Positions 1 through 64,000 of a stretch of 64,000 nucleotides of DNA are shown in pieces. The position numbers and the translations under genes are program-made. The DNA is from Malus domestica (taxonomy: Eukaryota > Streptophyta > Magnoliopsida > Rosales > Rosaceae), in NCBI RefSeq assembly GCF_042453785.1, contig NC_091668.1, positions 29,885,501 to 29,949,500 on the forward strand, in the 5' to 3' direction. How positions within the stretch are numbered: position 1 is the first letter of the stretch; each line of letters opens with the position of its first letter. The notes beneath the pieces are model-generated. The model was not told the DNA's origin. It saw only the letters and a program-made list of their open reading frames with translations, and ran no database searches.

Positions 1-2966
1 GACCCTGTTATGGTGTCTACAAGTGGAGAAGTATTGGCTGGTCCTTCAATTCTTCCTGGGTTTAGGTATGCTAATCCATTGTACATAAGATTGAGTAAAT
101 TCATAGTCCCACCTTCTGGTTTTTTTTCGCTTTTTGAAAACCTCTTTAGGATGTTGAAACCATCTATTGAATGCAAAATGTGCATTCAGATCTGCTTGGC
201 AGAATGTTGGACATGTTTTGAATAAAGCAGAATGTTGCATTAGTACTAAATTCGAATGCATTGTGAGTACTGTTGAAATCATAAGAGAAGGCACTTCACT
301 TCACAAATGTGACTGGTTTTTGTTTGTTCTCACAAAACATTCTTCCATTACCTAAGACTTTACTAGGAATAGTTAATCATTTCACCTGGATAATCAACTA
401 AAACGCGAAGGTGTTTGTAGTTTTTAACTATTTCCAGTAAGTCACTATTGCACAGCGGAGTACCCTTGAACTTGTATTCAGGAATTTGTACGAAATGGTC
501 ATGGTCATTTCTATTTGGTCATTTCTTCTTGGTTGCGTTGGTTCAATGGCTGTACTACAGTCTGCATATCCATCTTTGATCCTTTTGACCTCACTGTTGA
601 ATAAGTTGGGGGATAATGTAAAATTGTTATCGTGTTTGAAATTATCTGATTGATGGGGCAGTTGGGCTATCATATGGTATTGTTTGGTTTAGAGGGTTTG
701 GCCAGGGTATTTACTGTGTTTTTAGGCATGTGCTTTTGGGCAATGGTGTATTAGGAGTTAGGACCCCCAAACTCATCTATTTTCTCAGTAGATGGATTTC
801 TTTGTTTTTGGCACGTTTCTTGGAAACAAGATTGCGTGATCATGTAAATGTTGTGGGGATTAGTAATTTGACGGGTATTAGTAATCTGTGAATGTTGTGT
901 GGATGTATTAGTCTTTGGTTTCCAAAGAACAGTCTCCCAAGCTCTCAACTTATTACAGTAAGTGCCCTTGACATATTTGGCAAGGTTTATAGCTCTGTGC
1001 CATCCTCAGTATGTTGGCACCAATGTTCAACAGAGATGAGGAGACAATGACCGTTCTAGGGGTTTGAAGCCCAATAGCGCAATGTCTCTCATTGAGGTTA
1101 GGAAGAGTTGCAGTTAGATAATATTGACATATTTTCAAGCTACCAGTTACAGGTTTTTTTGAACATTTCCTTCTTCTCCCGTAGAATTTTGTAGTTTTCT
1201 TTTGCTTATTTCACTTGGTTTCGCTACTTTTCACAGAATTAATGCAGTGTGATAGTTGGAAATTTATGAAAGAAAAACTAAGTTTCTTTGTGTTGGAACT
1301 GTAGTTTTATAAAACAGTGTCATTGCTTTTCAGAAATGTTCTTGTCAAAGGCGGAGACCTTCCTGATTCATTGGATGCCGTTGATGTCTTCTTTGATGGT
1401 AAGCTTTGGTCTTCTGGAGCCTTCACACCGATGATAATACTTTTCCTTCATCCACTTGATGCACGAGTGAAGTTCTGGAAAACTTATTTCTTTAGGATTG
1501 ATATTGCAGGTGAACACTTACATGAGTTGCGTTCATCACACATAAAAACTCGTAATACTCATGGAACTGGTTGCACTTTGGCATCATGTATTGCAGCTGA
1601 GCTGGCAAAAGGTTCTTCAATGCTTGAGGCTGTTAAGGTAAATACATATGTGCTTCTTATACATCATATGCTGCAGGAAGAGTAGATAAAATAGCCTCCT
1701 ATGTTTCTGAATGTCATGTAGTTCTTTTGTAGAGTCAGATGCTGATTTCAGTTTACGAATATGGCAAACTTCATAAGTTATTGTTTCACATTGGGATTGC
1801 CTGCTCGGAATTGTTATCAACTGTCACCCACTCTTCTCATGTATGTTGTTATTATGTATTCTTTTAGCCCAATCAAGACACCCACCCTTCAAAGTTTCAT
1901 GGCCTAGATTATACTCTGCCCTTCTTGAGCATTTGTTTGTATGCATTTCCATAACTATGCTTATGATACGTAATAAATTTCTGCTTCTAGTAGTTTTCCG
2001 TTTGTTCATCTTGACAATACTTTAACTTTGCTTTGCAGGGAAAAGGATATTGAAACCGGGGATTTCCTGGAAGCAGCCAAGTGATGTCTCCAAATTTGCC
2101 ATGCCTATGGAGTTCCATTACTAATAAACGATCGCATTTATGTTGCACTTGCTTCTGACGCTGATGGTGTGCATATTGGCCAGTCCGACATGCCCGCCCA
2201 CGTTGCACGTTTTCTCCTTGGCCCCAGAAAGATAATTGGTGTGTCTTGCAAGACCCCAGAGCAAGCAGAGCAAGCATGGCTTGGTGGTGCTGATTACATT
2301 GGCTGTGGTGGTGTATAGCCAACTAATACAAAGGAAAACAATCTCACCGTAGGCTTAGACGGGCTGAAAACTGTTTGTTTGGCTTCCAAATTACCTGTGG
2401 TTGCGATTGGTGGGATCAATATTTCAAATGCACGTCCAGTGATGGAAATGGGTTTACCGAACCTGAAAGGTGTTGCAGTTGTGTCTGCTCTATTTGACAG
2501 GCACTGGCGGATCCATTAAGGGGCATGAGGGGTCAGCTGACCCCCCGAATTTCGATGAACCTCCATAGATACCTTAGGTGTTGACCCTCCGAACTTCGGT
2601 GAATGTCCATGGATACCTTGAGTGTTGCCCTTTTGAAGATTAAAGTTGGCTTCATACTTGCCCTCCAACCGACTTCAGACCTACCAAAACCTGATAAATG
2701 TCCGTGAATATCTTGGGTGTTGCCTCTTGCATACATTAACATGTCTGTAGTATGTATTTTCAAATGACTTCAGGCCTACAAAGACTCGATGAAATGGCAA
2801 TATGCATGCTATTTCTGGTATAAAAAAATTTGCGCGCTACGCGCTATTCTTACTGACCCCCTTAATATTATTTCCTGGATCCGCCACTGTTGACAGGGAA
2901 TGTGTTTTGACAGAGACTAGGAAGTTGCATGCAGTGCTAACGGAGGCGGCAGCAGCAGTTAACTGA
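1..2966 (+). pseudogene. TH1: Decayed TH1 (HMP-P kinase / thiamine-phosphate synthase), 5' end outside window
   Basis: An intact TH1 is a bifunctional plastid enzyme of thiamine synthesis: a ThiD-like HMP-phosphate kinase followed by a ThiE-like thiamine-phosphate synthase. Readable pieces are bases 1-60 (DPVMVSTSGEVLAGPSIL, kinase), 1335-1400 ([20 protein letters not shown]), 1511-1636 (HTHGTGCTL-type kinase end) and 2039-2501 plus 2898-2966 ([34 protein letters not shown] of the synthase). The kinase segment between the first two pieces, the inter-domain linker and the start of the synthase are not found. The synthase part has in-frame stops at 2082-2084 (TGA) and near 2317 (TAG), and the final exon is split by a hAT element at 2502-2889. 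Together these make a functional protein very unlikely. An unread alternative exon set cannot rescue the two stops. A functional paralogue presumably exists elsewhere. Confidence 0.85.
2502..2889. mobile_element. Non-autonomous hAT element in the last TH1 exon
   Basis: The 388-bp insert has terminal inverted repeats CACTGGCGGATCCA and TGGATCCGCCACTG, matching except for one base. It is flanked by a perfect 8-bp target duplication TTGACAGG (2494-2501 and 2890-2897). The 8-bp duplication and CA..TG ends with a CAGTGGCGGAT terminus are typical of plant hAT elements, Tip100-like by the GGGGTCAGCTGACCCC subterminal sequence. No transposase is encoded. Removing the insert and one duplication restores the reading frame across ..LFDRECVLTETRKLH.., so it landed inside an exon. 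Confidence 0.9.
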
Positions 2967-4290
2967 AACGTACGGGAACAAGGCCTTGATTCAATTTCTG
3001 TCTGAAGTTTAGCATCGGTACCAGAATAATTATGACATTCATTTGTTCTTGTTAGTGGTTAGAAAGGCGAATGTACTCGGTGTTTTTGAGTTCCATGCAC
3101 CGAAAAAGGTTGATCTTGCACAGAAGATCTGAGTATGGACGTTAGTCTGCGTGGTATGGGACGTTTGGTTGCTCGGTATGGACGTTTGTTTTTTCAAATA
3201 TTTGGCAGAGAGGTTCTGTATAATGTAATGCAGTGCAGCAGTGTGATGTACTGCTCTAAATTAATTCATGATATGTTACCATGTGCTTGGCCTCTGACTT
3301 GAGATGAGATGGTTGATCGAATATTTCAATTATTGACAACATTATTGTAATTTTTTTTTTTTTTTTTTTAGTAGATGTGAAGAATATAAAAGTAAGCCTC
3401 TTTGCTGTATTCTGAACCCTGCATTGTAGTCGGGGGTGCAACTTGAGTTGGGTCAACCGGAGTTCGTTTATCCCAACATGGTTTTAAACTATAAATGGAA
3501 ACCCACCCAAACTCAACCCGGTCCCAACCTGATCGTTTATTGGGATGTGTTAGGTTGGGTGGATGCCTTTCTTGTCCATGTCAACCCAAATTCAACCCGA
3601 TTTTAGTCTGCATTCGCTCATGTACATATTAGTCATCCCAATTCATACATATATATATATATATATAAAGCTAGAGAGAGATTTCGAGGGAGAGAATCCT
3701 ACTCCAGTAAAGTTACGACATGGGGTAAGAAAAGCATTTTATCCTAACAGAGAACTGGAAAAATGAAGACAAGCAATCAGAAAAGGAGTTCAGAACAAAG
3801 CAATCCAAATAAAGAGATAGGGGAGGTACCAAAGTATACAACAAAAGTATTATTAACTTATGTTCTAATTGAATAAACCTCCTTACATGCCACACCCCAT
3901 TAGGGGGCAAAGTTTCCTATGTGAGAATCGCTTGTTCTCGGATAAAACGATACAACACAGCCCGTTTAGGCGTTTACACCCTTCCCCCTCCGAGCCTCGA
4001 GCCTCCCGCCTCCCTTCTCCCTTCTCCCTTAAATTCAAAGACAAAGACAAACAACTCAAACCCACAAGCTTTAACTACAAATTCTACTAGTGATACATCC
4101 AGTCAGTCTCAGGACAAACTATTGTCCTCAGCACCACACTATAATTTACACAAGCTTGTTTATTGAAACACCATCACCTACGCAAAACAGAAAAACTGAC
4201 TGTTTTTACAAACATGACAACGTTTTTTACGACAAGGACAAGGAGAACCCGCACTTTCGGGTTCTCCGATATTAAGGAAGAAACTGGTCC
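2967..4290. other. Intergenic; 3' flank of TH1 relic and 3' UTR of SnRK2
   Basis: No gene is seen. The stretch holds a T-run near 3350-3370, a CAACCC/GGGTTG-rich imperfect repeat around 3435-3600 that looks like a degraded dispersed repeat, and a short TA run near 3647-3667. The part adjoining 4290 should contain the 3' UTR of the minus-strand kinase. Confidence 0.5.
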
Positions 4291-6822
4291 TCAGCTGACG
4301 CTCACTTCTCCACTTGCATGTACTTCTTTGACTGTCTTAACATACTCATCTTCTTCTTCTTCCTCCTCGCCTTCTACTTCTTCCTTTGTATCACCATCTT
4401 CTTCTCCCCAGCTAAAGCCTCCAATTGATCGGGAAACTGGAGGAGGAATTTTGGCTTCCTCCACTATCTTCATGATGTCTTCAACAGTTTGGGGAGAAAA
4501 GGTTGGGTTTTCTTTTCTGTAGTAGATGATTTGAGCTGCTTCTGTAAGCTCTCTCGGCAAGTTCTTTAAAAACCATGGGTGGTTCTTGATATCTTTAATG
4601 GTGATCCTCTGAAGCAAGAATTGAAAGCCAGTTGAGCACACCATGGAAGAGCAAGAAAACAGAAAACAGTGCACTTAGCTGATAAGATCCAACATCAAAT
4701 TCAGTTGAGTTATTTATGTTCAACACTAGCACAATGATTCAAACTTTTAAAATTCATTTCTTTTCGTTTTAGGGGGCACTTTGGGATGACAAAAAAAGAC
4801 CTAGACAGGAGCAAATCAGATGAGACTGAAGTAAACAAAATATACGAGGACTTAGATGCATACCTCCATCCCCTCATTCCGAAGGTCAAAACATTAGTTC
4901 GTTGATAAGACAACAATTAAGCCATTATGGATTCTTGAGTATTCCAAAGACTATCAAGGTAAACATTGCAAGGGACACTTCATTATACGCCTAGTCTAGT
5001 AGCATATTCTGTGTCAGAAGCCTATATATGCAAATCTGATGTTATTCCGTCATAACAGGACAACGAGCCATTTGCCATTCACCCACAAAGTTCAGCAACC
5101 TAAAGCTTTCTTTTTTAAGTAATACAAAATCAAAAAGTGCCCGGCAACATAGTATCATACATACCCTTGCTGGATTTGCAACAAAGATGCGAGAGAGGAG
5201 ATGCCTACACTCTTGAGACATGTGAACATGGTCTGGGATCTTGTAATGAACGCCCATTATTTTCTGCATCAAAAGAATGAAAGGAAGCTACACAGTTAAA
5301 ACGAAAAAACATGAATGATTAACATTCAGAGGCTGAATAACTAGTCAAATTACTTTCATAGTTTTCCTGAAATTCTTTGGATCTTCTTGGTCTTCAAATG
5401 GATAAGCTCCCACCAGCATAACATATAGGGTTACTCCACAGGACCACACATCTGCCAACTGGATGAACAGAAACCGAAATCAGATAATTGAGGTAAAAGC
5501 TGTATAATATATTTTCTTGTTGAAAATTTCTTCTTACATGCCAGACACAAAAGATTCAATGAAAGAGTGTATAACATCATTTCACTTCCTGCTCTCCCCA
5601 GGCAGGAGAACGGTTTACCTCCCTGATTCCTAGTTGTCATGTAAATGAACATTGCTATTATGGAAGCAAAAAATTGAGCACAAAAATTGATGCTGCCACT
5701 CCAAGTTTCAACTCATTTTCGCCATCATTAAATGATATACCTACGCCTTCAACCACCTACTTGGCGCACATAAAGAAATCTTATGACACAATCCGGATAA
5801 TTCCATTCATTGTAATGAATTGCTATCAACTGGTCCTTAGAACAATATACCAGTATCTTTAAAACTGTGGTGCATCAGTTATAGAAGACTGAAAATGACA
5901 ACAACGCGAAAGTTAGCTACCTTGCCATCATACTCTCTTCGAGAAAGAACCTCAGGAGCAATATATGCTGGAGTTCCCACTGTTGATTTAGGCCTTGAAT
6001 GCAGCAAGGATGACTACACAAATAAAGTTCATCAGACTATAGAACTTTTACATTTACCTTGAAACATCAAAGCCTCTGACAAGGGGCAAATTTTCACAAA
6101 TTTTCATTGCAGAATTAAACCTTAGAATAACCAAAATCACAAATTTTCAGGCGTGGAGCTGCGCTGCCATCCAGCAAGGTATTCTCCAGCTTCAAATCTC
6201 GGTGGCATATTTGCTGCACAGCAAGACAAGGGGCAAATGAGAATCACAGGTTAAGGAAAAAATCCATTGGAGATCAGGAGCATTAACGACTCGTATTATC
6301 TTTACCAGAGAATGACAGTAGCTAACTCCCGAGATAAGCTGCTGAAAAAAATATCTAGCCTGCAAATCCAACAAAACTTAAGATGACTTTGTTACTTAGA
6401 AACTTAACAAATTAGCCAGACTGAACTACACACACTGGAGGGTTATGCAATCATAAGTATTGGCATGCTGTAAGTATAGCTATCGTTTTCTTTATCATTT
6501 CCGGGATTTTATGAGGGTACAAGTACAACTGTTTTCAAAATTTGGAGCTTCCCATTAGTCAAGGTCAGTGATCAAACCTCATCTTCACTGAACCTTCCTG
6601 CATTGCAGATTCGCTCAAAGAGCTCTCCACCAGCCGCATACTCCATCACAATACCAAGATGTGTAGGAGTCAAAACTACCTGAAATTCCAGAACATCATA
6701 TTAGCCCACTGAAACTGATTATATTTTATTTGGATCCTTCACAGTGAAAACCATATCAACAAACACACACCTCCCTGAACCGAATGATGTTTGGATGGCG
6801 AAGCGATCTGTGGTTTATGATT

Positions 6823-6854
<32 letters not shown>

Positions 6855-7125
6855 AACAATGAAACATATAGTTAACGTCATACACATATACATATAATCA
6901 TTTGAAACTAATAAGATATTGTGTTTTTTTCATGGATTCATAGAATGAAATGGAAAGATTGTAGCTTTTTCAAGCACCGACTCCGGAATTAAACAAATGG
7001 GTTTTCCTACATGAGGTTTATAATTCTAAAAGAATTAAACTTCAAAGCAAAAATCAATGCAAAAACAAAATAAGTAAACGGAGAAATGAAAAAAGTGGGG
7101 AAAAGTAAGGACCTTGTGGCCGCGG

Positions 7126-7160
<35 letters not shown>

Positions 7161-7232
7161 TTTGTTCCTCATAAGCCTGGCCACCCCAAAATTCCCAGAT
7201 CCAATATCCTTGACAACCTCGTACTTTTCCAT
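4291..7232 (-). CDS. SnRK2: SnRK2-type serine/threonine protein kinase (SnRK2.7/2.8-like)
   Basis: A plant-specific osmotic-stress/ABA-related kinase of the SNF1-related family 2, acting in cytosol and nucleus. Exons in transcript order: 7113-7232, 6771-6845, 6578-6679, 6306-6359, 6121-6213, 5921-6013, 5354-5458, 5165-5263, 4291-4608; all junctions are GT-AG and the sum is 1059 nt, 352 aa, the usual SnRK2 length. Visible motifs are the glycine loop GSGNFGVA at 11-18, the ATP-binding Lys33 (VAMKYID), the catalytic loop HRDLKLEN with Asp123, DFG at 143-145, and the activation segment with Ser154, Ser158 and Thr159 before GTPAYIAPE. The C-terminus carries GGFSWGEED and a glutamate-rich patch ending [19 protein letters not shown]. 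This acidic (Glu) tail argues against the Asp-rich ABA-activated SnRK2.2/2.3/2.6 group and best recalls SnRK2.7/2.8; subclass assignment is from memory. The gene is head-to-head with TMN1 across about 4.7 kb. Confidence 0.95.
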
Positions 7233-8658
7233 TTTCTACGTTTGATTTCTTCTAATTTTGCACTTGGGGTTCTGTAATGAAACTCCAATTGAGCTGCACA
7301 CCTCGGAAGCTTGAAACGATCGATTGAGCTTTCAAGTCTTGGGTCTCCAAGCGCACACAACACCCAGAAACACAGAGAAACTAAACCGAATCGGAGAAAA
7401 CCCAAATCCTGGAACGAGATCAGCGTTCTAGAGAGAGAAAGGGGTTGGGAAGGAAGGGGGGTACTGAATTGTATCACTTGCTGGATTTGATTTGGGGAAT
7501 GAATTAGGTTGGGGTTGCATGTGGTGAAGATTGAAAGAAAGGAATGTTCTATTTGGAGAGGGAGAGAGGGAGAGGGAGAGAGAGAGACAGAGGGAGAGAT
7601 TTGATTGGGGATTGAGAGAGATTGAGGAATCCAAGATGCAGAGAGTCTTAAAGGTTAAGCAAAAGGAATCAAGCTTTATAATGGTGAGCTTTCTTAATAT
7701 TTATTTATTTTTCATTATTTTATTTTTCCAGTTTTGTTTGGATCAGTCTCCATTTTTTACTTGGTGTGAACCGGCGCCACATGCATCAGTCTTTTTCGTT
7801 GGAAATGGGTCATTTTCGGATCATTTATTCCTAATCAACCAAATTATGAAATCCGTGTCGTTGAAATTTAATTCAACAATTAAAGTTATTATAATTTTTA
7901 AAGTGTGTCTCTATTTGTAGTCATTGAATCAAATTTCAACAACACGAATCATTTGATTTGGTAGATTATGAGGTTTTTCGTTTATAATTTATTCCTCCGT
8001 AACTACATCCACAACTTGTTATTTTAATTGAGAATTCCTCATTGTTGCATCTGCAAAGAATATGAACAATACTTAACTACTCAAAGATAAGTAAGAATTT
8101 TTATTCAAAATTTCTTAAAATTATTCGTTGTCAATTTATAGAACTTCATATTTATAATTAAAACAGTTCAAATTATAAATCACTCTATAAATATCGTCTC
8201 TACAAAAAATCAATTAAAAAGTCATTAAACTGTTTGAAAACAAATGAACGGTATTGGTAAAAGTATTACGAACCGTCTATGCATTTACTACAATAGATTG
8301 ACTAAACGACCTTAGTTATAATTTATTTTTGGCATAGATGATCTTTACAGTGTGATTCATAATATGAATAGTTATGATCATAAAAATAAAGCTCTATACT
8401 TAAAACACTATGAGTTTTGAGTATAAGCTTTTACTCATCTTTGAGTAATCAAGTATTATTCAGAGAATAATACCTCTAAACCCTCATCCACCAACTTGCT
8501 TTTTTACGAAAAAAATAATTAGTAATATTTTTTTGCTCGTATATGAAGCATAAATTAATCGACTAGTATCAAAAAGTTAATAAAATAGTGAATAATTCCA
8601 CATAATTATAATTGCATAGTAATCTAATTCGTTGAATGTTCATCAATCCATGTCTCAA
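7233..8658. other. SnRK2 5' UTR/promoter side and AT-rich spacer
   Basis: Upstream of the kinase start codon is a purine-rich block, with GA repeats around 7555-7620, which reads as CT repeats on the gene strand and is typical of plant 5' UTRs and core promoters. Beyond about 7680 the DNA is AT-rich with no open frame worth calling. No clear TATA box was assigned. Confidence 0.45.
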
Positions 8659-9539
8659 TCTTTTATATTTAAAGCCAGAGCCCCAATTTGGGGTCCGGCT
8701 TCTTCGACAAAATGATTAGGATCAGAATGCCCCTCAGCCAAAAAAATCAAAAGCAGTAAAAAAGAGCATAAAAGAATGCAAGGGTAATTTTGTAAATTTA
8801 ATTCTTAATAATTTTGTCATAGAACAAGTGGGCAGGCAATTTGACAGAGATAGTAGCGATTAAGTATGAACGGTCATATCATCATTTTAAGAGACGTATA
8901 ATGTCAGTTATATATAAAGATCTTTTGCACTCGGATAATAATGTAATTAAATTAATTATCAAATTGTTGTTTTTTTTAATAAGGGATATTATATACACTA
9001 AGGGGAATGGGGTAAGCTTAGTTTCACAATGGACTATCAATAATATAATTCAATCAGTTGTTTATTAAATATTATTTTCTTTATTTTGAAACACACTCAA
9101 AACATCTTAAGAGGCGTATAATGCTGATTATAAAAAAGTCGTTCGCACGCGAATAATTATGTGATTAAATTATTTGTCAAATGATTTTTTTTCTTTTAAC
9201 AAACGATATTATCTACACTAAAGGGGAGAAACTAAGTTTACCCTCATAATGGGCTAACAATAATGTGATTCAATTAATTATTTATTAAATATTATTTTAT
9301 TTATTCTTAATGTAAATCCTATAGAGACCGATGTTATTATGTCAATTCAAATGCTTTAATTTGTTTATGAGGGGTTTTTTCTAGCATAATATAAGATTAT
9401 TCATTTACTTCAAATATTTGACTTTTCTTTTGTCAATTTACACTTATAAATATATTTAAAACGTGGAAATCACGTGTAGCATGTCGTAATTCAAAAAAAA
9501 TATTTTTTGCACGCGCGTGTGCGCGTGCATGAAGGCTAG
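8659..9539 (+). mobile_element. Helitron-like element (non-autonomous)
   Basis: The right end shows the Helitron signature: a perfect 8-bp stem GCACGCGC / GCGCGTGC with a GTGT loop at 9509-9528, seven bases later a terminal CTAG (9536-9539), and then a host T. The left end is proposed at TCTTTTATATTTAAAG after a host A, fitting the 5'-TC rule, but this is weaker because Helitron 5' ends are poorly conserved. No Rep/helicase is encoded. About half of the interior is a diverged tandem duplication. Confidence 0.6.
8868..9311. repeat. Two-copy tandem repeat, about 220 bp per unit, with SINE-like segment
   Basis: Unit 1 (about 8868-9087) and unit 2 (about 9088-9311) share, in order, AAGAGRCGTATAATG, a TTTGCAC/TTCGCAC segment, GATATTATMTACACTAA, CACAATGG-type and TTTATTAAATATTATTTT blocks. 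The GATATTAT..ACACTAA..AATGGRCTA..AATAATGT core also occurs in the tRNA-derived SINE at 25240-25403 (opposite orientation) and near 49660-49740. Confidence 0.65.
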
Positions 9540-11024
9540 TACTTATTAAAATAAAAGGTAATACGAGACATCACAACTTGCAAGACCAATGGATAAGACT
9601 TGCAAACGTAAATATTCTCCACAAAACCAAAATATATGCAACTAAAAGGTTAACATAATTTTCTCATGACATCAAGGGCTTTTTTTACAAGTACTTTTAA
9701 ACGACTCAAAACGCTTTTAGATAAAATATTTTTGAAATTAATCCTTAATAAAAATACAAGTTAATTATTAAAAAACACTTGAAGTACTTTTTGCAATACG
9801 CACGTAGTCTACGATTAAAGGCAGTTGCCAAATGAGCAGCAAAACACAATCTTTCCTCCACAAAAGAACCAAAGTTTTGCCAGGTCTAAATATCACCACA
9901 AAAAAAAAAAACAAAAACAACCAATCTCGAGCACACATCAGAGACTCCACAGTTAAGAGTGAAGCCGACTTCGATGAGCACTCACAATCCTTCCACTAGT
10001 ACTAAAGGTGGGTTGCGTCCGAAGCAAGCAACTGCAGATAGTGGAATTTGTAAGACATCTCTAGCAAGCAGTGTGCAGAGTTGAATATTTCAGGGAAAGG
10101 ATCCGTTCACACCTTAGACTTCCACCAAAGGAACATATATTTCAAATTCATTATTTCTTGGAAAGAGAGACTCCTCATTTGTGCATTGTTCAGAAATGTT
10201 TTTAAAATAATTGAAAGCGATTTTGTAGAAATCACTTAGTAAAAACGCAAGTGAATCTTAGAAAATCATTATTATAAGAAACACTTCAAGTGATTTTGAA
10301 ACCAAAAAATATTTTCTCTATAAGGGTTTTTAATCATTTCTAAACCACTTCGAAACCACTTCGGTAAAACATAACTCCATCCAACCTGTTGCACTAGCAG
10401 GAATCTTGTGTTGTGACTGCCATTCCAGCATGCAATCTATCAAAAGCATCCGCAAGAACTTGAGATATCAGATTTTGGTGAAGAATACAATCCGGAAGGA
10501 GGGGAACATGCCAATATAATTGTTTGGCTTTTTAATTAAAATGATCTATAAGATTAGCATAACTCCTCACTTTGGTCTCTGATATTGAAAATCGATACAA
10601 GTGGTCATTGAGTGAGTTTGTCCACCGAAAATCTTTTTGGTCATTCCCTAAAAAATATGTCAATATTCTCACTAACACCCGTTGTAGATTTTTCGGTTGC
10701 ATCCTCCCTATATCTGCCTTTGTACCCAATATGAGATAACGAGAATCAAAACCATTGGAGTTTGGTGGCGGCGGAAGTGATTGTGTTGTCTCTCTTGAAA
10801 ACTCAAACTCACTCTCTTCTCTCTTTTAAGGATGAGTATCTCTCATTTTATTTTATTTTTCACTTTTGAGAGAGAATCCATGCATGATGGTTGTACATTT
10901 GAACCAAGGTGGTATCGGGACTGCTCGAAATCCGGAAAATATATTTGCAAAGATCTTTCGAGGACCTCGAATATTTGATACGAGTCTCTTTTGTGTCTAT
11001 CAAGTGTTTGATGCAATAAAAAAA
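9540..11024. other. Intergenic with degraded MITE copies
   Basis: No gene is seen. Stretches near 9675-9790 and 10195-10375 are diverged relatives of the MITE at 17973-18205: both show AAAAYGCTTTT-like cores, AATCCTTARTAAAAA and CACTTSAAGTG blocks. Around 10540-10720 is a fragment of the long-inverted-repeat family also seen at 17762-18307 (TTTGGTCATTCC, GAGTTTGTCCACC). Confidence 0.5.
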
Positions 11025-11472
11025 GGGTAAATTATGGTTTCACCCCCTGAACTATATGAAATAAGCCAATTAACCATTTTTTGTTAGATTCCATCCACTG
11101 TTCTGTCAAATTCAAGGGGAAATTAGTCTTTTAATCATCAATTCTTACATGTCAGTTATAACCACCAATAAAATTATGACATGTGGAAACATAGTAATGT
11201 GAAATGGCCCATTATGCAAATGTTTGGTTTCTTTATGTTTTTTATTATGCCATAAGCTTTTGAATTATTCGGTGTCCATGTGTCATTATTTTATTAGTTG
11301 TTATAACTAACAAGTAAGAATTGAAGATAAAAAGATTAATTTGCCCTTAAATTTGACGGAATAGTGAACGGAATCTAACGACAAAGGATTATTGGCTAAT
11401 TTTAAATAATTCAGAATCAAATTCAACTGGATAATAATTTAGAGAGTCAAACCGCAGTTTATCAAAAAAAAA
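11025..11472. mobile_element. Long terminal-inverted-repeat element, MULE-like MITE
   Basis: The two ends are imperfect inverted repeats of more than 100 bp. The left end reads GGGTAAATTATGGTTTCACC then TTGTTAGATTCCATCCACTG then TGTCAAATTCAAGG; the right end reads the complement of these blocks in reverse order. Ends of this kind are typical of Mutator-like miniature elements in dicots. I could not settle a 9-bp target duplication because the flanks are A-runs. Confidence 0.6.
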
Positions 11473-11901
11473 AAATACTAGTTTGGGTGTTGTGGCAACA
11501 ATGATCCATAACATAAGCCCAAAAAAGAAGAAGAAAACGTGGTCTCAAAAGGACAAAAGAAATAAAGAAAAAGCCCAACCATTAAACCCAACCCAAGAGG
11601 CTAAATTTGAATAAAATTTAATTAAAATCGCGATCTACCATTTGTCCCATTTGTCAGAGATAAAAAAAAAAATTTAAATTAAAGAAAAATGAAAGATGCG
11701 TTCCGATCCGAACTCGCAAACTCGCAAAGTCTCTCTCTCTCTCTCTCTCTCTCGTGAAGACTTTTGAGAGTTGTTGAGTCGAGTCCGAGTGGCATCAGCC
11801 TTCACCTCCTCTGCCTCTGGGAGAGATCAGAATCATCACAGCACAAAGATTACACCACCTCCTCGCTGACCGTCCAGATCCCACCCTCGCCGGCGATCGC
11901 C

Positions 11902-14767
11902 ATGTTCTCCTCCGTCCGATCTCTCTCCCTCCCCCTCCTCTTCGTCTTCTTCCTCCTCGCCCCCGCTTTCGCCGCCGAGGCAGATCACAAGGTAAAATTA
12001 TCCCCCCCCCCTGCCCCGCCCGCCTTCTCTCTCTTCAATTGCGTTGCCCAAACCCTAACATTTGCTCTCTCAGTAAATCCCGGTAGATCTCTATGTTTGT
12101 CCTTTTAAACTTTGAATTCCGATTCAGATCTGTATTTTCTACGGCTTGTTATCATGTAACTGTGTAAGCATGTGTATGTGTTTGTTAGGGTTAGATCTTA
12201 ACTGGGTTTTGCTTGTTGGTCGGATTGTTGCTGTTTTTGTCTTATGGGTACCTACGATAGCGCTTGTAGTGGTGAATTGGGACTTGCAATGGTGATTTTA
12301 CCATAGGGTTTTGGTATTATGTTAATGGGGTCCAGGGGCCTCAAGGATATCGATGACGAAATTTGTGTGTGCTGGGTTTTATGCTTGGATTTTACCGTAT
12401 ATTTATGCATATATGCTTCGTTTAGCAGAACAAAAGACATCAAACTTATCGAAAGTGCAGATCTTGGAACTTGAAAACTACTTTGTACAGATAGCTAATA
12501 TCACTACGTATCCATAACACTGAAATGACATCTGAATCGGATCCACCACCACCAAAAACTGGTTGCAAGTCCATCTGCCATTGTAACACAAGAAGCTTGC
12601 CTTGCATTAACAAAAAATACTTTATGAGTGCTAATGTACTGTCCATATATTCATAAGTCAGGTACCCGTTCAATGAACCCATTGATCCTCAACCTAGGTA
12701 ATTTCAAAGGACACTTAGTTTGAGGCATCCTAATGCTCTAATGAAGCATTTACAGGTGTGGCTGGCTGCCTTGACTTGTAGATGTAAAAGATGATAGCCT
12801 GAAGCCTTTTTCTATAATAGTCACATGTCAACTAGAATTTCACATACACTGTCATTCTGTCATCAATTTTTTTAATCTAACAGCAAACCATTTTGTTAGT
12901 TCTAAGTTCACACTTTCCTGCACTGCTATGATAATAATTGTATTGGATTGATCAATGCTTGATCTAATTCTAAATTATCTGTAAATATTCTAATGCTCCC
13001 TTGCTTTCGTTTGCAGTATCAAACAGAAGAATCAGTTACCCTTTGGGTGAATAAAGTTGGGCCCTACAATAATCCTCAAGAAACATACAATTACTACAGT
13101 CTTCCTTTCTGTCATCAATCTGAAAATGCTGCTCACAAATGGGGTGGCCTTGGTGAAGTCCTGGGTGGAAATGAGTTGATTGATAGCCAGATTGAAATAA
13201 AATTTCAAAGCATGTGGACTTCCTTGCTCTGCGTTAATTTTTGTTGCTGGATTGAGGTATTTGATTGCAAATTGATTTGTTTCATTTCTCTATGCAGAAA
13301 ATGTGGACAGGGCCACCATTTGCCAACTTGAACTTGACGATCAAAAGGTTAAACAATTCAAGGACGCAATCGAGAATAACTACTGGTTTGAATTTTTCAT
13401 GGGTATGTTTTCGATAAAATTATTTAATACGATATGTATACATGGTATAAATATTGGTTTAGATCAAATTGAAGTATGGTGTTTCGAGATGCATATGAAG
13501 TTTCTGTTGGAAGTCCTGAGTTAACATTCCAAAACACTTATGGACTGTTGATTTACACAGTTTGTACTATTTTTGGTATATAGCATGTATTTTATTTTCT
13601 CTGGGGAAGTCAGTGGCCTGTTGGGGACTACAAGGCCTGCAATTCAGCGTAGTTACTGGAGAATGTTGTGGAAATAATGAAAGATGAATCGTACATATCT
13701 AGTGCATCGGAGAGGGATGTAGGAAGCAAAAGATTAGGGCAGAGTTATCGTTAAATCAATATTATGAACATTTCTTGTGCTTATGTTTGGACTACAGTAT
13801 AGCTGATGCCATAAAATTATTTACTTAGATGTTTCCTTAGTCATAAAAGTTAATTAAGCATCATATTGTGACTTACATGGTTGTCTATGTCTCATGAGCT
13901 ACTTTCTAATTGTTGCCAAGATCAATATTACTTTACAAGAAACTTGATTTTTAACTACAAGAATTTTGTGTTAATTACATTTTCATGTACAGTATAATGT
14001 CAGTATCGACTTAGGAAATGCTTGAAATTATCTGAAAGTGGTTTTACTGTGTGTTAATCTGGATCTCTGTGGGGATCTACTGCAAGGGTTTATTTTCTCT
14101 ATGTTTTGTGGTCAATTTGTTTTATATGGGGGCATTCACTGATCCTGTATTTTGTCTCTTTAACATATTATCTCCCCTGGACGTTGCTGTGCTGGATACA
14201 TATTCAGATGATCTCCCTTTATGGGGTATGCGGTATACTCATTCCTCCCAATTTGAGCTCACGCTTGTATTATCCTCTTATTAAATTGGTCTTCGTCTTC
14301 TTATGATGTCCTAGGCTTTGTTGGTGAGTTGCAGCAGGACAAGAACAGTGGAAATGGCAAGCATGTCCTTTACACTCATAAAAATATCATTGTTAAATAC
14401 AATAATGATCAGGTTTGTGATTCTCCATATCAGATGTGGCTTTTATAATGGGCTTGAGGTTCTATGATTTTTATTGTAGTTTATAAATTTGTAGATCATT
14501 CATGTGAATCTCACTCAAGATAGTCCAAAGCCGTTGGAAGTAGGGAAGAAATTGGATCTAACATACTCTGTCAAATGGATTGCAACCACTGTCACCTTTG
14601 CACGTCGATTTGATGTCTATTTGGACTACCCCTTCTTTGAGCACCAAGTAAGAACTGACTGTTTATTTGTTTACCTATTTTTCTTTCTGGCATTGAAGGC
14701 GTATTATCCTAAATTCAGTAGAATTATGTCTTCAAGGTATTTTAACATTGGTTGCTTAATGATGCTA

Positions 14768-14801
<34 letters not shown>

Positions 14802-17216
14802 TTTAATTTTTAATGAGCTGTATGTTCATTTTGCAATATGCAGATACATTGGTTCTCGATTTTCAATTCATTCATGATGGTTATATTCCTTACTGGTTTG
14901 GTCTCAATGATATTGATGCGGACTCTTAGGAACGACTATGCAAAGTATGCTCGGGAAGACGATGATCTGGAGACTCTGGTATGGTCTAATGATTTTCTTT
15001 ATAATCAGATGATATCCTTCTTTTAGATGTTTTTGTTTTTTTTTCTTATGCGGCAACATAGATAGAGATATAATAGATAAAATCTTTGTGTGATGACCCT
15101 TTTGAAAATGTGCCTATTGTAGGAAAGAGATGTCAGTGAAGAGTCTGGCTGGAAACTTGTGCATGGGGATGTTTTTCGGCCTTCCCGGAATTTGGTTATT
15201 TTGTCAGCTCTTGTTGGCACAGGAGCTCAGCTAGCGTTGCTTGTTCTCCTCGTCATCTTACTGGCAATTGTTGGGATGTTGTATGTTGGGTATGTTGACT
15301 ACTTGCTCAAAAGTACTTGGGATGCTATTTTGGGTTATTGTTTTCGACTTTCCTAGGTTTAATTATTTTACTATTTTCAAAACGTTTATATTTGAATCAT
15401 AAACATGTAAGTTGTGCATATATATATGTGTGTTTATTACTGTTTGTTTATGTAATTAGTGTTAGTCCAACTATGCATCGCTGCACATTAATGGTTCCCT
15501 GTCTTATCTTGTTATCTCATTTTTCCATCTTATTTAGTTCATTACTATTTGTGGTCCTGGGAGGAATTGCTAGATTTTTAATCATGTGTTATGTCTTACA
15601 TCATTGTATTTATCTGGTGTCTCAGGAGAGGTGCAATTGTAACAACTTTCATAGTGTGTTATGCCCTTACATCTTTCATTTCTGGTTATGTAAGTGGTGG
15701 GATGTATTCACGGCATGGGGGTACGTATTTCTTTGATTGATATGATAGATGTACTAGTCATTCTGTTTAAGCTTTCTAACAAATCACTACAACCTTTATC
15801 AGGTAAAAACTGGATAAAGTCAATGATACTCACAGCATCCCTATTTCCATTTATGTGCTTTGGGATTGGGTTTGTCTTGAACACAATTGCTATTTTCTAC
15901 GGGTCACTAGCAGCTATTCCTTTTGGCACAATGGTGGTTGTTTTTGTCATTTGGGCATTCATCTCTTTTCCTCTAGCACTTCTTGGTACAGTTGTTGGAA
16001 GAAACTGGAGTGGTGCTCCTAACAATCCTTGCCGTGTGAAAACCATTCCTCGTCCTATTCCTGAGAAGAAATGGTATTTAACCCCATCTGTAGTCTCAAT
16101 GATGGGAGGACTTCTGCCCTTTGGAAGCATATTTATTGAAATGTATTTTGTCTTCACATCCTTCTGGAATTACAAGGTGAAATTTCGATGACTATGTACT
16201 GTTCATAGGATAGACTTGCTGATTACGTAGATCTGAGTACAAAATAAGATTGCAAACATAGGCTGTGCATGGCATTCCTTAGAGTTAGGCAAAGTTACAA
16301 TAGTTGGGAGTCATTATGACACCAAGCTTGTGAAAATTGTTGAAGTCATGAGGTTCATTGGCTTAATTTTACATCTTGAAAGCAATGATTCCTGGTCTGT
16401 CTTGGGAATCATTTGTTTGTCAAGGACTCGGTGAAGTTCTGTTTCACCACATTTGAGAATATTCTGTATTGTTTAGAAAGCTGTTAAGTCTATTGTGGCG
16501 AAAGTGCATGATACTTGTTGAGTGTTGACACAGTGATTAACATGAATAGTAACGTATTTCTTGGTCTGTGTCTCAACAGGTGTACTATGTCTATGGCTTT
16601 ATGCTGCTTGTTTTTCTGATTCTCATCATTGTTACCGTATGTGTGACAATTGTGGGGACATACTTCTTGCTTAATGCCGAGAACTACCACTGGCAATGGA
16701 CTTCTTTCTTTTCTGCTGCATCAACAGCTGTCTACGTGTACTTGTATTCAATATATTACTACTACGCAAAGACTAAGATGTCGGGTTTCTTCCAGACCAG
16801 CTTCTATTTTGGGTACACTTTGATGTTCTGCCTTGGCTTAGGGATCCTCTGCGGTGAGTTTTATCTTACGCACTAACTTGAATTTCAGTTCCACTTCATG
16901 GATTTTGAGATGTCAATATTGTTTTTTGCTCGACTCTTGTTCCCACCCAACCAGTATGGCATCAGGAATGTGGGCGACCAATTGTTGACCTATGTATTTG
17001 GAGGCTTTTTTACGGTGCTATCATTTCTTGATTGAACTATGCTTGACCTGAGCTTTAGTTGCAGAGTTACTAAGAAGAATCGTCTCTTCTTGAGTGCCAT
17101 GTTCTCCCACCCTCTGATTATTTGTTTGTTTCCTTTTCAAATGTGCAGGAGCTGTTGGATATTTGGGTTCCAATTTGTTTGTGAGGAGGATCTACAGAAA
17201 TATCAAGTGCGACTAG
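11902..17216 (+). CDS. TMN1: Transmembrane 9 superfamily member, TMN1-type (EMP70 family)
   Basis: An integral membrane protein of the endosome/Golgi, family nonaspanin. Exons: 11902-11991, 13017-13209, 13298-13402, 14208-14225, 14315-14412, 14495-14647, 14844-14978, 15123-15289, 15626-15720, 15803-16176, 16580-16853, 17149-17216; the sum is 1770 nt, 589 aa, the length I recall for Arabidopsis TMN1. A signal peptide is visible ([15 protein letters not shown]), then a lumenal domain ([20 protein letters not shown]), then nine hydrophobic segments from [17 protein letters not shown] onward. The C-terminus ends RNIKCD, a K-x-D motif of the kind that binds COPI for Golgi retention. The start is the ATG just before the signal peptide; an in-frame stretch upstream has no ATG nearby. 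Exon 4 is only 18 nt, and intron 2 has a GC donor. CT repeats near 11735-11752 lie in the 5' UTR region. Confidence 0.96.
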
Positions 17217-17761
17217 AGCATCTCCGTGAGGAAATGGACCTGATGGAGCTTTCCCGAGTAGATTGGCCGTTGTTGAGGTACGTGGTCAGGGATGGGGATC
17301 CGGCAACCACTAGGGACCGAAATCGCAGGGTTGAGGATAGGGAATGTATTCTTTCTCTGGACTTGGGAAAGCCCTGAGAGGTTTTTTGTTTCCCCAGCTG
17401 TCAGTGAAAGCCTAAATTTTAGATTGCAGAGATTGTTTTATAATCTACAGTTAGCGGACGTCGAACTCCTGTTGATTTTATTATTTTTCGTCCTTTTACA
17501 AATAGGTGCCCGATTACTCTCTCTCTCTGTATGTCTTTGGGATGGATGGAAAGGAAGGGAAGGGCTTCCCGAAACGAACCTTTGATTCCGAGTTATGTAG
17601 CGACTTTTGTGAATTTTGATTCCATCTGTACCTTGCATATATAAGTATCATTGTCTGAAACCTCACTTTGTGTCTCTACATGTTTGCATGATTTGTTTCG
17701 AGTATTTCTTTTAACCCGATATGAATGACAATTCGGGTGATCTTGTGATATTCCGTGGGTT
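17217..17761 (+). other. TMN1 3' UTR and downstream flank
   Basis: This follows the TMN1 stop codon. T-rich sequence up to about 17660 is likely 3' UTR. No other feature is seen. Confidence 0.5.
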
Positions 17762-18307
17762 TTTAGCCAAAATAGTCCTTGAAAGTTGCGTTATTTCTTA
17801 CTTTCGTTTATGAGATTATTCACAATTAATCATTTTGGTCATTCTGTGAATGGTTATGTTAAATAAAGATTAAAATGATCAAACTACAGTAGGTTAAAAT
17901 GATTTGACAAAAAATGAGGGTATTTTTATCGTTTTATCCTTGTTTAATGAAGATTTTTCACGGAATGACTAAGAGCTCGTTTGGATGTGCTTTTAAAATG
18001 ACTGAAAGCGCTTTTGGTGAAAATATTTTTGGAAACAATCCTTAGTAAAAATGGTAGTAAATCCTATAAAAACACTTAAAATGCTTCTTAGAAGAAGCAC
18101 ATAACTGGTGCTTCTCGGAAAAAACACTTAAAGTGATTTTGAAACCCAAAAATATTTTCTCCAAAAGCGCTTTTAGTCATTTTAAAAGCACATCCAAACG
18201 AGCCTTAAAATGATTGATGGTGGACAAACTCATGGACTAATTTTATCGATTTCAAATCTTAGAAACCAAAATGAGGAGTTATGCAAATCTTATAGATTAT
18301 TTTAAAT
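17762..18307. mobile_element. Long-inverted-repeat (MULE-like) element carrying a nested MITE
   Basis: The left arm (TTTTAGCCAAAATAGTCC .. AATCATTTTGGTCATTCTG) and right arm are inverted, imperfect copies of each other. The right arm is split by the insert at 17973-18205; without it the arm reads GGAATGACTAAAATGATTGA continuously. Related fragments lie at 10540-10720 and 27152-27461. Boundaries are approximate. Confidence 0.55.
17973..18205. mobile_element. 233-bp MITE, Tourist/PIF-Harbinger-like, TAA target duplication
   Basis: Near-perfect terminal inverted repeats of over 40 bp, built on GCTCGTTTGGATGTGCTTTT and AAAATGACTRAAAGCGCTTTT, enclose an AT-rich centre. TAA flanks both sides (17970-17972 and 18206-18208), and removing the insert rejoins the host repeat. 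The family recurs at 48988-49219 and, in decayed form, near 9675, 10195 and 20000. Confidence 0.8.
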
Positions 18308-19138
18308 AAAAAGTCTTCCGTGGTGTCGAAAAGAAAATTACGGATAAGTGTGTAGCAAGAGCCGATAGCAAATGGGCCTTTTCATGCCGTAAACGAGCTC
18401 TGTTTCTTCGACATCCATGTTGTGCAAAAACTGCTATATGCTGACATAAATCTTCGTACAAAAATTACATAAATCTTTGGATCTTTTTGTTAAAATCTTG
18501 TTTAACAAGTAATCCTCGTTTATGATAGCCTATTGTTGCAGATGGTGCTAGTTTGATTTCCGTCAATTTCCTTTCCCCTAACAGCTAACTATTTAATCCA
18601 TTAATATTATTGCTCTCCTCAAAATAATAGCCTATAATCAATCTTGGTGATTTTAATTTAACTAGTTTTGTTTTTTATAATACGATATTTCAAATTACTA
18701 TAATCTATTGAAAGAGAAATTCGAACTTTAATGTCAGGAGACAAAAACACCATTTTAGCCAATCGGCCTGACATACACTGATCTAGCCAATCGACCTAAC
18801 CTGCATCTGTATTTTGGCCTACTAGAGATTAGATCCTCTTCGTATCTTGTAGTCTAGAGCAACATACTGAGAAATTCTGATCGGTCAAGAGAGAGGTCCG
18901 GACCTTTAATTTGTGTAAGATGGACCAATAGAATGAACTAATGGGGCCGTAGAATTTAGAAAAAGTGGTCCAAACTTCGTAGTCTGTCAGCTTCGGATTG
19001 CTAGACGCGGGGAGGATTCGATTTGTAGTTGAAATAAGACCAAAAACGTCGTTCAGAGGATTGTGCCCGCCACATTCACTCACTCCTACATGGTCCTGTG
19101 GTCATGATAAAAAGATAGAGTGATCCACAAGATTTTGC
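18308..19138. other. Intergenic, distal ferredoxin promoter region
   Basis: AT-rich spacer with no gene seen. From about 18730 to 19080 sequence complexity rises, but no open frame is convincing. Confidence 0.4.
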
Positions 19139-19154
19139 CACGTGGCAGATAAGG
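19139..19154 (+). promoter_or_regulatory. G-box plus I-box, light-response pair upstream of ferredoxin
   Basis: CACGTG (19139-19144), inside the palindrome GCCACGTGGC, is followed three bases later by GATAAGG (19148-19154). Close G-box/I-box pairs are classical light-responsive modules of photosynthetic gene promoters (bZIP/bHLH and GATA/MYB-like factors). They lie about 190 bp before the ferredoxin start codon. Confidence 0.7.
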
Positions 19155-19170
19155 GTTGATGCCACTTCAC

Positions 19171-19175
<5 letters not shown>

Positions 19176-19227
<52 letters not shown>
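19176..19227 (+). repeat. C-run followed by (CT)n microsatellite in the ferredoxin 5' region
   Basis: A C-run near 19171-19180 passes into about 23 CT units ending near 19227. Such tracts near the transcription start are common in plant genes and bind BPC/GAGA factors. It is in phase with the ferredoxin frame, reading as (Leu-Ser)n. Confidence 0.85.
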
Positions 19228-19231
<4 letters not shown>

Positions 19232-19341
19232 GTAGCCACCATTTCCACAAGCCATCCCATTTATCAACACTACTAAGCCTTTCACTCCCACTCTCTTTAG
19301 CCACAACACAAAAGCCTTGCAACCAAAGCAAACCAAAAACC

Positions 19342-19785
19342 ATGGCAGCCACAGCAGCAGCAGCTCTCTCAAGCACCATGGTCAGCACCTCCTTCATCCG
19401 CGGCCAGCCAATGACCAGCCTGCGGTTGTCCCCCAACGTTGGCCAGGTCCTTTTCGGGCTGAAGGCCAACCGCGGAGGGCGTGTGGCGATGGCTGCCTAC
19501 AAGGTGAAGCTGATCACACCAGAAGGGCCACAAGAGTTTGAGTGCCCTGAGGACGTATACATTCTCGACGCGGCGGAGGAGGCAGGAATTGACCTGCCCT
19601 ACTCCTGCAGGGCAGGGTCTTGCTCCTCGTGCGCCGGCAAGGTTGTGAGTGGGAGTGTGGATCAGTCGGACCAGAGCTTTCTGGATGATGATCAGATTGG
19701 CGGTGGATTTGTGCTCACCTGCGTGGCGTATCCGGCGTCTGACGTCACACTTGAGACCCACAAGGAAGAGGAGCTTACTGGTTAA
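19342..19785 (+). CDS. Chloroplast [2Fe-2S] ferredoxin, photosynthetic type
   Basis: A stromal electron carrier that takes electrons from photosystem I and passes them to FNR, thioredoxin reductase and nitrite/sulfite assimilation enzymes. It is a single exon of 147 aa. Residues 1 to about 50 form a Ser/Ala/Thr-rich transit peptide ending RVAM/A; the mature part begins [11 protein letters not shown], a typical plant ferredoxin start. The cluster ligands are Cys89, Cys94 and Cys97 in [13 protein letters not shown] and Cys127 in LTCVAYP. The acidic patches (DDDQI, EEELTG) fit the leaf type. The ATG at 19342 is chosen because it starts a normal transit peptide; an in-frame ATG at 19159 would add 61 residues encoded by the CT repeat. 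The G-box/I-box pair supports light-driven expression. Confidence 0.97.
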
Positions 19786-19959
19786 GTGCTTTTGAGCTTT
19801 CTCATGATGATATCATGTTTTGACGGTTGCTGTCTGGTTGAATCTGGCTTAGTTTGTTTCAGGATAAGGTTGTCTTGTTTCTAATTATATGAGTTGCTTA
19901 ATGTTTTTGTACTCGTTTGTGGTATAAAAATCTTTGTACCTTGTAAACTCACCCTTACA

Positions 19960-20001
<42 letters not shown>

Positions 20002-20338
20002 CTGTTTGGAAGTGCTTTTAGGATAATTAGAAGTGCTTTTAGATAATTAAAAGAACATCTGACAACGTTTGTTAGTAAAAGTAAGGTTCAAGAGGGAAGA
20101 ACTTGTAATAAAAGTGCTTGTGAAGGTAGAAGAAAGCCATATTTAACTGACAGTGGAATGAATTTTAACATGGCTTAACAGAAACTTCCAAGTGTTCAGC
20201 CATTTTCTAAACCTAAACAACGCCCTCGCTTACTAATCCGTAATCAAAATGCTAGGATTGTACTAGAGTTGAATGACGAGTCAGAGTCGGATTCCTGTTG
20301 ATTCCAATTACGAAGCTTCAACTTGCTAATCAAGCCCT
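19786..20338. other. Convergent spacer between ferredoxin and MLO 3' ends
   Basis: Contains the ferredoxin 3' UTR, a (CT)n microsatellite at about 19967-19998 and, near 20003-20060, a short relic of the MITE family (CTGTTTGGAAGTGCTTTT). No gene is seen. Confidence 0.6.
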
Positions 20339-23300
20339 TCATGTTTTCTGAAACAACTCTAATAGAGTATCCATTTGTTCTTCCACTCCATCATCTTCAT
20401 CGCTGTTTATCGGAGGCTGTGATGCACTCATTCTCACCGCATCAGATAAATACTCTTCCACTCGAAATGAGTAGTCATGCTGAGGTGGTCCGGAAGTCTG
20501 TAGATCAGCCTCGGGTTGCTGTTCCATTGGTGCTACCGTTACTTGATGTAGGGAGTCCAAGGATGAGTTCCGAGACAAGGTACCAGATGCAACGGTTATC
20601 TCATCCCTCTCGTCTGTTGTATCAAGTGAACAAACTGACCTTGTTGCGTGTGATTGTTTAGACCTCTCCTTTACTCGCTTGCACCAACTATGGAGCGAAT
20701 CTCTAACACTCTCAGCAACAAGAGCTTTCTTACACTGGGATCCCATCTGCAGTCACCAAATAGCGAGAATGAACCATAAAAATCAACTCATTAGTGCGAG
20801 TCAGAACAATTTCTTAGCTTCTGTGACATCCATAAGTTCCCGTAAATAAGAAACCATTAGTTTGTTAGGCTAAGGTAACAATCCCAGAAAGTCTGCAGTA
20901 TTGTGCATTGCACAAAATTCTAACATAAATCAGTGAAGCGTTTAAACAAACCTGTGTAACAATTACGTTCAGAGGCACTGTGCCGTAACTACACCAGAAC
21001 TGAACAAGAACACTGCAAATTTGCAATCACCGAAAAATTAAGAAAAATATTGTAAGATGCATAATACCAGTACTCTTAACATATCCATGGTCAACCTCTA
21101 GGACTGATTGACGTTAGGATCCTGTTCATATGCATCAGCATGACCGGAAATTATTGTGTTGTCAAAGTACATAACATACCCACAGGTCAACCGAATAGCG
21201 ATCATTAAGTGGTTTTTCATGAAGCATGATCTCTCCTTGAGCCCCCACTGCATATACAGAGGGAAAGTTCAGTACATTCCTATGATCTCTGAAATTCCAT
21301 CCAACAAATTTATATATCGTAACACGAGACCAATGTCTTACCAAGGACCAGAGAAATGTCGCCATCTCAAAGGCATTCTGCAGTTACACCAAGAAAACTC
21401 GTGAGGATCAAGGTAACTACAATTAAGACGTAAGATATGAATTTCAAATATTCGTAACCTGAAATATGATGAACTGTATCAACCGCAATAGTATCACAGG
21501 TTTTCCAAACCAAAACAAATCATCACGTGGCTTTACTTGAGTCCCATTAGCTGGCCCTGTTTGTTCCACTTCAAGTGCTAAGGAAGAGACGACATGCTGT
21601 AGTTTCGTTCCAACCAGCATGACAAGCTTTGACATGAACCATCCAAAAGAAAAATGAGAAGGAAGATTGTTTTATAGACGATTTACTTTAGAACAATGAT
21701 AGCATTTGTACTTACAATGGCAGGGATGAAAGAAAGCCAAAAGTAAATATTCAAACCTGCAGAAATCGGAAATATGTCAGGAAATAAGGTTCCAATAACA
21801 TAGTCACGTGCGCAAATCTATTTATTTGCATTCTGAAGATACAAGACTTTACCATGAACATTTACGAATATGCAGACTATGGAATATCCCCAAAGTGGGC
21901 AGCTGCAAACAAAAAATTATTCAGATACAACAACCTTCATCCTGTAAGTCCAATAACTCATCTATTCAAAGCTTAACGTCCAATGACACCAACCAGAGGG
22001 TAAAAACGTTCCAAGTGATATTTACGGGCATTGGAAAAGGTCATTTCATCTTCTATCGATATCACATACTTCTGTACTGTCCTATACAGCCTTATATTAA
22101 CAGGAGATGTGAATATAATATAACAGATTGACAGCCAAGAAGCACAAACCATGACAACTCAAGTACATACATACGATACAAAACTCCCAAATATCTGAAT
22201 ATAACATAGTTTGGTATAAAGTCACGTATGTAATCCAGAAAAGTGCTTACCTAATGCCCAGAATGCCCTGAAATTCATCTTCCATACTCCGGACCATGTA
22301 TTTATGAAAATTATAAGAAAGCGGAAGTTTGTGCTTCTACATATTACGAACACATAAACAAAAAGCCATGCGCATCAGTACAATAACAACATCAAAAAAC
22401 CATGAGAAGGGATGCTATTCCAGTGAACAAGAAAGTCAACAGAAACACACTGGTTACTAATCTCAAAACACCTAGAGTGATTAATACACTCTAAGATCTG
22501 CAACTTTATCCAGCATGCTGCATATGTTCAGATAGTTCGAGGTTTCTAGTGCAATATAGAAAACAGAATGTTTACTAACTTTTTGTTTTACAAACAAAAT
22601 AAAAGGAGGAGAGACAACCGATTACAAATATGAATACAAAGAAAAATGAGGTGCCAAAGTATGTCTTGTATGTAAGCAGTAGGAAACCAACGTGTTCAAC
22701 TAAGGGAATCAATAATAATATACTCACACTGATGAAGCCCGAACGCAGAGCCAAGTAATCTGATCTCTCTATAGAACTCTTAAATTGTCGTAGAAAGCAG
22801 AGCTGCAGCATTAAGATGCAAATCATTACTTTAAAGACATTCGAAAATTCAGGATATCGAAGATATTTAGCAAATAATTGGAGATAAGGGCCTGATCCAT
22901 ATTGTCCTTGCAGTAAAGAAGTTTTGACTGCTATGTGTTTTAAAAGTTGTCTTGATCAGAAAACACTAGGCAAATGAACTCAAAGGGGTATGTTTCAGCT
23001 CCCTTAGTTTTTATCAAATCTTACAAAAATTTGTTACCATTAGTTTTTGTGAAAAGGGGGAATCAAGGTTTAACATATTTTCTTTTGTAACAAGGATGAT
23101 AAGTTACCATCCAAATTAGAAGCCGATTCCTGCTCCATGGATGAGATGTGTGATGGAAAATAAAGGTAGACTGCCGCCTCATGACCTTGTTTTTCTTTGC
23201 TAAAGAAAACACCAATGGATTAGTAGGCTAATATAGCCAAGATAATATATATGTACTTCAAAGACTTGCAAAAATAGGGTAATGAAGAAGGCATGGAAAT

Positions 23301-23395
23301 ACACTAGAAGTTATCAGTTGAAAGGAAGCAAAAAAATCCGCAAAATCAAACCTCTGAATGTACTCATCTTCTAGACTCCAATACTGAAGCTGATG

Positions 23396-23432
<37 letters not shown>

Positions 23433-26400
23433 GTGCTCGTTTTTGAACTCACATCAGCCAAGTGCACATTTCGACACCAGTTTGTGTTATTCGGTTGTTA
23501 TCAGAACCCCTTGACAATGAACTAATATTCTTTCCCATATCAAACTCCTGGGTAAATATTCTCAAGTACCAACTTCTAGATTTCGACCAAGAAAATTCAT
23601 CATAACAAGTTCATTCTTGTGTCCAAGATAACTTCTCTCGGCTCAGTTATCTCAATAGCCAATTTTTTGGTTTAGACTTAACAAAAAGAAACCCAGGCCT
23701 GCTGTTCTATAACCCTCTACAGACAGAAGTGAAGTGCCACAGGCTGGGGGATGGTTATTGAAAACAAACCTTTCTTGTTTAAAATAATTGACATATGTAA
23801 TCATTAATGTTAGCTAGATAAGGTTACAGGTCCACAAGCATCAGGTTATCCAACACTATTGACCAATTTCTCCGATAAGATGGTGTCGAATGGCCTTGAA
23901 ATTGACCTCAATTAGGCTATTGCGTTTAGCAATTGAGAAAAATATCACCAGCATAACAAGGCTTTTTACAGATTCATTGCTAAGTGAGTGCTGAACAAAT
24001 TCCAGGAGGCACCTTAACTATCTTATTTTTCATTTTCTCATGTACCTTGAAAATTTGCATCAGCCAATGAGATCGCTTGATTTTCCCATTTCCTCCAACT
24101 GTAAATCTGTAAACAGGTGCACAAATTCAGAATACAATGGCCAAAAACAACAAAGCCTTATCCCACTAAGTGGGGTCGGCTGTATGAATCCTAGAATGCC
24201 GCTGCGCTCAGTTTTGCGCCAAGTCTTCCGTTAACTCCAAGTACTTCATGTCTTTTGTTAGAGTACTTGGAGCTAACGGAAGACTTTTCTCAGAATGCAG
24301 TGGACATCACAAGGAAATGAAATTATAACTTTTAGTCAGCACGGTACTCGACTTGGTTTGCAAAATCAGGATGAGATAAAAAGTTTTAAGCAAGCATATA
24401 TTGAGCCAACCCTAAGGTTGTTGCTACTAAGCTCTGTAATATTAAATATATTCAGCAGTGCAGAGTTGAAAACAGCAATTTCACAAATGTAGGCCTCCAG
24501 TAAAAATTAGGGATGAAGATTGCACCTTGCTCATAGCCAAAGCCACAGCCAAACAACTGTACAACACATGGGTGATCCCAAGAACGAACAGGAACCGGTG
24601 CAGCTGCTCCAGTCCCTCATAAGAAACAAACGGTTCCCGGCCCTGCAGTTAACCATTAGAATCTGTAAGGAAAATGCATCCACAAATCTTCCAAAATTTA
24701 ACTTCGGAAACCAGTTTACCTCACCACATTGATGAGGAAAATTAGTTAATCCTCTTGGAATCTCAGTCTTGTTAGGAGAACTTTCAAGCATGACATGCTT
24801 CTTGGTGCTGTCATCTTCCTCGGAACAGATGTAAAATTGACTGGTGAAAAGGGAAGAGTTTACACAAATCCCAGAGATCCACCTTGCCGATTGTGACAAC
24901 AACAAAGATATCAGGCCAAGCAGCATCAATTCTGCCATGAAGACCGAAATGCCAATTAGAACAAGAAGAGAAATGCAAACATTTAACCGGCATTGTCATA
25001 AACATTAGGGATATTAGAAGTCTAGGCACTCCTCAGTAGAGAAGTTGTACTGTTTGAACTTAAACCCGAGGCTCAACTCACCTTCCTTAATCTTCTCCAA
25101 AGAAGCAAACAGCGCTTTCTTCCTTGTCTTCTTCAACCACTGCACACAAAATAACACAAATCACTGTTGAAAACTAAAACTAAAATTGAAAGATCTTAAA
25201 TCCAAAATTCATAAATGCCTTCAAGAACTTGTTAAGCTCGTCACTTAGTACTACAGTGTAGTGGTGTTCCTCTTCACTTGTAAGTGAGAGGATTTAGGTT
25301 CGATTCTCGCCAAAGGTAAATTTGAACCACATTATTGCTAATCCATTGTGAGGCTAAGCCCATCCCCGACCCTTTAGCGTAGATAATATCGTTGTTCAAA
25401 AAAAAGAACTTGTTAAACTCAATAAAACAACCCTCCATCACAACAACATTCAAACTTATTTCCTCTCCGTTCCTGCCCTTTTCTCAGCAACCAAGCATAG
25501 AAACTGTCGAAGCAGGTCCCACATCGAAAAAGTTAAATCGCCATTATATTGAATGGTTCTACGACTAATTTCATCAAAACTTTCGTATAAAACGGTAAAA
25601 CCCCAACCTATTGCCTATTGGAGTATACGCGTGGTTAAGTTGGGATATCAATGTTGATTAGTAGTGTGCCACTGGACCATACCGAATAGTTTGATAGAAA
25701 CTTGTGAACTAAACTAAACAGATAGGTGTGTGGGTTTCACTTGATGAAAAATCTAGTGTCCAAAACAAAATTAATTGAGCAAAGTAGCTAGCTTGGTCCC
25801 AGACATTGAAGAATCTACAAATCAGCATATTTTTCAAAGCATTTCAACATCAACTCATTACAAAACTCTTCTCATATGTATATCTCCAAACTAACAAAAA
25901 TGTATGCCATATAGCTATATGGGTCCCCAATACATTAAAATAAATAAAGGGCACAATTTTGCTCACCACACCCTCAAGTGGTGGTTAGGAGGTATTGCTC
26001 ACCAACCTATTTATAATTGGATGAGTTTAAATTTTAAAATTTATGTTTATTTACTAAATATATCTTGAAATTTAGACTCATCTAACCGTCATAAATAAGG
26101 TGGTGAGCAAAAATTTAAAATACCCTAAAATAAAACCCATTTTCTTTTCTTGAAGCTATAATAAATTAGATACAGCACTACAACCGTGAATCAAAAGACT
26201 TCGTCAAGTTGGCTAAAACACCGAAAGTTCAAATCTTCTCTCCAGTTTAAATTAAATTAATTAAAATATCTCTCGAATAAAAAATATCAACCAAAAGAAA
26301 TTTACAGCACTAGAAATAAATTAGCTTTCTCACAAAACATTTCCCAACTAAGCAGAACAAGCCAAGACATTTTGTTTACCTTTCCACATCTGTAGATTGA

Positions 26401-26505
26401 CCTTTCTACCAGAAGGCAGACAAAGACCATAACAATAATAACCGAAGCAACTGAATACGTTGGCGTCTCGGCCAACGACCTCTGTTGCTGTATCACCTCC
26501 TCCAT
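20339..26505 (-). CDS. MLO4: MLO4-like seven-transmembrane protein
   Basis: A plant plasma-membrane protein with seven transmembrane segments and a cytosolic calmodulin-binding tail. Arabidopsis MLO4, the closest match I recall, acts in root tip gravitropic/thigmotropic behaviour rather than mildew susceptibility. Exons in transcript order: 26380-26505, 25082-25139, 24720-24931, 24526-24642, 24046-24106, 23108-23199, 22728-22802, 22251-22336, 21853-21902, 21716-21756, 21459-21626, 21342-21377, 21180-21247, 20952-21012, 20339-20746; the sum is 1659 nt, 552 aa. Hallmarks are [14 protein letters not shown] and LVERSIYR at the N-terminus, [41 protein letters not shown], the calmodulin-binding stretch [18 protein letters not shown] near 430-448, RSVCSLDT and the end TLLELFQKT. 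The start follows the MLO4 N-terminus; an in-frame ATG at 26592 would add 29 residues through a TCC repeat. Introns hold a SINE, an RTE tail and a MITE. Confidence 0.95.
23399..23430. repeat. (GT)n microsatellite in MLO4 intron 5
   Basis: About 15 GT units in the intron between the exons at 24046-24106 and 23108-23199. Confidence 0.9.
24141..24289 (-). mobile_element. RTE-type LINE tail with internal foldback, in MLO4 intron 4
   Basis: Read on the minus strand, the element ends ..CCCCACTTAGTGGGATAAGGCTTTGTTGTTTTTGG, the common 3' end of plant RTE retroposons. Imperfect 14-bp target duplications flank it: TCAGAATACAATGG (24127-24140) and TCAGAATGCAGTGG (24290-24303). The copy is strongly 5'-truncated. 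It contains a 25-bp inverted repeat (24221-24245 and 24262-24286) with one mismatch. Confidence 0.75.
25240..25403 (+). mobile_element. tRNA-derived SINE in MLO4 intron 1
   Basis: The element has a pol III A-box-like region (TAGTGGTGTTCC) and a B box GGTTCGATTCTCG, a tRNA-unrelated body, and an A-rich 3' end. It is flanked by a 17-bp target duplication AAGAACTTGTTAARCTC with one mismatch (25223-25239 and 25404-25420). Related fragments occur at 49650-49805 and inside the Helitron-like unit. Confidence 0.88.
25953..26125. mobile_element. Short MITE in MLO4 intron 1
   Basis: Terminal inverted repeats ATTTTGCTCACCAC at the left and GTGGTGAGCAAAAAT at the right enclose an AT-rich centre. Neither a transposase nor a clear target duplication was found. 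Boundaries are approximate. Confidence 0.55.
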
Positions 26506-26751
26506 CTCCTCCTCCTCCTCCTCCTTCCTCCTCCTCCTCCTCCTCGACCAACAATCAACAGTCAACAGAAAAACATCAACTGTTACTCTCAAAGGTTTCG
26601 ACTTTCTTAGTTTTTAAGGAAAGATGGCAACTTTCTGGAGAAAATGGAAGCTGCCCAACAGCCCAAGTGGAAAAAAGCAGAAAGAGGGAAAGATCCAGGA
26701 AATGGGGAAATACCAAGACCGCGTTGTTGTGTAATATATTAATGTTGTTGA

Positions 26752-26795
<44 letters not shown>

Positions 26796-27809
26796 TGAAT
26801 AATTGAATGAATGTGAAAGTAGTAGGAGGATCTTCTTCTTCAATATTTTACATATAGGATCTAAAGTTTGTTGCATTATTTATATCCTTTTTCTTTGTCT
26901 GGGTTGTGATTTTCTAAACAAACCCACCTTCCATTTGCTTTGGAATTGCTGCTGCTATTTCTCTCTCCCTCTCTCCTTCTCTCCCTCTACCTGTGGATGT
27001 GCTGGAGCTGCATGTCTTTTTACAAACCTACTCACGTGGAGATTAGAGAATCATCGTATCCCTCCCTCCATTCCACAATTAGGGAAAAGTTTTAAGGATC
27101 CAACGGTCCTTTTGACTTCAGAAACTGGTAATAATAGCACACTCTGTTGCCTTTTTTAGCTTTAAAATGATTCCCCATTTGACAAACTCTTTCTTTGATC
27201 CTTCGTATTGAAAATCAAATGGTTTCTAAGTTCATTCACCGTCAAGTATTTATATTTTTTATGAAAAATTTTCGTTAAATGAAAGTAAGTAGAAGGATTG
27301 ATGGGACAAAAATATCATTAATTTAATGGAAGTTTTGCACAGGATGATCAAAATGATTAACTGTAGGCAAACTCAAATACCACTTTTGTGGATTTTCAAT
27401 CTCTAGGATTAAAGTGAAGAGTTATATTAATCTCAAAGACTAGTTTGGCTAAAAAGTCCACTTCGTTTCAATCGTAGCTCATTCATTATGTAGTTTAAAA
27501 CCAATTAGTTTTATAGTAGAACCCTAACTTTTTTAAAGGTATTAAAGCAAGTTGGTCCGTGTAAAGTTTTATGGCTGCACGTGTTCCACGTCACCAAATT
27601 TGTATTTTGCACGTGTTGGCTTAAAAATTCGCTATCATTTGAAGCTGATTTGATTGATATTAAGCAATTTAACTATATTCAATTATACCGTAAATTCATC
27701 GATTCAAGGGCAAAATAGAAATTGTCTTTTAAAAAGATGTAGTAACAGTTTACCCCTCATTTTTCATATTTTTCTACTTTGTTTTGCTCTAGAAAATGGG
27801 TATTCCTTT
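26506..27809. other. MLO4 5' flank and spacer
   Basis: Upstream of the MLO4 start lie a TCC/GGA trinucleotide tract (26505-26550), a (GA)n microsatellite near 26756-26788 and pyrimidine-rich sequence near 26960-26995. At about 27152-27461 is a further copy of the long-inverted-repeat element (left TTTTTAGCTTTAAAATGATT, right GTTTGGCTAAAAAGTC). No gene is seen. Confidence 0.5.
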
Positions 27810-28157
27810 TGTTTATACCATATTTAGGGCCTCGATTTAGACCTCGTATAAATACTCGGAGGACTTAAATGTAATTATGTAATAAAAGAATGGGCAAATA
27901 TGTAATAAGTGATGAGTCCTTATTCTATAAAGGGACCCCTCACCCTCACAATTGGAAGAGGCCAATTCCTAAGGCTCCTCACCCCCTCTCAAAGCTCTCA
28001 CTCTCAGAGCTCTCTCTCCCTCAGATAAATACATAACCAGTGTGGACGTAGCCCAAACCTTGGGGTGAACCACGATACATCTTGTGTTATTTACATTACT
28101 TGCAGATTCACGGTTGGATTTACGTTGTTCCAAGACCTCCGGTTTTGTGCATCAACA
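27810..28157 (+). repeat. 5' LTR of the LTR element
   Basis: A 348-bp direct repeat of 31199-31537, with TG..CA ends. It contains a TATA-like TTCTATAAAGGGA near 27923-27935, followed by CT-rich sequence, as expected for the promoter in the LTR. Confidence 0.9.
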
Positions 28158-29785
28158 TTTGGCGCCGTCTGTGGGAAACGATACGAAAAGTTGTGTTGGT
28201 TCTCTTTCATTTTTTCACCTCCACCGTGAATTTGCAAAAACCCAGCAACCCTGTCCTCCAAATCAATCTGCAACACTCTTTCAACTCTCCCACCCAATAA
28301 CAACAACAGAAAAAGCTGAAAACTGAAAGATTGCAATTCCCCTCTCTCACTGGGTTTGTAGAAATTAAAGATGTGGTTGCTATCTGAAAATGGGTTTCTG
28401 AGAGCCTATCAGTTGACGGGATTTTGTGGGTCAACCCACGACCACGGGATTTTGGGAGTCTCTATTTCCTTCATTTTCTGGTTTCCGTTTTTACCCTAAT
28501 TGCCCTAATCGAGCTCCCAAGCTTTGCATCATCAAGCCATGACTACCAAGAGGCATTGTCCAAGGCCATACTATTCTTCGAGGGGCAGAGCTTGGGGGTC
28601 TTACCTCAGGACCAGCACCAATCATAGCGTGCCAACTCAAGACTCAGTGACGGGTGAACATACAACACAGACTTGACCAACACAAACTCTCCAAGTCTCA
28701 GAATTCTCATCCATCCCACCATCATCATGCTCATGCCGTTGGGAATAGAAGAATAGGCCATCAATCCTTAGATCTGCTTATTTTATCGCAACTTGTCCCT
28801 CTGACCTTTATTTTTTGCCAATTGAAAACAGATCTACGAGGCGGGAGGAAAAGTTTTTATCAATGTTTTAGGCTATGAATTTAAACGGTGGATGGATGAA
28901 TTGATTCGCCAGATGAACCGACCGGATCGAATAACTGGGCCAAATCTGCACCTAAAGAGGCACCAGCTCCTAGGCTCTCGAAGCTTCTACCAAACCAACC
29001 CTATATTCCCTTCTCCATTGCTAAACCAAAAAATGACCAGTCATCAGCTTTCCGCTTGGGAAGCTACTCAGGAGCATGAGGTGCAGTGTGTTTTCGGGGT
29101 GCATGATGTGAATGAGGAGCTTGTGGTATCTGTGTGTCACCCGGATAAGGAGCAGTCTGGCTTGTTCTATGGCGGGTCTGAGTTGGTGGGTCGGGTTCCG
29201 ATTCCGGTTTCGTCTGTTGCTGCTGAGAGTAATTGCACCTTACCACCGGCTTGGTATACTCTTGAAAGTCCTAGGACTGCAAAGATTGTGATGATCAAGG
29301 TATGTGCTCTGGAGAAAAGCAGAGAGAGATATGCAGTAGAAAGAGATCAAGAAAAGCAAAAAGAAAAGAGAAAAGTGAGAAAAGCAAAGATTGTGATCAA
29401 GGTATGTGCTCAGGTGCTTTGAGTTGTCATCCAAAGCTTTACCCAGCAAGATAAAGGAATTCAGACATAATGATGCCAAGCTGGTTGTCATCCCACAGGT
29501 CACAACACTAACTAGGCCGAAAGCAAAAGAACAGAGATAGTGCAGTAGAAAATCACAAGCAAAAGCAAGGAATAAACACCCACACTGCAAAAGCAAGGAA
29601 TAAACACCCCACCAGAGTGATGTGGTTTACTTTCCTTATTTTTGAATAATGTAATTTATTTTTCGTATCTTTCGGAGATATCTATATAAACCTCATCAGA
29701 GGGTAATAAAAAAAAAAGGTTAGAATGTTATGTGGAGGGCGAAGGCCCATATGCCAAAAAGAGCCAGGCCCTATGGCCCCAAAAT

Positions 29786-30290
29786 TATCTGGTAACCCGC
29801 CGCTATTATCACCAACCAGGTGATCAAAAGTACGCCCAATATTTCAAAATTATTAGGCAACCCGCCGCTATTATCACCAACCAGGTGATCAAAAGTACGC
29901 CCAGTACTCTAAAATTATTCGGCAACTTGCTGCTATTACCACTAACCAGGTGATGAAATGTACAACTCGTACTCTAATATCATTTGGCAACTAGCCATTC
30001 ATGCCACCAACCAGGTGATGAAATGTACAACCCGTACTTTCCTTTATGTCACCAACCAGGTGATCAAAAGTACGCCCAGTACTCCAAATTATACATGAGC
30101 ATTACTTATGTCATTCATACATAAACATTCATGAGCATCACTCATGACAATCATACATAAACATTCATGTCAACATTCATGAGCATCACTCATGTTAACA
30201 TTCATGAGCATCACCCATGACAACATCCATGAGCATCACTCATGTCAATCAACATAAACATTCATGAGCATCACTCATGTCAATCAGCTT
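29786..30290 (+). repeat. Minisatellite arrays in the LTR element interior
   Basis: First, about 29786-30090, four to five units of roughly 75 bp built on CCGCTATTATCACCAACCAG and GTGATCAAAAGTACGCCCAG. Then, about 30095-30290, short units built on CATTCATGAGCATCACTCATG. A third array of AGCTTCAAAAGCTTCATTTAC units continues to about 30450. Such arrays between the coding zone and the 3' LTR are seen in several plant LTR families. Confidence 0.8.
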
Positions 30291-30594
30291 CAAAAGCTTC
30301 ATTTACAGAGCTCTAGCTTCAAAAGCTTAATTTACAAAGTTCTAGCTTCAAAAGCTTCATTTACAAAAGCTCCAGCTTCGAAAGCTTCATTTACAGAGCT
30401 CTAGCTTCAAAGCTTCACTTGCAAAGCTTCACCTACAAAGCTTCAGTGCAGGGTATACAAATATCGCTTCCGAACAACCGCCACTTCAGCCCATACATGG
30501 ATTCAATTTGAAGTCTCCAGCCAACAGACTCTATTGACCGAAGACTTGGGGGACTACACTATACACCATATATTGGGCCTCAACTGGGCCTTAT

Positions 30595-30990
30595 GAAAAA
30601 TACTTGGGGGACTTAGCCCATTATTTATGTATTGAGGAGTGAGTCCTTATTTTATAAAATGGATTCCCCCACTTTCATTAGAGAGCACCCATTATTCATG
30701 TACTGAAGAGCGAGCCCTTATTTTATAAAAGGGACTCCCTCACCATCATTAGATAGCATCGCCGCCAGCTGAACAACCGCCTCGCCGCGAGCATCACTCT
30801 TAGCCCATCACTTATGTATTGAGGAGCGAGCCCTTATTCTATAAAAGGGAATCCCTCACCACCATTAGAGAGCATCGCCGTCTACTGAGCAACCGCCTCG
30901 CCTCGAGCATCAACTCTAGCCCATCATTCATGTATTGAGGAGCGAGCCCTTATTCTATAAAAGGGACTCCCTCACCTTCAATATCACAAG
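30595..30990 (+). repeat. Tandem LTR-like promoter units inside the LTR element
   Basis: Four units of about 115 bp each carry TGTATTGAGGAGCGAGCCC, then TTATTCTATAAAAGGGACTC and CCTCACC. The motif order matches the TATA region of the LTRs (GATGAGTCCTTATTCTATAA then AGGGACCCCTCACC), so the array seems built from LTR promoter sequence. Confidence 0.75.
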
Positions 30991-31198
30991 CCGAGCCAAG
31001 GCAACATAAGCCACGAGCCTCGCAGCCTCGCATCATATGCTACTTCTAGTTGAGCATCATTTCAGATTGAGCATTGCCTCATATCGAACATCAGTTCAAG
31101 ACAACATCTAGTTACTTCGACCCACACATGGACTAAATTTCAAGTCTCCAACCAAAAGACTCTCTTAACTGAAAACTTGGGAGACTACTGTTTATACC

Positions 31199-31537
31199 AT
31201 ATTTAGAGCCTCCGTATTTAGATCTCGTACAAATACTCGGGAGACTTAAATGTAATTATGTGATAAAAGAAGGGGCAGATATGTAATAAGTAATGAGTCC
31301 TTATTCTATTAAAAGACTCATCACCTTCACAATTAGGAGAGGCCAATTCCTAAGGCTCTTCACCCCTCTCAAAGCTCTCACTCTCAGAGCTCTCTCTCTC
31401 TCAGATAAATACATAACCAGTGTGGACGTAGCCCAAACCTTGGGGTGAACCACGATACATCTTGTGTTATTTACATTACTTGTAGACTCAGGGCCGGATT
31501 TACGTTGTTCCAAGACCTCCGGTTTTGTGCATCAACA
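31199..31537 (+). repeat. 3' LTR of the LTR element
   Basis: A 339-bp copy of the 5' LTR, preceded by a purine-rich stretch (ACTTGGGAGACTAC) in the polypurine-tract position, and followed by the CCTTT duplication. Confidence 0.9.
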
Positions 31538-31654
31538 CCTTTTAACCCTACTCAGAAATTTCAAATTTTTATTTTTATAATTTACGTGTTTATATTCAAA
31601 TTTTTTTATTTGGCTCAGTTACAAAAGTTATTTTACACAATTTTTTTTTTCTAA

Positions 31655-31862
31655 TGAGGATCCTTTTTATGGGGATTTTGGGAATCCATAAATCGTGTTT
31701 ATTTATCATACATCGTGCGGTCATAAATAATTTTAAATAATTTTATTTTAAATTAAATATGAATAGTACTTAACGAAAACTGACCGTACTATATACGATG
31801 AACGGACACGATTTGAGGATTTTCAAAATCCTCACAAAAAGGATCCAGAGAGGATCCTCTTG
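31655..31862. mobile_element. MITE-like foldback next to the LTR element
   Basis: The left end GAGGATCCTTTTTATGGGGA and the right end TCACAAAAAGGATCCAGAGA then GGATCCTC are imperfect inverted repeats around an AT-rich centre. No target duplication was settled. The remaining 31863-32319 is AT-rich spacer and the start of the MORF 5' UTR, with a diverged fragment of the long-inverted-repeat family near 32030-32200. Confidence 0.5.
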
Positions 31863-32319
31863 GATTTTTTTTCTATACTTATGTATTTTACTTGAGCAAT
31901 CAAATTTCAAATTGGAGACCAAACGATAAATTGACTTTTTTTGTCCAAAATTGTCTTCAAGATAGTGATAATCTCTCATTTTAATTATTGAAAATAAAAA
32001 TTAATAAAACTGTTTTTTTAGTTTGTCTATAGTAAGATTTTTTAGTTATTTCGTAAAAAAATTATCAATATTCTTGTTAAGTAGAGTAGCCGGTTTGACA
32101 AAATTATCGCTAAAAAGACGGTCACATAAACTTTTACGTAACAGTTTAATAAGAATATTAACAAATCCTACCGAATAACCAAAATGATCAGAATCACTTC
32201 GATCAGTTTTCACTCAATGACCATAAAACCCTTTGGGTCTCCCCTTCACTAATTGTAGTGAGCCCTCTCTTCTCTTCTCTAAAACCCCGAAAACTCCGGA
32301 ACTCTTCAAAACCCTAGCC

Positions 32320-34837
32320 ATGGCGCTGAGCTCTCTCCGCCTCCGCCGAACCCTAAGCGGTCTCTCCACCCTCCACCGCTCCCTCTCTGCAACCTCCGCA
32401 CTCTCAGCTCCACACTCCTTTTCCTCTCCTCTGCTTCCTGCCTCCACGTCCGAAAAGTTCCCTGTGCTGCCGCCACAGTCCTGGACGCTCCTCCTCCAGT
32501 CTCGGACGTTCAGGTCGTCGCCGTTCTCTTCCGCGCGACCGACTTCGTACGGAAACGACCCAAAGGACGAGATTGGCCCGAATACGGTACTGTTCGAAGG
32601 GTGTGACTACAACCACTGGCTGATCGTCATGGATTACCCGTGGGACAACAAGCCTCCGGCTGAGGAGATGATCAGGAATTATGAGGAGACTTGTGCTAAA
32701 GGCTTGAACATCAGGTCACGCATCTTTCCTCTCTCTCCATTTTTATGTATATGCTTATGAAGGTATGCTTTGATTCGACGATATGTTTGGTTACTGAGAA
32801 AATCAGACGGAAAATCACTACTGTGAACGAAAATGGTAATTTTGAACCTAGCAATATATTCGAGAATCTCCTTCGAATGCTAGGACGCTTAAAATACAAA
32901 TACATTGCAAGGGTCGCTGTAGTATTTATTAGCACTTCCCGATTCAAGTCCAACAGTAGCTTGATGGTTTACTTCTGTGTTCGAGGTGGACCATAACGAG
33001 TCCCTGTAGAAAGTATTCACCTTTGGTGGGTCTGAGAAAGATAAAGCACCTATTAGTCCCGCTCTGGTAATAATTTCGGGATTAAACAAAAACCGAAAGG
33101 TTTGTTGGTGTAATCGCCTCTAATTTACCCTTAAAAGGAACTAATAAGATGTTACAGTGTCTTGCCTGTGAAATGTATTACCTCATAGTTCCACTATCGA
33201 ATTTGGTTGATGATATGATACCAATTCTTTTCTATATTCATCGTCTATTGAATGTAATTCTAACTTGTCTACTATACATATATTATTGGCTATATATGTT
33301 GCTCATCAACCATTTGCTGGATGTGATTATGTCAACGCTACTAGTTTCTATGACATGTTTCTCGGGTAGCTTTATGCTTGCAGCGGTCTTGTATGCATTG
33401 GATTTTTCTTCTCATAAGTATTTTTGTGAATCAGTATGGAAGAGGCAAAAAAGAAGATATATGCTTGTAGCACTACAACATATACAGGCTTTCAGGTTGA
33501 GATGTCTGAGGAAGAGTCACAGAAGTTCGAAGGTAAGTTTTGGATAGCATTCTGTGTTACCATTGAAAATGATAGTCTTGAACCCCGACAATAACTTTTC
33601 CATTCAATTTTAACAGGTTTACCTGGAGTAGTTTTTGTGTTGCCGGATTCTTACATTGATCCACAGAACAAGGAATATGGAGGTAGGATGCAATGATCGT
33701 TTTCTTTGAGAATAGTGGGTAGCAATTTATCAGCTGATTCAACTTAAGTTGTTTTGGATTGTAGACTTGTAAAACAAATGAGCTAGTCCATCCATATCTA
33801 CCATTTTAATTCAATTTAAATTGTTTTCTGTAAATATCAGGAGACAAATACATTAATGGTACAATCATACCAAGACCACCTCCAGTTCAGTATGGAAGGC
33901 AGCAGGGCGGAAGATTCCGTGACAATAACAGGAACCGTGACCAACAAAGATATGATCAGCAACGACCATCATATAATCCGCAAGGTAACCCCTCCTATAA
34001 TCAACAGGGTCCTATGCGAGGTGGAGGGAACTATTCGGCATCACAAAATTATCCACAACAAAATTATAGCTCACCAAGACAAGGAGAGAACACAGGTCCT
34101 ATTCCAGTGAATACCGCTGGAGGGAAGGATGCATACCAGCCAGGTGGAGAACCAGTACCTTCATATCAGGGCAATTACAACCAAGGAGGGCAGCAAAGTT
34201 ATCGTCCCCAAGAACAAAGGAACTTCCCACAAGGAGATCAGAGGAATTATGCCCCTCCTGGTCAGCAGGGATTTAGGGGAGATAACAGGAATTATGGTCC
34301 CCCACATTCTGATACTGATGAGCAACGTTTGAGTGGATTTCAAGGCCAGGGAACACCTGGAGCTTATGCGCAAGGACCGAGCTCTGGAACTTATGCGCAA
34401 GGACCGAGCTCTGGAGCTTACGGGCAAGGACCGAGCTCTGGAGCTTACGGCCAAGGACCGAGCTCTGGAGCTTACGGCCAAGGACCGAGCTCTGGAGCTT
34501 ACGGCCAAGGACCGAGCTCTGGAGCTTACGGCCAAGGACCGAGCTCTGCAGCTTACGGCCAAGGACCGAGTTCTGGACCTTATGGCCAAGGAACGGCATC
34601 TGGTAATGGGCAGGGATACCCTGCACATGGAGGAGATGAGAGGTTCCAACAAAGTAACTCTGCACCCATGGGGCACACAGGGATTGACCAAGTAAGATAT
34701 CCAATGTTTAGTAACTAGATGAATTTTAACTCGCGGAGTATGATTACAATTTTGCGGATGAGATGAGAAAATGATGGAATTTTCTAGAAATTTAGGTAGC
34801 TCATGGTGGTTGGTTTTTGCAGGGGAAAAATTATTAG
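32320..34837 (+). CDS. MORF1: MORF/RIP organellar RNA-editing factor (MORF1-like, DAG domain)
   Basis: A component of plant organellar editosomes: it binds PPR proteins and is needed for C-to-U editing of mitochondrial (possibly also plastid) transcripts. Exons: 32320-32714, 33435-33532, 33617-33682, 33841-34691, 34823-34837; the sum is 1425 nt, 474 aa. The N-terminus is Ser/Arg/Leu-rich, a typical targeting peptide. The MORF domain follows: [27 protein letters not shown], then [39 protein letters not shown] and [15 protein letters not shown]. The C-terminal half is Gln/Gly/Tyr/Pro-rich with nine GAYGQGPSS-like repeats. If the last donor (CAA/GTAAGA) is unused, the frame ends at 34718 with VRYPMFSN instead of the five-codon last exon. 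Assignment to MORF1 rather than MORF8 rests on the long Gly/Gln/Pro tail. Confidence 0.92.
34359..34601 (+). repeat. 27-bp coding minisatellite, nine units, in MORF exon 4
   Basis: Units encode [18 protein letters not shown], five [18 protein letters not shown] and GPYGQGTAS. The central copies are almost base-identical, implying recent amplification. Because 27 is a multiple of three, other frames and the opposite strand are also open here, giving spurious long ORFs. Confidence 0.95.
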
Positions 34838-35969
34838 CGACATGCCAGTGCCACTCAAGACAAGACGATGCGCGAAGGGATGTAGGAAGACGAGTTATAA
34901 TCATGTTTTCTCATGTTTGATCTGATGAGAAGGGAGATTATCTGTGTCCTTGTGAAGTCTTTCGATGGTAAATATCCTCTTTCGTAGTGAAATGAGTCAG
35001 GAAGCTCCCTTGCATTATCAAGTAGTGCTTATCTTGTCATACTCGTTTCTTGAAAATGATAATCATGAAGACAACATTTGTAATATCACAAATTTTGAAG
35101 TATGTTTTGTTTCAAACCAATTACATGTGCATAAAACAAACAGAAACCCGGCCACGGAAGGCCGGTAGAAATCTTGGTGGTGGTTCTAGGGGAAAAGCCC
35201 CGGAATCATACAAGTTTCGTGCTTTCCTGACGAAGCTTTTGGAGAGAAATAGGACCGAAGGGAATTCTAACAGGAGAAACTTGCATTCGCCAATGTCACA
35301 CAAAACTACTTCAGCAGAGCTACTCCCATCAAACTCTTCTGCCGTGGTATCAATAACGACACCATAATCCGCTTCGCCATTACCAACCATATTGGCATTG
35401 GAAATCACTTTTTGTATGATCATTCCACTCTTCCTTGGCCTTACATGTACACCTTCGTTATTCTGGTCGTTCAAAAGTGCACATGCAACTTGGTGCTGGC
35501 TCGATCTTCATTGATCCTCCTCCCTAACAACTAATCATTTAACACACGAAAACGCTATTGTTTGTAAAAAAAACAAAAAATAATTCTCTAAAAAAGCCCA
35601 CGAGCCCCTCGAAAAGCCTTGCATGTACGGGTGGAGATGGAATATTTTAGCCCCACAATATTCTTTAAAAGATTAATTTTTGAATGACTAAAACATAGCT
35701 AAGAGTTACGTTCAGCATTTCGGAGATAGACCTTCGCGTTCCCTGGTACAATATCTTTATAAGAAAACCGAAGAGAGCCCAAACCCTCTTGGAAATTTAT
35801 AAATACATACAAGGACCCTCTCCCCTCCCCCCAACATGGACGGCTATTTCGACGCCGTTCCTATGCCCGATGCTGCTTGTGTGAAGTGTCCCGCCGCCGC
35901 CGCCGCCTCCTATATCTCATCAACTGACGTACCATCTTACATTGGTTCTTCATTCCTAAGAACGTGATA
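34838..35969. other. Convergent spacer between MORF and NRPA2
   Basis: MORF 3' UTR sequence runs to about 35100. Between 35120 and 35480 the sequence is coding-like in base composition and carries a minus-strand open stretch of 117 codons (ending near 35121), but I recognise no family; it may be a gene relic. The remainder, 35500-35830, is AT-rich with a TATA-like TTTATAAATA at 35796-35805. Confidence 0.4.
35836..35967 (+). CDS. Small ORF, 43 codons, possible first exon or gene fragment
   Basis: ATG at 35836 opens MDGYFDAVPMPDAACVK.., followed by an Ala run encoded by GCC repeats, and stops at 35965-35967. It has coding-like GC content, sits about 30 bp after a TATA-like box, and ends two bases before the NRPA2 stop codon on the other strand. 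I do not recognise the product. It could be the broken 5' end of a gene or chance. Confidence 0.3.
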   Translation: MDGYFDAVPMPDAACVKCPAAAAASYISSTDVPSYIGSSFLRT

Positions 35970-38900
35970 TCAATCTTTCGCTGCATTACTTACCTGAAGA
36001 GTCATTTTTATGTTCATTGACGCCAACTCTGCAGCTAAATATCTGAAGACATAGGGCATTGCAACTGTTTCCATCCCTTTACTTGTCTTACAAGCATGGC
36101 AGATGACCTTCTTGGGAGCTCTTACAGACGGAATTCCTGAAACCGCACGCCCAACCCGTTTTGGTTGGATGAATGTGGACGTTAGGATGCTTCCACATAT
36201 GGAACATACATCGGCAATGTGATAATCAGAACAGGTATGAAGCCTGTCGTGCAACAGATATGCTGCCCCATGCGCAAGCATGGAGTCGCGCTCCATTTCA
36301 CCAAAACGTATGCCACCACCTCGCTTTCGTCCTTTGATAGGCTGGCGAGTGACCTGGTCTACCGTTCCAGTGGAGCGAACCTGCACACCAAATTGGAGTA
36401 CCACATGTAAGGCAACCAATGATAAAAAAAATAGGACTCTTGAGAAAATCTTGAAAGCTCATCTAGTTATAAAATTTGAATTTGGTTGAATCTTAACCTG
36501 AAATTTGTCTGAAACCATATGTCGTAGTCGTTGATAATAAACAGGGCCAATAAAGATCTCGCACGTGAGTTCTGTGCCATAAACCCCGCTGTACAGAACT
36601 TCTACACCATGGTAGTTAAACCCTTTAACCTTTAACATTTCACCAAGTTCGTCAACAAGGGTTTTGGATTTTGGTCCAGTCTCTCCATTAGCATTCTTTG
36701 AACTAGCAAATGGAGTCGCGTCAACATAGTTTCCATGTAAGCTACCGCCCTGCCACAAAGAAACATGCCGGCATCTTTCATAGTTTCCTTTCATTGCATC
36801 AGAATGCAAAACTATGCCCATACTAAAGATGTAGTAAAAATAAAATTCTTTAGAATCAAGTACCTTTGCAGCAACTGATTCCAACAGCATAGCTATTGTC
36901 ATTCTAGAAGGAAATGCATGGGGATTGATGATTAGATCTGGACGCATGCCCGTAACCCCAGAAAATGGCATATCAATATCAGGCCACAACTGGGAGCAAA
37001 CACCTTTTTGCCCATGCCGGCTGCTAAATTTATCACCAATGATGGGGTTTCTAGTGTGTCGAAAGCGTATGTTTGCCTACTCAAAACGAAAATAAAAATA
37101 AGTAAAATAAAGGGTAATATAGGAAATGAAAGCTGGCACAAGAACGGTATAATATTCTTCATATGGAGGAACCAAAGTAAAGGTTGTCCACTTACCTTCT
37201 GGAGGAGTTTCTTCCCATCAATAGCAACGTAGTCAACTATAACAGGTTCTGTACCTTTCCGTTTGACGGCTCTGGGCTTATGAAGAGTGTCATTCGTAAA
37301 GCTATAATATTCTTCATATGGTTTTATTGTCTGAAAAGTAACAAAGAATGAAGTAAGTACATAATTGCAAGCACATATGTATTATATATACTACATTTAT
37401 ATTGGATGAGATTTTAGGCTTCAACTCTCGGGCTTTGAACTTCGAAAAAACCCAAAAGTAATGAACTAAAATCTAAGAAAAACTTGTACTTCCAGTCCGT
37501 CAACTGGCCAGAGGCCGCATTAGGACAAAATCCAACCATTAAGTCAGTTGACTGGCCAGAAGCTTGCATCTGGACAAAATATCACAACAACAGTTGCACT
37601 GCCGTGATCCCAACAATCGGGGTTCAACATAATGCAGAAGATAATATAGAGCAGAAAATAAATCCAGAAATGAATGCTAACCTGACCAACATGAGGAAGA
37701 CCATCTGAATCAATCAAAGGATTTTTATCGACGTTACTTTTCTTAAAATATGTTGGGGTGTTATCCGACCTCTTCTTTTGATCAGACAAGTCAATTGTTT
37801 CTGTCTGCCAAAACCCATCATTTGGTAAGGGTGGGTATTTAGGTCCAAGAAGAAGAAAACCATATGCATTAGTAACGACATTAATTTGGTATACAAAAAC
37901 ATTAAAGAATAAAAGAAAAACACCCCGTTAAAAATGACTTTCAACATACAATAAGAAACAAGAGTAAATTCATGTATTCAAAATGCATTTGGCCAAATGA
38001 ATACAAGATTTGCTAAAGATTCCATCAAGAACAAAATCTCCCTCACTTTGTCTGGGACCTGCAGGATGATTATTTAGAAATTTTGGTCTGGATTCCAATT
38101 TATTAATATGAATAAAGTACCAAGCTGCGTGGAATTTCAGTGCATATTCTTATAATTTGTAATACGACTTTGAGGCTGGACTCATATTTCTTGAAACGAG
38201 CTATACAGGAAAGCTAAAGAAAAAGATCCAACAATACATAAACTCTATTTTGTAAAAAATTCTAAAAAAAAAAGTGACCAATATTAAAAAGCATTGCATT
38301 AGACCTCTAACAATACAAAAGAAAAAACAAGTGCTCTAGTATACTGAGCTCAAGAAGCACCAGTGTAAAATTAATAAAAAGCAGATCACAAGGGGGGGAA
38401 AAACAAAGTTGTTTCATCCAATATTATTTATTTATCTATTTTTATACTAAAGCAGCATCATGTGATATTGCAAGAAGAAACCTGATATATATGCCCATGA
38501 AACATTCCGCGTTCGACAGATGACTTATTTAGAATCATGGCATCCTCCATATCATATCTATATATCATAAGAAGAAAAGGAGAAATATTAATAAATTCTA
38601 AAAGAAAACAAAGCAAACAACAATATATAGGCTTTATGTATCTAAGTTTCTCACCCAGTATATGACAGTACAGCAACGATCGCATTTGTGCCTGTTGGGT
38701 ATTCATCGATGCAGTACTTCTTATATGCACTTGTGCGTACAATAGGGGACTGAGGAGTCTGGGAATGCCCCATTTTTCAACGTAACAATGAACAGTTAGC
38801 ACAAAAAAAGGATAAAAACACATGATGAAATGAAGGGACAATAATAATGAAGTCCATTTAAATAAGAGAATTTGTCGCTTCTACGGCAATATTAGATCAC

Positions 38901-41900
38901 ATGCCTCCCTAGCACAAATGCTGACTAAAATGGATCCACCATGGACAAACATTCATCAAAACAACATCAAGAGAAATACTACACAGTTCCAGCTTCATGT
39001 TGTGTCAATAAATTGGAAATATGAAAAAATAAAATACTTGGTGGGGAATAACTACTAAGAACTTTTAATTAGAGAACAAAAATCCACCCAAATGCTAATC
39101 AGTAATCCAAAAAACCCTATCTTAATGGACTGGTACTTAAAAAGTTGTATAAAGTGTTCCAGGAAAAGCTTTTCATAATTTATTTCCTTGATCCCTGCTA
39201 CAGAATAACAAGATTACAAAGAGAACCAACCTGAAGATGGTACAACTTTTGATCTGCACGATTGCAAAGTCCTTGCAAAGAGAAGGCCATTGTTTGTTTT
39301 GCCATCTACAGTTCAAACAGCAACGATATTCAATAAAATTTAGCAGTAGGATTCCAAAAATTTATACAAGATAAAACTTTTGTTGAACAATCACCAAGGA
39401 CAGACAGGAGGGTAAAACAGAAGAGAACCTGGCACTGATACATATTTCGTGGGCTCTGATTATGATCCGACCAGGGTGTAAGATTAGCGACCACACTGAG
39501 CATTCCAGTTGGATGAATTTCTTCATGAGTGGCTGGGAAACCATCTTTCCTTCCACCATCTCGACCATCAGGACATCTTATTTCCATGAAAACCTAATAT
39601 CACACAGAGAAACCAGATAGTCATACTTTTAGGGTCTGATCATAATAAGCACCTGATGATCAAAGCAGAAAAATGAAAGTTACTCAAATCAATATTTATC
39701 TGGTACCCCATCTAAAAATCACAAAAAGAAAATAAAAATGAAAAGTAACAAGTAACAAAGCATAACTACTTGTCTTCTTGTAAAACGATAATTCTTATCA
39801 CGGCAGCAAATGTAATCTTGGACGGCAGCAAATGTAATCAGAGTAAAAAAATTATTAAAAGAAAAACCATATTTACCTGTTCAAAGGGTCCAATAAGTTC
39901 AATATTCTGACCTTCAATGGAAGGAATTGAAATATTCTTTACTGGCCGAACAAATCTAGAAGGGATAGTGAAAAGGTACAGACCAGGATATGCTCCACCC
40001 ATGCTTAACGGAACATATCCCACTTCCAGATCCTCAGGAATCTGAGACATCGTTTCAGCAACAATGTCAAGGATTGATATTAGAAAGAAAAGCTAGGCTA
40101 AAAAACGAGAAAGGAAAAGACAAATAGAGGGCAAAAACAAACCACTGGAGCAGCTGACACTTTCAGCCTCCTTAAATGAGCCACAACTTTCTCAACTTTA
40201 CTGGAAGATATAGAACCAACAACACAGCCATCTAACAAAACAGAAAAAGCCGCAGGAGGACCAGCTTGAACCAGATTTGGCTTTGAAGTCTTCATTCCAA
40301 CTGCACTCAGAACACTTAGAATAGACTCTCGGATCTTTGAGAAGTCTCTAATATTTCCTTGAGCATCAAAGAAGGATGTAATTCCTGTATTGAATAAGAT
40401 GGAATAATTGGTTATTGGGTATCACATCCAAGACGAGTGTGGCAATAAATAAGACATTTGGGAAATAAAAGGCACAGCACTAATAAACATCCGCATGAGG
40501 CAAAATATTTTCTCTAGCTTCTAAGTCTGACATTACTCAGTAATGTATCCCTGATATTTGTTAACAGCACCTTAATGTCATCAGTAGTGCTGGCACCAGT
40601 CTAACCTTCCTCCTGGATATGTATTTTAAAATAATAAAAGCAATCACTCTTACGTAACTCTTCATGATCAAATTTCACGATACATCTTTATTCAATTTGC
40701 CAGTATAAGTTGCACGACAGCCATAAGCTCTTTCAACTCTTTTTTCCCAGTTGTCGGAAGCGTTTATCTGAAAGCATTCCCAAACAGGCCTTTTACTTCA
40801 AAATTTCTTATTTCTTTCTATTCGTTTCAGATGGTAAAGGGTACTTTTGTGATTTCCAAATTTTCTGGAGTGGAGAAATAATCCGTGTGTAACCTGTATT
40901 TCTTGGACCTTGTTTGTTAGAGAGGATTTGCTTGGATAGGACTATTGACTATATTGAAGGCATTTTGAAGGAAAAAACTTTCATAGTTTGTCCAAGTTGA
41001 AGGTTAGAAAAGATATCCCTACTAATCCTGAAAAAATGGTAGGATTAAAAGGGACAACTTTTCTCCATGAATAACCTTCAACTGGACAAAATAAGGAAAT
41101 TGTCATCTATTTCTTCCTTCAAAATGCCTTCAATACAGTCAATAGTGCTACCCAAGCCAATCCTCTTTAACAAACGAGGTCTTAGAAGTTTTATTTTGTT
41201 ATCAAGGTATTTATAGAGTTCTACTTTACCTTTAGTTAGAAGTTCAATTCTTATTATGCTTCTAAAAGGCTTGCCTCAAGGCACGCCTAGGCATCCTCTG
41301 AGGTTGGGCGTGAGGGTTACCGCCTCTGTTTTGAGGGAGTGGGCGGAAGGCGTCACCGGAGCCGCCTAGGCGGGCCTCAGGTTTTTTTTTTTTTTTTTTT
41401 TTTTTAACTCCCAAACCCAAATTTTGGGTAGGGTTTTAACTGCCTCATACCTCTTCCTTGCACTATCGTCTCTCTGCCTTTTTTTCTGATTTTTATTTTT
41501 TTATATAATGGATGTGTGTGTTGTCTGCGTGCATTGTTATATGTGTGCTCATTGTGCTTTTCATCCTCTATTATATATATATATATATGTATATATATGT
41601 ATATATATGTAATATAATATATGTATATATATGTGTGTGTATATATTTATAATATATGTGTGTGCTCAGGGTGATTATTGATTAATAATCTTCTTTTTTT
41701 TAATATAATATATGTGTACGCTCAGTGTATATTTTAAAAAACTTAGGTCCCGTGAGGCAAAGCCTCACGCCTAGGCCGGGCTATCCCTCGGACGCCTCGC
41801 CCACGCCTCACGCTTTTAATACATTGACTTCACCAAAAGTTGTATTGTATTGTAGTTCTTTTGAATCAATAGAAAAAAGTTTCTATAATTCAAACCATAT

Positions 41901-43810
41901 TCGGAGGTCCCCAAATTTAAATGAAAAACAAGAAAAAAACGAAACTTTAAAAAGAATGGCCACAACATGTACTTACTACAAATGTGAGTCATATGATTCA
42001 ACAAGCCACATGGTTCACCATCAGGTGTATGGACAGGGCAAAGAAAACCCCAAGATCTGTAAAGAAAAAAAATAAACATCTAGTCGAACCCAAATTTTAA
42101 TCATGGAATCAACGTCAAAAGATTTTGAGTAACCTGGCAAGCAAATACATACTCAGGTAACAATTTTCGCACACTTGTGGTGCGAAGTCCAGCGAATGAT
42201 GCCCCTCGATGAACAGCACGAAAATGAGATATGAAACGTAAATAGTTAAGCCTCTCTGCCTGAACCGTCAAGCCTGCCCTCTAAAGAATATTTGCATAAC
42301 AAATAAAATCATAAACAAGCATCCCGATAAATCTAAAGATAGCCTACTTGTAAACTTGAATATCATACATGGGATAAGATTCAGATAATAAGAAGTGGCC
42401 ACATTCTGGGCAGGTTTCTTTTATGAGTAGCAAACCTCTTAGTAACAAAATTTATGAAGTGGAAAAGCTCAAGCATAATCAATAAGCCGTACCTGCTGCA
42501 AATCTAGACCAGATTGAGTATTAAGTCTTCCAGTTTTCAACATATTTTCAACGGCTAAACTGATCTGCTTTGCAGGATTTTTATCCATAAGCTTCTTTAC
42601 TTTAGCTACTGCATTATCAGGATGGAAGTGTTAATTCATGAGAGAAAAAAATGCATGTATCTGGTTAGGGCCACAGCTAAAAAGAGAGGGGACAAGAGGA
42701 ATAATTTAATGATTTAATTAAGAAATATTAATAAAAGAAAGAAAACATATACCATTGCAAAAATCAAAGTCCTTATTTTTGTTGATCTCATCTTCAATAA
42801 TCTTTTTTGTCCTCTGCAACCACTCTTCTAGTTTTTCCTAGAAATCATGATAAACACAGTGAACACAACCCTGAACTCAAATGCTTAGAAATTATAACCT
42901 GAGATAATCACATGAGGGTATTAAAATTTAAGATAATTTTCTCCGAATTGAATGTTTATTGGGATAATGGGGATAGAAAACCTACCCTCCAGTTGAAAGA
43001 AAACACAAAAGAGACAAGAAGGGCTTTACAACATCAAACAGCTATGGAAGAAATTGACAATAGAAATGTGATATTCACTGTTATTGTACCATGTAGTTGT
43101 ATTCATTCACTATGAAATAATAGGTTAGGGTAACATATTCTCAGTTATGTTACATGGCACATCAAATAGTAGTAAGATCCAAACAAAAGCATGAATCCCT
43201 CTCCCACAATAACTCAATAGATTATTTAGTAAAAACAATTGGTCAACAACTTAAGGATATCAAATGACTGAATCGATCCCTTTGAACTTTTGGTCGTGGC
43301 TTAATTGCAAGTTAATTAGTAGGGGAAGCATTAGCCTTAGCCACAAAAATATTTTTATTCTAGAACTAACCATTGAATTGCTACATGGTGTTCAGAGACA
43401 TACTACTCTTCTAAGTAAATACTTATCCCGCCACCCTAGACAAGCTTTACAACATAAAATTCTTCAGACATTACTGCAATACACAGAATAGCAGAAAACC
43501 TTGACATTGTGGTCCACATACCAGACACCAAAACATTTATGTTTTCCTCAAGAGTTATCATTATACAAACTACGACAATACCTTAAGATATATTGTAATC
43601 AAATGACCAGGGAGTAGGACTTCATGATTTTGCAAGGAATCTGGGTTGTCCAGCACAGAAGTCTGATCCACAAGTGAAAAAAGTTTCTGCACCATAAATC
43701 TAAAGACACGCAAAGTGTGAGAAATGATGCACAACACTCCCACACACAAGTTTTTTTTTTTTTTTTTGACCAAGGGTGAAATTAGAACACACACACACAT
43801 ATATATATAT

Positions 43811-43856
<46 letters not shown>

Positions 43857-46800
43857 AGCTAACATGAGCAGATTGAATTTGTCATGAGCCTTATTAAGGT
43901 GGACCAATATGTAATTCATTATAACAGCATCCCCAACCTACAAATCAAAACAGTCAGAAATAAGCAGCCTAACAACCCACTCCATTTGTAAAGTAGCCTT
44001 CTTTCCTTAACTCCATTGAAGGACCAAAACGAGTCAAAGTTTGTAGAACATGACTTACAACTGAAGGTCGTTCATTCTCCAATCCACCCATAAGAGGTCG
44101 GAAGTGTTCTCCTAATAACGATAAAAGGAATCAATACAAATGGTTATTATTTTAATCAGATTTGAAAGACAATGATAAGATAAGAGTAAGTACCAATGTG
44201 CTCTAGACATTCATGACGAGTGAAAAGTTTCAAGTCTCTCACTTCATCCAGGATAATTTGTGCCCTCTCACCCACTAGCTGAGTGCCAACAGCCCCTTTT
44301 CCTTTCTCATAGTTCTCGACATAGCAACATGTCAAACACTCATAAATTTCACGATCAGTAGTATCAATGAGAGCCTGTTAAGCATGTTGGCGAAGTTAAC
44401 ATAATCATATATATTACAACATGACAGCTACATCAACGAAGGGGAAAAGGTTCAAAAGAACATAAGGTCCACAAACAGAATAAAACAATGAGGAACAGAT
44501 CATGAGACCACAACACAGATTGGGCCCAAAAGTTTAGTCCTTCACATAACATGAGGACACGTTCATAAGGGATGGAATGTGAATATAACACTACTATGCA
44601 CCAATCAACTGTCAAGCAGAGTAAAACTATTCTACTGAAACATTTTACCATCAATATGATATCCTGTAATCTTTTCAAGTGCAATAAACAAATTCTTTTA
44701 TTTTCGTCCTGAAGAGTTTACTCAGATGGTGATTGGGGACGAGGAGGAATAACTTGACTTTCTTGTGAATCTTTATCAGCAAAAGTGGGTTGGTTATTCT
44801 ATTTGCATTCTCTGCTAGAAAGCATAAGTAAAATAAACTAATATATATACATATATGAACTCTAACATAAAAGTTAATAAAAATTATGAAGAGCATTAGT
44901 TTCTCAAGAAATTGCAAGTACTGAACTCCACCAACGATTTCACTTTAAACTTTTACCCTCCCTCAAAATAAAAATGTTGCGAGATGTGAGAAAGCATTTC
45001 ACAGACAGAAAATGGATCAAGTAATAAAAATATACCTGAGATAAAGTAAAAAATGATCATGAATTAAAAAGTTAGCCTCTATGATCATGATTTAAAAAAG
45101 AATACGTGAAGAGGATTCTTGCTTTTTTATAAAACAAAAAAGGTGTTCTTGTCCAACTAGCTAAGTCTGGATCAAATCTACGCCTACAAAATATAAATCT
45201 TGATTGCTGATCATTAAATTTTAATCAACCTCAAAAGATACAGAAACCAGATGTAACAAGAATCGACAGAAAGAGTGTGTGTGAGAGAGAGAGGATATAC
45301 ACATTATTTTCAAGCACTTTCATCAAAAGTGGAAATATACAGATATCTGTAACTAGTATTTTTCGAAGTACCTTTAAGACAACGCCTACAGGAAGCAAGT
45401 ACTCCCTCCCTTGTATCCTGCAAAAATATTTAATCCATATATAATACATATACATGCCCATTTTAGTTGCCTCTCCAAACAGTAAACCAAAATACTTTGG
45501 TAGTCAGTATTAAATCACTTACCAAAATCCCAGTCTTGCACTTCCATTACGAAGGTAATACAATTTGACAGTTACTGAAGACTGATCTTCTCTTTCACAT
45601 CTGAAATAACAGTAATAGGAAAATCAAAACAAGATAAAACAACATATCCTTTGCACAAAGAAGCTGCTACTGGATCTGGATAATTCCTAACAACTAAAGA
45701 TGGCAATGGTTCTGATTTTATAGTAAAAAAAGGTCGTACCCAGTGCACAAGGCTCCCGCTTTACGCAGGGTCTGGGAGAGGTGAATGTCGGCTAGCCTTA
45801 CCCCCATTTATGGAGAGGCTGCTCCCAAGTCTCGAACCCGAGACCTACCGCTCATGGGCGAAGGCACTTGCCATCGCACCAAGTGCTCAAGTTAACAAAA
45901 AAAATCCCTCATCAATCCACTCGCTATGCTCTAATTGATTAAGAAATTCTTTGGTGCCCTTCTCACATTACCAAGTGTTTTTTTTTCCTCAAAAGTATTG
46001 AGTTTAAAGTGGTTTTCTCTAAAGTCAAATGTTATAAAGGGCTTAAATGCGAATAGCTCCTGATTTTAAACCAAAATCTAACCGAAATTCAATAAGATTC
46101 TGAATGAATCAATCCATTGTAAAACAAACAGCATATGATTTTAACCCATAAAGATGTGCAGAAACAAATAATGTCCCACAAATAATCGAACACCCCCCCC
46201 CCCCCCCACCCAACACACTAAAAGATTCTTTTATTTCTCTCCACCTTCCAGTCACCATGCCACTTTTACTCCCTTAAAAAAATGTAGGCTTCTCACAAAG
46301 TAATGCATTACAAGTTTCTGGAATTACCAACTCAATCTGAACTCCCATTTCTAAAGAATACCCAACTTGACAATGGAGCATTTGAATTGGGGATCTCCTT
46401 TGCACATTACACACCAGTGAGGAGTAACGCTTCACTGTGGTTTCCTCCTTTGCACCATGAATTTGCCTTACCATGAGCAATAACCAAGCAAACACCGTAG
46501 CTTATGATGTATCTTTACCTTCCAAATTGCATGAAATGCCAATCAAAGCTGAAACTTTAACCTTTTCATCCCATTTTTATGAAGAGACTATCATCCATCG
46601 TAATTTAATTTTCATTGACATAGTTGTCGCAATGCCTTGGTAAGAGTTCTGTCCTTTTGTTTTATCCCGTTGGTTTCTGTTTTGTTGTTTCAATAGTTGG
46701 GTATAGGGCAGGGTACACCCTGTCCCCAGTGTTGTTCTCTTTTTAATATATGCATCTCACAAACTAGGACTGACACTATTATTACTAATACTATGTCATG

Positions 46801-48509
46801 AGTTATAAGAGAATAAATCAACCTTATTATAAAACACGCAAGCACACATGTGTAGAGAGAGAACCAAACCTTATTACAACTGCTTTGTCAGTATATCCTT
46901 CCTTTCGATCACGAAATGAATTTCGCACCATACTAGTTGGCTGGAACAACAGGAAAAACAAATTGAGAAAGTTAGCATCCTTCCTCCAAAACTATCTTTG
47001 AGGATTGAAATCCACCATAAATCCTACTGTTAAACTATAGAGAACAGTATCAAGTAGGCTACTGATTAGCTTCCTATTGTAGCAAACGCAAAGTCTTCTC
47101 CCTCCAACACCCACTCCCAATCTAACTTGAATTCAAGACCTCCCCCAATCTATTCATTCTGATTGGGATGCTGTTGCAAAGGAGTTCTGTAAAACAATCA
47201 CCCCCAAGAAAAAAGAAGGTTGGGGAAGAGATGCGCTTTGGCTACAAGGGTGATGGCCTGTCCAAAAATTTGCTGCATTGCATAAGATGAAAATGCTCAC
47301 TTACATAGTTCCGCTTTGGCAATATAACAAGCCGAACCACTCTCTCAAGCCCATTTAAAATGAAGTAACTACAACAAAACAAATGTAGAAAAAGAATTAA
47401 CAAAGCACACAATGTATAGTAAAGACAAATAAAAAACAGAAAGTAAAGATATCGCACATGATGACATGATAAAAAACAAAAGAGAAATCAAAATACTTAC
47501 CCACCCATTTCCGATGCCTCTTCTTTGTAAGAAACTAGCTTTTGGGGAGTAGCACCTCTTAAGTGGCAAAGCTTTGACTGCATTGTACAAACAATGATCA
47601 TTTGCCATCCATCAACAAGAAGACTAAAATGGAAGAGTCAACAAAAGTAAGCATGTTTTGATGAGTTCATACAAATAACAACCAGTTATTGACATCTCGC
47701 AAAAACGTTTCAGGTCAACACTTTATTTTCAGGCTCAAATCCAGCCCTATTCATGATCCCAGATTCCCAAAATCGCTTGAAGGAATATGACTACATTGCA
47801 CGATTTACAAATCACAAACAAATACAAGAGCTGATAAAGTTAAAGAACAAAAAGGAAAGAACACCGACCTGTAGCATGATGGGAAGCTGCCCAAAATTGA
47901 ACTTTTCTCTTATAACAGCTCCACTATCATTATACTTAAAGCAAACTTCTGCCATGAATTTCCCCGTGTAGGAAAGTTTAGCCTGTCTACACTGTTTAAA
48001 CAACAACAACAACAACCCATTAATGCCTATCATGTACACAATCATACCTGTATACAAATACACACATATTTGAGTGTTTGACACTTACTTCAAAAGGCAG
48101 CAGAGGAACTTGCATCATTTTCGACTCTTCCTTATAAGGTCGGTACAACGCAGGGTCACCCAACCAGAGTAAGATAAGTCAAGAACAAACATATCCATTT
48201 CAATACAATAATCAACTAATTTAATCCAAATGGTTAGAGAAAAAAAAGAGCTCAAACAAAACAAATTGCAGATAAAAATGCAAGGAAAATAAAAGAAAGG
48301 ATATTTGTAAGCGTATTGTTGGTGGAAGGGTCGACAATTTCGATGGGCTTGATCTTGCTGAGTAGAACCTCGAGACCCTTAGTGACAAGGTAATCGAATG
48401 ACTCTATGTGGTGGCGGAAGAGCTCACGCACCGCCGCGAAGTCCTCCGCTGCCGCCAATTGCTTCCCGAACATCTTCGTCGGCTTCTCTTCTCTCTCCGA
48501 CGATGTCAT
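35970..48509 (-). CDS. NRPA2: RNA polymerase I second-largest subunit
   Basis: Core catalytic subunit of nucleolar RNA polymerase I, which transcribes the 45S rRNA. Exons in transcript order: 48305-48509, 48089-48168, 47869-47991, 47501-47577, 47305-47368, 46870-46940, 45523-45600, 45372-45417, 44194-44374, 44059-44111, 43864-43937, 43582-43699, 42753-42837, 42493-42608, 42153-42280, 41977-42056, 40143-40384, 39877-40041, 39429-39593, 39231-39305, 38655-38758, 38482-38557, 37682-37804, 37196-37330, 36864-37076, 36498-36749, 35970-36380; total 3540 nt, 1179 aa, the family length. Motifs are [52 protein letters not shown], the hybrid-binding [12 protein letters not shown] near 902-913 and a zinc site with Cys1102, Cys1105, Cys1137 and Cys1140. 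[14 protein letters not shown] and [11 protein letters not shown] mark Pol I rather than Pol II or III. Intron 1 is AT-AC. A donor at 35994/35993 (CAG/GTAAGT) could splice the last exon to an unseen terminus; otherwise it ends SNAAKD. Confidence 0.96.
40901..41186. mobile_element. Foldback MITE in NRPA2 intron 16
   Basis: The element is almost entirely two inverted arms of over 100 bp: the left arm begins TCTTGGACCTTGTTTGTTAG and continues through TATTGAAGGCATTTTGAAGG; the right arm is its imperfect complement ending CAAACGAGGTCTTAGA. A target duplication was not settled. Confidence 0.75.
41262..41820. mobile_element. GC-rich-ended non-autonomous DNA element in NRPA2 intron 16
   Basis: Both ends carry repeated GCCTAGGC / GCCTCACGC / GAGGCGT motifs (left about 41262-41375, right about 41748-41820) in inverted orientation. 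The centre has a T-run (about 41382-41405) and TA/TG microsatellites (41570-41720). Ends of this kind mark a widespread plant DNA-transposon group, probably hAT-related; the family is uncertain. Confidence 0.5.
43783..43855. repeat. Compound (CA)n(TA)n(GA)n microsatellite in NRPA2 intron 11
   Basis: CA, then TA, then about 20 GA units run almost up to the donor of exon 43864-43937. On the transcript strand this is a CT-rich tract a few bases inside the intron's 5' end. Confidence 0.9.
45728..45888 (-). mobile_element. Au-type SINE in NRPA2 intron 6
   Basis: On the minus strand the element begins GAGCACTTGGTGCGATGGCA (A box) with B box GGTTCGAGACTTGGGAGC and ends in CTGGGTACGACC then TTTTTTT. 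The conserved blocks (GGTAAGGCTAGCCGACATTC, GACCCTGCGTAAAGCGGGAG, CCTTGTGCACTGGGTACGAC) are those of the Au SINE family, widespread in flowering plants. No target duplication was resolved. Confidence 0.85.
48169..48304 (-). other. AT-AC (U12-type) intron 1 of NRPA2
   Basis: On the gene strand the 136-nt intron starts ATATCCTTTC, the exact U12 AT-AC donor consensus, and ends TTCTTGACTTATCTTAC. TTCTTGAC fits the U12 branch-site consensus TTCCTTRAC, with the branch A about ten nt from the terminal AC. No GT donor or AG acceptor fits the reading frame. Joining here gives ..NNTLT-I-WLGDP.., matching the ELSIWLENP region I recall from Arabidopsis NRPA2. Confidence 0.92.
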
Positions 48510-48668
48510 CTTTCTGATGGTTCGTTCGCTGTTCAGTGAAGAGGAAAGGAAAGAAGGAAAGAAGGAAAGAAGAAGAAGAAAGAAGAAGGGGTTTTGTTTA
48601 ACAGAGGTTGCAGAGGCTTCATACATTCCAGGGTTTTTAGTTAGGGTTTTAGAGATTTTTGGGCAGCT

Positions 48669-48701
<33 letters not shown>

Positions 48702-48987
48702 CGGTCGTAAGGTTGGTTTGGGCTTTTTGTTGTTTGTGGTTTGGGCTAACCGCCCAAGTTTTCGTTGGACAGTGTAAAATTATTAACAGTATATAATTTT
48801 GCACAATTTTGTTTTTTGACAAACGATTTTATATATACTAAAAGAAAGAAGTACTGAGTTTAATCTCACAATGGACGTGATTATAACATATCTCTACTAT
48901 TATAAAATAAATATCTCTCTCCCAATCCGACGTTTCTCTCTCTCTCCCTTTCTCCTTCTTATTAAAAAAAATGGTTACACACACAAA

Positions 48988-49219
48988 GGGCTCAGTCGAA
49001 TGTGATTTTAAAATGATTGAAATTGTTTTTGATGAAATTGATTTTGGTTTTCAAAAGCACTTCAAATGTTTTTTTGGAAAAAATACTAGATATGTGTTTC
49101 TTGCAAGAAGCGCTTCAAATTCTTATCTAGAATTCACTTGGATTTTAATAAGGATTGGTTTCAAAACATTTTCACTAAAAGCGCTTGTAGTCATTTTAAA
49201 AGTACTTCCAAACGAGTCC
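48988..49219. mobile_element. MITE, second full-length member of the 233-bp family
   Basis: Ends GGGCTCAGTCGAATGTGATT and AAAGTACTTCCAAACGAGTCC, with the internal blocks AAAATGATTGAAATTG.., CACTTCAAATG, AAGCGCTTCAAAT and AAAAGCGCTTGTAGTCATTTT. It matches the 17973-18205 element in length and block order but is more diverged. Confidence 0.65.
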
Positions 49220-49649
49220 AATGTGTGTGGACATATGCTAGTTTTGATTTTACTACGGCACTCCTTTTGTTTTAAAAGTTTTTTTTATTCCATTTCTTAC
49301 GGCCAAAAGTTTTTTTTTTATATACAAAAATATATTTACACAAGAGGGTGAGAGAATAAATATCGAACGAGATTCAAATTTAAGATGTTTATTTACAAGT
49401 GAAAAAAATAACACTGAATTATAATATTAAGTGGTCAGATCCACTCTTAAAATAATTTGAAAGCAATGAAGGATTTCTCTATTTTAGTTAATTTTCATTA
49501 TCAAACATCAATTTTCTCTCTTTATGATATATTTCGATTATGAATGAGTGATTTGTAGGTTAGGGTGCTTTTCTTCAATCCACTATGTCTTAAATTTCCA
49601 AACTCTCTTACATTAGAATATCGTTTATATGTATCCATTATTATTTTGT

Positions 49650-49805
49650 TTGAACAAATGATATTATGATGCATCAAGGGAAATGAGTGGGCTTAACCTC
49701 ACAATGGACTAATAATAATGTGGTTCGAATTTGCCTTTGATGAAAAACGAACCTAAAATTTCTCAGTTATAAGTGAAAAGGAATACACCGCTAAGTGGCT
49801 CGTAA
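49650..49805 (-). mobile_element. Degraded tRNA-derived SINE
   Basis: It is the reverse-orientation relative of the SINE at 25240-25403: ACAAATGATATTATGATGCA, CTTAACCTCACAATGGACTA, ATAATGTGGTTCGAATTTGC, then a degraded B box (complement GGTTCGTTTTT) and CGCTAAGTGGC. Confidence 0.65.
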
Positions 49806-50267
49806 GAATTATTTTTTAAACTAGGTGGAGCAGTTTTTCAATTTTTAATTTGACTCTCTATTTTCAGTTTGAATAGGTGAGACCGTTTTGTAGGGGAAAG
49901 AGGCAGCCAAAGGAGCTCTGCCTTCCGCTTCCATTTATTTCCCGCCAATATCGCTTCATTCAACCTCCTCTCTCTCTTTCTCTCTCTCTCTCCCCCTCCC
50001 CCTCTCTCTCTCCTCTCTCGTCCTGGTGGTGGTGATGGTGCTGTTAGGCCAGCTCGCTTCTGTTTCTCCCCGAAAAAGAAAGCAGAAAGAAATAATTCCG
50101 TTCCTCATCAGGTGAGATTAAACTGTAAATGTTTATGAATTATCTGATGAACTTGTCATCTTTTAGTGGCTTATGTTTCTCTGAATGTTCAAATGGTGAT
50201 TTTTTTTTTTACAAGGTTCAAATGGTGATATATATATATATATATATGTTCTTTTCTCTTTGGTGAT

Positions 50268-50325
<58 letters not shown>

Positions 50326-50560
50326 GTATGTATGAATTTGTCATCTTTTAATGTTTGACATGCTTCACATTGGATATTTATAAATTTGATTAGTAAAGGA
50401 AACTTTAATACACAAAATATAGAATTAAAAATTTCAAAAATTTGTCAAGAAGAACAAAAGAAAAAGAAAACAATTTCAAAACTTTATTTCTTAATAATCG
50501 AATCGTGCAAATAACTGGGCAGCAATCATGCCATTGAAACTGTAAACTTGAACCTAATTC

Positions 50561-50725
50561 TACAACAACAACAACAACCAAGCGTTATCCCAATATCTTT
50601 TGAGTCTTTTTCCAAGTCTTCCTAGTTCTTCCTCTACCCTTTATCCCGGAGTCGCCGTCTCATAGTCGCATTTTTTAACCGAAGCATCAGTAGGTCTTTG
50701 AGTCACGTGTCCAAACCTAGAATAA
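50561..50725 (-). mobile_element. RTE-type LINE tail
   Basis: It begins with CAACAACAACAACCAAGCG then TTATCCC and continues CCAAGTCTTCCTAGTTCTTC, TCATAGTCGCATTTTTTAACC and CATCAGTAGGTC, the diverged minus-strand 3' region of plant RTE elements. It is the same family as 24141-24289 and 56928-57035. The inner end is approximate. Confidence 0.65.
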
Positions 50726-51695
50726 CATAAATTTTGCTTATGATGGCTTCCCGTTTAAAGAACGATATAGTAGGACTTTTCGGATGCAGCTATGTGTTTT
50801 AGGCCTCAGTTTAGACCAAACACTCTCAATGATTTAATACCAAAATTATCCGAACCTGACTTGACAAATTGTACATTTAGTATGCCTCTTGTGTTGACAT
50901 TGAAAGTCTTTCGTTTTAGTACAATTTATCTTGCTAACTTCTTCCTAGTTTATGTTATTTAGTCACAAACTTGCTCCCTGAAGTATTGAGTATGCTAGCT
51001 AACTAAATGAGAACTTTGAATTGTTTTCAAAGAAACACGAAAACCGTGGTTCTTATTTTTGGCGCAATCAGAAAGCAAAAGTATATTTCTTGCATCTACA
51101 ATATTGATAGTTCAGTTTGTCTAATAATTTACTGGAAAGCTTGATTTTTGAATATTGAGATGGTTCACTTGCTTCTGGTCTTTGATCGAGATCGTTAAGG
51201 TAACATCTATGTGCTTGTCTGTAATGCATTTTACTCTTTTGTAGTTTTCAAACTGTTCGTATGTGTATGAAATATGCGTCTGTGCTGAGGAAATGTTTTG
51301 TCTGATCTAACGGAGTTCTCATTTCCGATATTATCAGGGGACATTCTTGAATCATGCTCCAAAATTGCCTAATTGCTTGATTGTCAAACAGATATGCGGA
51401 CGAGGAAATCATGCTTTAAATTTCCTAGATGCTTGATTATGCTGAAGATTTGTGCTTGTGTATGAGTTTACTGCAGTTCTTGCGCTTTCATTCCAGATGT
51501 GTCGTACTTAAGTCACTAACCGATTCTTTTAGACTCCCGGGAGGAGGAGTTCTCTATTATAAGTTGTTATTCTTACTATTATCTCAGATTTTGATAGATG
51601 ATATAATGGGATACAGTTAGCAATTGTGAGATAACTTTATAGTTGCTAGATAGGAAGCTACAAAATCATTTCCTTTCTCACGTTCACCTGTCAAA

Positions 51696-54600
51696 ATGGG
51701 TAGCGACGGCAGTGAGGATGGGAGTCCTAAAGAACATATTATCTTGCATGGTGAACTGGATTTGTGGATTATAGAAGCTAAAGCTCTTCCAAATATGGAT
51801 TTACCTTCAGAAAGAATGAGACGGTGTTTCACCATGTTTGGGACTTGCTCTACTCCCTTCGGTAATAGGCCAACTAAAACTGCTTCGGGAAAGCAGGCAA
51901 TGATTACAAGTGATCCTTATGTGTCTGTTTGCCTAGCCGGAGCAACTGTTGCTCAAACCAGAATAATTTCAAACTGCGAGAATCCTTCGTGGGAAGAACA
52001 TTTTTGCGTACCTGTTGCTCACCCTGTTGTGAAGGTGGAGTTTCATGTCAAAGATAATGATGTTCTTGGAGCAGAACTTATTGGAGTAGTGGAGATATCT
52101 GTTGATAAAATCATTTCGGGAAAGCCAATTAATGACTGGTTTCCGATTATTGGCAATCATGGGAACTGTTTAAAACCTTTTCCTGAACTGCATGTTTCTA
52201 TTCAGTTTAAGCCAGTTGAAGGTAACCCTTTGTATAAGAATGGTGTTGGCGCTGGGCCCGACTATAAGGGAGTTCCTAATACATATTTTCCCCTTCGCAA
52301 AGGAGGGAGTGTCACTTTATATCAAGATGCTCATGTACCTAACAATATGCTGCCTGAAATTGTACTGGAAGGAGGGAAAATTTTTCAGCAAGGGAAGTGC
52401 TGGGAAGACATATGTCATGCCATCTTGGAAGCTCAGCACCTTATATATATTATAGGCTGGTCAGTGTACCACCGTGTTAAGCTTGTAAGGGAGCCAACAA
52501 GGCCACTACCTTCTGGAGGAGAGCTGGCACTTGGGGAGTTGTTGAAGTACAAGTCACAAGAAGGGATTCGTGTTGTTATGCTGATCTGGGATGATAAAAC
52601 TTCACATGACAAATTATTTTTGAAAACGGTAATTCCATGAGATCTGAAAGTTACAAATATTACATGTTATTACTATTAGAATGCATTTTATTGATGATCG
52701 TTTCAATGCAGGAAGGTGTCATGCAGACCCATGACGAGGAAACCAAAAGGTTTTTCAAACATTCCAGTGTTCATTGTGTTCTTTCTCCTCGTTATGCGAG
52801 CAATAAGCTTAGTATTTTCAAGCAACAGGTATGGAACATCTGCATTTTAGAGCTAAACCCATGTTGTTTACTGGAATGATACATATCCTATAGCGTCGTG
52901 TAATTTCAGTTGCTCATTTAAATGGATTCCTCTAGTCCAGGTTGTGGGAACCCTTTTTACGCATCATCAGAAATGTGTGCTTCTTGACACAGCTTCTGGG
53001 AATAATCGGAAAATAACTGCTTTCATTGGTGGCCTGGATATGTGTGACGGAAGATATGACACTCCGGAGCACAGGCTCTTTAAAGATGTCAACTCAGTCT
53101 TTCAAAATGATATTCATAATCCTACATTCCCTGTAAGTAGCGATATCACCTCTATACAACTATCTACATTCTTGAGATCAATGTATGATATGATATGTAC
53201 TGAAGCAGTTTTCTTTATTCTTTTCTCTCCTTTTCAACTTTGTTACGACACGGAGAAATCTGTGCATTTTTTGCTCAGTAGTGAGCAATACGTGCATTTT
53301 GCCCAACATTGGCCTGCCCCGTTTAAGCTTGAGTTTTGCTATCAGATTATTCTTTATAGTATACTTTTCGCTTCTTTTTTTTTTGTTTTGTTTATATTTA
53401 TGAAGTTACAACCAAGGTTTAATGTATTAATATATTAATCATATCTTTTTGCTACCAGTGATGTTTGGTTCAATCTGCATCTCTTTACTTTTCGACGTCT
53501 TAAGTGGTCTCCTTTTGTTGAAAGTTCAAACAATAAATAAGTATAAATATACGGTTTTGACAGTTCTATTTGTTGTAACAAGTACAGCCTAACGATCATG
53601 GCCCGAGGGAACCATGGCATGATTTACACTGTAAAATTGAGGGTCCTGCTGCATATGATATATTGACAAATTTTGAACAAAGATGGAGAAAGGCAAAAAA
53701 GCGCGACTTCAAGATAAAAAAGGTTACTAATAGGCATGATGATGCCTTGATAAGGCTTGACCGCGTTTCATGGATAGTCTCTCCAACTTCTAATCGTGAT
53801 GGTGAACAAAATGTACGTGTTAGCAGTGAAGAAGATCGTGAGAACTGGCATGTTCAGGTAGGGAAGGAAAAGTTTCAATGATAACAGCTTAATACTGCAA
53901 CTCATTTCAAGGAAACTTTTACACAGATGGTGGTCAGTTTTGACTCTTCTTTGATAGGTATTCAGGTCCATTGACTCAGGATCTGTAAAGGGATTTCCGA
54001 AGGGCGTCCAGGATGCTGAAGCGCAGGTTAGAACTAGGTTTATGTAATTCGTTTATAATCCTCACAGTTTTTTCTCACTTATTTACTTTACCGAAAATTA
54101 GTGTGTTAACCATCTAGTTAATTAGTAGCTTCTAACAGGTTTTTGTTCATTGATCATAAACTGAGAGGTCAAACCCACAAATAAAACCCTTTAATCTGAC
54201 TTTCACTTCTTGCAGAATCTTATTTGTGGAAAGAATTTGAAAATAGATAAGAGCATCCATGTTGCATATATTAAAGCTATACGATCAGCTCAACGCTTTA
54301 TATACATAGAGAATCAGTACTTCGTTGGATCTTCATTCTACTGGCCGTCGTACAAAAATGCAGGTAAGTTACAGCTTAGTTTCTGGTGTTGCCAGGGTTA
54401 CACTTTCGTCAGCTAACATGTTAACAAATACCCTTTGGCTCTCAATTTTGCTCTTTTTCATACTTGCAATATCACCACCACAGGTGCAGATAACTTGATC
54501 CCGATGGAACTGGCCCTAAAAGTTGCCAGCAAAATCAAAGCAAATGAGCGTTTCTCAGTGTATATAGTAGTACCTATGTGGCCAGAGGGTGTCCCAACTG

Positions 54601-56470
54601 CCTCTGCTACTCAGGAAATTTTATACTGGCAGGTTAGATCATTCTGTCTTCTGTTACGCTACAAGGAACTCTTTAGTCTCTTGACCTTTTTAAAAATGTG
54701 TAAAAAGGGAATTTCTCAACCATACTTTCTTGTGTGTGGATAAATTGGGATGTAATGAATGCTAGAACTCGGTTGTTATTTCGCCTTTCCTTTGTGAGTG
54801 ATCTTTGTCTGATCAGTTTATGTATGACTCCTGAGTCCTGCCTATAGAAATTTCCAAGCCAAGAACTAAAGTCATAATTTTTCTGTGTTACAACTTTTGT
54901 GAAATTTTGCACTTTTGTAACGTAAGATTTACTGCGAAGAAGAAACTTTGTCTGCATTGACTGATATAGTAACTTTTGTTAGCTTGATAGACGTTGCTAG
55001 CATTTTCCGTAACAGCTTAAGATTTTGAGCTCTAGTGGTTGTCTAACTTGGTACCACAGCTTTGGTTGCAATGAGTTCGAAACCTCCAATGCCCACTGGT
55101 GGGACTGCACCTATATATATATCTTTATCTGCATTCATTTGGCCAAATCTCTAGGTGAGGGAAATTTGGCCATTTCCTAACAACGTAAGCTTTTAGGGTT
55201 TCACTGTTGTCTACAATTATAACCTTCCCAGTTCCCCGAAACAAGCATGAAAGTTTGATACTACTCAGGCTTGGACTTTTTGAATTCTTGCAAAGAATGA
55301 ATTTAGAACTTTCAAAACTGCAGTTAAAAAGTTGATAAACATTATTGTAGGCTTCCCAGCTTGTCGAGTTCTTGAGTTAATAGAGCCAACCAAAGCTTGC
55401 TTACTTAGTGCATAAAGATTACAGCTCCGGAAGTTACACCGGAGGGAGAACCGCGATTTCTTATTTCCATTTTCTTGAGCTTAATTTGAAGTTTGCTGGT
55501 CACCACAGGCACAGACAATGGGTATGATGTACCAGGTTGTTACAAGTGCCCTTCAAGATGCAGGCCTTTTCGATCAGTATCATCCACAGGATTATTTGAA
55601 CTTTTACTGCCTCGGTAACCGTGAAGCTCCATCTTCATCCCAACCTCATCAGCCAACCGATAATCGTGGACTGGTATACTTGTGTTTTCATTCTGGTAAA
55701 CTAGCTAGTAGTCAATTTACTATTGCACAATACGAAATACGTTTGACAGGCTCTGATGGATCTCACATCCAACAATTTGCTATGTCTTTAACTTTTTTCT
55801 CTCTTGTTAACAGTTGTTAGCGCAAAAGTTCCGGCGGTTTATGATTTATGTTCATGCCAAAGGGATGATAGTTGATGATGAGTATGTAATCTTGGGATCT
55901 GCAAACATTAACCAAAGATCAATGGACGGTTCAAGGGACACAGAAATTGCTATGGGTGCTTACCAACCACACCATACATGGGCTGCAGAAAAGAATCTTC
56001 ATCCACACGGCCAGGTCCGAAACCCTTCCATTACATCAAATTCTTTCCTACTTGCTGCAATCTAAAAGGACGAACACAATGTTACAAAACACCGTATATG
56101 TAATCGGAAAAGCAACATATTCTCCAAATCTTTTTGGTGTCTGCTAATGTTACTCGATGTCTTTGGATGGATGTAGGTATATGGTTATCGGATGTCACTG
56201 TGGGCTGAGCACCTGGGTGGAGTTGAGGATACCTATCAAGACCCCGAGAGCCTTGAATGCGTGAAGCGTGTTAACGACATCGCGAAGCTTAACTGGAAAG
56301 CATTTGTGTCTGAAGAGCATAGGGAGATGAAGGGACACTTGATGACATACCCAGTTCAGATTGGGAGAGATGGACGAGTGAGTTCGTTGCCTGGATACGA
56401 ATCGTTTCCTGATGTTGGTGGTAAAATATTGGGAGCACCCACCAGTCTTCCGGATGCCCTAACAACATAA
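51696..56470 (+). CDS. PLDdelta: Phospholipase D, delta type
   Basis: Hydrolyses membrane phospholipids to phosphatidic acid; delta-type PLDs are plasma-membrane and microtubule associated and act in oxidative, drought and freezing responses. Exons: 51696-52628, 52712-52828, 52941-53132, 53588-53857, 53958-54026, 54216-54363, 54484-54632, 55509-55673, 55814-56014, 56177-56470; the sum is 2538 nt, 845 aa, close to Arabidopsis PLD delta (868). The order is an N-terminal C2 domain (about 15-170: [38 protein letters not shown]), the first HKD motif H359-K361-D366 (HQKCVLLD), [10 protein letters not shown], and the second HKD H695-K697-D702 (HAKGMIVD), followed by [21 protein letters not shown] and the C-terminal [11 protein letters not shown]. 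Both catalytic motifs are intact. All introns are GT-AG. Delta is chosen over alpha and beta by [11 protein letters not shown] and the tail. Confidence 0.95.
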
Positions 56471-56927
56471 CCAGTTGAAATTGTAACTTGGGAGTCAAGG
56501 CACCAACATATGATGTACAGTGTGGATGTAGTCCTTAAATCTAAAACCTTAATTGCGATGTTGTACAGTGTCATCAGAACATGTCTTTATGATTGCCATG
56601 AATTATATTCAGCAGTTCGAGATGGTCAATTGCTTATTAGAATATTATTGTATGGTACTGAAACACTGTCACATAGTATAATTAATTTACTTATGATTTA
56701 TTACATATATAATCACCGTTTGCGTTACTAGTAAGTTCTCATGATTCTCTTAGAGGAAATTGATGAAAAAATAACAAACAAAAAGACTTCTAACTCATAT
56801 GTTTAGTAAAGCCAACTATTTTCATCGCAAAACTCTTCCATGCTACGAGCACTGGATGGGCATCGAAGTCGAACCCAATTTGATCTTGTAACACATTTTA
56901 TAAAAGCATCCGAAGAACAATGATTTA
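56471..56927 (+). other. PLD delta 3' UTR and flank
   Basis: Sequence following the PLD stop codon is probably 3' UTR to about 56700. No other feature is seen before the RTE tail. Confidence 0.5.
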
Positions 56928-57035
56928 GAGTACTTGAATCTAACGGAGGACATGACACAGAATCGAACGCAATGGCGTTCTAGTATTCATATAGCTGACC
57001 TCACTTAGTGGGAAAAAGCTTTGTTGTTGTATTCA
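56928..57035 (+). mobile_element. 108-bp RTE-type LINE tail with 15-bp target duplication
   Basis: The element ends AGCTGACCTCACTTAGTGGG then AAAAAGCTTTGTTGTTGTATTC, the RTE 3' terminus in forward orientation. The perfect 15-bp duplication AAGAACAATGATTTA flanks it (56913-56927, 57036-57050). It is strongly 5'-truncated. Confidence 0.88.
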
Positions 57036-57251
57036 AAGAACAATGATTTACACATCATTTTTACCTCTCAAACACCCCTTTTATTTTTTGTCATATTGAT
57101 CTTTTTCAGTTTATTCGATCCAATGACAGGAAATTGAGAGGAGTGTGTAAAAGGTAAAAAGAGGTGGAGATAACATCACAGCACCAGATACAAAGGTAGC
57201 TTATTGAAAAGTAGAATATAAGATCCTTTTTGCTGCACCCTTCTTTCATAT

Positions 57252-57325
57252 GACCGCATAGCGCAGTGGATTAGCGCGTCTGACTTCGGATCAGAAGGTC
57301 GTGGGTTCGACTCCCACTGTGGTCG
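57252..57325 (+). tRNA. trnR-TCG: tRNA-Arg, anticodon TCG
   Basis: A complete cloverleaf can be drawn. The acceptor stem GACCGCA pairs with TGTGGTC (one G-T), the D arm is GCGC..GCGC, the anticodon stem TCTGA/TCAGA encloses loop CTTCGGA with anticodon TCG (57296-57298), and the T arm GTGGG/CCCAC encloses loop TTCGACT. The A box TAGCGCAGTGG and B box GGTTCGACTCC are intact. There is no intron and no encoded CCA. A T-rich run (TTTTATTTTTT) just downstream serves as pol III terminator. Decodes CGA. Confidence 0.97.
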
Positions 57326-57711
57326 TCTCCTTTTATTTTTTCAAATATTTTTTTTTCCATTTATTTTACACTCCCTCCCTCCCTCTCTCTGCCTCTCTCT
57401 AGGGTTTTAGGCATTCTCAGAAATTCTTTTAGCCCTCTCTGTCTCTTCCTTCTTCTTCATCTGAAATCTTAGGTAAGAACTCGAACATTTTCTCTTCTGG
57501 GTTTTATTTATTGTACGATGTTCTTTGCTTTTCCTCTTCAATTCAGCTAAAATTTCAATTTGTTTATTGAATTTTACATGGGGTAAATTCGAATTAGGGT
57601 CTGAAAAAAAATGGGTAATCAAGAAAATGTGACTTTTGGTTGGAAATTTTAAGTCTTTTGATTCATTTATGTATCATTTTGATTGCAGAGCTTCACACAT
57701 TCTGGGTAAAA

Positions 57712-60700
57712 ATGGCTTCAATGGGACAACCCCCGCCGCCGCTGCCTCTTAAGCGGCGGGAGGCTCCTGCAGTATCAAGAGAAGATGATAAAATGATCAT
57801 TACTCCGCTCGGTGCTGGCAATGAAGTCGGCCGCTCTTGCGTGCACATGACCTTCAAAGGGAAAACTGTCATGGTATGCTGCCATTCACACAAATGCGTT
57901 GTTGTTTCTTTTGAGTGTTGGATCTGGATTTAATCTTGTTTACTCTCCTGACTTTGTTTTTTTTCTTGTTTCTTGCACTTGTGGCTGTGTGGCCGCCTTC
58001 GTATGAATGATAGTTTGATTGTGGAATTCACCCTGCTTATTCGGGCATGGCTGCCTTGCCATACTTTGATGAGATTGATCCTTCCACAATTGATGTCCTC
58101 CTCGTAACCCAGTATGTATTTATCGTTGTTTAGAGTTTTTTGTTTTGTTTTATCAATTGATTGATAGTCAACTGACATACAAATTTTGGAGCTTTTGTTG
58201 AAAGCTGTTGCTAAATTATATCAGACATGGCCCGTTGGGTTGAGAAATTTCGTAATTTGTTATGTGTTTACTCTGGTTGAAACTTGAGTGCAATGTACTT
58301 TACCTCTCTTTCGTTCTGTATTTCTTGTTTAGAGTTAGGAGCAATAAATTCTAATAGGAGAGCCGCTTACATGGGATCAAATTTTTCTCTGACTAAAAAA
58401 TGGTTTTTAACATATAAAGTATTAAACATTTTTTGGGGACTATTTCGTGCTTATTTCCTTGATTTTCTTATGAGTTGAAAAGATTGTATCTCATGTCGGA
58501 AAGGTAGCTCAAATACTAAATTTACAGACCTAAATCCTCAATACCACTTTTTTGCAATAAAGAGTTCCCACACCAAAATGATCTAGGACAAACCATAGAT
58601 AGAACAAACCAAGATCTCAGAATAAAGTTTTATCAAGTTGATTTAATGTGCAAAACTGTCCTAATCTTCTGGTTACGATTGTTCATTCAATTATCCTAAT
58701 ATTACGTCATACTTTTTGCTTGCAGCTTTCACTTGGATCATGCTGCATCCCTACCTTACTTTCTTGAGAAGGTTTTCACTTTTTGAATGATTTGTACAAT
58801 AATTTTGTATGTATTATGTTCTCCACGGGACTAATATCTCTGTAACTTTTGATAGACCACATTCAAAGGCCGAGTTTTTATGACTTATGCTACAAAGGCT
58901 ATCTACAAGTTGCTTTTGACGGATTATATAAAAGTGAGCAAAGTTTCAGTTGAAGATATGTTGTTTGATGAGCAAGACATAAATTCCTCGATGGATAAAA
59001 TTGAGGTTTGTTGTTCTCCCATGACTTATGTTTTCATCCCCACCTGTTTTGTCTCCAACATAACCAACCTATCACAGATTTATATTAAATTTGACTTATT
59101 TTGTTCTCGATGATGCAGGTTTGAACTTTGAACCAACCAAACTTCTCCATCACTACTAGAACTATTAGTTTATGTGTCTCATAGGGGTTGTATGTTTAGA
59201 TGCATTTCAGTCGGCATTTTTTTACTTAATTAATATTGCAGGTGGGGACTGGGCGGTTGGTGATATTTGTACTTTGAGTTGATTAATATTTGAGGTCATT
59301 GATGAACTCTCAGTCCTCACCGTTTTTACGTCATTATCCATTTATCCTATTCAGCACACTTAACATGAATACTGTTATTGGATCCTTAATCGTTTAAACT
59401 CAACAAGACATGAATGATATTCTCACGATAATATTAATATTAACAATGCATGATAATTGCAGGTTATTGATTTCCATCAGACAGTAGAGGTTGAGGGCAT
59501 TCGATTTTGGTGCTACACTGCCGGTCATGTCCTTGGTGCTGCCATGTTTATGGTTGATATAGCTGGTGTTAGAGTTCTTTATACTGGAGATTATTCACGT
59601 GAAGAAGACCGGCATCTCCGTGCTGCTGAGACCCCAGAGTTCTCCCCTGATGTGTGCATTATTGAATCCACTTATGGTGTCCAGCACCATCAACCTCGGC
59701 ACATCCGTGAGAAGCGGTTCACTGATGTTATCCACACAACTGTCGCTCAAGGGGGTCGTGTCTTGATTCCTGTATTTGCACTTGGTCGTGCCCAAGAACT
59801 TCTCCTGATCCTTGATGAGTATTGGTCAAACCATCCTGAGCTCCACAATATTCCTATTTATTATGCTTCCCCACTTGCTAAAAGATGTTTGTCTGTATAC
59901 GAGACATACACCCTTTCTATGAACGATAGGATCCGCAATGCGAAGTCAAATCCTTTCATTTTCAAGCACATATCACCACTAAAGAGCATTGAGAATCTCA
60001 AAGATGTAGGTCCATCGGTGGTGATGGCAAGCCCTGGTGGTCTTCAGAGTGGACTGTCAAGGCAGCTCTTCGATAAATGGTGCACTGATAAGAAAAATTC
60101 ATGCGTTATTCCAGGTTATGTGGTAGAAGGGACTCTAGCCAAAACCATCATCAATGAACCAAAAGAGGTAACTAGTATGACTGGACTCTCGGTACCTCTC
60201 AACATGCAGGTGCATTACATTTCATTCTCCGCCCACGCAGACTCTGTTCAGACTAGTGCATTTTTGGAGGAGCTGAGGCCTCCTAACATAATCCTAGTTC
60301 ATGGAGAAGCTAATGAGATGGGAAGGCTAAAACAGAAGCTCGTGACCCAGTTTGCTGATCGGAACACCAAAATCCTGACCCCAAAGAATTGTCAGTCTGT
60401 TGAAATGTATTTTAACTCCCAGAAAATGGCAAAAGCTATTGGAAGGCTTGCTGAGAAGACCCCTGAAGTTGGTGAAAGTGTCAGCGGCTTACTGGTTAAA
60501 AAAGGCTTCAGTTATCAAATAATGGCTTCCGATGATCTTCATGTCTTCTCACAGCTGTCCACAGCAAATGTCACTCAACGGATTACTATTCCATATGCTA
60601 GTGGCTTCACTGTGATAAAGCATCGGCTTAAGCAAATATACAAGAGTGTAGAGTCTTCAGTGGATGAGGAATCTGGAGTGCCAACACTGCAAGTGCATGA

Positions 60701-61097
60701 TCGGGTGACTTTGAAGCAGGATACAGATAAACACATATCACTGCATTGGGCGTCGGATCCTATAAGTGACATGGTGTCAGACTCCGTTGTTGCTCTTATT
60801 CTGAATATCAATCGAGAAGTCCCCAAGGTAATTGTTGAATCAGAGGATATAAAAACTGAGGAAGAGAATGTGAAGAAGGCGGAAAAGGTTATCCATGCAC
60901 TTCTTGTTTCACTTTTTGGCGACGTGAAGCCTGGAGAAAACGGGAAACTAGTGATTAGTGTTGATGGGAATGTGGCGCAGCTTGATAAACAGAGCGGGGA
61001 TGTAGAGAGTGAAAACGAAGGTCTCAAGGAAAGAGTAAAAACAGCATTTCGTCGAATCCAAAGTGCGGTGAAGCCAATCCCTCTCCGTGCAACTTAG
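57712..61097 (+). CDS. CPSF73-I: Cleavage and polyadenylation specificity factor subunit 3-I (CPSF73-I)
   Basis: The zinc-dependent endonuclease that cuts pre-mRNA at the poly(A) site, in the nuclear CPSF complex; metallo-beta-lactamase/beta-CASP family. Coding exons: 57712-57873, 58014-58111, 58726-58771, 58856-59005, 59463-61097; the sum is 2091 nt, 696 aa (Arabidopsis about 693). A 5' UTR intron is likely from a donor near 57473 (CTTAG/GTAAGA) to an acceptor at 57688. The metal-binding HxHxDH is H87-F-H89-L-D91-H92 (split over exons 2 and 3), with further ligands His174 (AGHVLG) and Asp195 (YTGDYS). The beta-CASP part shows [35 protein letters not shown] and VHGEANEM. The large final exon holds most of the protein. 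tRNA-Arg lies just upstream in the same orientation. Confidence 0.97.
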
Positions 61098-62483
61098 CTG
61101 CTGCAGCACTTGGGTACTATCTGTTTCTGCATTTTGAATTAACTTTTGAATCTTGTAAGCTATAGAGATGAACACTGAATACAGTTGACAGTAGTTTATT
61201 GGGACTAACTAAACCAGCAACTGTTAAATGCATGCAACTGACTTTTGTCAATTTTGTTCGGACTAATTTTCTCGAGTTTATATCTTTTCGTTTCAAATGC
61301 TTTCGTTAATCATTCGTGTCTCTCGGAGAAGTTGCGGTTTTCTGTCGATCAATTTCTGAAGCACGGAATGGATGCTGTCTGTTTCAGACCGAGAAAATTA
61401 GTTGTATCTATTGCTTTTGTGCAGATGCTTTGCTTGATTTAGACGAGAAATTGTCACAGGCTCCAGTTTCTTGTATTGACTTGCGCATTTCATTTTCTGC
61501 CACCAATCAATACAAACAATCTCTCTTTCGATGTTTACAAAATTAACACTCTTTGAAATATGTTTTTTGCTGGTTACATCCGGACCAAACCGTTTTATGC
61601 TGGTGGGTTCGATTATATTTTTTGTGTCAAACCGAATCAATTATATTTTGTCCTTGGTTGAAGTTGAATGTAATAACGCACCATATATCCCCCCAAGCTT
61701 TTTGCAAAAACAAAAGAGCTATGCAACAACCAGAAAATTATAAATTCATTTATGTAAGGCTCCTAAGTAATACATGTTAAGAGTATTTATACACACAAAA
61801 TTACATAACAGAGTTCCAGTATGGTAGAGAATAATTGAATTTGAACAAGAACAATATCGTGCATCCTCGTTGTCCAAGTCGACAAGACACCTGAATCGTT
61901 CTCATCTCCGATTCCTTCAGTATTGCGTTAACTTCCATAGACAAATTGAGCAGAAGCCTTAGACAGTAGACTGGCATTGAAGAAACAAATGGACCATACT
62001 TTCAGCTACCTCTCCTCTTTACACAAGGATGACTCACCTATCTCTTAAGTCTTTCGGAACACTAACAGCCAACTTTAAAAGCGAAACCCCAAGCTACGAA
62101 CAATGTTGAAGACAAGCGGAAACACAAATTTCACCCAAAGGGGAAATCTAAACACATAAAAGAATCAAAGTTTATAGCAATAGATGCCGACGAAAAACTA
62201 TGGTGGCAAAAACTAATCAAATTTAGAAAAGAATAAAGCTCCCAAAGCTTCAAACTAGGGTTACTCAACCTCTCATATCTTAACTTTCCTAATCTCCCAC
62301 CTGATCCTCGTCCCAAAATTTAGGGTTTCATAATTGCATACCTCTTCTATCAGGTTTCAAATTAAGTACTGCAAACTCCGAGCCATTATCTCATGCTTGG
62401 TGAGACTCCGTTGTTTCTCTTCACAGCCCTAGATTACTTATATGTGCCCAAATGAAGACGAGACTGAAGGATTCTGAAGGCAA
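61098..62483. other. Convergent spacer, 3' UTRs of CPSF73-I and the next gene
   Basis: No separate gene, repeat family or RNA gene was recognised. The stretch adjoining 62484 probably contains the 3' UTR of the minus-strand gene. Confidence 0.45.
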
Positions 62484-63668
62484 TCAAGAGTATGATCTGG
62501 AAGCTGTGAACGATGATAGAAGACCTGCAGCCTGGGAAGGTAGAATGTCACCAATTGACGACATGGCAGCCGCTGATCTATCCTTGAATATGCCCACTTG
62601 CCCATCTGTTAGCATGGATCCTAGTTTTAAGCTCTCTCCGAATTTACTTCCAGCCTGCCAATCATAGCGAATATCATTTTCACAACCCGGATATCTTAAT
62701 ATCCCAACCAAATGGAACAGTTTCTGTATTAATTTCCTATACACAGAAGGCTAGCAAAGAGAAATCATGTGGTGATATCAGAAAAACAAGAGGTATGCTG
62801 TGTGCAATCCATGCTTACAGACCTGACACGCTCTTTTATCTCATTACTATCCAGAAAATTTACTTGTTATAATCAAACCTAATAGTGTGAACTGAAAATG
62901 TCTTGCGTTACATGTTTTAACTATGTGTCTTACTATGCGTCCCCAAAACATGAGAACCAGAAATATTCACATTTCAAACAACAAATGCATCGCTATTCCA
63001 ACATGAAACAGAAGTTTTCAGAATGCAACTATGGAAATAGGAAAAACTTGTAACAAGAAAATCTAAAGAGATAGACAGCCTTGCCTGCATCAAAGAATTA
63101 AAGATTGGCACTGCAGAAAAACTCGCGTTATCGTCCAAATCAAGCTTGCTAGAAAGCTCTCCATTTGTATAAGCCTTCCAGGGACTTCTTGAAGAAATAT
63201 CGTCCGAAGAGGTTGGAATGGATGCCTTAGCTGTCCCTCTTGAAGACAATGCTGGAGCACTGGAACACCAAGATAAAGTCAAAGCTTAGAACCCATTATT
63301 GAGGAAGATACCCATTGGCAATGAATATTTTTGGACATAGTTAAAACTGGGAAACACTAATAGAAACAGTCGTATGTACCGAATCAGCCCGTGCAACCCA
63401 ATTTATACAGTTCAGTATATAGTAACACGCGTTGTGCATACCATATAATGTAGCAACTAACAAAGTAGAAATTTCAAGAAACACTAACCTGATTGGAAGG
63501 TATTTGAAGCGAGGAACTGAAGAGCATCTCATGATATTGGATTCCGAATTAGTAGGAAGTTTTTGAACAGTATCTGTGTACATGCGATTAAGTTGAACAA
63601 AGAATCCAAAGAGGACAGCATGGCGTTGGTAGGACTGCTTCTCATTTTCCCAAAGATACGGCTCATAC
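62484..63668 (-). CDS. Unrecognised protein, last three exons (5' part beyond the window)
   Basis: Three phase-compatible exons on the minus strand: 63489-63668 ([20 protein letters not shown].., [17 protein letters not shown]), 63085-63259 ([20 protein letters not shown].., rich in Ser/Asp) and 62484-62654 ([19 protein letters not shown].., ending [12 protein letters not shown] and a stop). Joined lengths keep one frame: 180, 175 and 171 nt with a phase-1 entry. No signal peptide or catalytic motif is visible in this part and I cannot name the family. The intron between the last two exons appears to use a GC donor (CAG/GCAAGG). The exon at 63489-63668 is preceded by a clear acceptor, so more exons lie to the right. 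An opposing plus-strand ORF at 62452-62667 is judged a shadow. Confidence 0.7.
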
Positions 63669-64000
63669 CTATGTGATAAAATACACAAAGTCAAAATGCC
63701 TAAATAGTTATACAAAATGACTAATAATACAATAATTCAAAACCTAGTGCTACTATAAGCACGACTTCTATGCTATAATAGAAACTCACTAGAGTTGTGG
63801 TTCCACTATAGATGATTCACTAGTTGAATTATGTTCCATAGAATACATTGTCCTAATTTCCCATGCTTTTCTATTTATGATCCAAATCCTCAGTTTCCCT
63901 TGTGATCATAACGTCATGACTAGCTACACAAGAGATCAACTTCTCACTCCTGAATATTCATTTCTCTATGAAGACAACCACCAGAGATAACCCTTTAAGC
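63669..64000 (-). other. Intron of the unrecognised minus-strand gene
   Basis: AT-rich sequence upstream of the acceptor at 63669-63670. No exon was seen before the window edge. Confidence 0.5.

Follow-up and report, generated by a model that had tools for sequence, protein, structure and literature searches.

The stretch of apple DNA analysed here (the window, 64,000 nucleotides at C8:29885501-29949500) carries on its minus strand a gene that extends from start to stop codon over 35970..48509 and is modelled with 27 exons encoding 1,179 residues. The exons were placed by hand and introns 2-26 were positioned by eye, with GT-AG borders being sought, so that the count of 25 GT-AG introns out of 25 partly mirrors the way in which the model was built. 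The predicted protein matches six Pfam families, including Rpb2 domains 1, 2, 3, 6 and 7 and the Pol I specific Rpa2_4 (PF06883). Among the best 60 of 80 matches, the best solved one is human RPA2 (E 2.5e-289, residues 22-1173); S. pombe RPA2 (E 3.2e-285) and yeast RPA135 (E 1.1e-277) are found there as well, and the best Pol III sequence (E 3.9e-119) stays far behind these three Pol I sequences. Judged by its predicted protein, which shares its family with human RPA2 (POLR1B) and yeast RPA135 over nearly the full length, the gene is NRPA2, encoding the second-largest subunit of RNA polymerase I and required for plant viability. In a study of Silene, introns of Arabidopsis NRPA2 are named up to number 25 (PMC3704521), a numbering consistent with the 26 introns of the apple model. 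Elsewhere in the window, all on the plus strand, lie a tRNA gene (57252-57325) and, according to Pfam, a CPSF73-type mRNA 3′-end endonuclease (59457-61094), a C2-domain protein (51654-52637; by eye resembling phospholipase D), a MORF organellar editing factor (32227-32757) and an EMP70 endomembrane protein (12963-13328), while two of the six open frames of the window that were searched against Pfam were without a match.

Exon 1 of NRPA2 (48305..48509 on the minus strand, counted from the ATG) and exon 2 (48089..48168, minus) are both backed by the gene model and by protein family matches, and they enclose a phase 1 intron of 136 nt (48304..48169, minus) with the features of a U12-type AT-AC intron. 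Introns of this type have AT-AC or GT-AG ends, a donor close to RTATCCTTT and a branch site near TTCCTTRAY, whose A precedes the end of the intron by about 8-16 nt. The AT-AC ends of intron 1 fit this scheme, its borders being CAA/ATATCCTTTC at the donor and TTCTTGACTTATCTTAC/TCT at the acceptor. Specifically, the 5′ splice site ATATCCTTTC (48295..48304, minus) agrees with the consensus at 8/8 of positions +2 to +9, compared with 1-5/8 in the other 25 NRPA2 introns, and the putative branch site GTTCTTGAC (48178..48186, minus) agrees at 7/9 positions, deviating at the first and third, compared with at most 6/9 elsewhere in the gene. The branch A at 48179 is 10 nt before the last base of the intron, which the gene model ends with the terminal AC of the 3′ splice site (48169..48170, minus). 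Across the join the reading frame is kept in phase 1 (ACA A/TC TGG) and then stays open through the 27 exons. The original prediction had named an AT-AC U12-type intron as the first of NRPA2, and its coordinates proved exact; the donor, the branch A about ten nucleotides before the terminal AC and the restored frame that it described all hold.

Scored against the 25 GT-AG introns of NRPA2, intron 1 has negative U2-type log-odds at its donor (-4.7) as well as at its acceptor (-6.1), and it is the only one of the 26 introns for which both ends are negative, single negative ends being found at the donor of intron 21 (-2.9) and the acceptor of intron 20 (-0.8). These scores bear on the reading that intron 1 is a U2-type intron which the major spliceosome removes despite its AT-AC ends. 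Such introns exist, making up 0.01% of Arabidopsis U2-type introns in Table 2 of PMC7367187, but the perfect U12 donor, the poor U2 donor score and a U12-like branch site so close to the intron end make this reading barely conceivable here.

The snRNAs that would recognise a U12-type intron were searched for in the same genome (651 Mb, 19 contigs), which gave three matches for U12 (two of them over the cut-off), two for U11 and nine for U6atac (all over the cut-off). Pairing was examined for seven of the 14 loci, namely two U12, two U11 and three U6atac. The GAAAGGA of U6atac is complementary to the donor's UCCUUUC at 7/7 positions in two loci and forms six contiguous pairs in the third, and the AAAGGGU of both U11 loci pairs with AUCCUUU of the donor over seven contiguous bases, one of them a wobble; for the other 25 donors, the corresponding registers give 1-6 pairs with U6atac and 1-5 with U11. 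Both U12 loci carry GUAAGGAA; with the A bulged, this would form pairs at 7/8 positions of the branch site, two of which are wobbles. By these matches, the apple genome carries predicted U11, U12 and U6atac genes that are complementary to the donor and the branch site of intron 1. A U12-like copy at C14:8825316-8825462, below the cut-off, keeps the 5′ branch-pairing end and has a poor overall score; it is perhaps a pseudogene.

How often such signals arise by chance was estimated by taking the 212 nt that separate the anchored codons through 20,000 dinucleotide shuffles, with no frame requirement. The full motif set was ATATCCTTT together with a 7/9 branch match in which the A precedes the final base of an AC by 8-16 nt. 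ATATCCTTT alone occurred in 108/20,000 shuffles and the full set in 26/20,000; with the looser RTATCCTT the counts were 316/20,000 for the donor alone and 76/20,000 with branch site and AC. Matches to a similarly loose motif set are not uncommon over the whole window, 60 Markov simulations giving a mean of 0.2 for each 64-kb strand, and therefore it is the place, the frame and the absence of alternatives that carry the weight. RTATCCTT itself is found at nine places in the window on both strands, one of which is 48304. From this donor, further branch matches are available before an AC ending at 47385 in intron 4 (7/9) and before an AG near 47831 in intron 3 (8/9), and the use of either would skip coding exons.

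A more ordinary explanation would be that the major spliceosome splices exon 1 to exon 2 through GT-AG or GC-AG borders elsewhere and that the AT-AC match is a coincidence, to which the window-wide frequency of the loose motif set lends some substance. A script that listed GT/GC-AG pairs whose donor lay 60 nt or more beyond the ATG, whose intron was at least 60 nt long and whose stop-free join led into the frame of exon 2 indeed found 29 in-frame pairs. The highest score among these is 0.5, whereas the other 25 introns, on which the score was trained, reach 10.0-22.1. The acceptors of the 29 pairs are confined to four sites within exon 2, with exon starts at 48130, 48126, 48124 or 48108. Each of the 12 pairs listed out of the 29 either deletes family sequence or adds intron-encoded residues. 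None of the 29 is thus credible, with their poor scores and their acceptors cutting into exon 2, and since the AT-AC set recurs at the site in so few shuffles even before any frame is demanded, coincidence is a very improbable account of intron 1.

The protein family provides a further, less sharp view of the join, which falls at residue 69. Human RPA2 is aligned through it, with the T-I identical and followed by a two-residue gap. The matched stretches of the yeast and S. pombe Pol I subunits start at residues 65 and 86, and the family evidence exactly at the join is therefore weak. The residues directly at this point are weakly conserved. In place of the LTIWLG of NRPA2, human RPC2 has LNIYVG, and a distant paralogue on C14 (below) has TIYLEF. 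Family alignment supports the exon 1/exon 2 join without being decisive.

Taken together, these signals make it highly probable that intron 1, the first to interrupt the coding sequence of NRPA2, is a true U12-type intron of the AT-AC subtype and that it is removed by the minor spliceosome; the removal proposed by the original prediction is well supported by the cis signals, the frame, the lack of a credible GT-AG alternative and the complementary U11, U12 and U6atac genes. In the proposed course of events, U11 and then U6atac would pair with the donor, U12 would pair with the branch site with the branch A bulged, and the minor spliceosome would join 48305 to 48168. Retention of the intron brings a TGA into frame at 48254..48252 (minus) as codon 86, for a product of 85 residues; retaining transcripts would thus terminate early and would probably be decayed, from which it would follow that the NRPA2 protein needs the minor spliceosome.

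Whether another gene could supply the protein was addressed by a genome search with residues 1-308 of NRPA2, which returned 16 matches: eight in the NRPA2 of the window, two on C15, one on C14 and five short ones on C2, C13 and C10. The C15 copy (C15:53510414-53520340) has ACG in place of ATG and a stop in exon 1, and its DNA match stops 20 nt before the exon 1/exon 2 junction. Over 19.5 kb, exon 1 and fragments of exons 9-16 were all that could be recovered; exons 2-8 were not found, and where they are missing there are about 6.6 kb without a match to NRPA2. DNA identity is 83-89% in the stretch with the pieces of exons 9-16 and 75% in the exon 1 stretch. Given the pairing of apple chromosomes 8 and 15, the C15 copy is presumably the genome-duplication partner of NRPA2. 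As this copy is broken and ends before intron 1, one intact NRPA2 copy was found with residues 1-308. The C14 match (C14:2812532-2813197) is a distant second-subunit paralogue with 24.7% identity, Pol III like by eye. At least 721 codons are open at this locus, for which the genome search lists a frame of 1,110 codons and a single TAG within the match, so that this paralogue appears intron-poor, in contrast to the Pol I gene with its 26 introns. The five short fragments on C2, C13 and C10 resemble exon 9 (68-72% over about 30 residues), two of them lying at C2:25365975 and C2:25354571, and are perhaps carried by a mobile element. A search with the first 183 residues gave nine pattern matches in prokaryotic contigs, none of them confirmed, and 0 in viral contigs; as these collections hold prokaryotes and viruses, this says nothing on plants.

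The case for dependence on minor splicing is strengthened by the broken state of the one further NRPA2 copy that was found. The U12-type signals, the poor alternatives, the stop met on retention, the snRNA genes and the single intact copy together imply that full-length NRPA2 from the window gene very probably needs the minor spliceosome, and if RNA confirms the splicing, a dependence of the plant on the minor spliceosome for NRPA2 would follow.

A further reading goes beyond this explanation and does not compete with it, namely that intron 1 is a checkpoint through which Pol I capacity follows minor-spliceosome activity. It may draw on the early stop upon retention and on the single intact copy, as well as on the proposal that the abundance of human U6atac limits genes with minor introns (PMC3728624). 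Nothing, on the other hand, indicates that intron 1 is spliced slowly or limits NRPA2, and a survey of minor introns suggests that neutral processes may explain much of their evolution (PMC10639083), so that we consider the checkpoint unlikely. The tie between rRNA synthesis and U12 splicing capacity proposed by the original prediction goes beyond what the sequence shows, as it would require the splicing of NRPA2 to be limiting, and to see in intron 1 a control point of rRNA synthesis is speculation. The fuller version, in which the decay of the second copy has left a lone NRPA2 whose intron 1 retention makes Pol I supply and rRNA synthesis track minor-spliceosome capacity (by way of U6atac or DROL1-like factors), is likewise unlikely. 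At present, NRPA2 is a housekeeping gene whose intron 1 is an ordinary and well-formed minor intron. Were it confirmed and conserved, it would offer a concrete route from defects of the plant minor spliceosome to growth, through the loss of a Pol I core subunit, and it lends itself to a clean single-intron test, in which the retention of NRPA2 intron 1 is compared with the level of pre-rRNA in plants with lowered minor splicing.

Minor introns are present in many information-processing genes, and those of plants are frequently near the 5′ ends. Against the literature on such introns, their occurrence in a gene for a polymerase subunit comes as no surprise and is to be expected. U12-type introns are well known as a kind, to which NRPA2 adds a host gene. 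The phase and the 5′ location of intron 1 are in line with biases reported for minor introns (PMC10639083), and with plant U12-type AT-AC introns it shares the donor, the branch site, their spacing, the AC end, phase 1 and the 5′ location; no structural difference was seen, and what is of interest is the gene that hosts it. AT-AC introns make up 26% of Arabidopsis U12-type introns in Table 2 of PMC7367187, and in Arabidopsis DROL1 mutants such introns are described as affected (PMC11039992, citing Suzuki 2022). A similar case is that of plant CBP20, a different RNA-related gene with one U12-class intron, the fourth of seven, which is reported as conserved across land plants (PMC5932401). No literature naming NRPA2 with a U12-type intron, or POLR1B with a minor intron, was found by a search that did not extend to supplements, and NRPA2 intron 1 may for this reason well be listed already in U12 intron databases.

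The idea of a structured intron 1 was rejected, its folding being no better than that of shuffles (z -0.58), 56/200 of which fold at least as well. Of the eight further RTATCCTT places in the window, two, at 15012 on the plus strand and 2050 on the minus strand, are putative U12-like donors (ATATCCTT); at both, an AG no more than 1.5 kb away is preceded by an 8/9 branch match, and the upstream frame is open.
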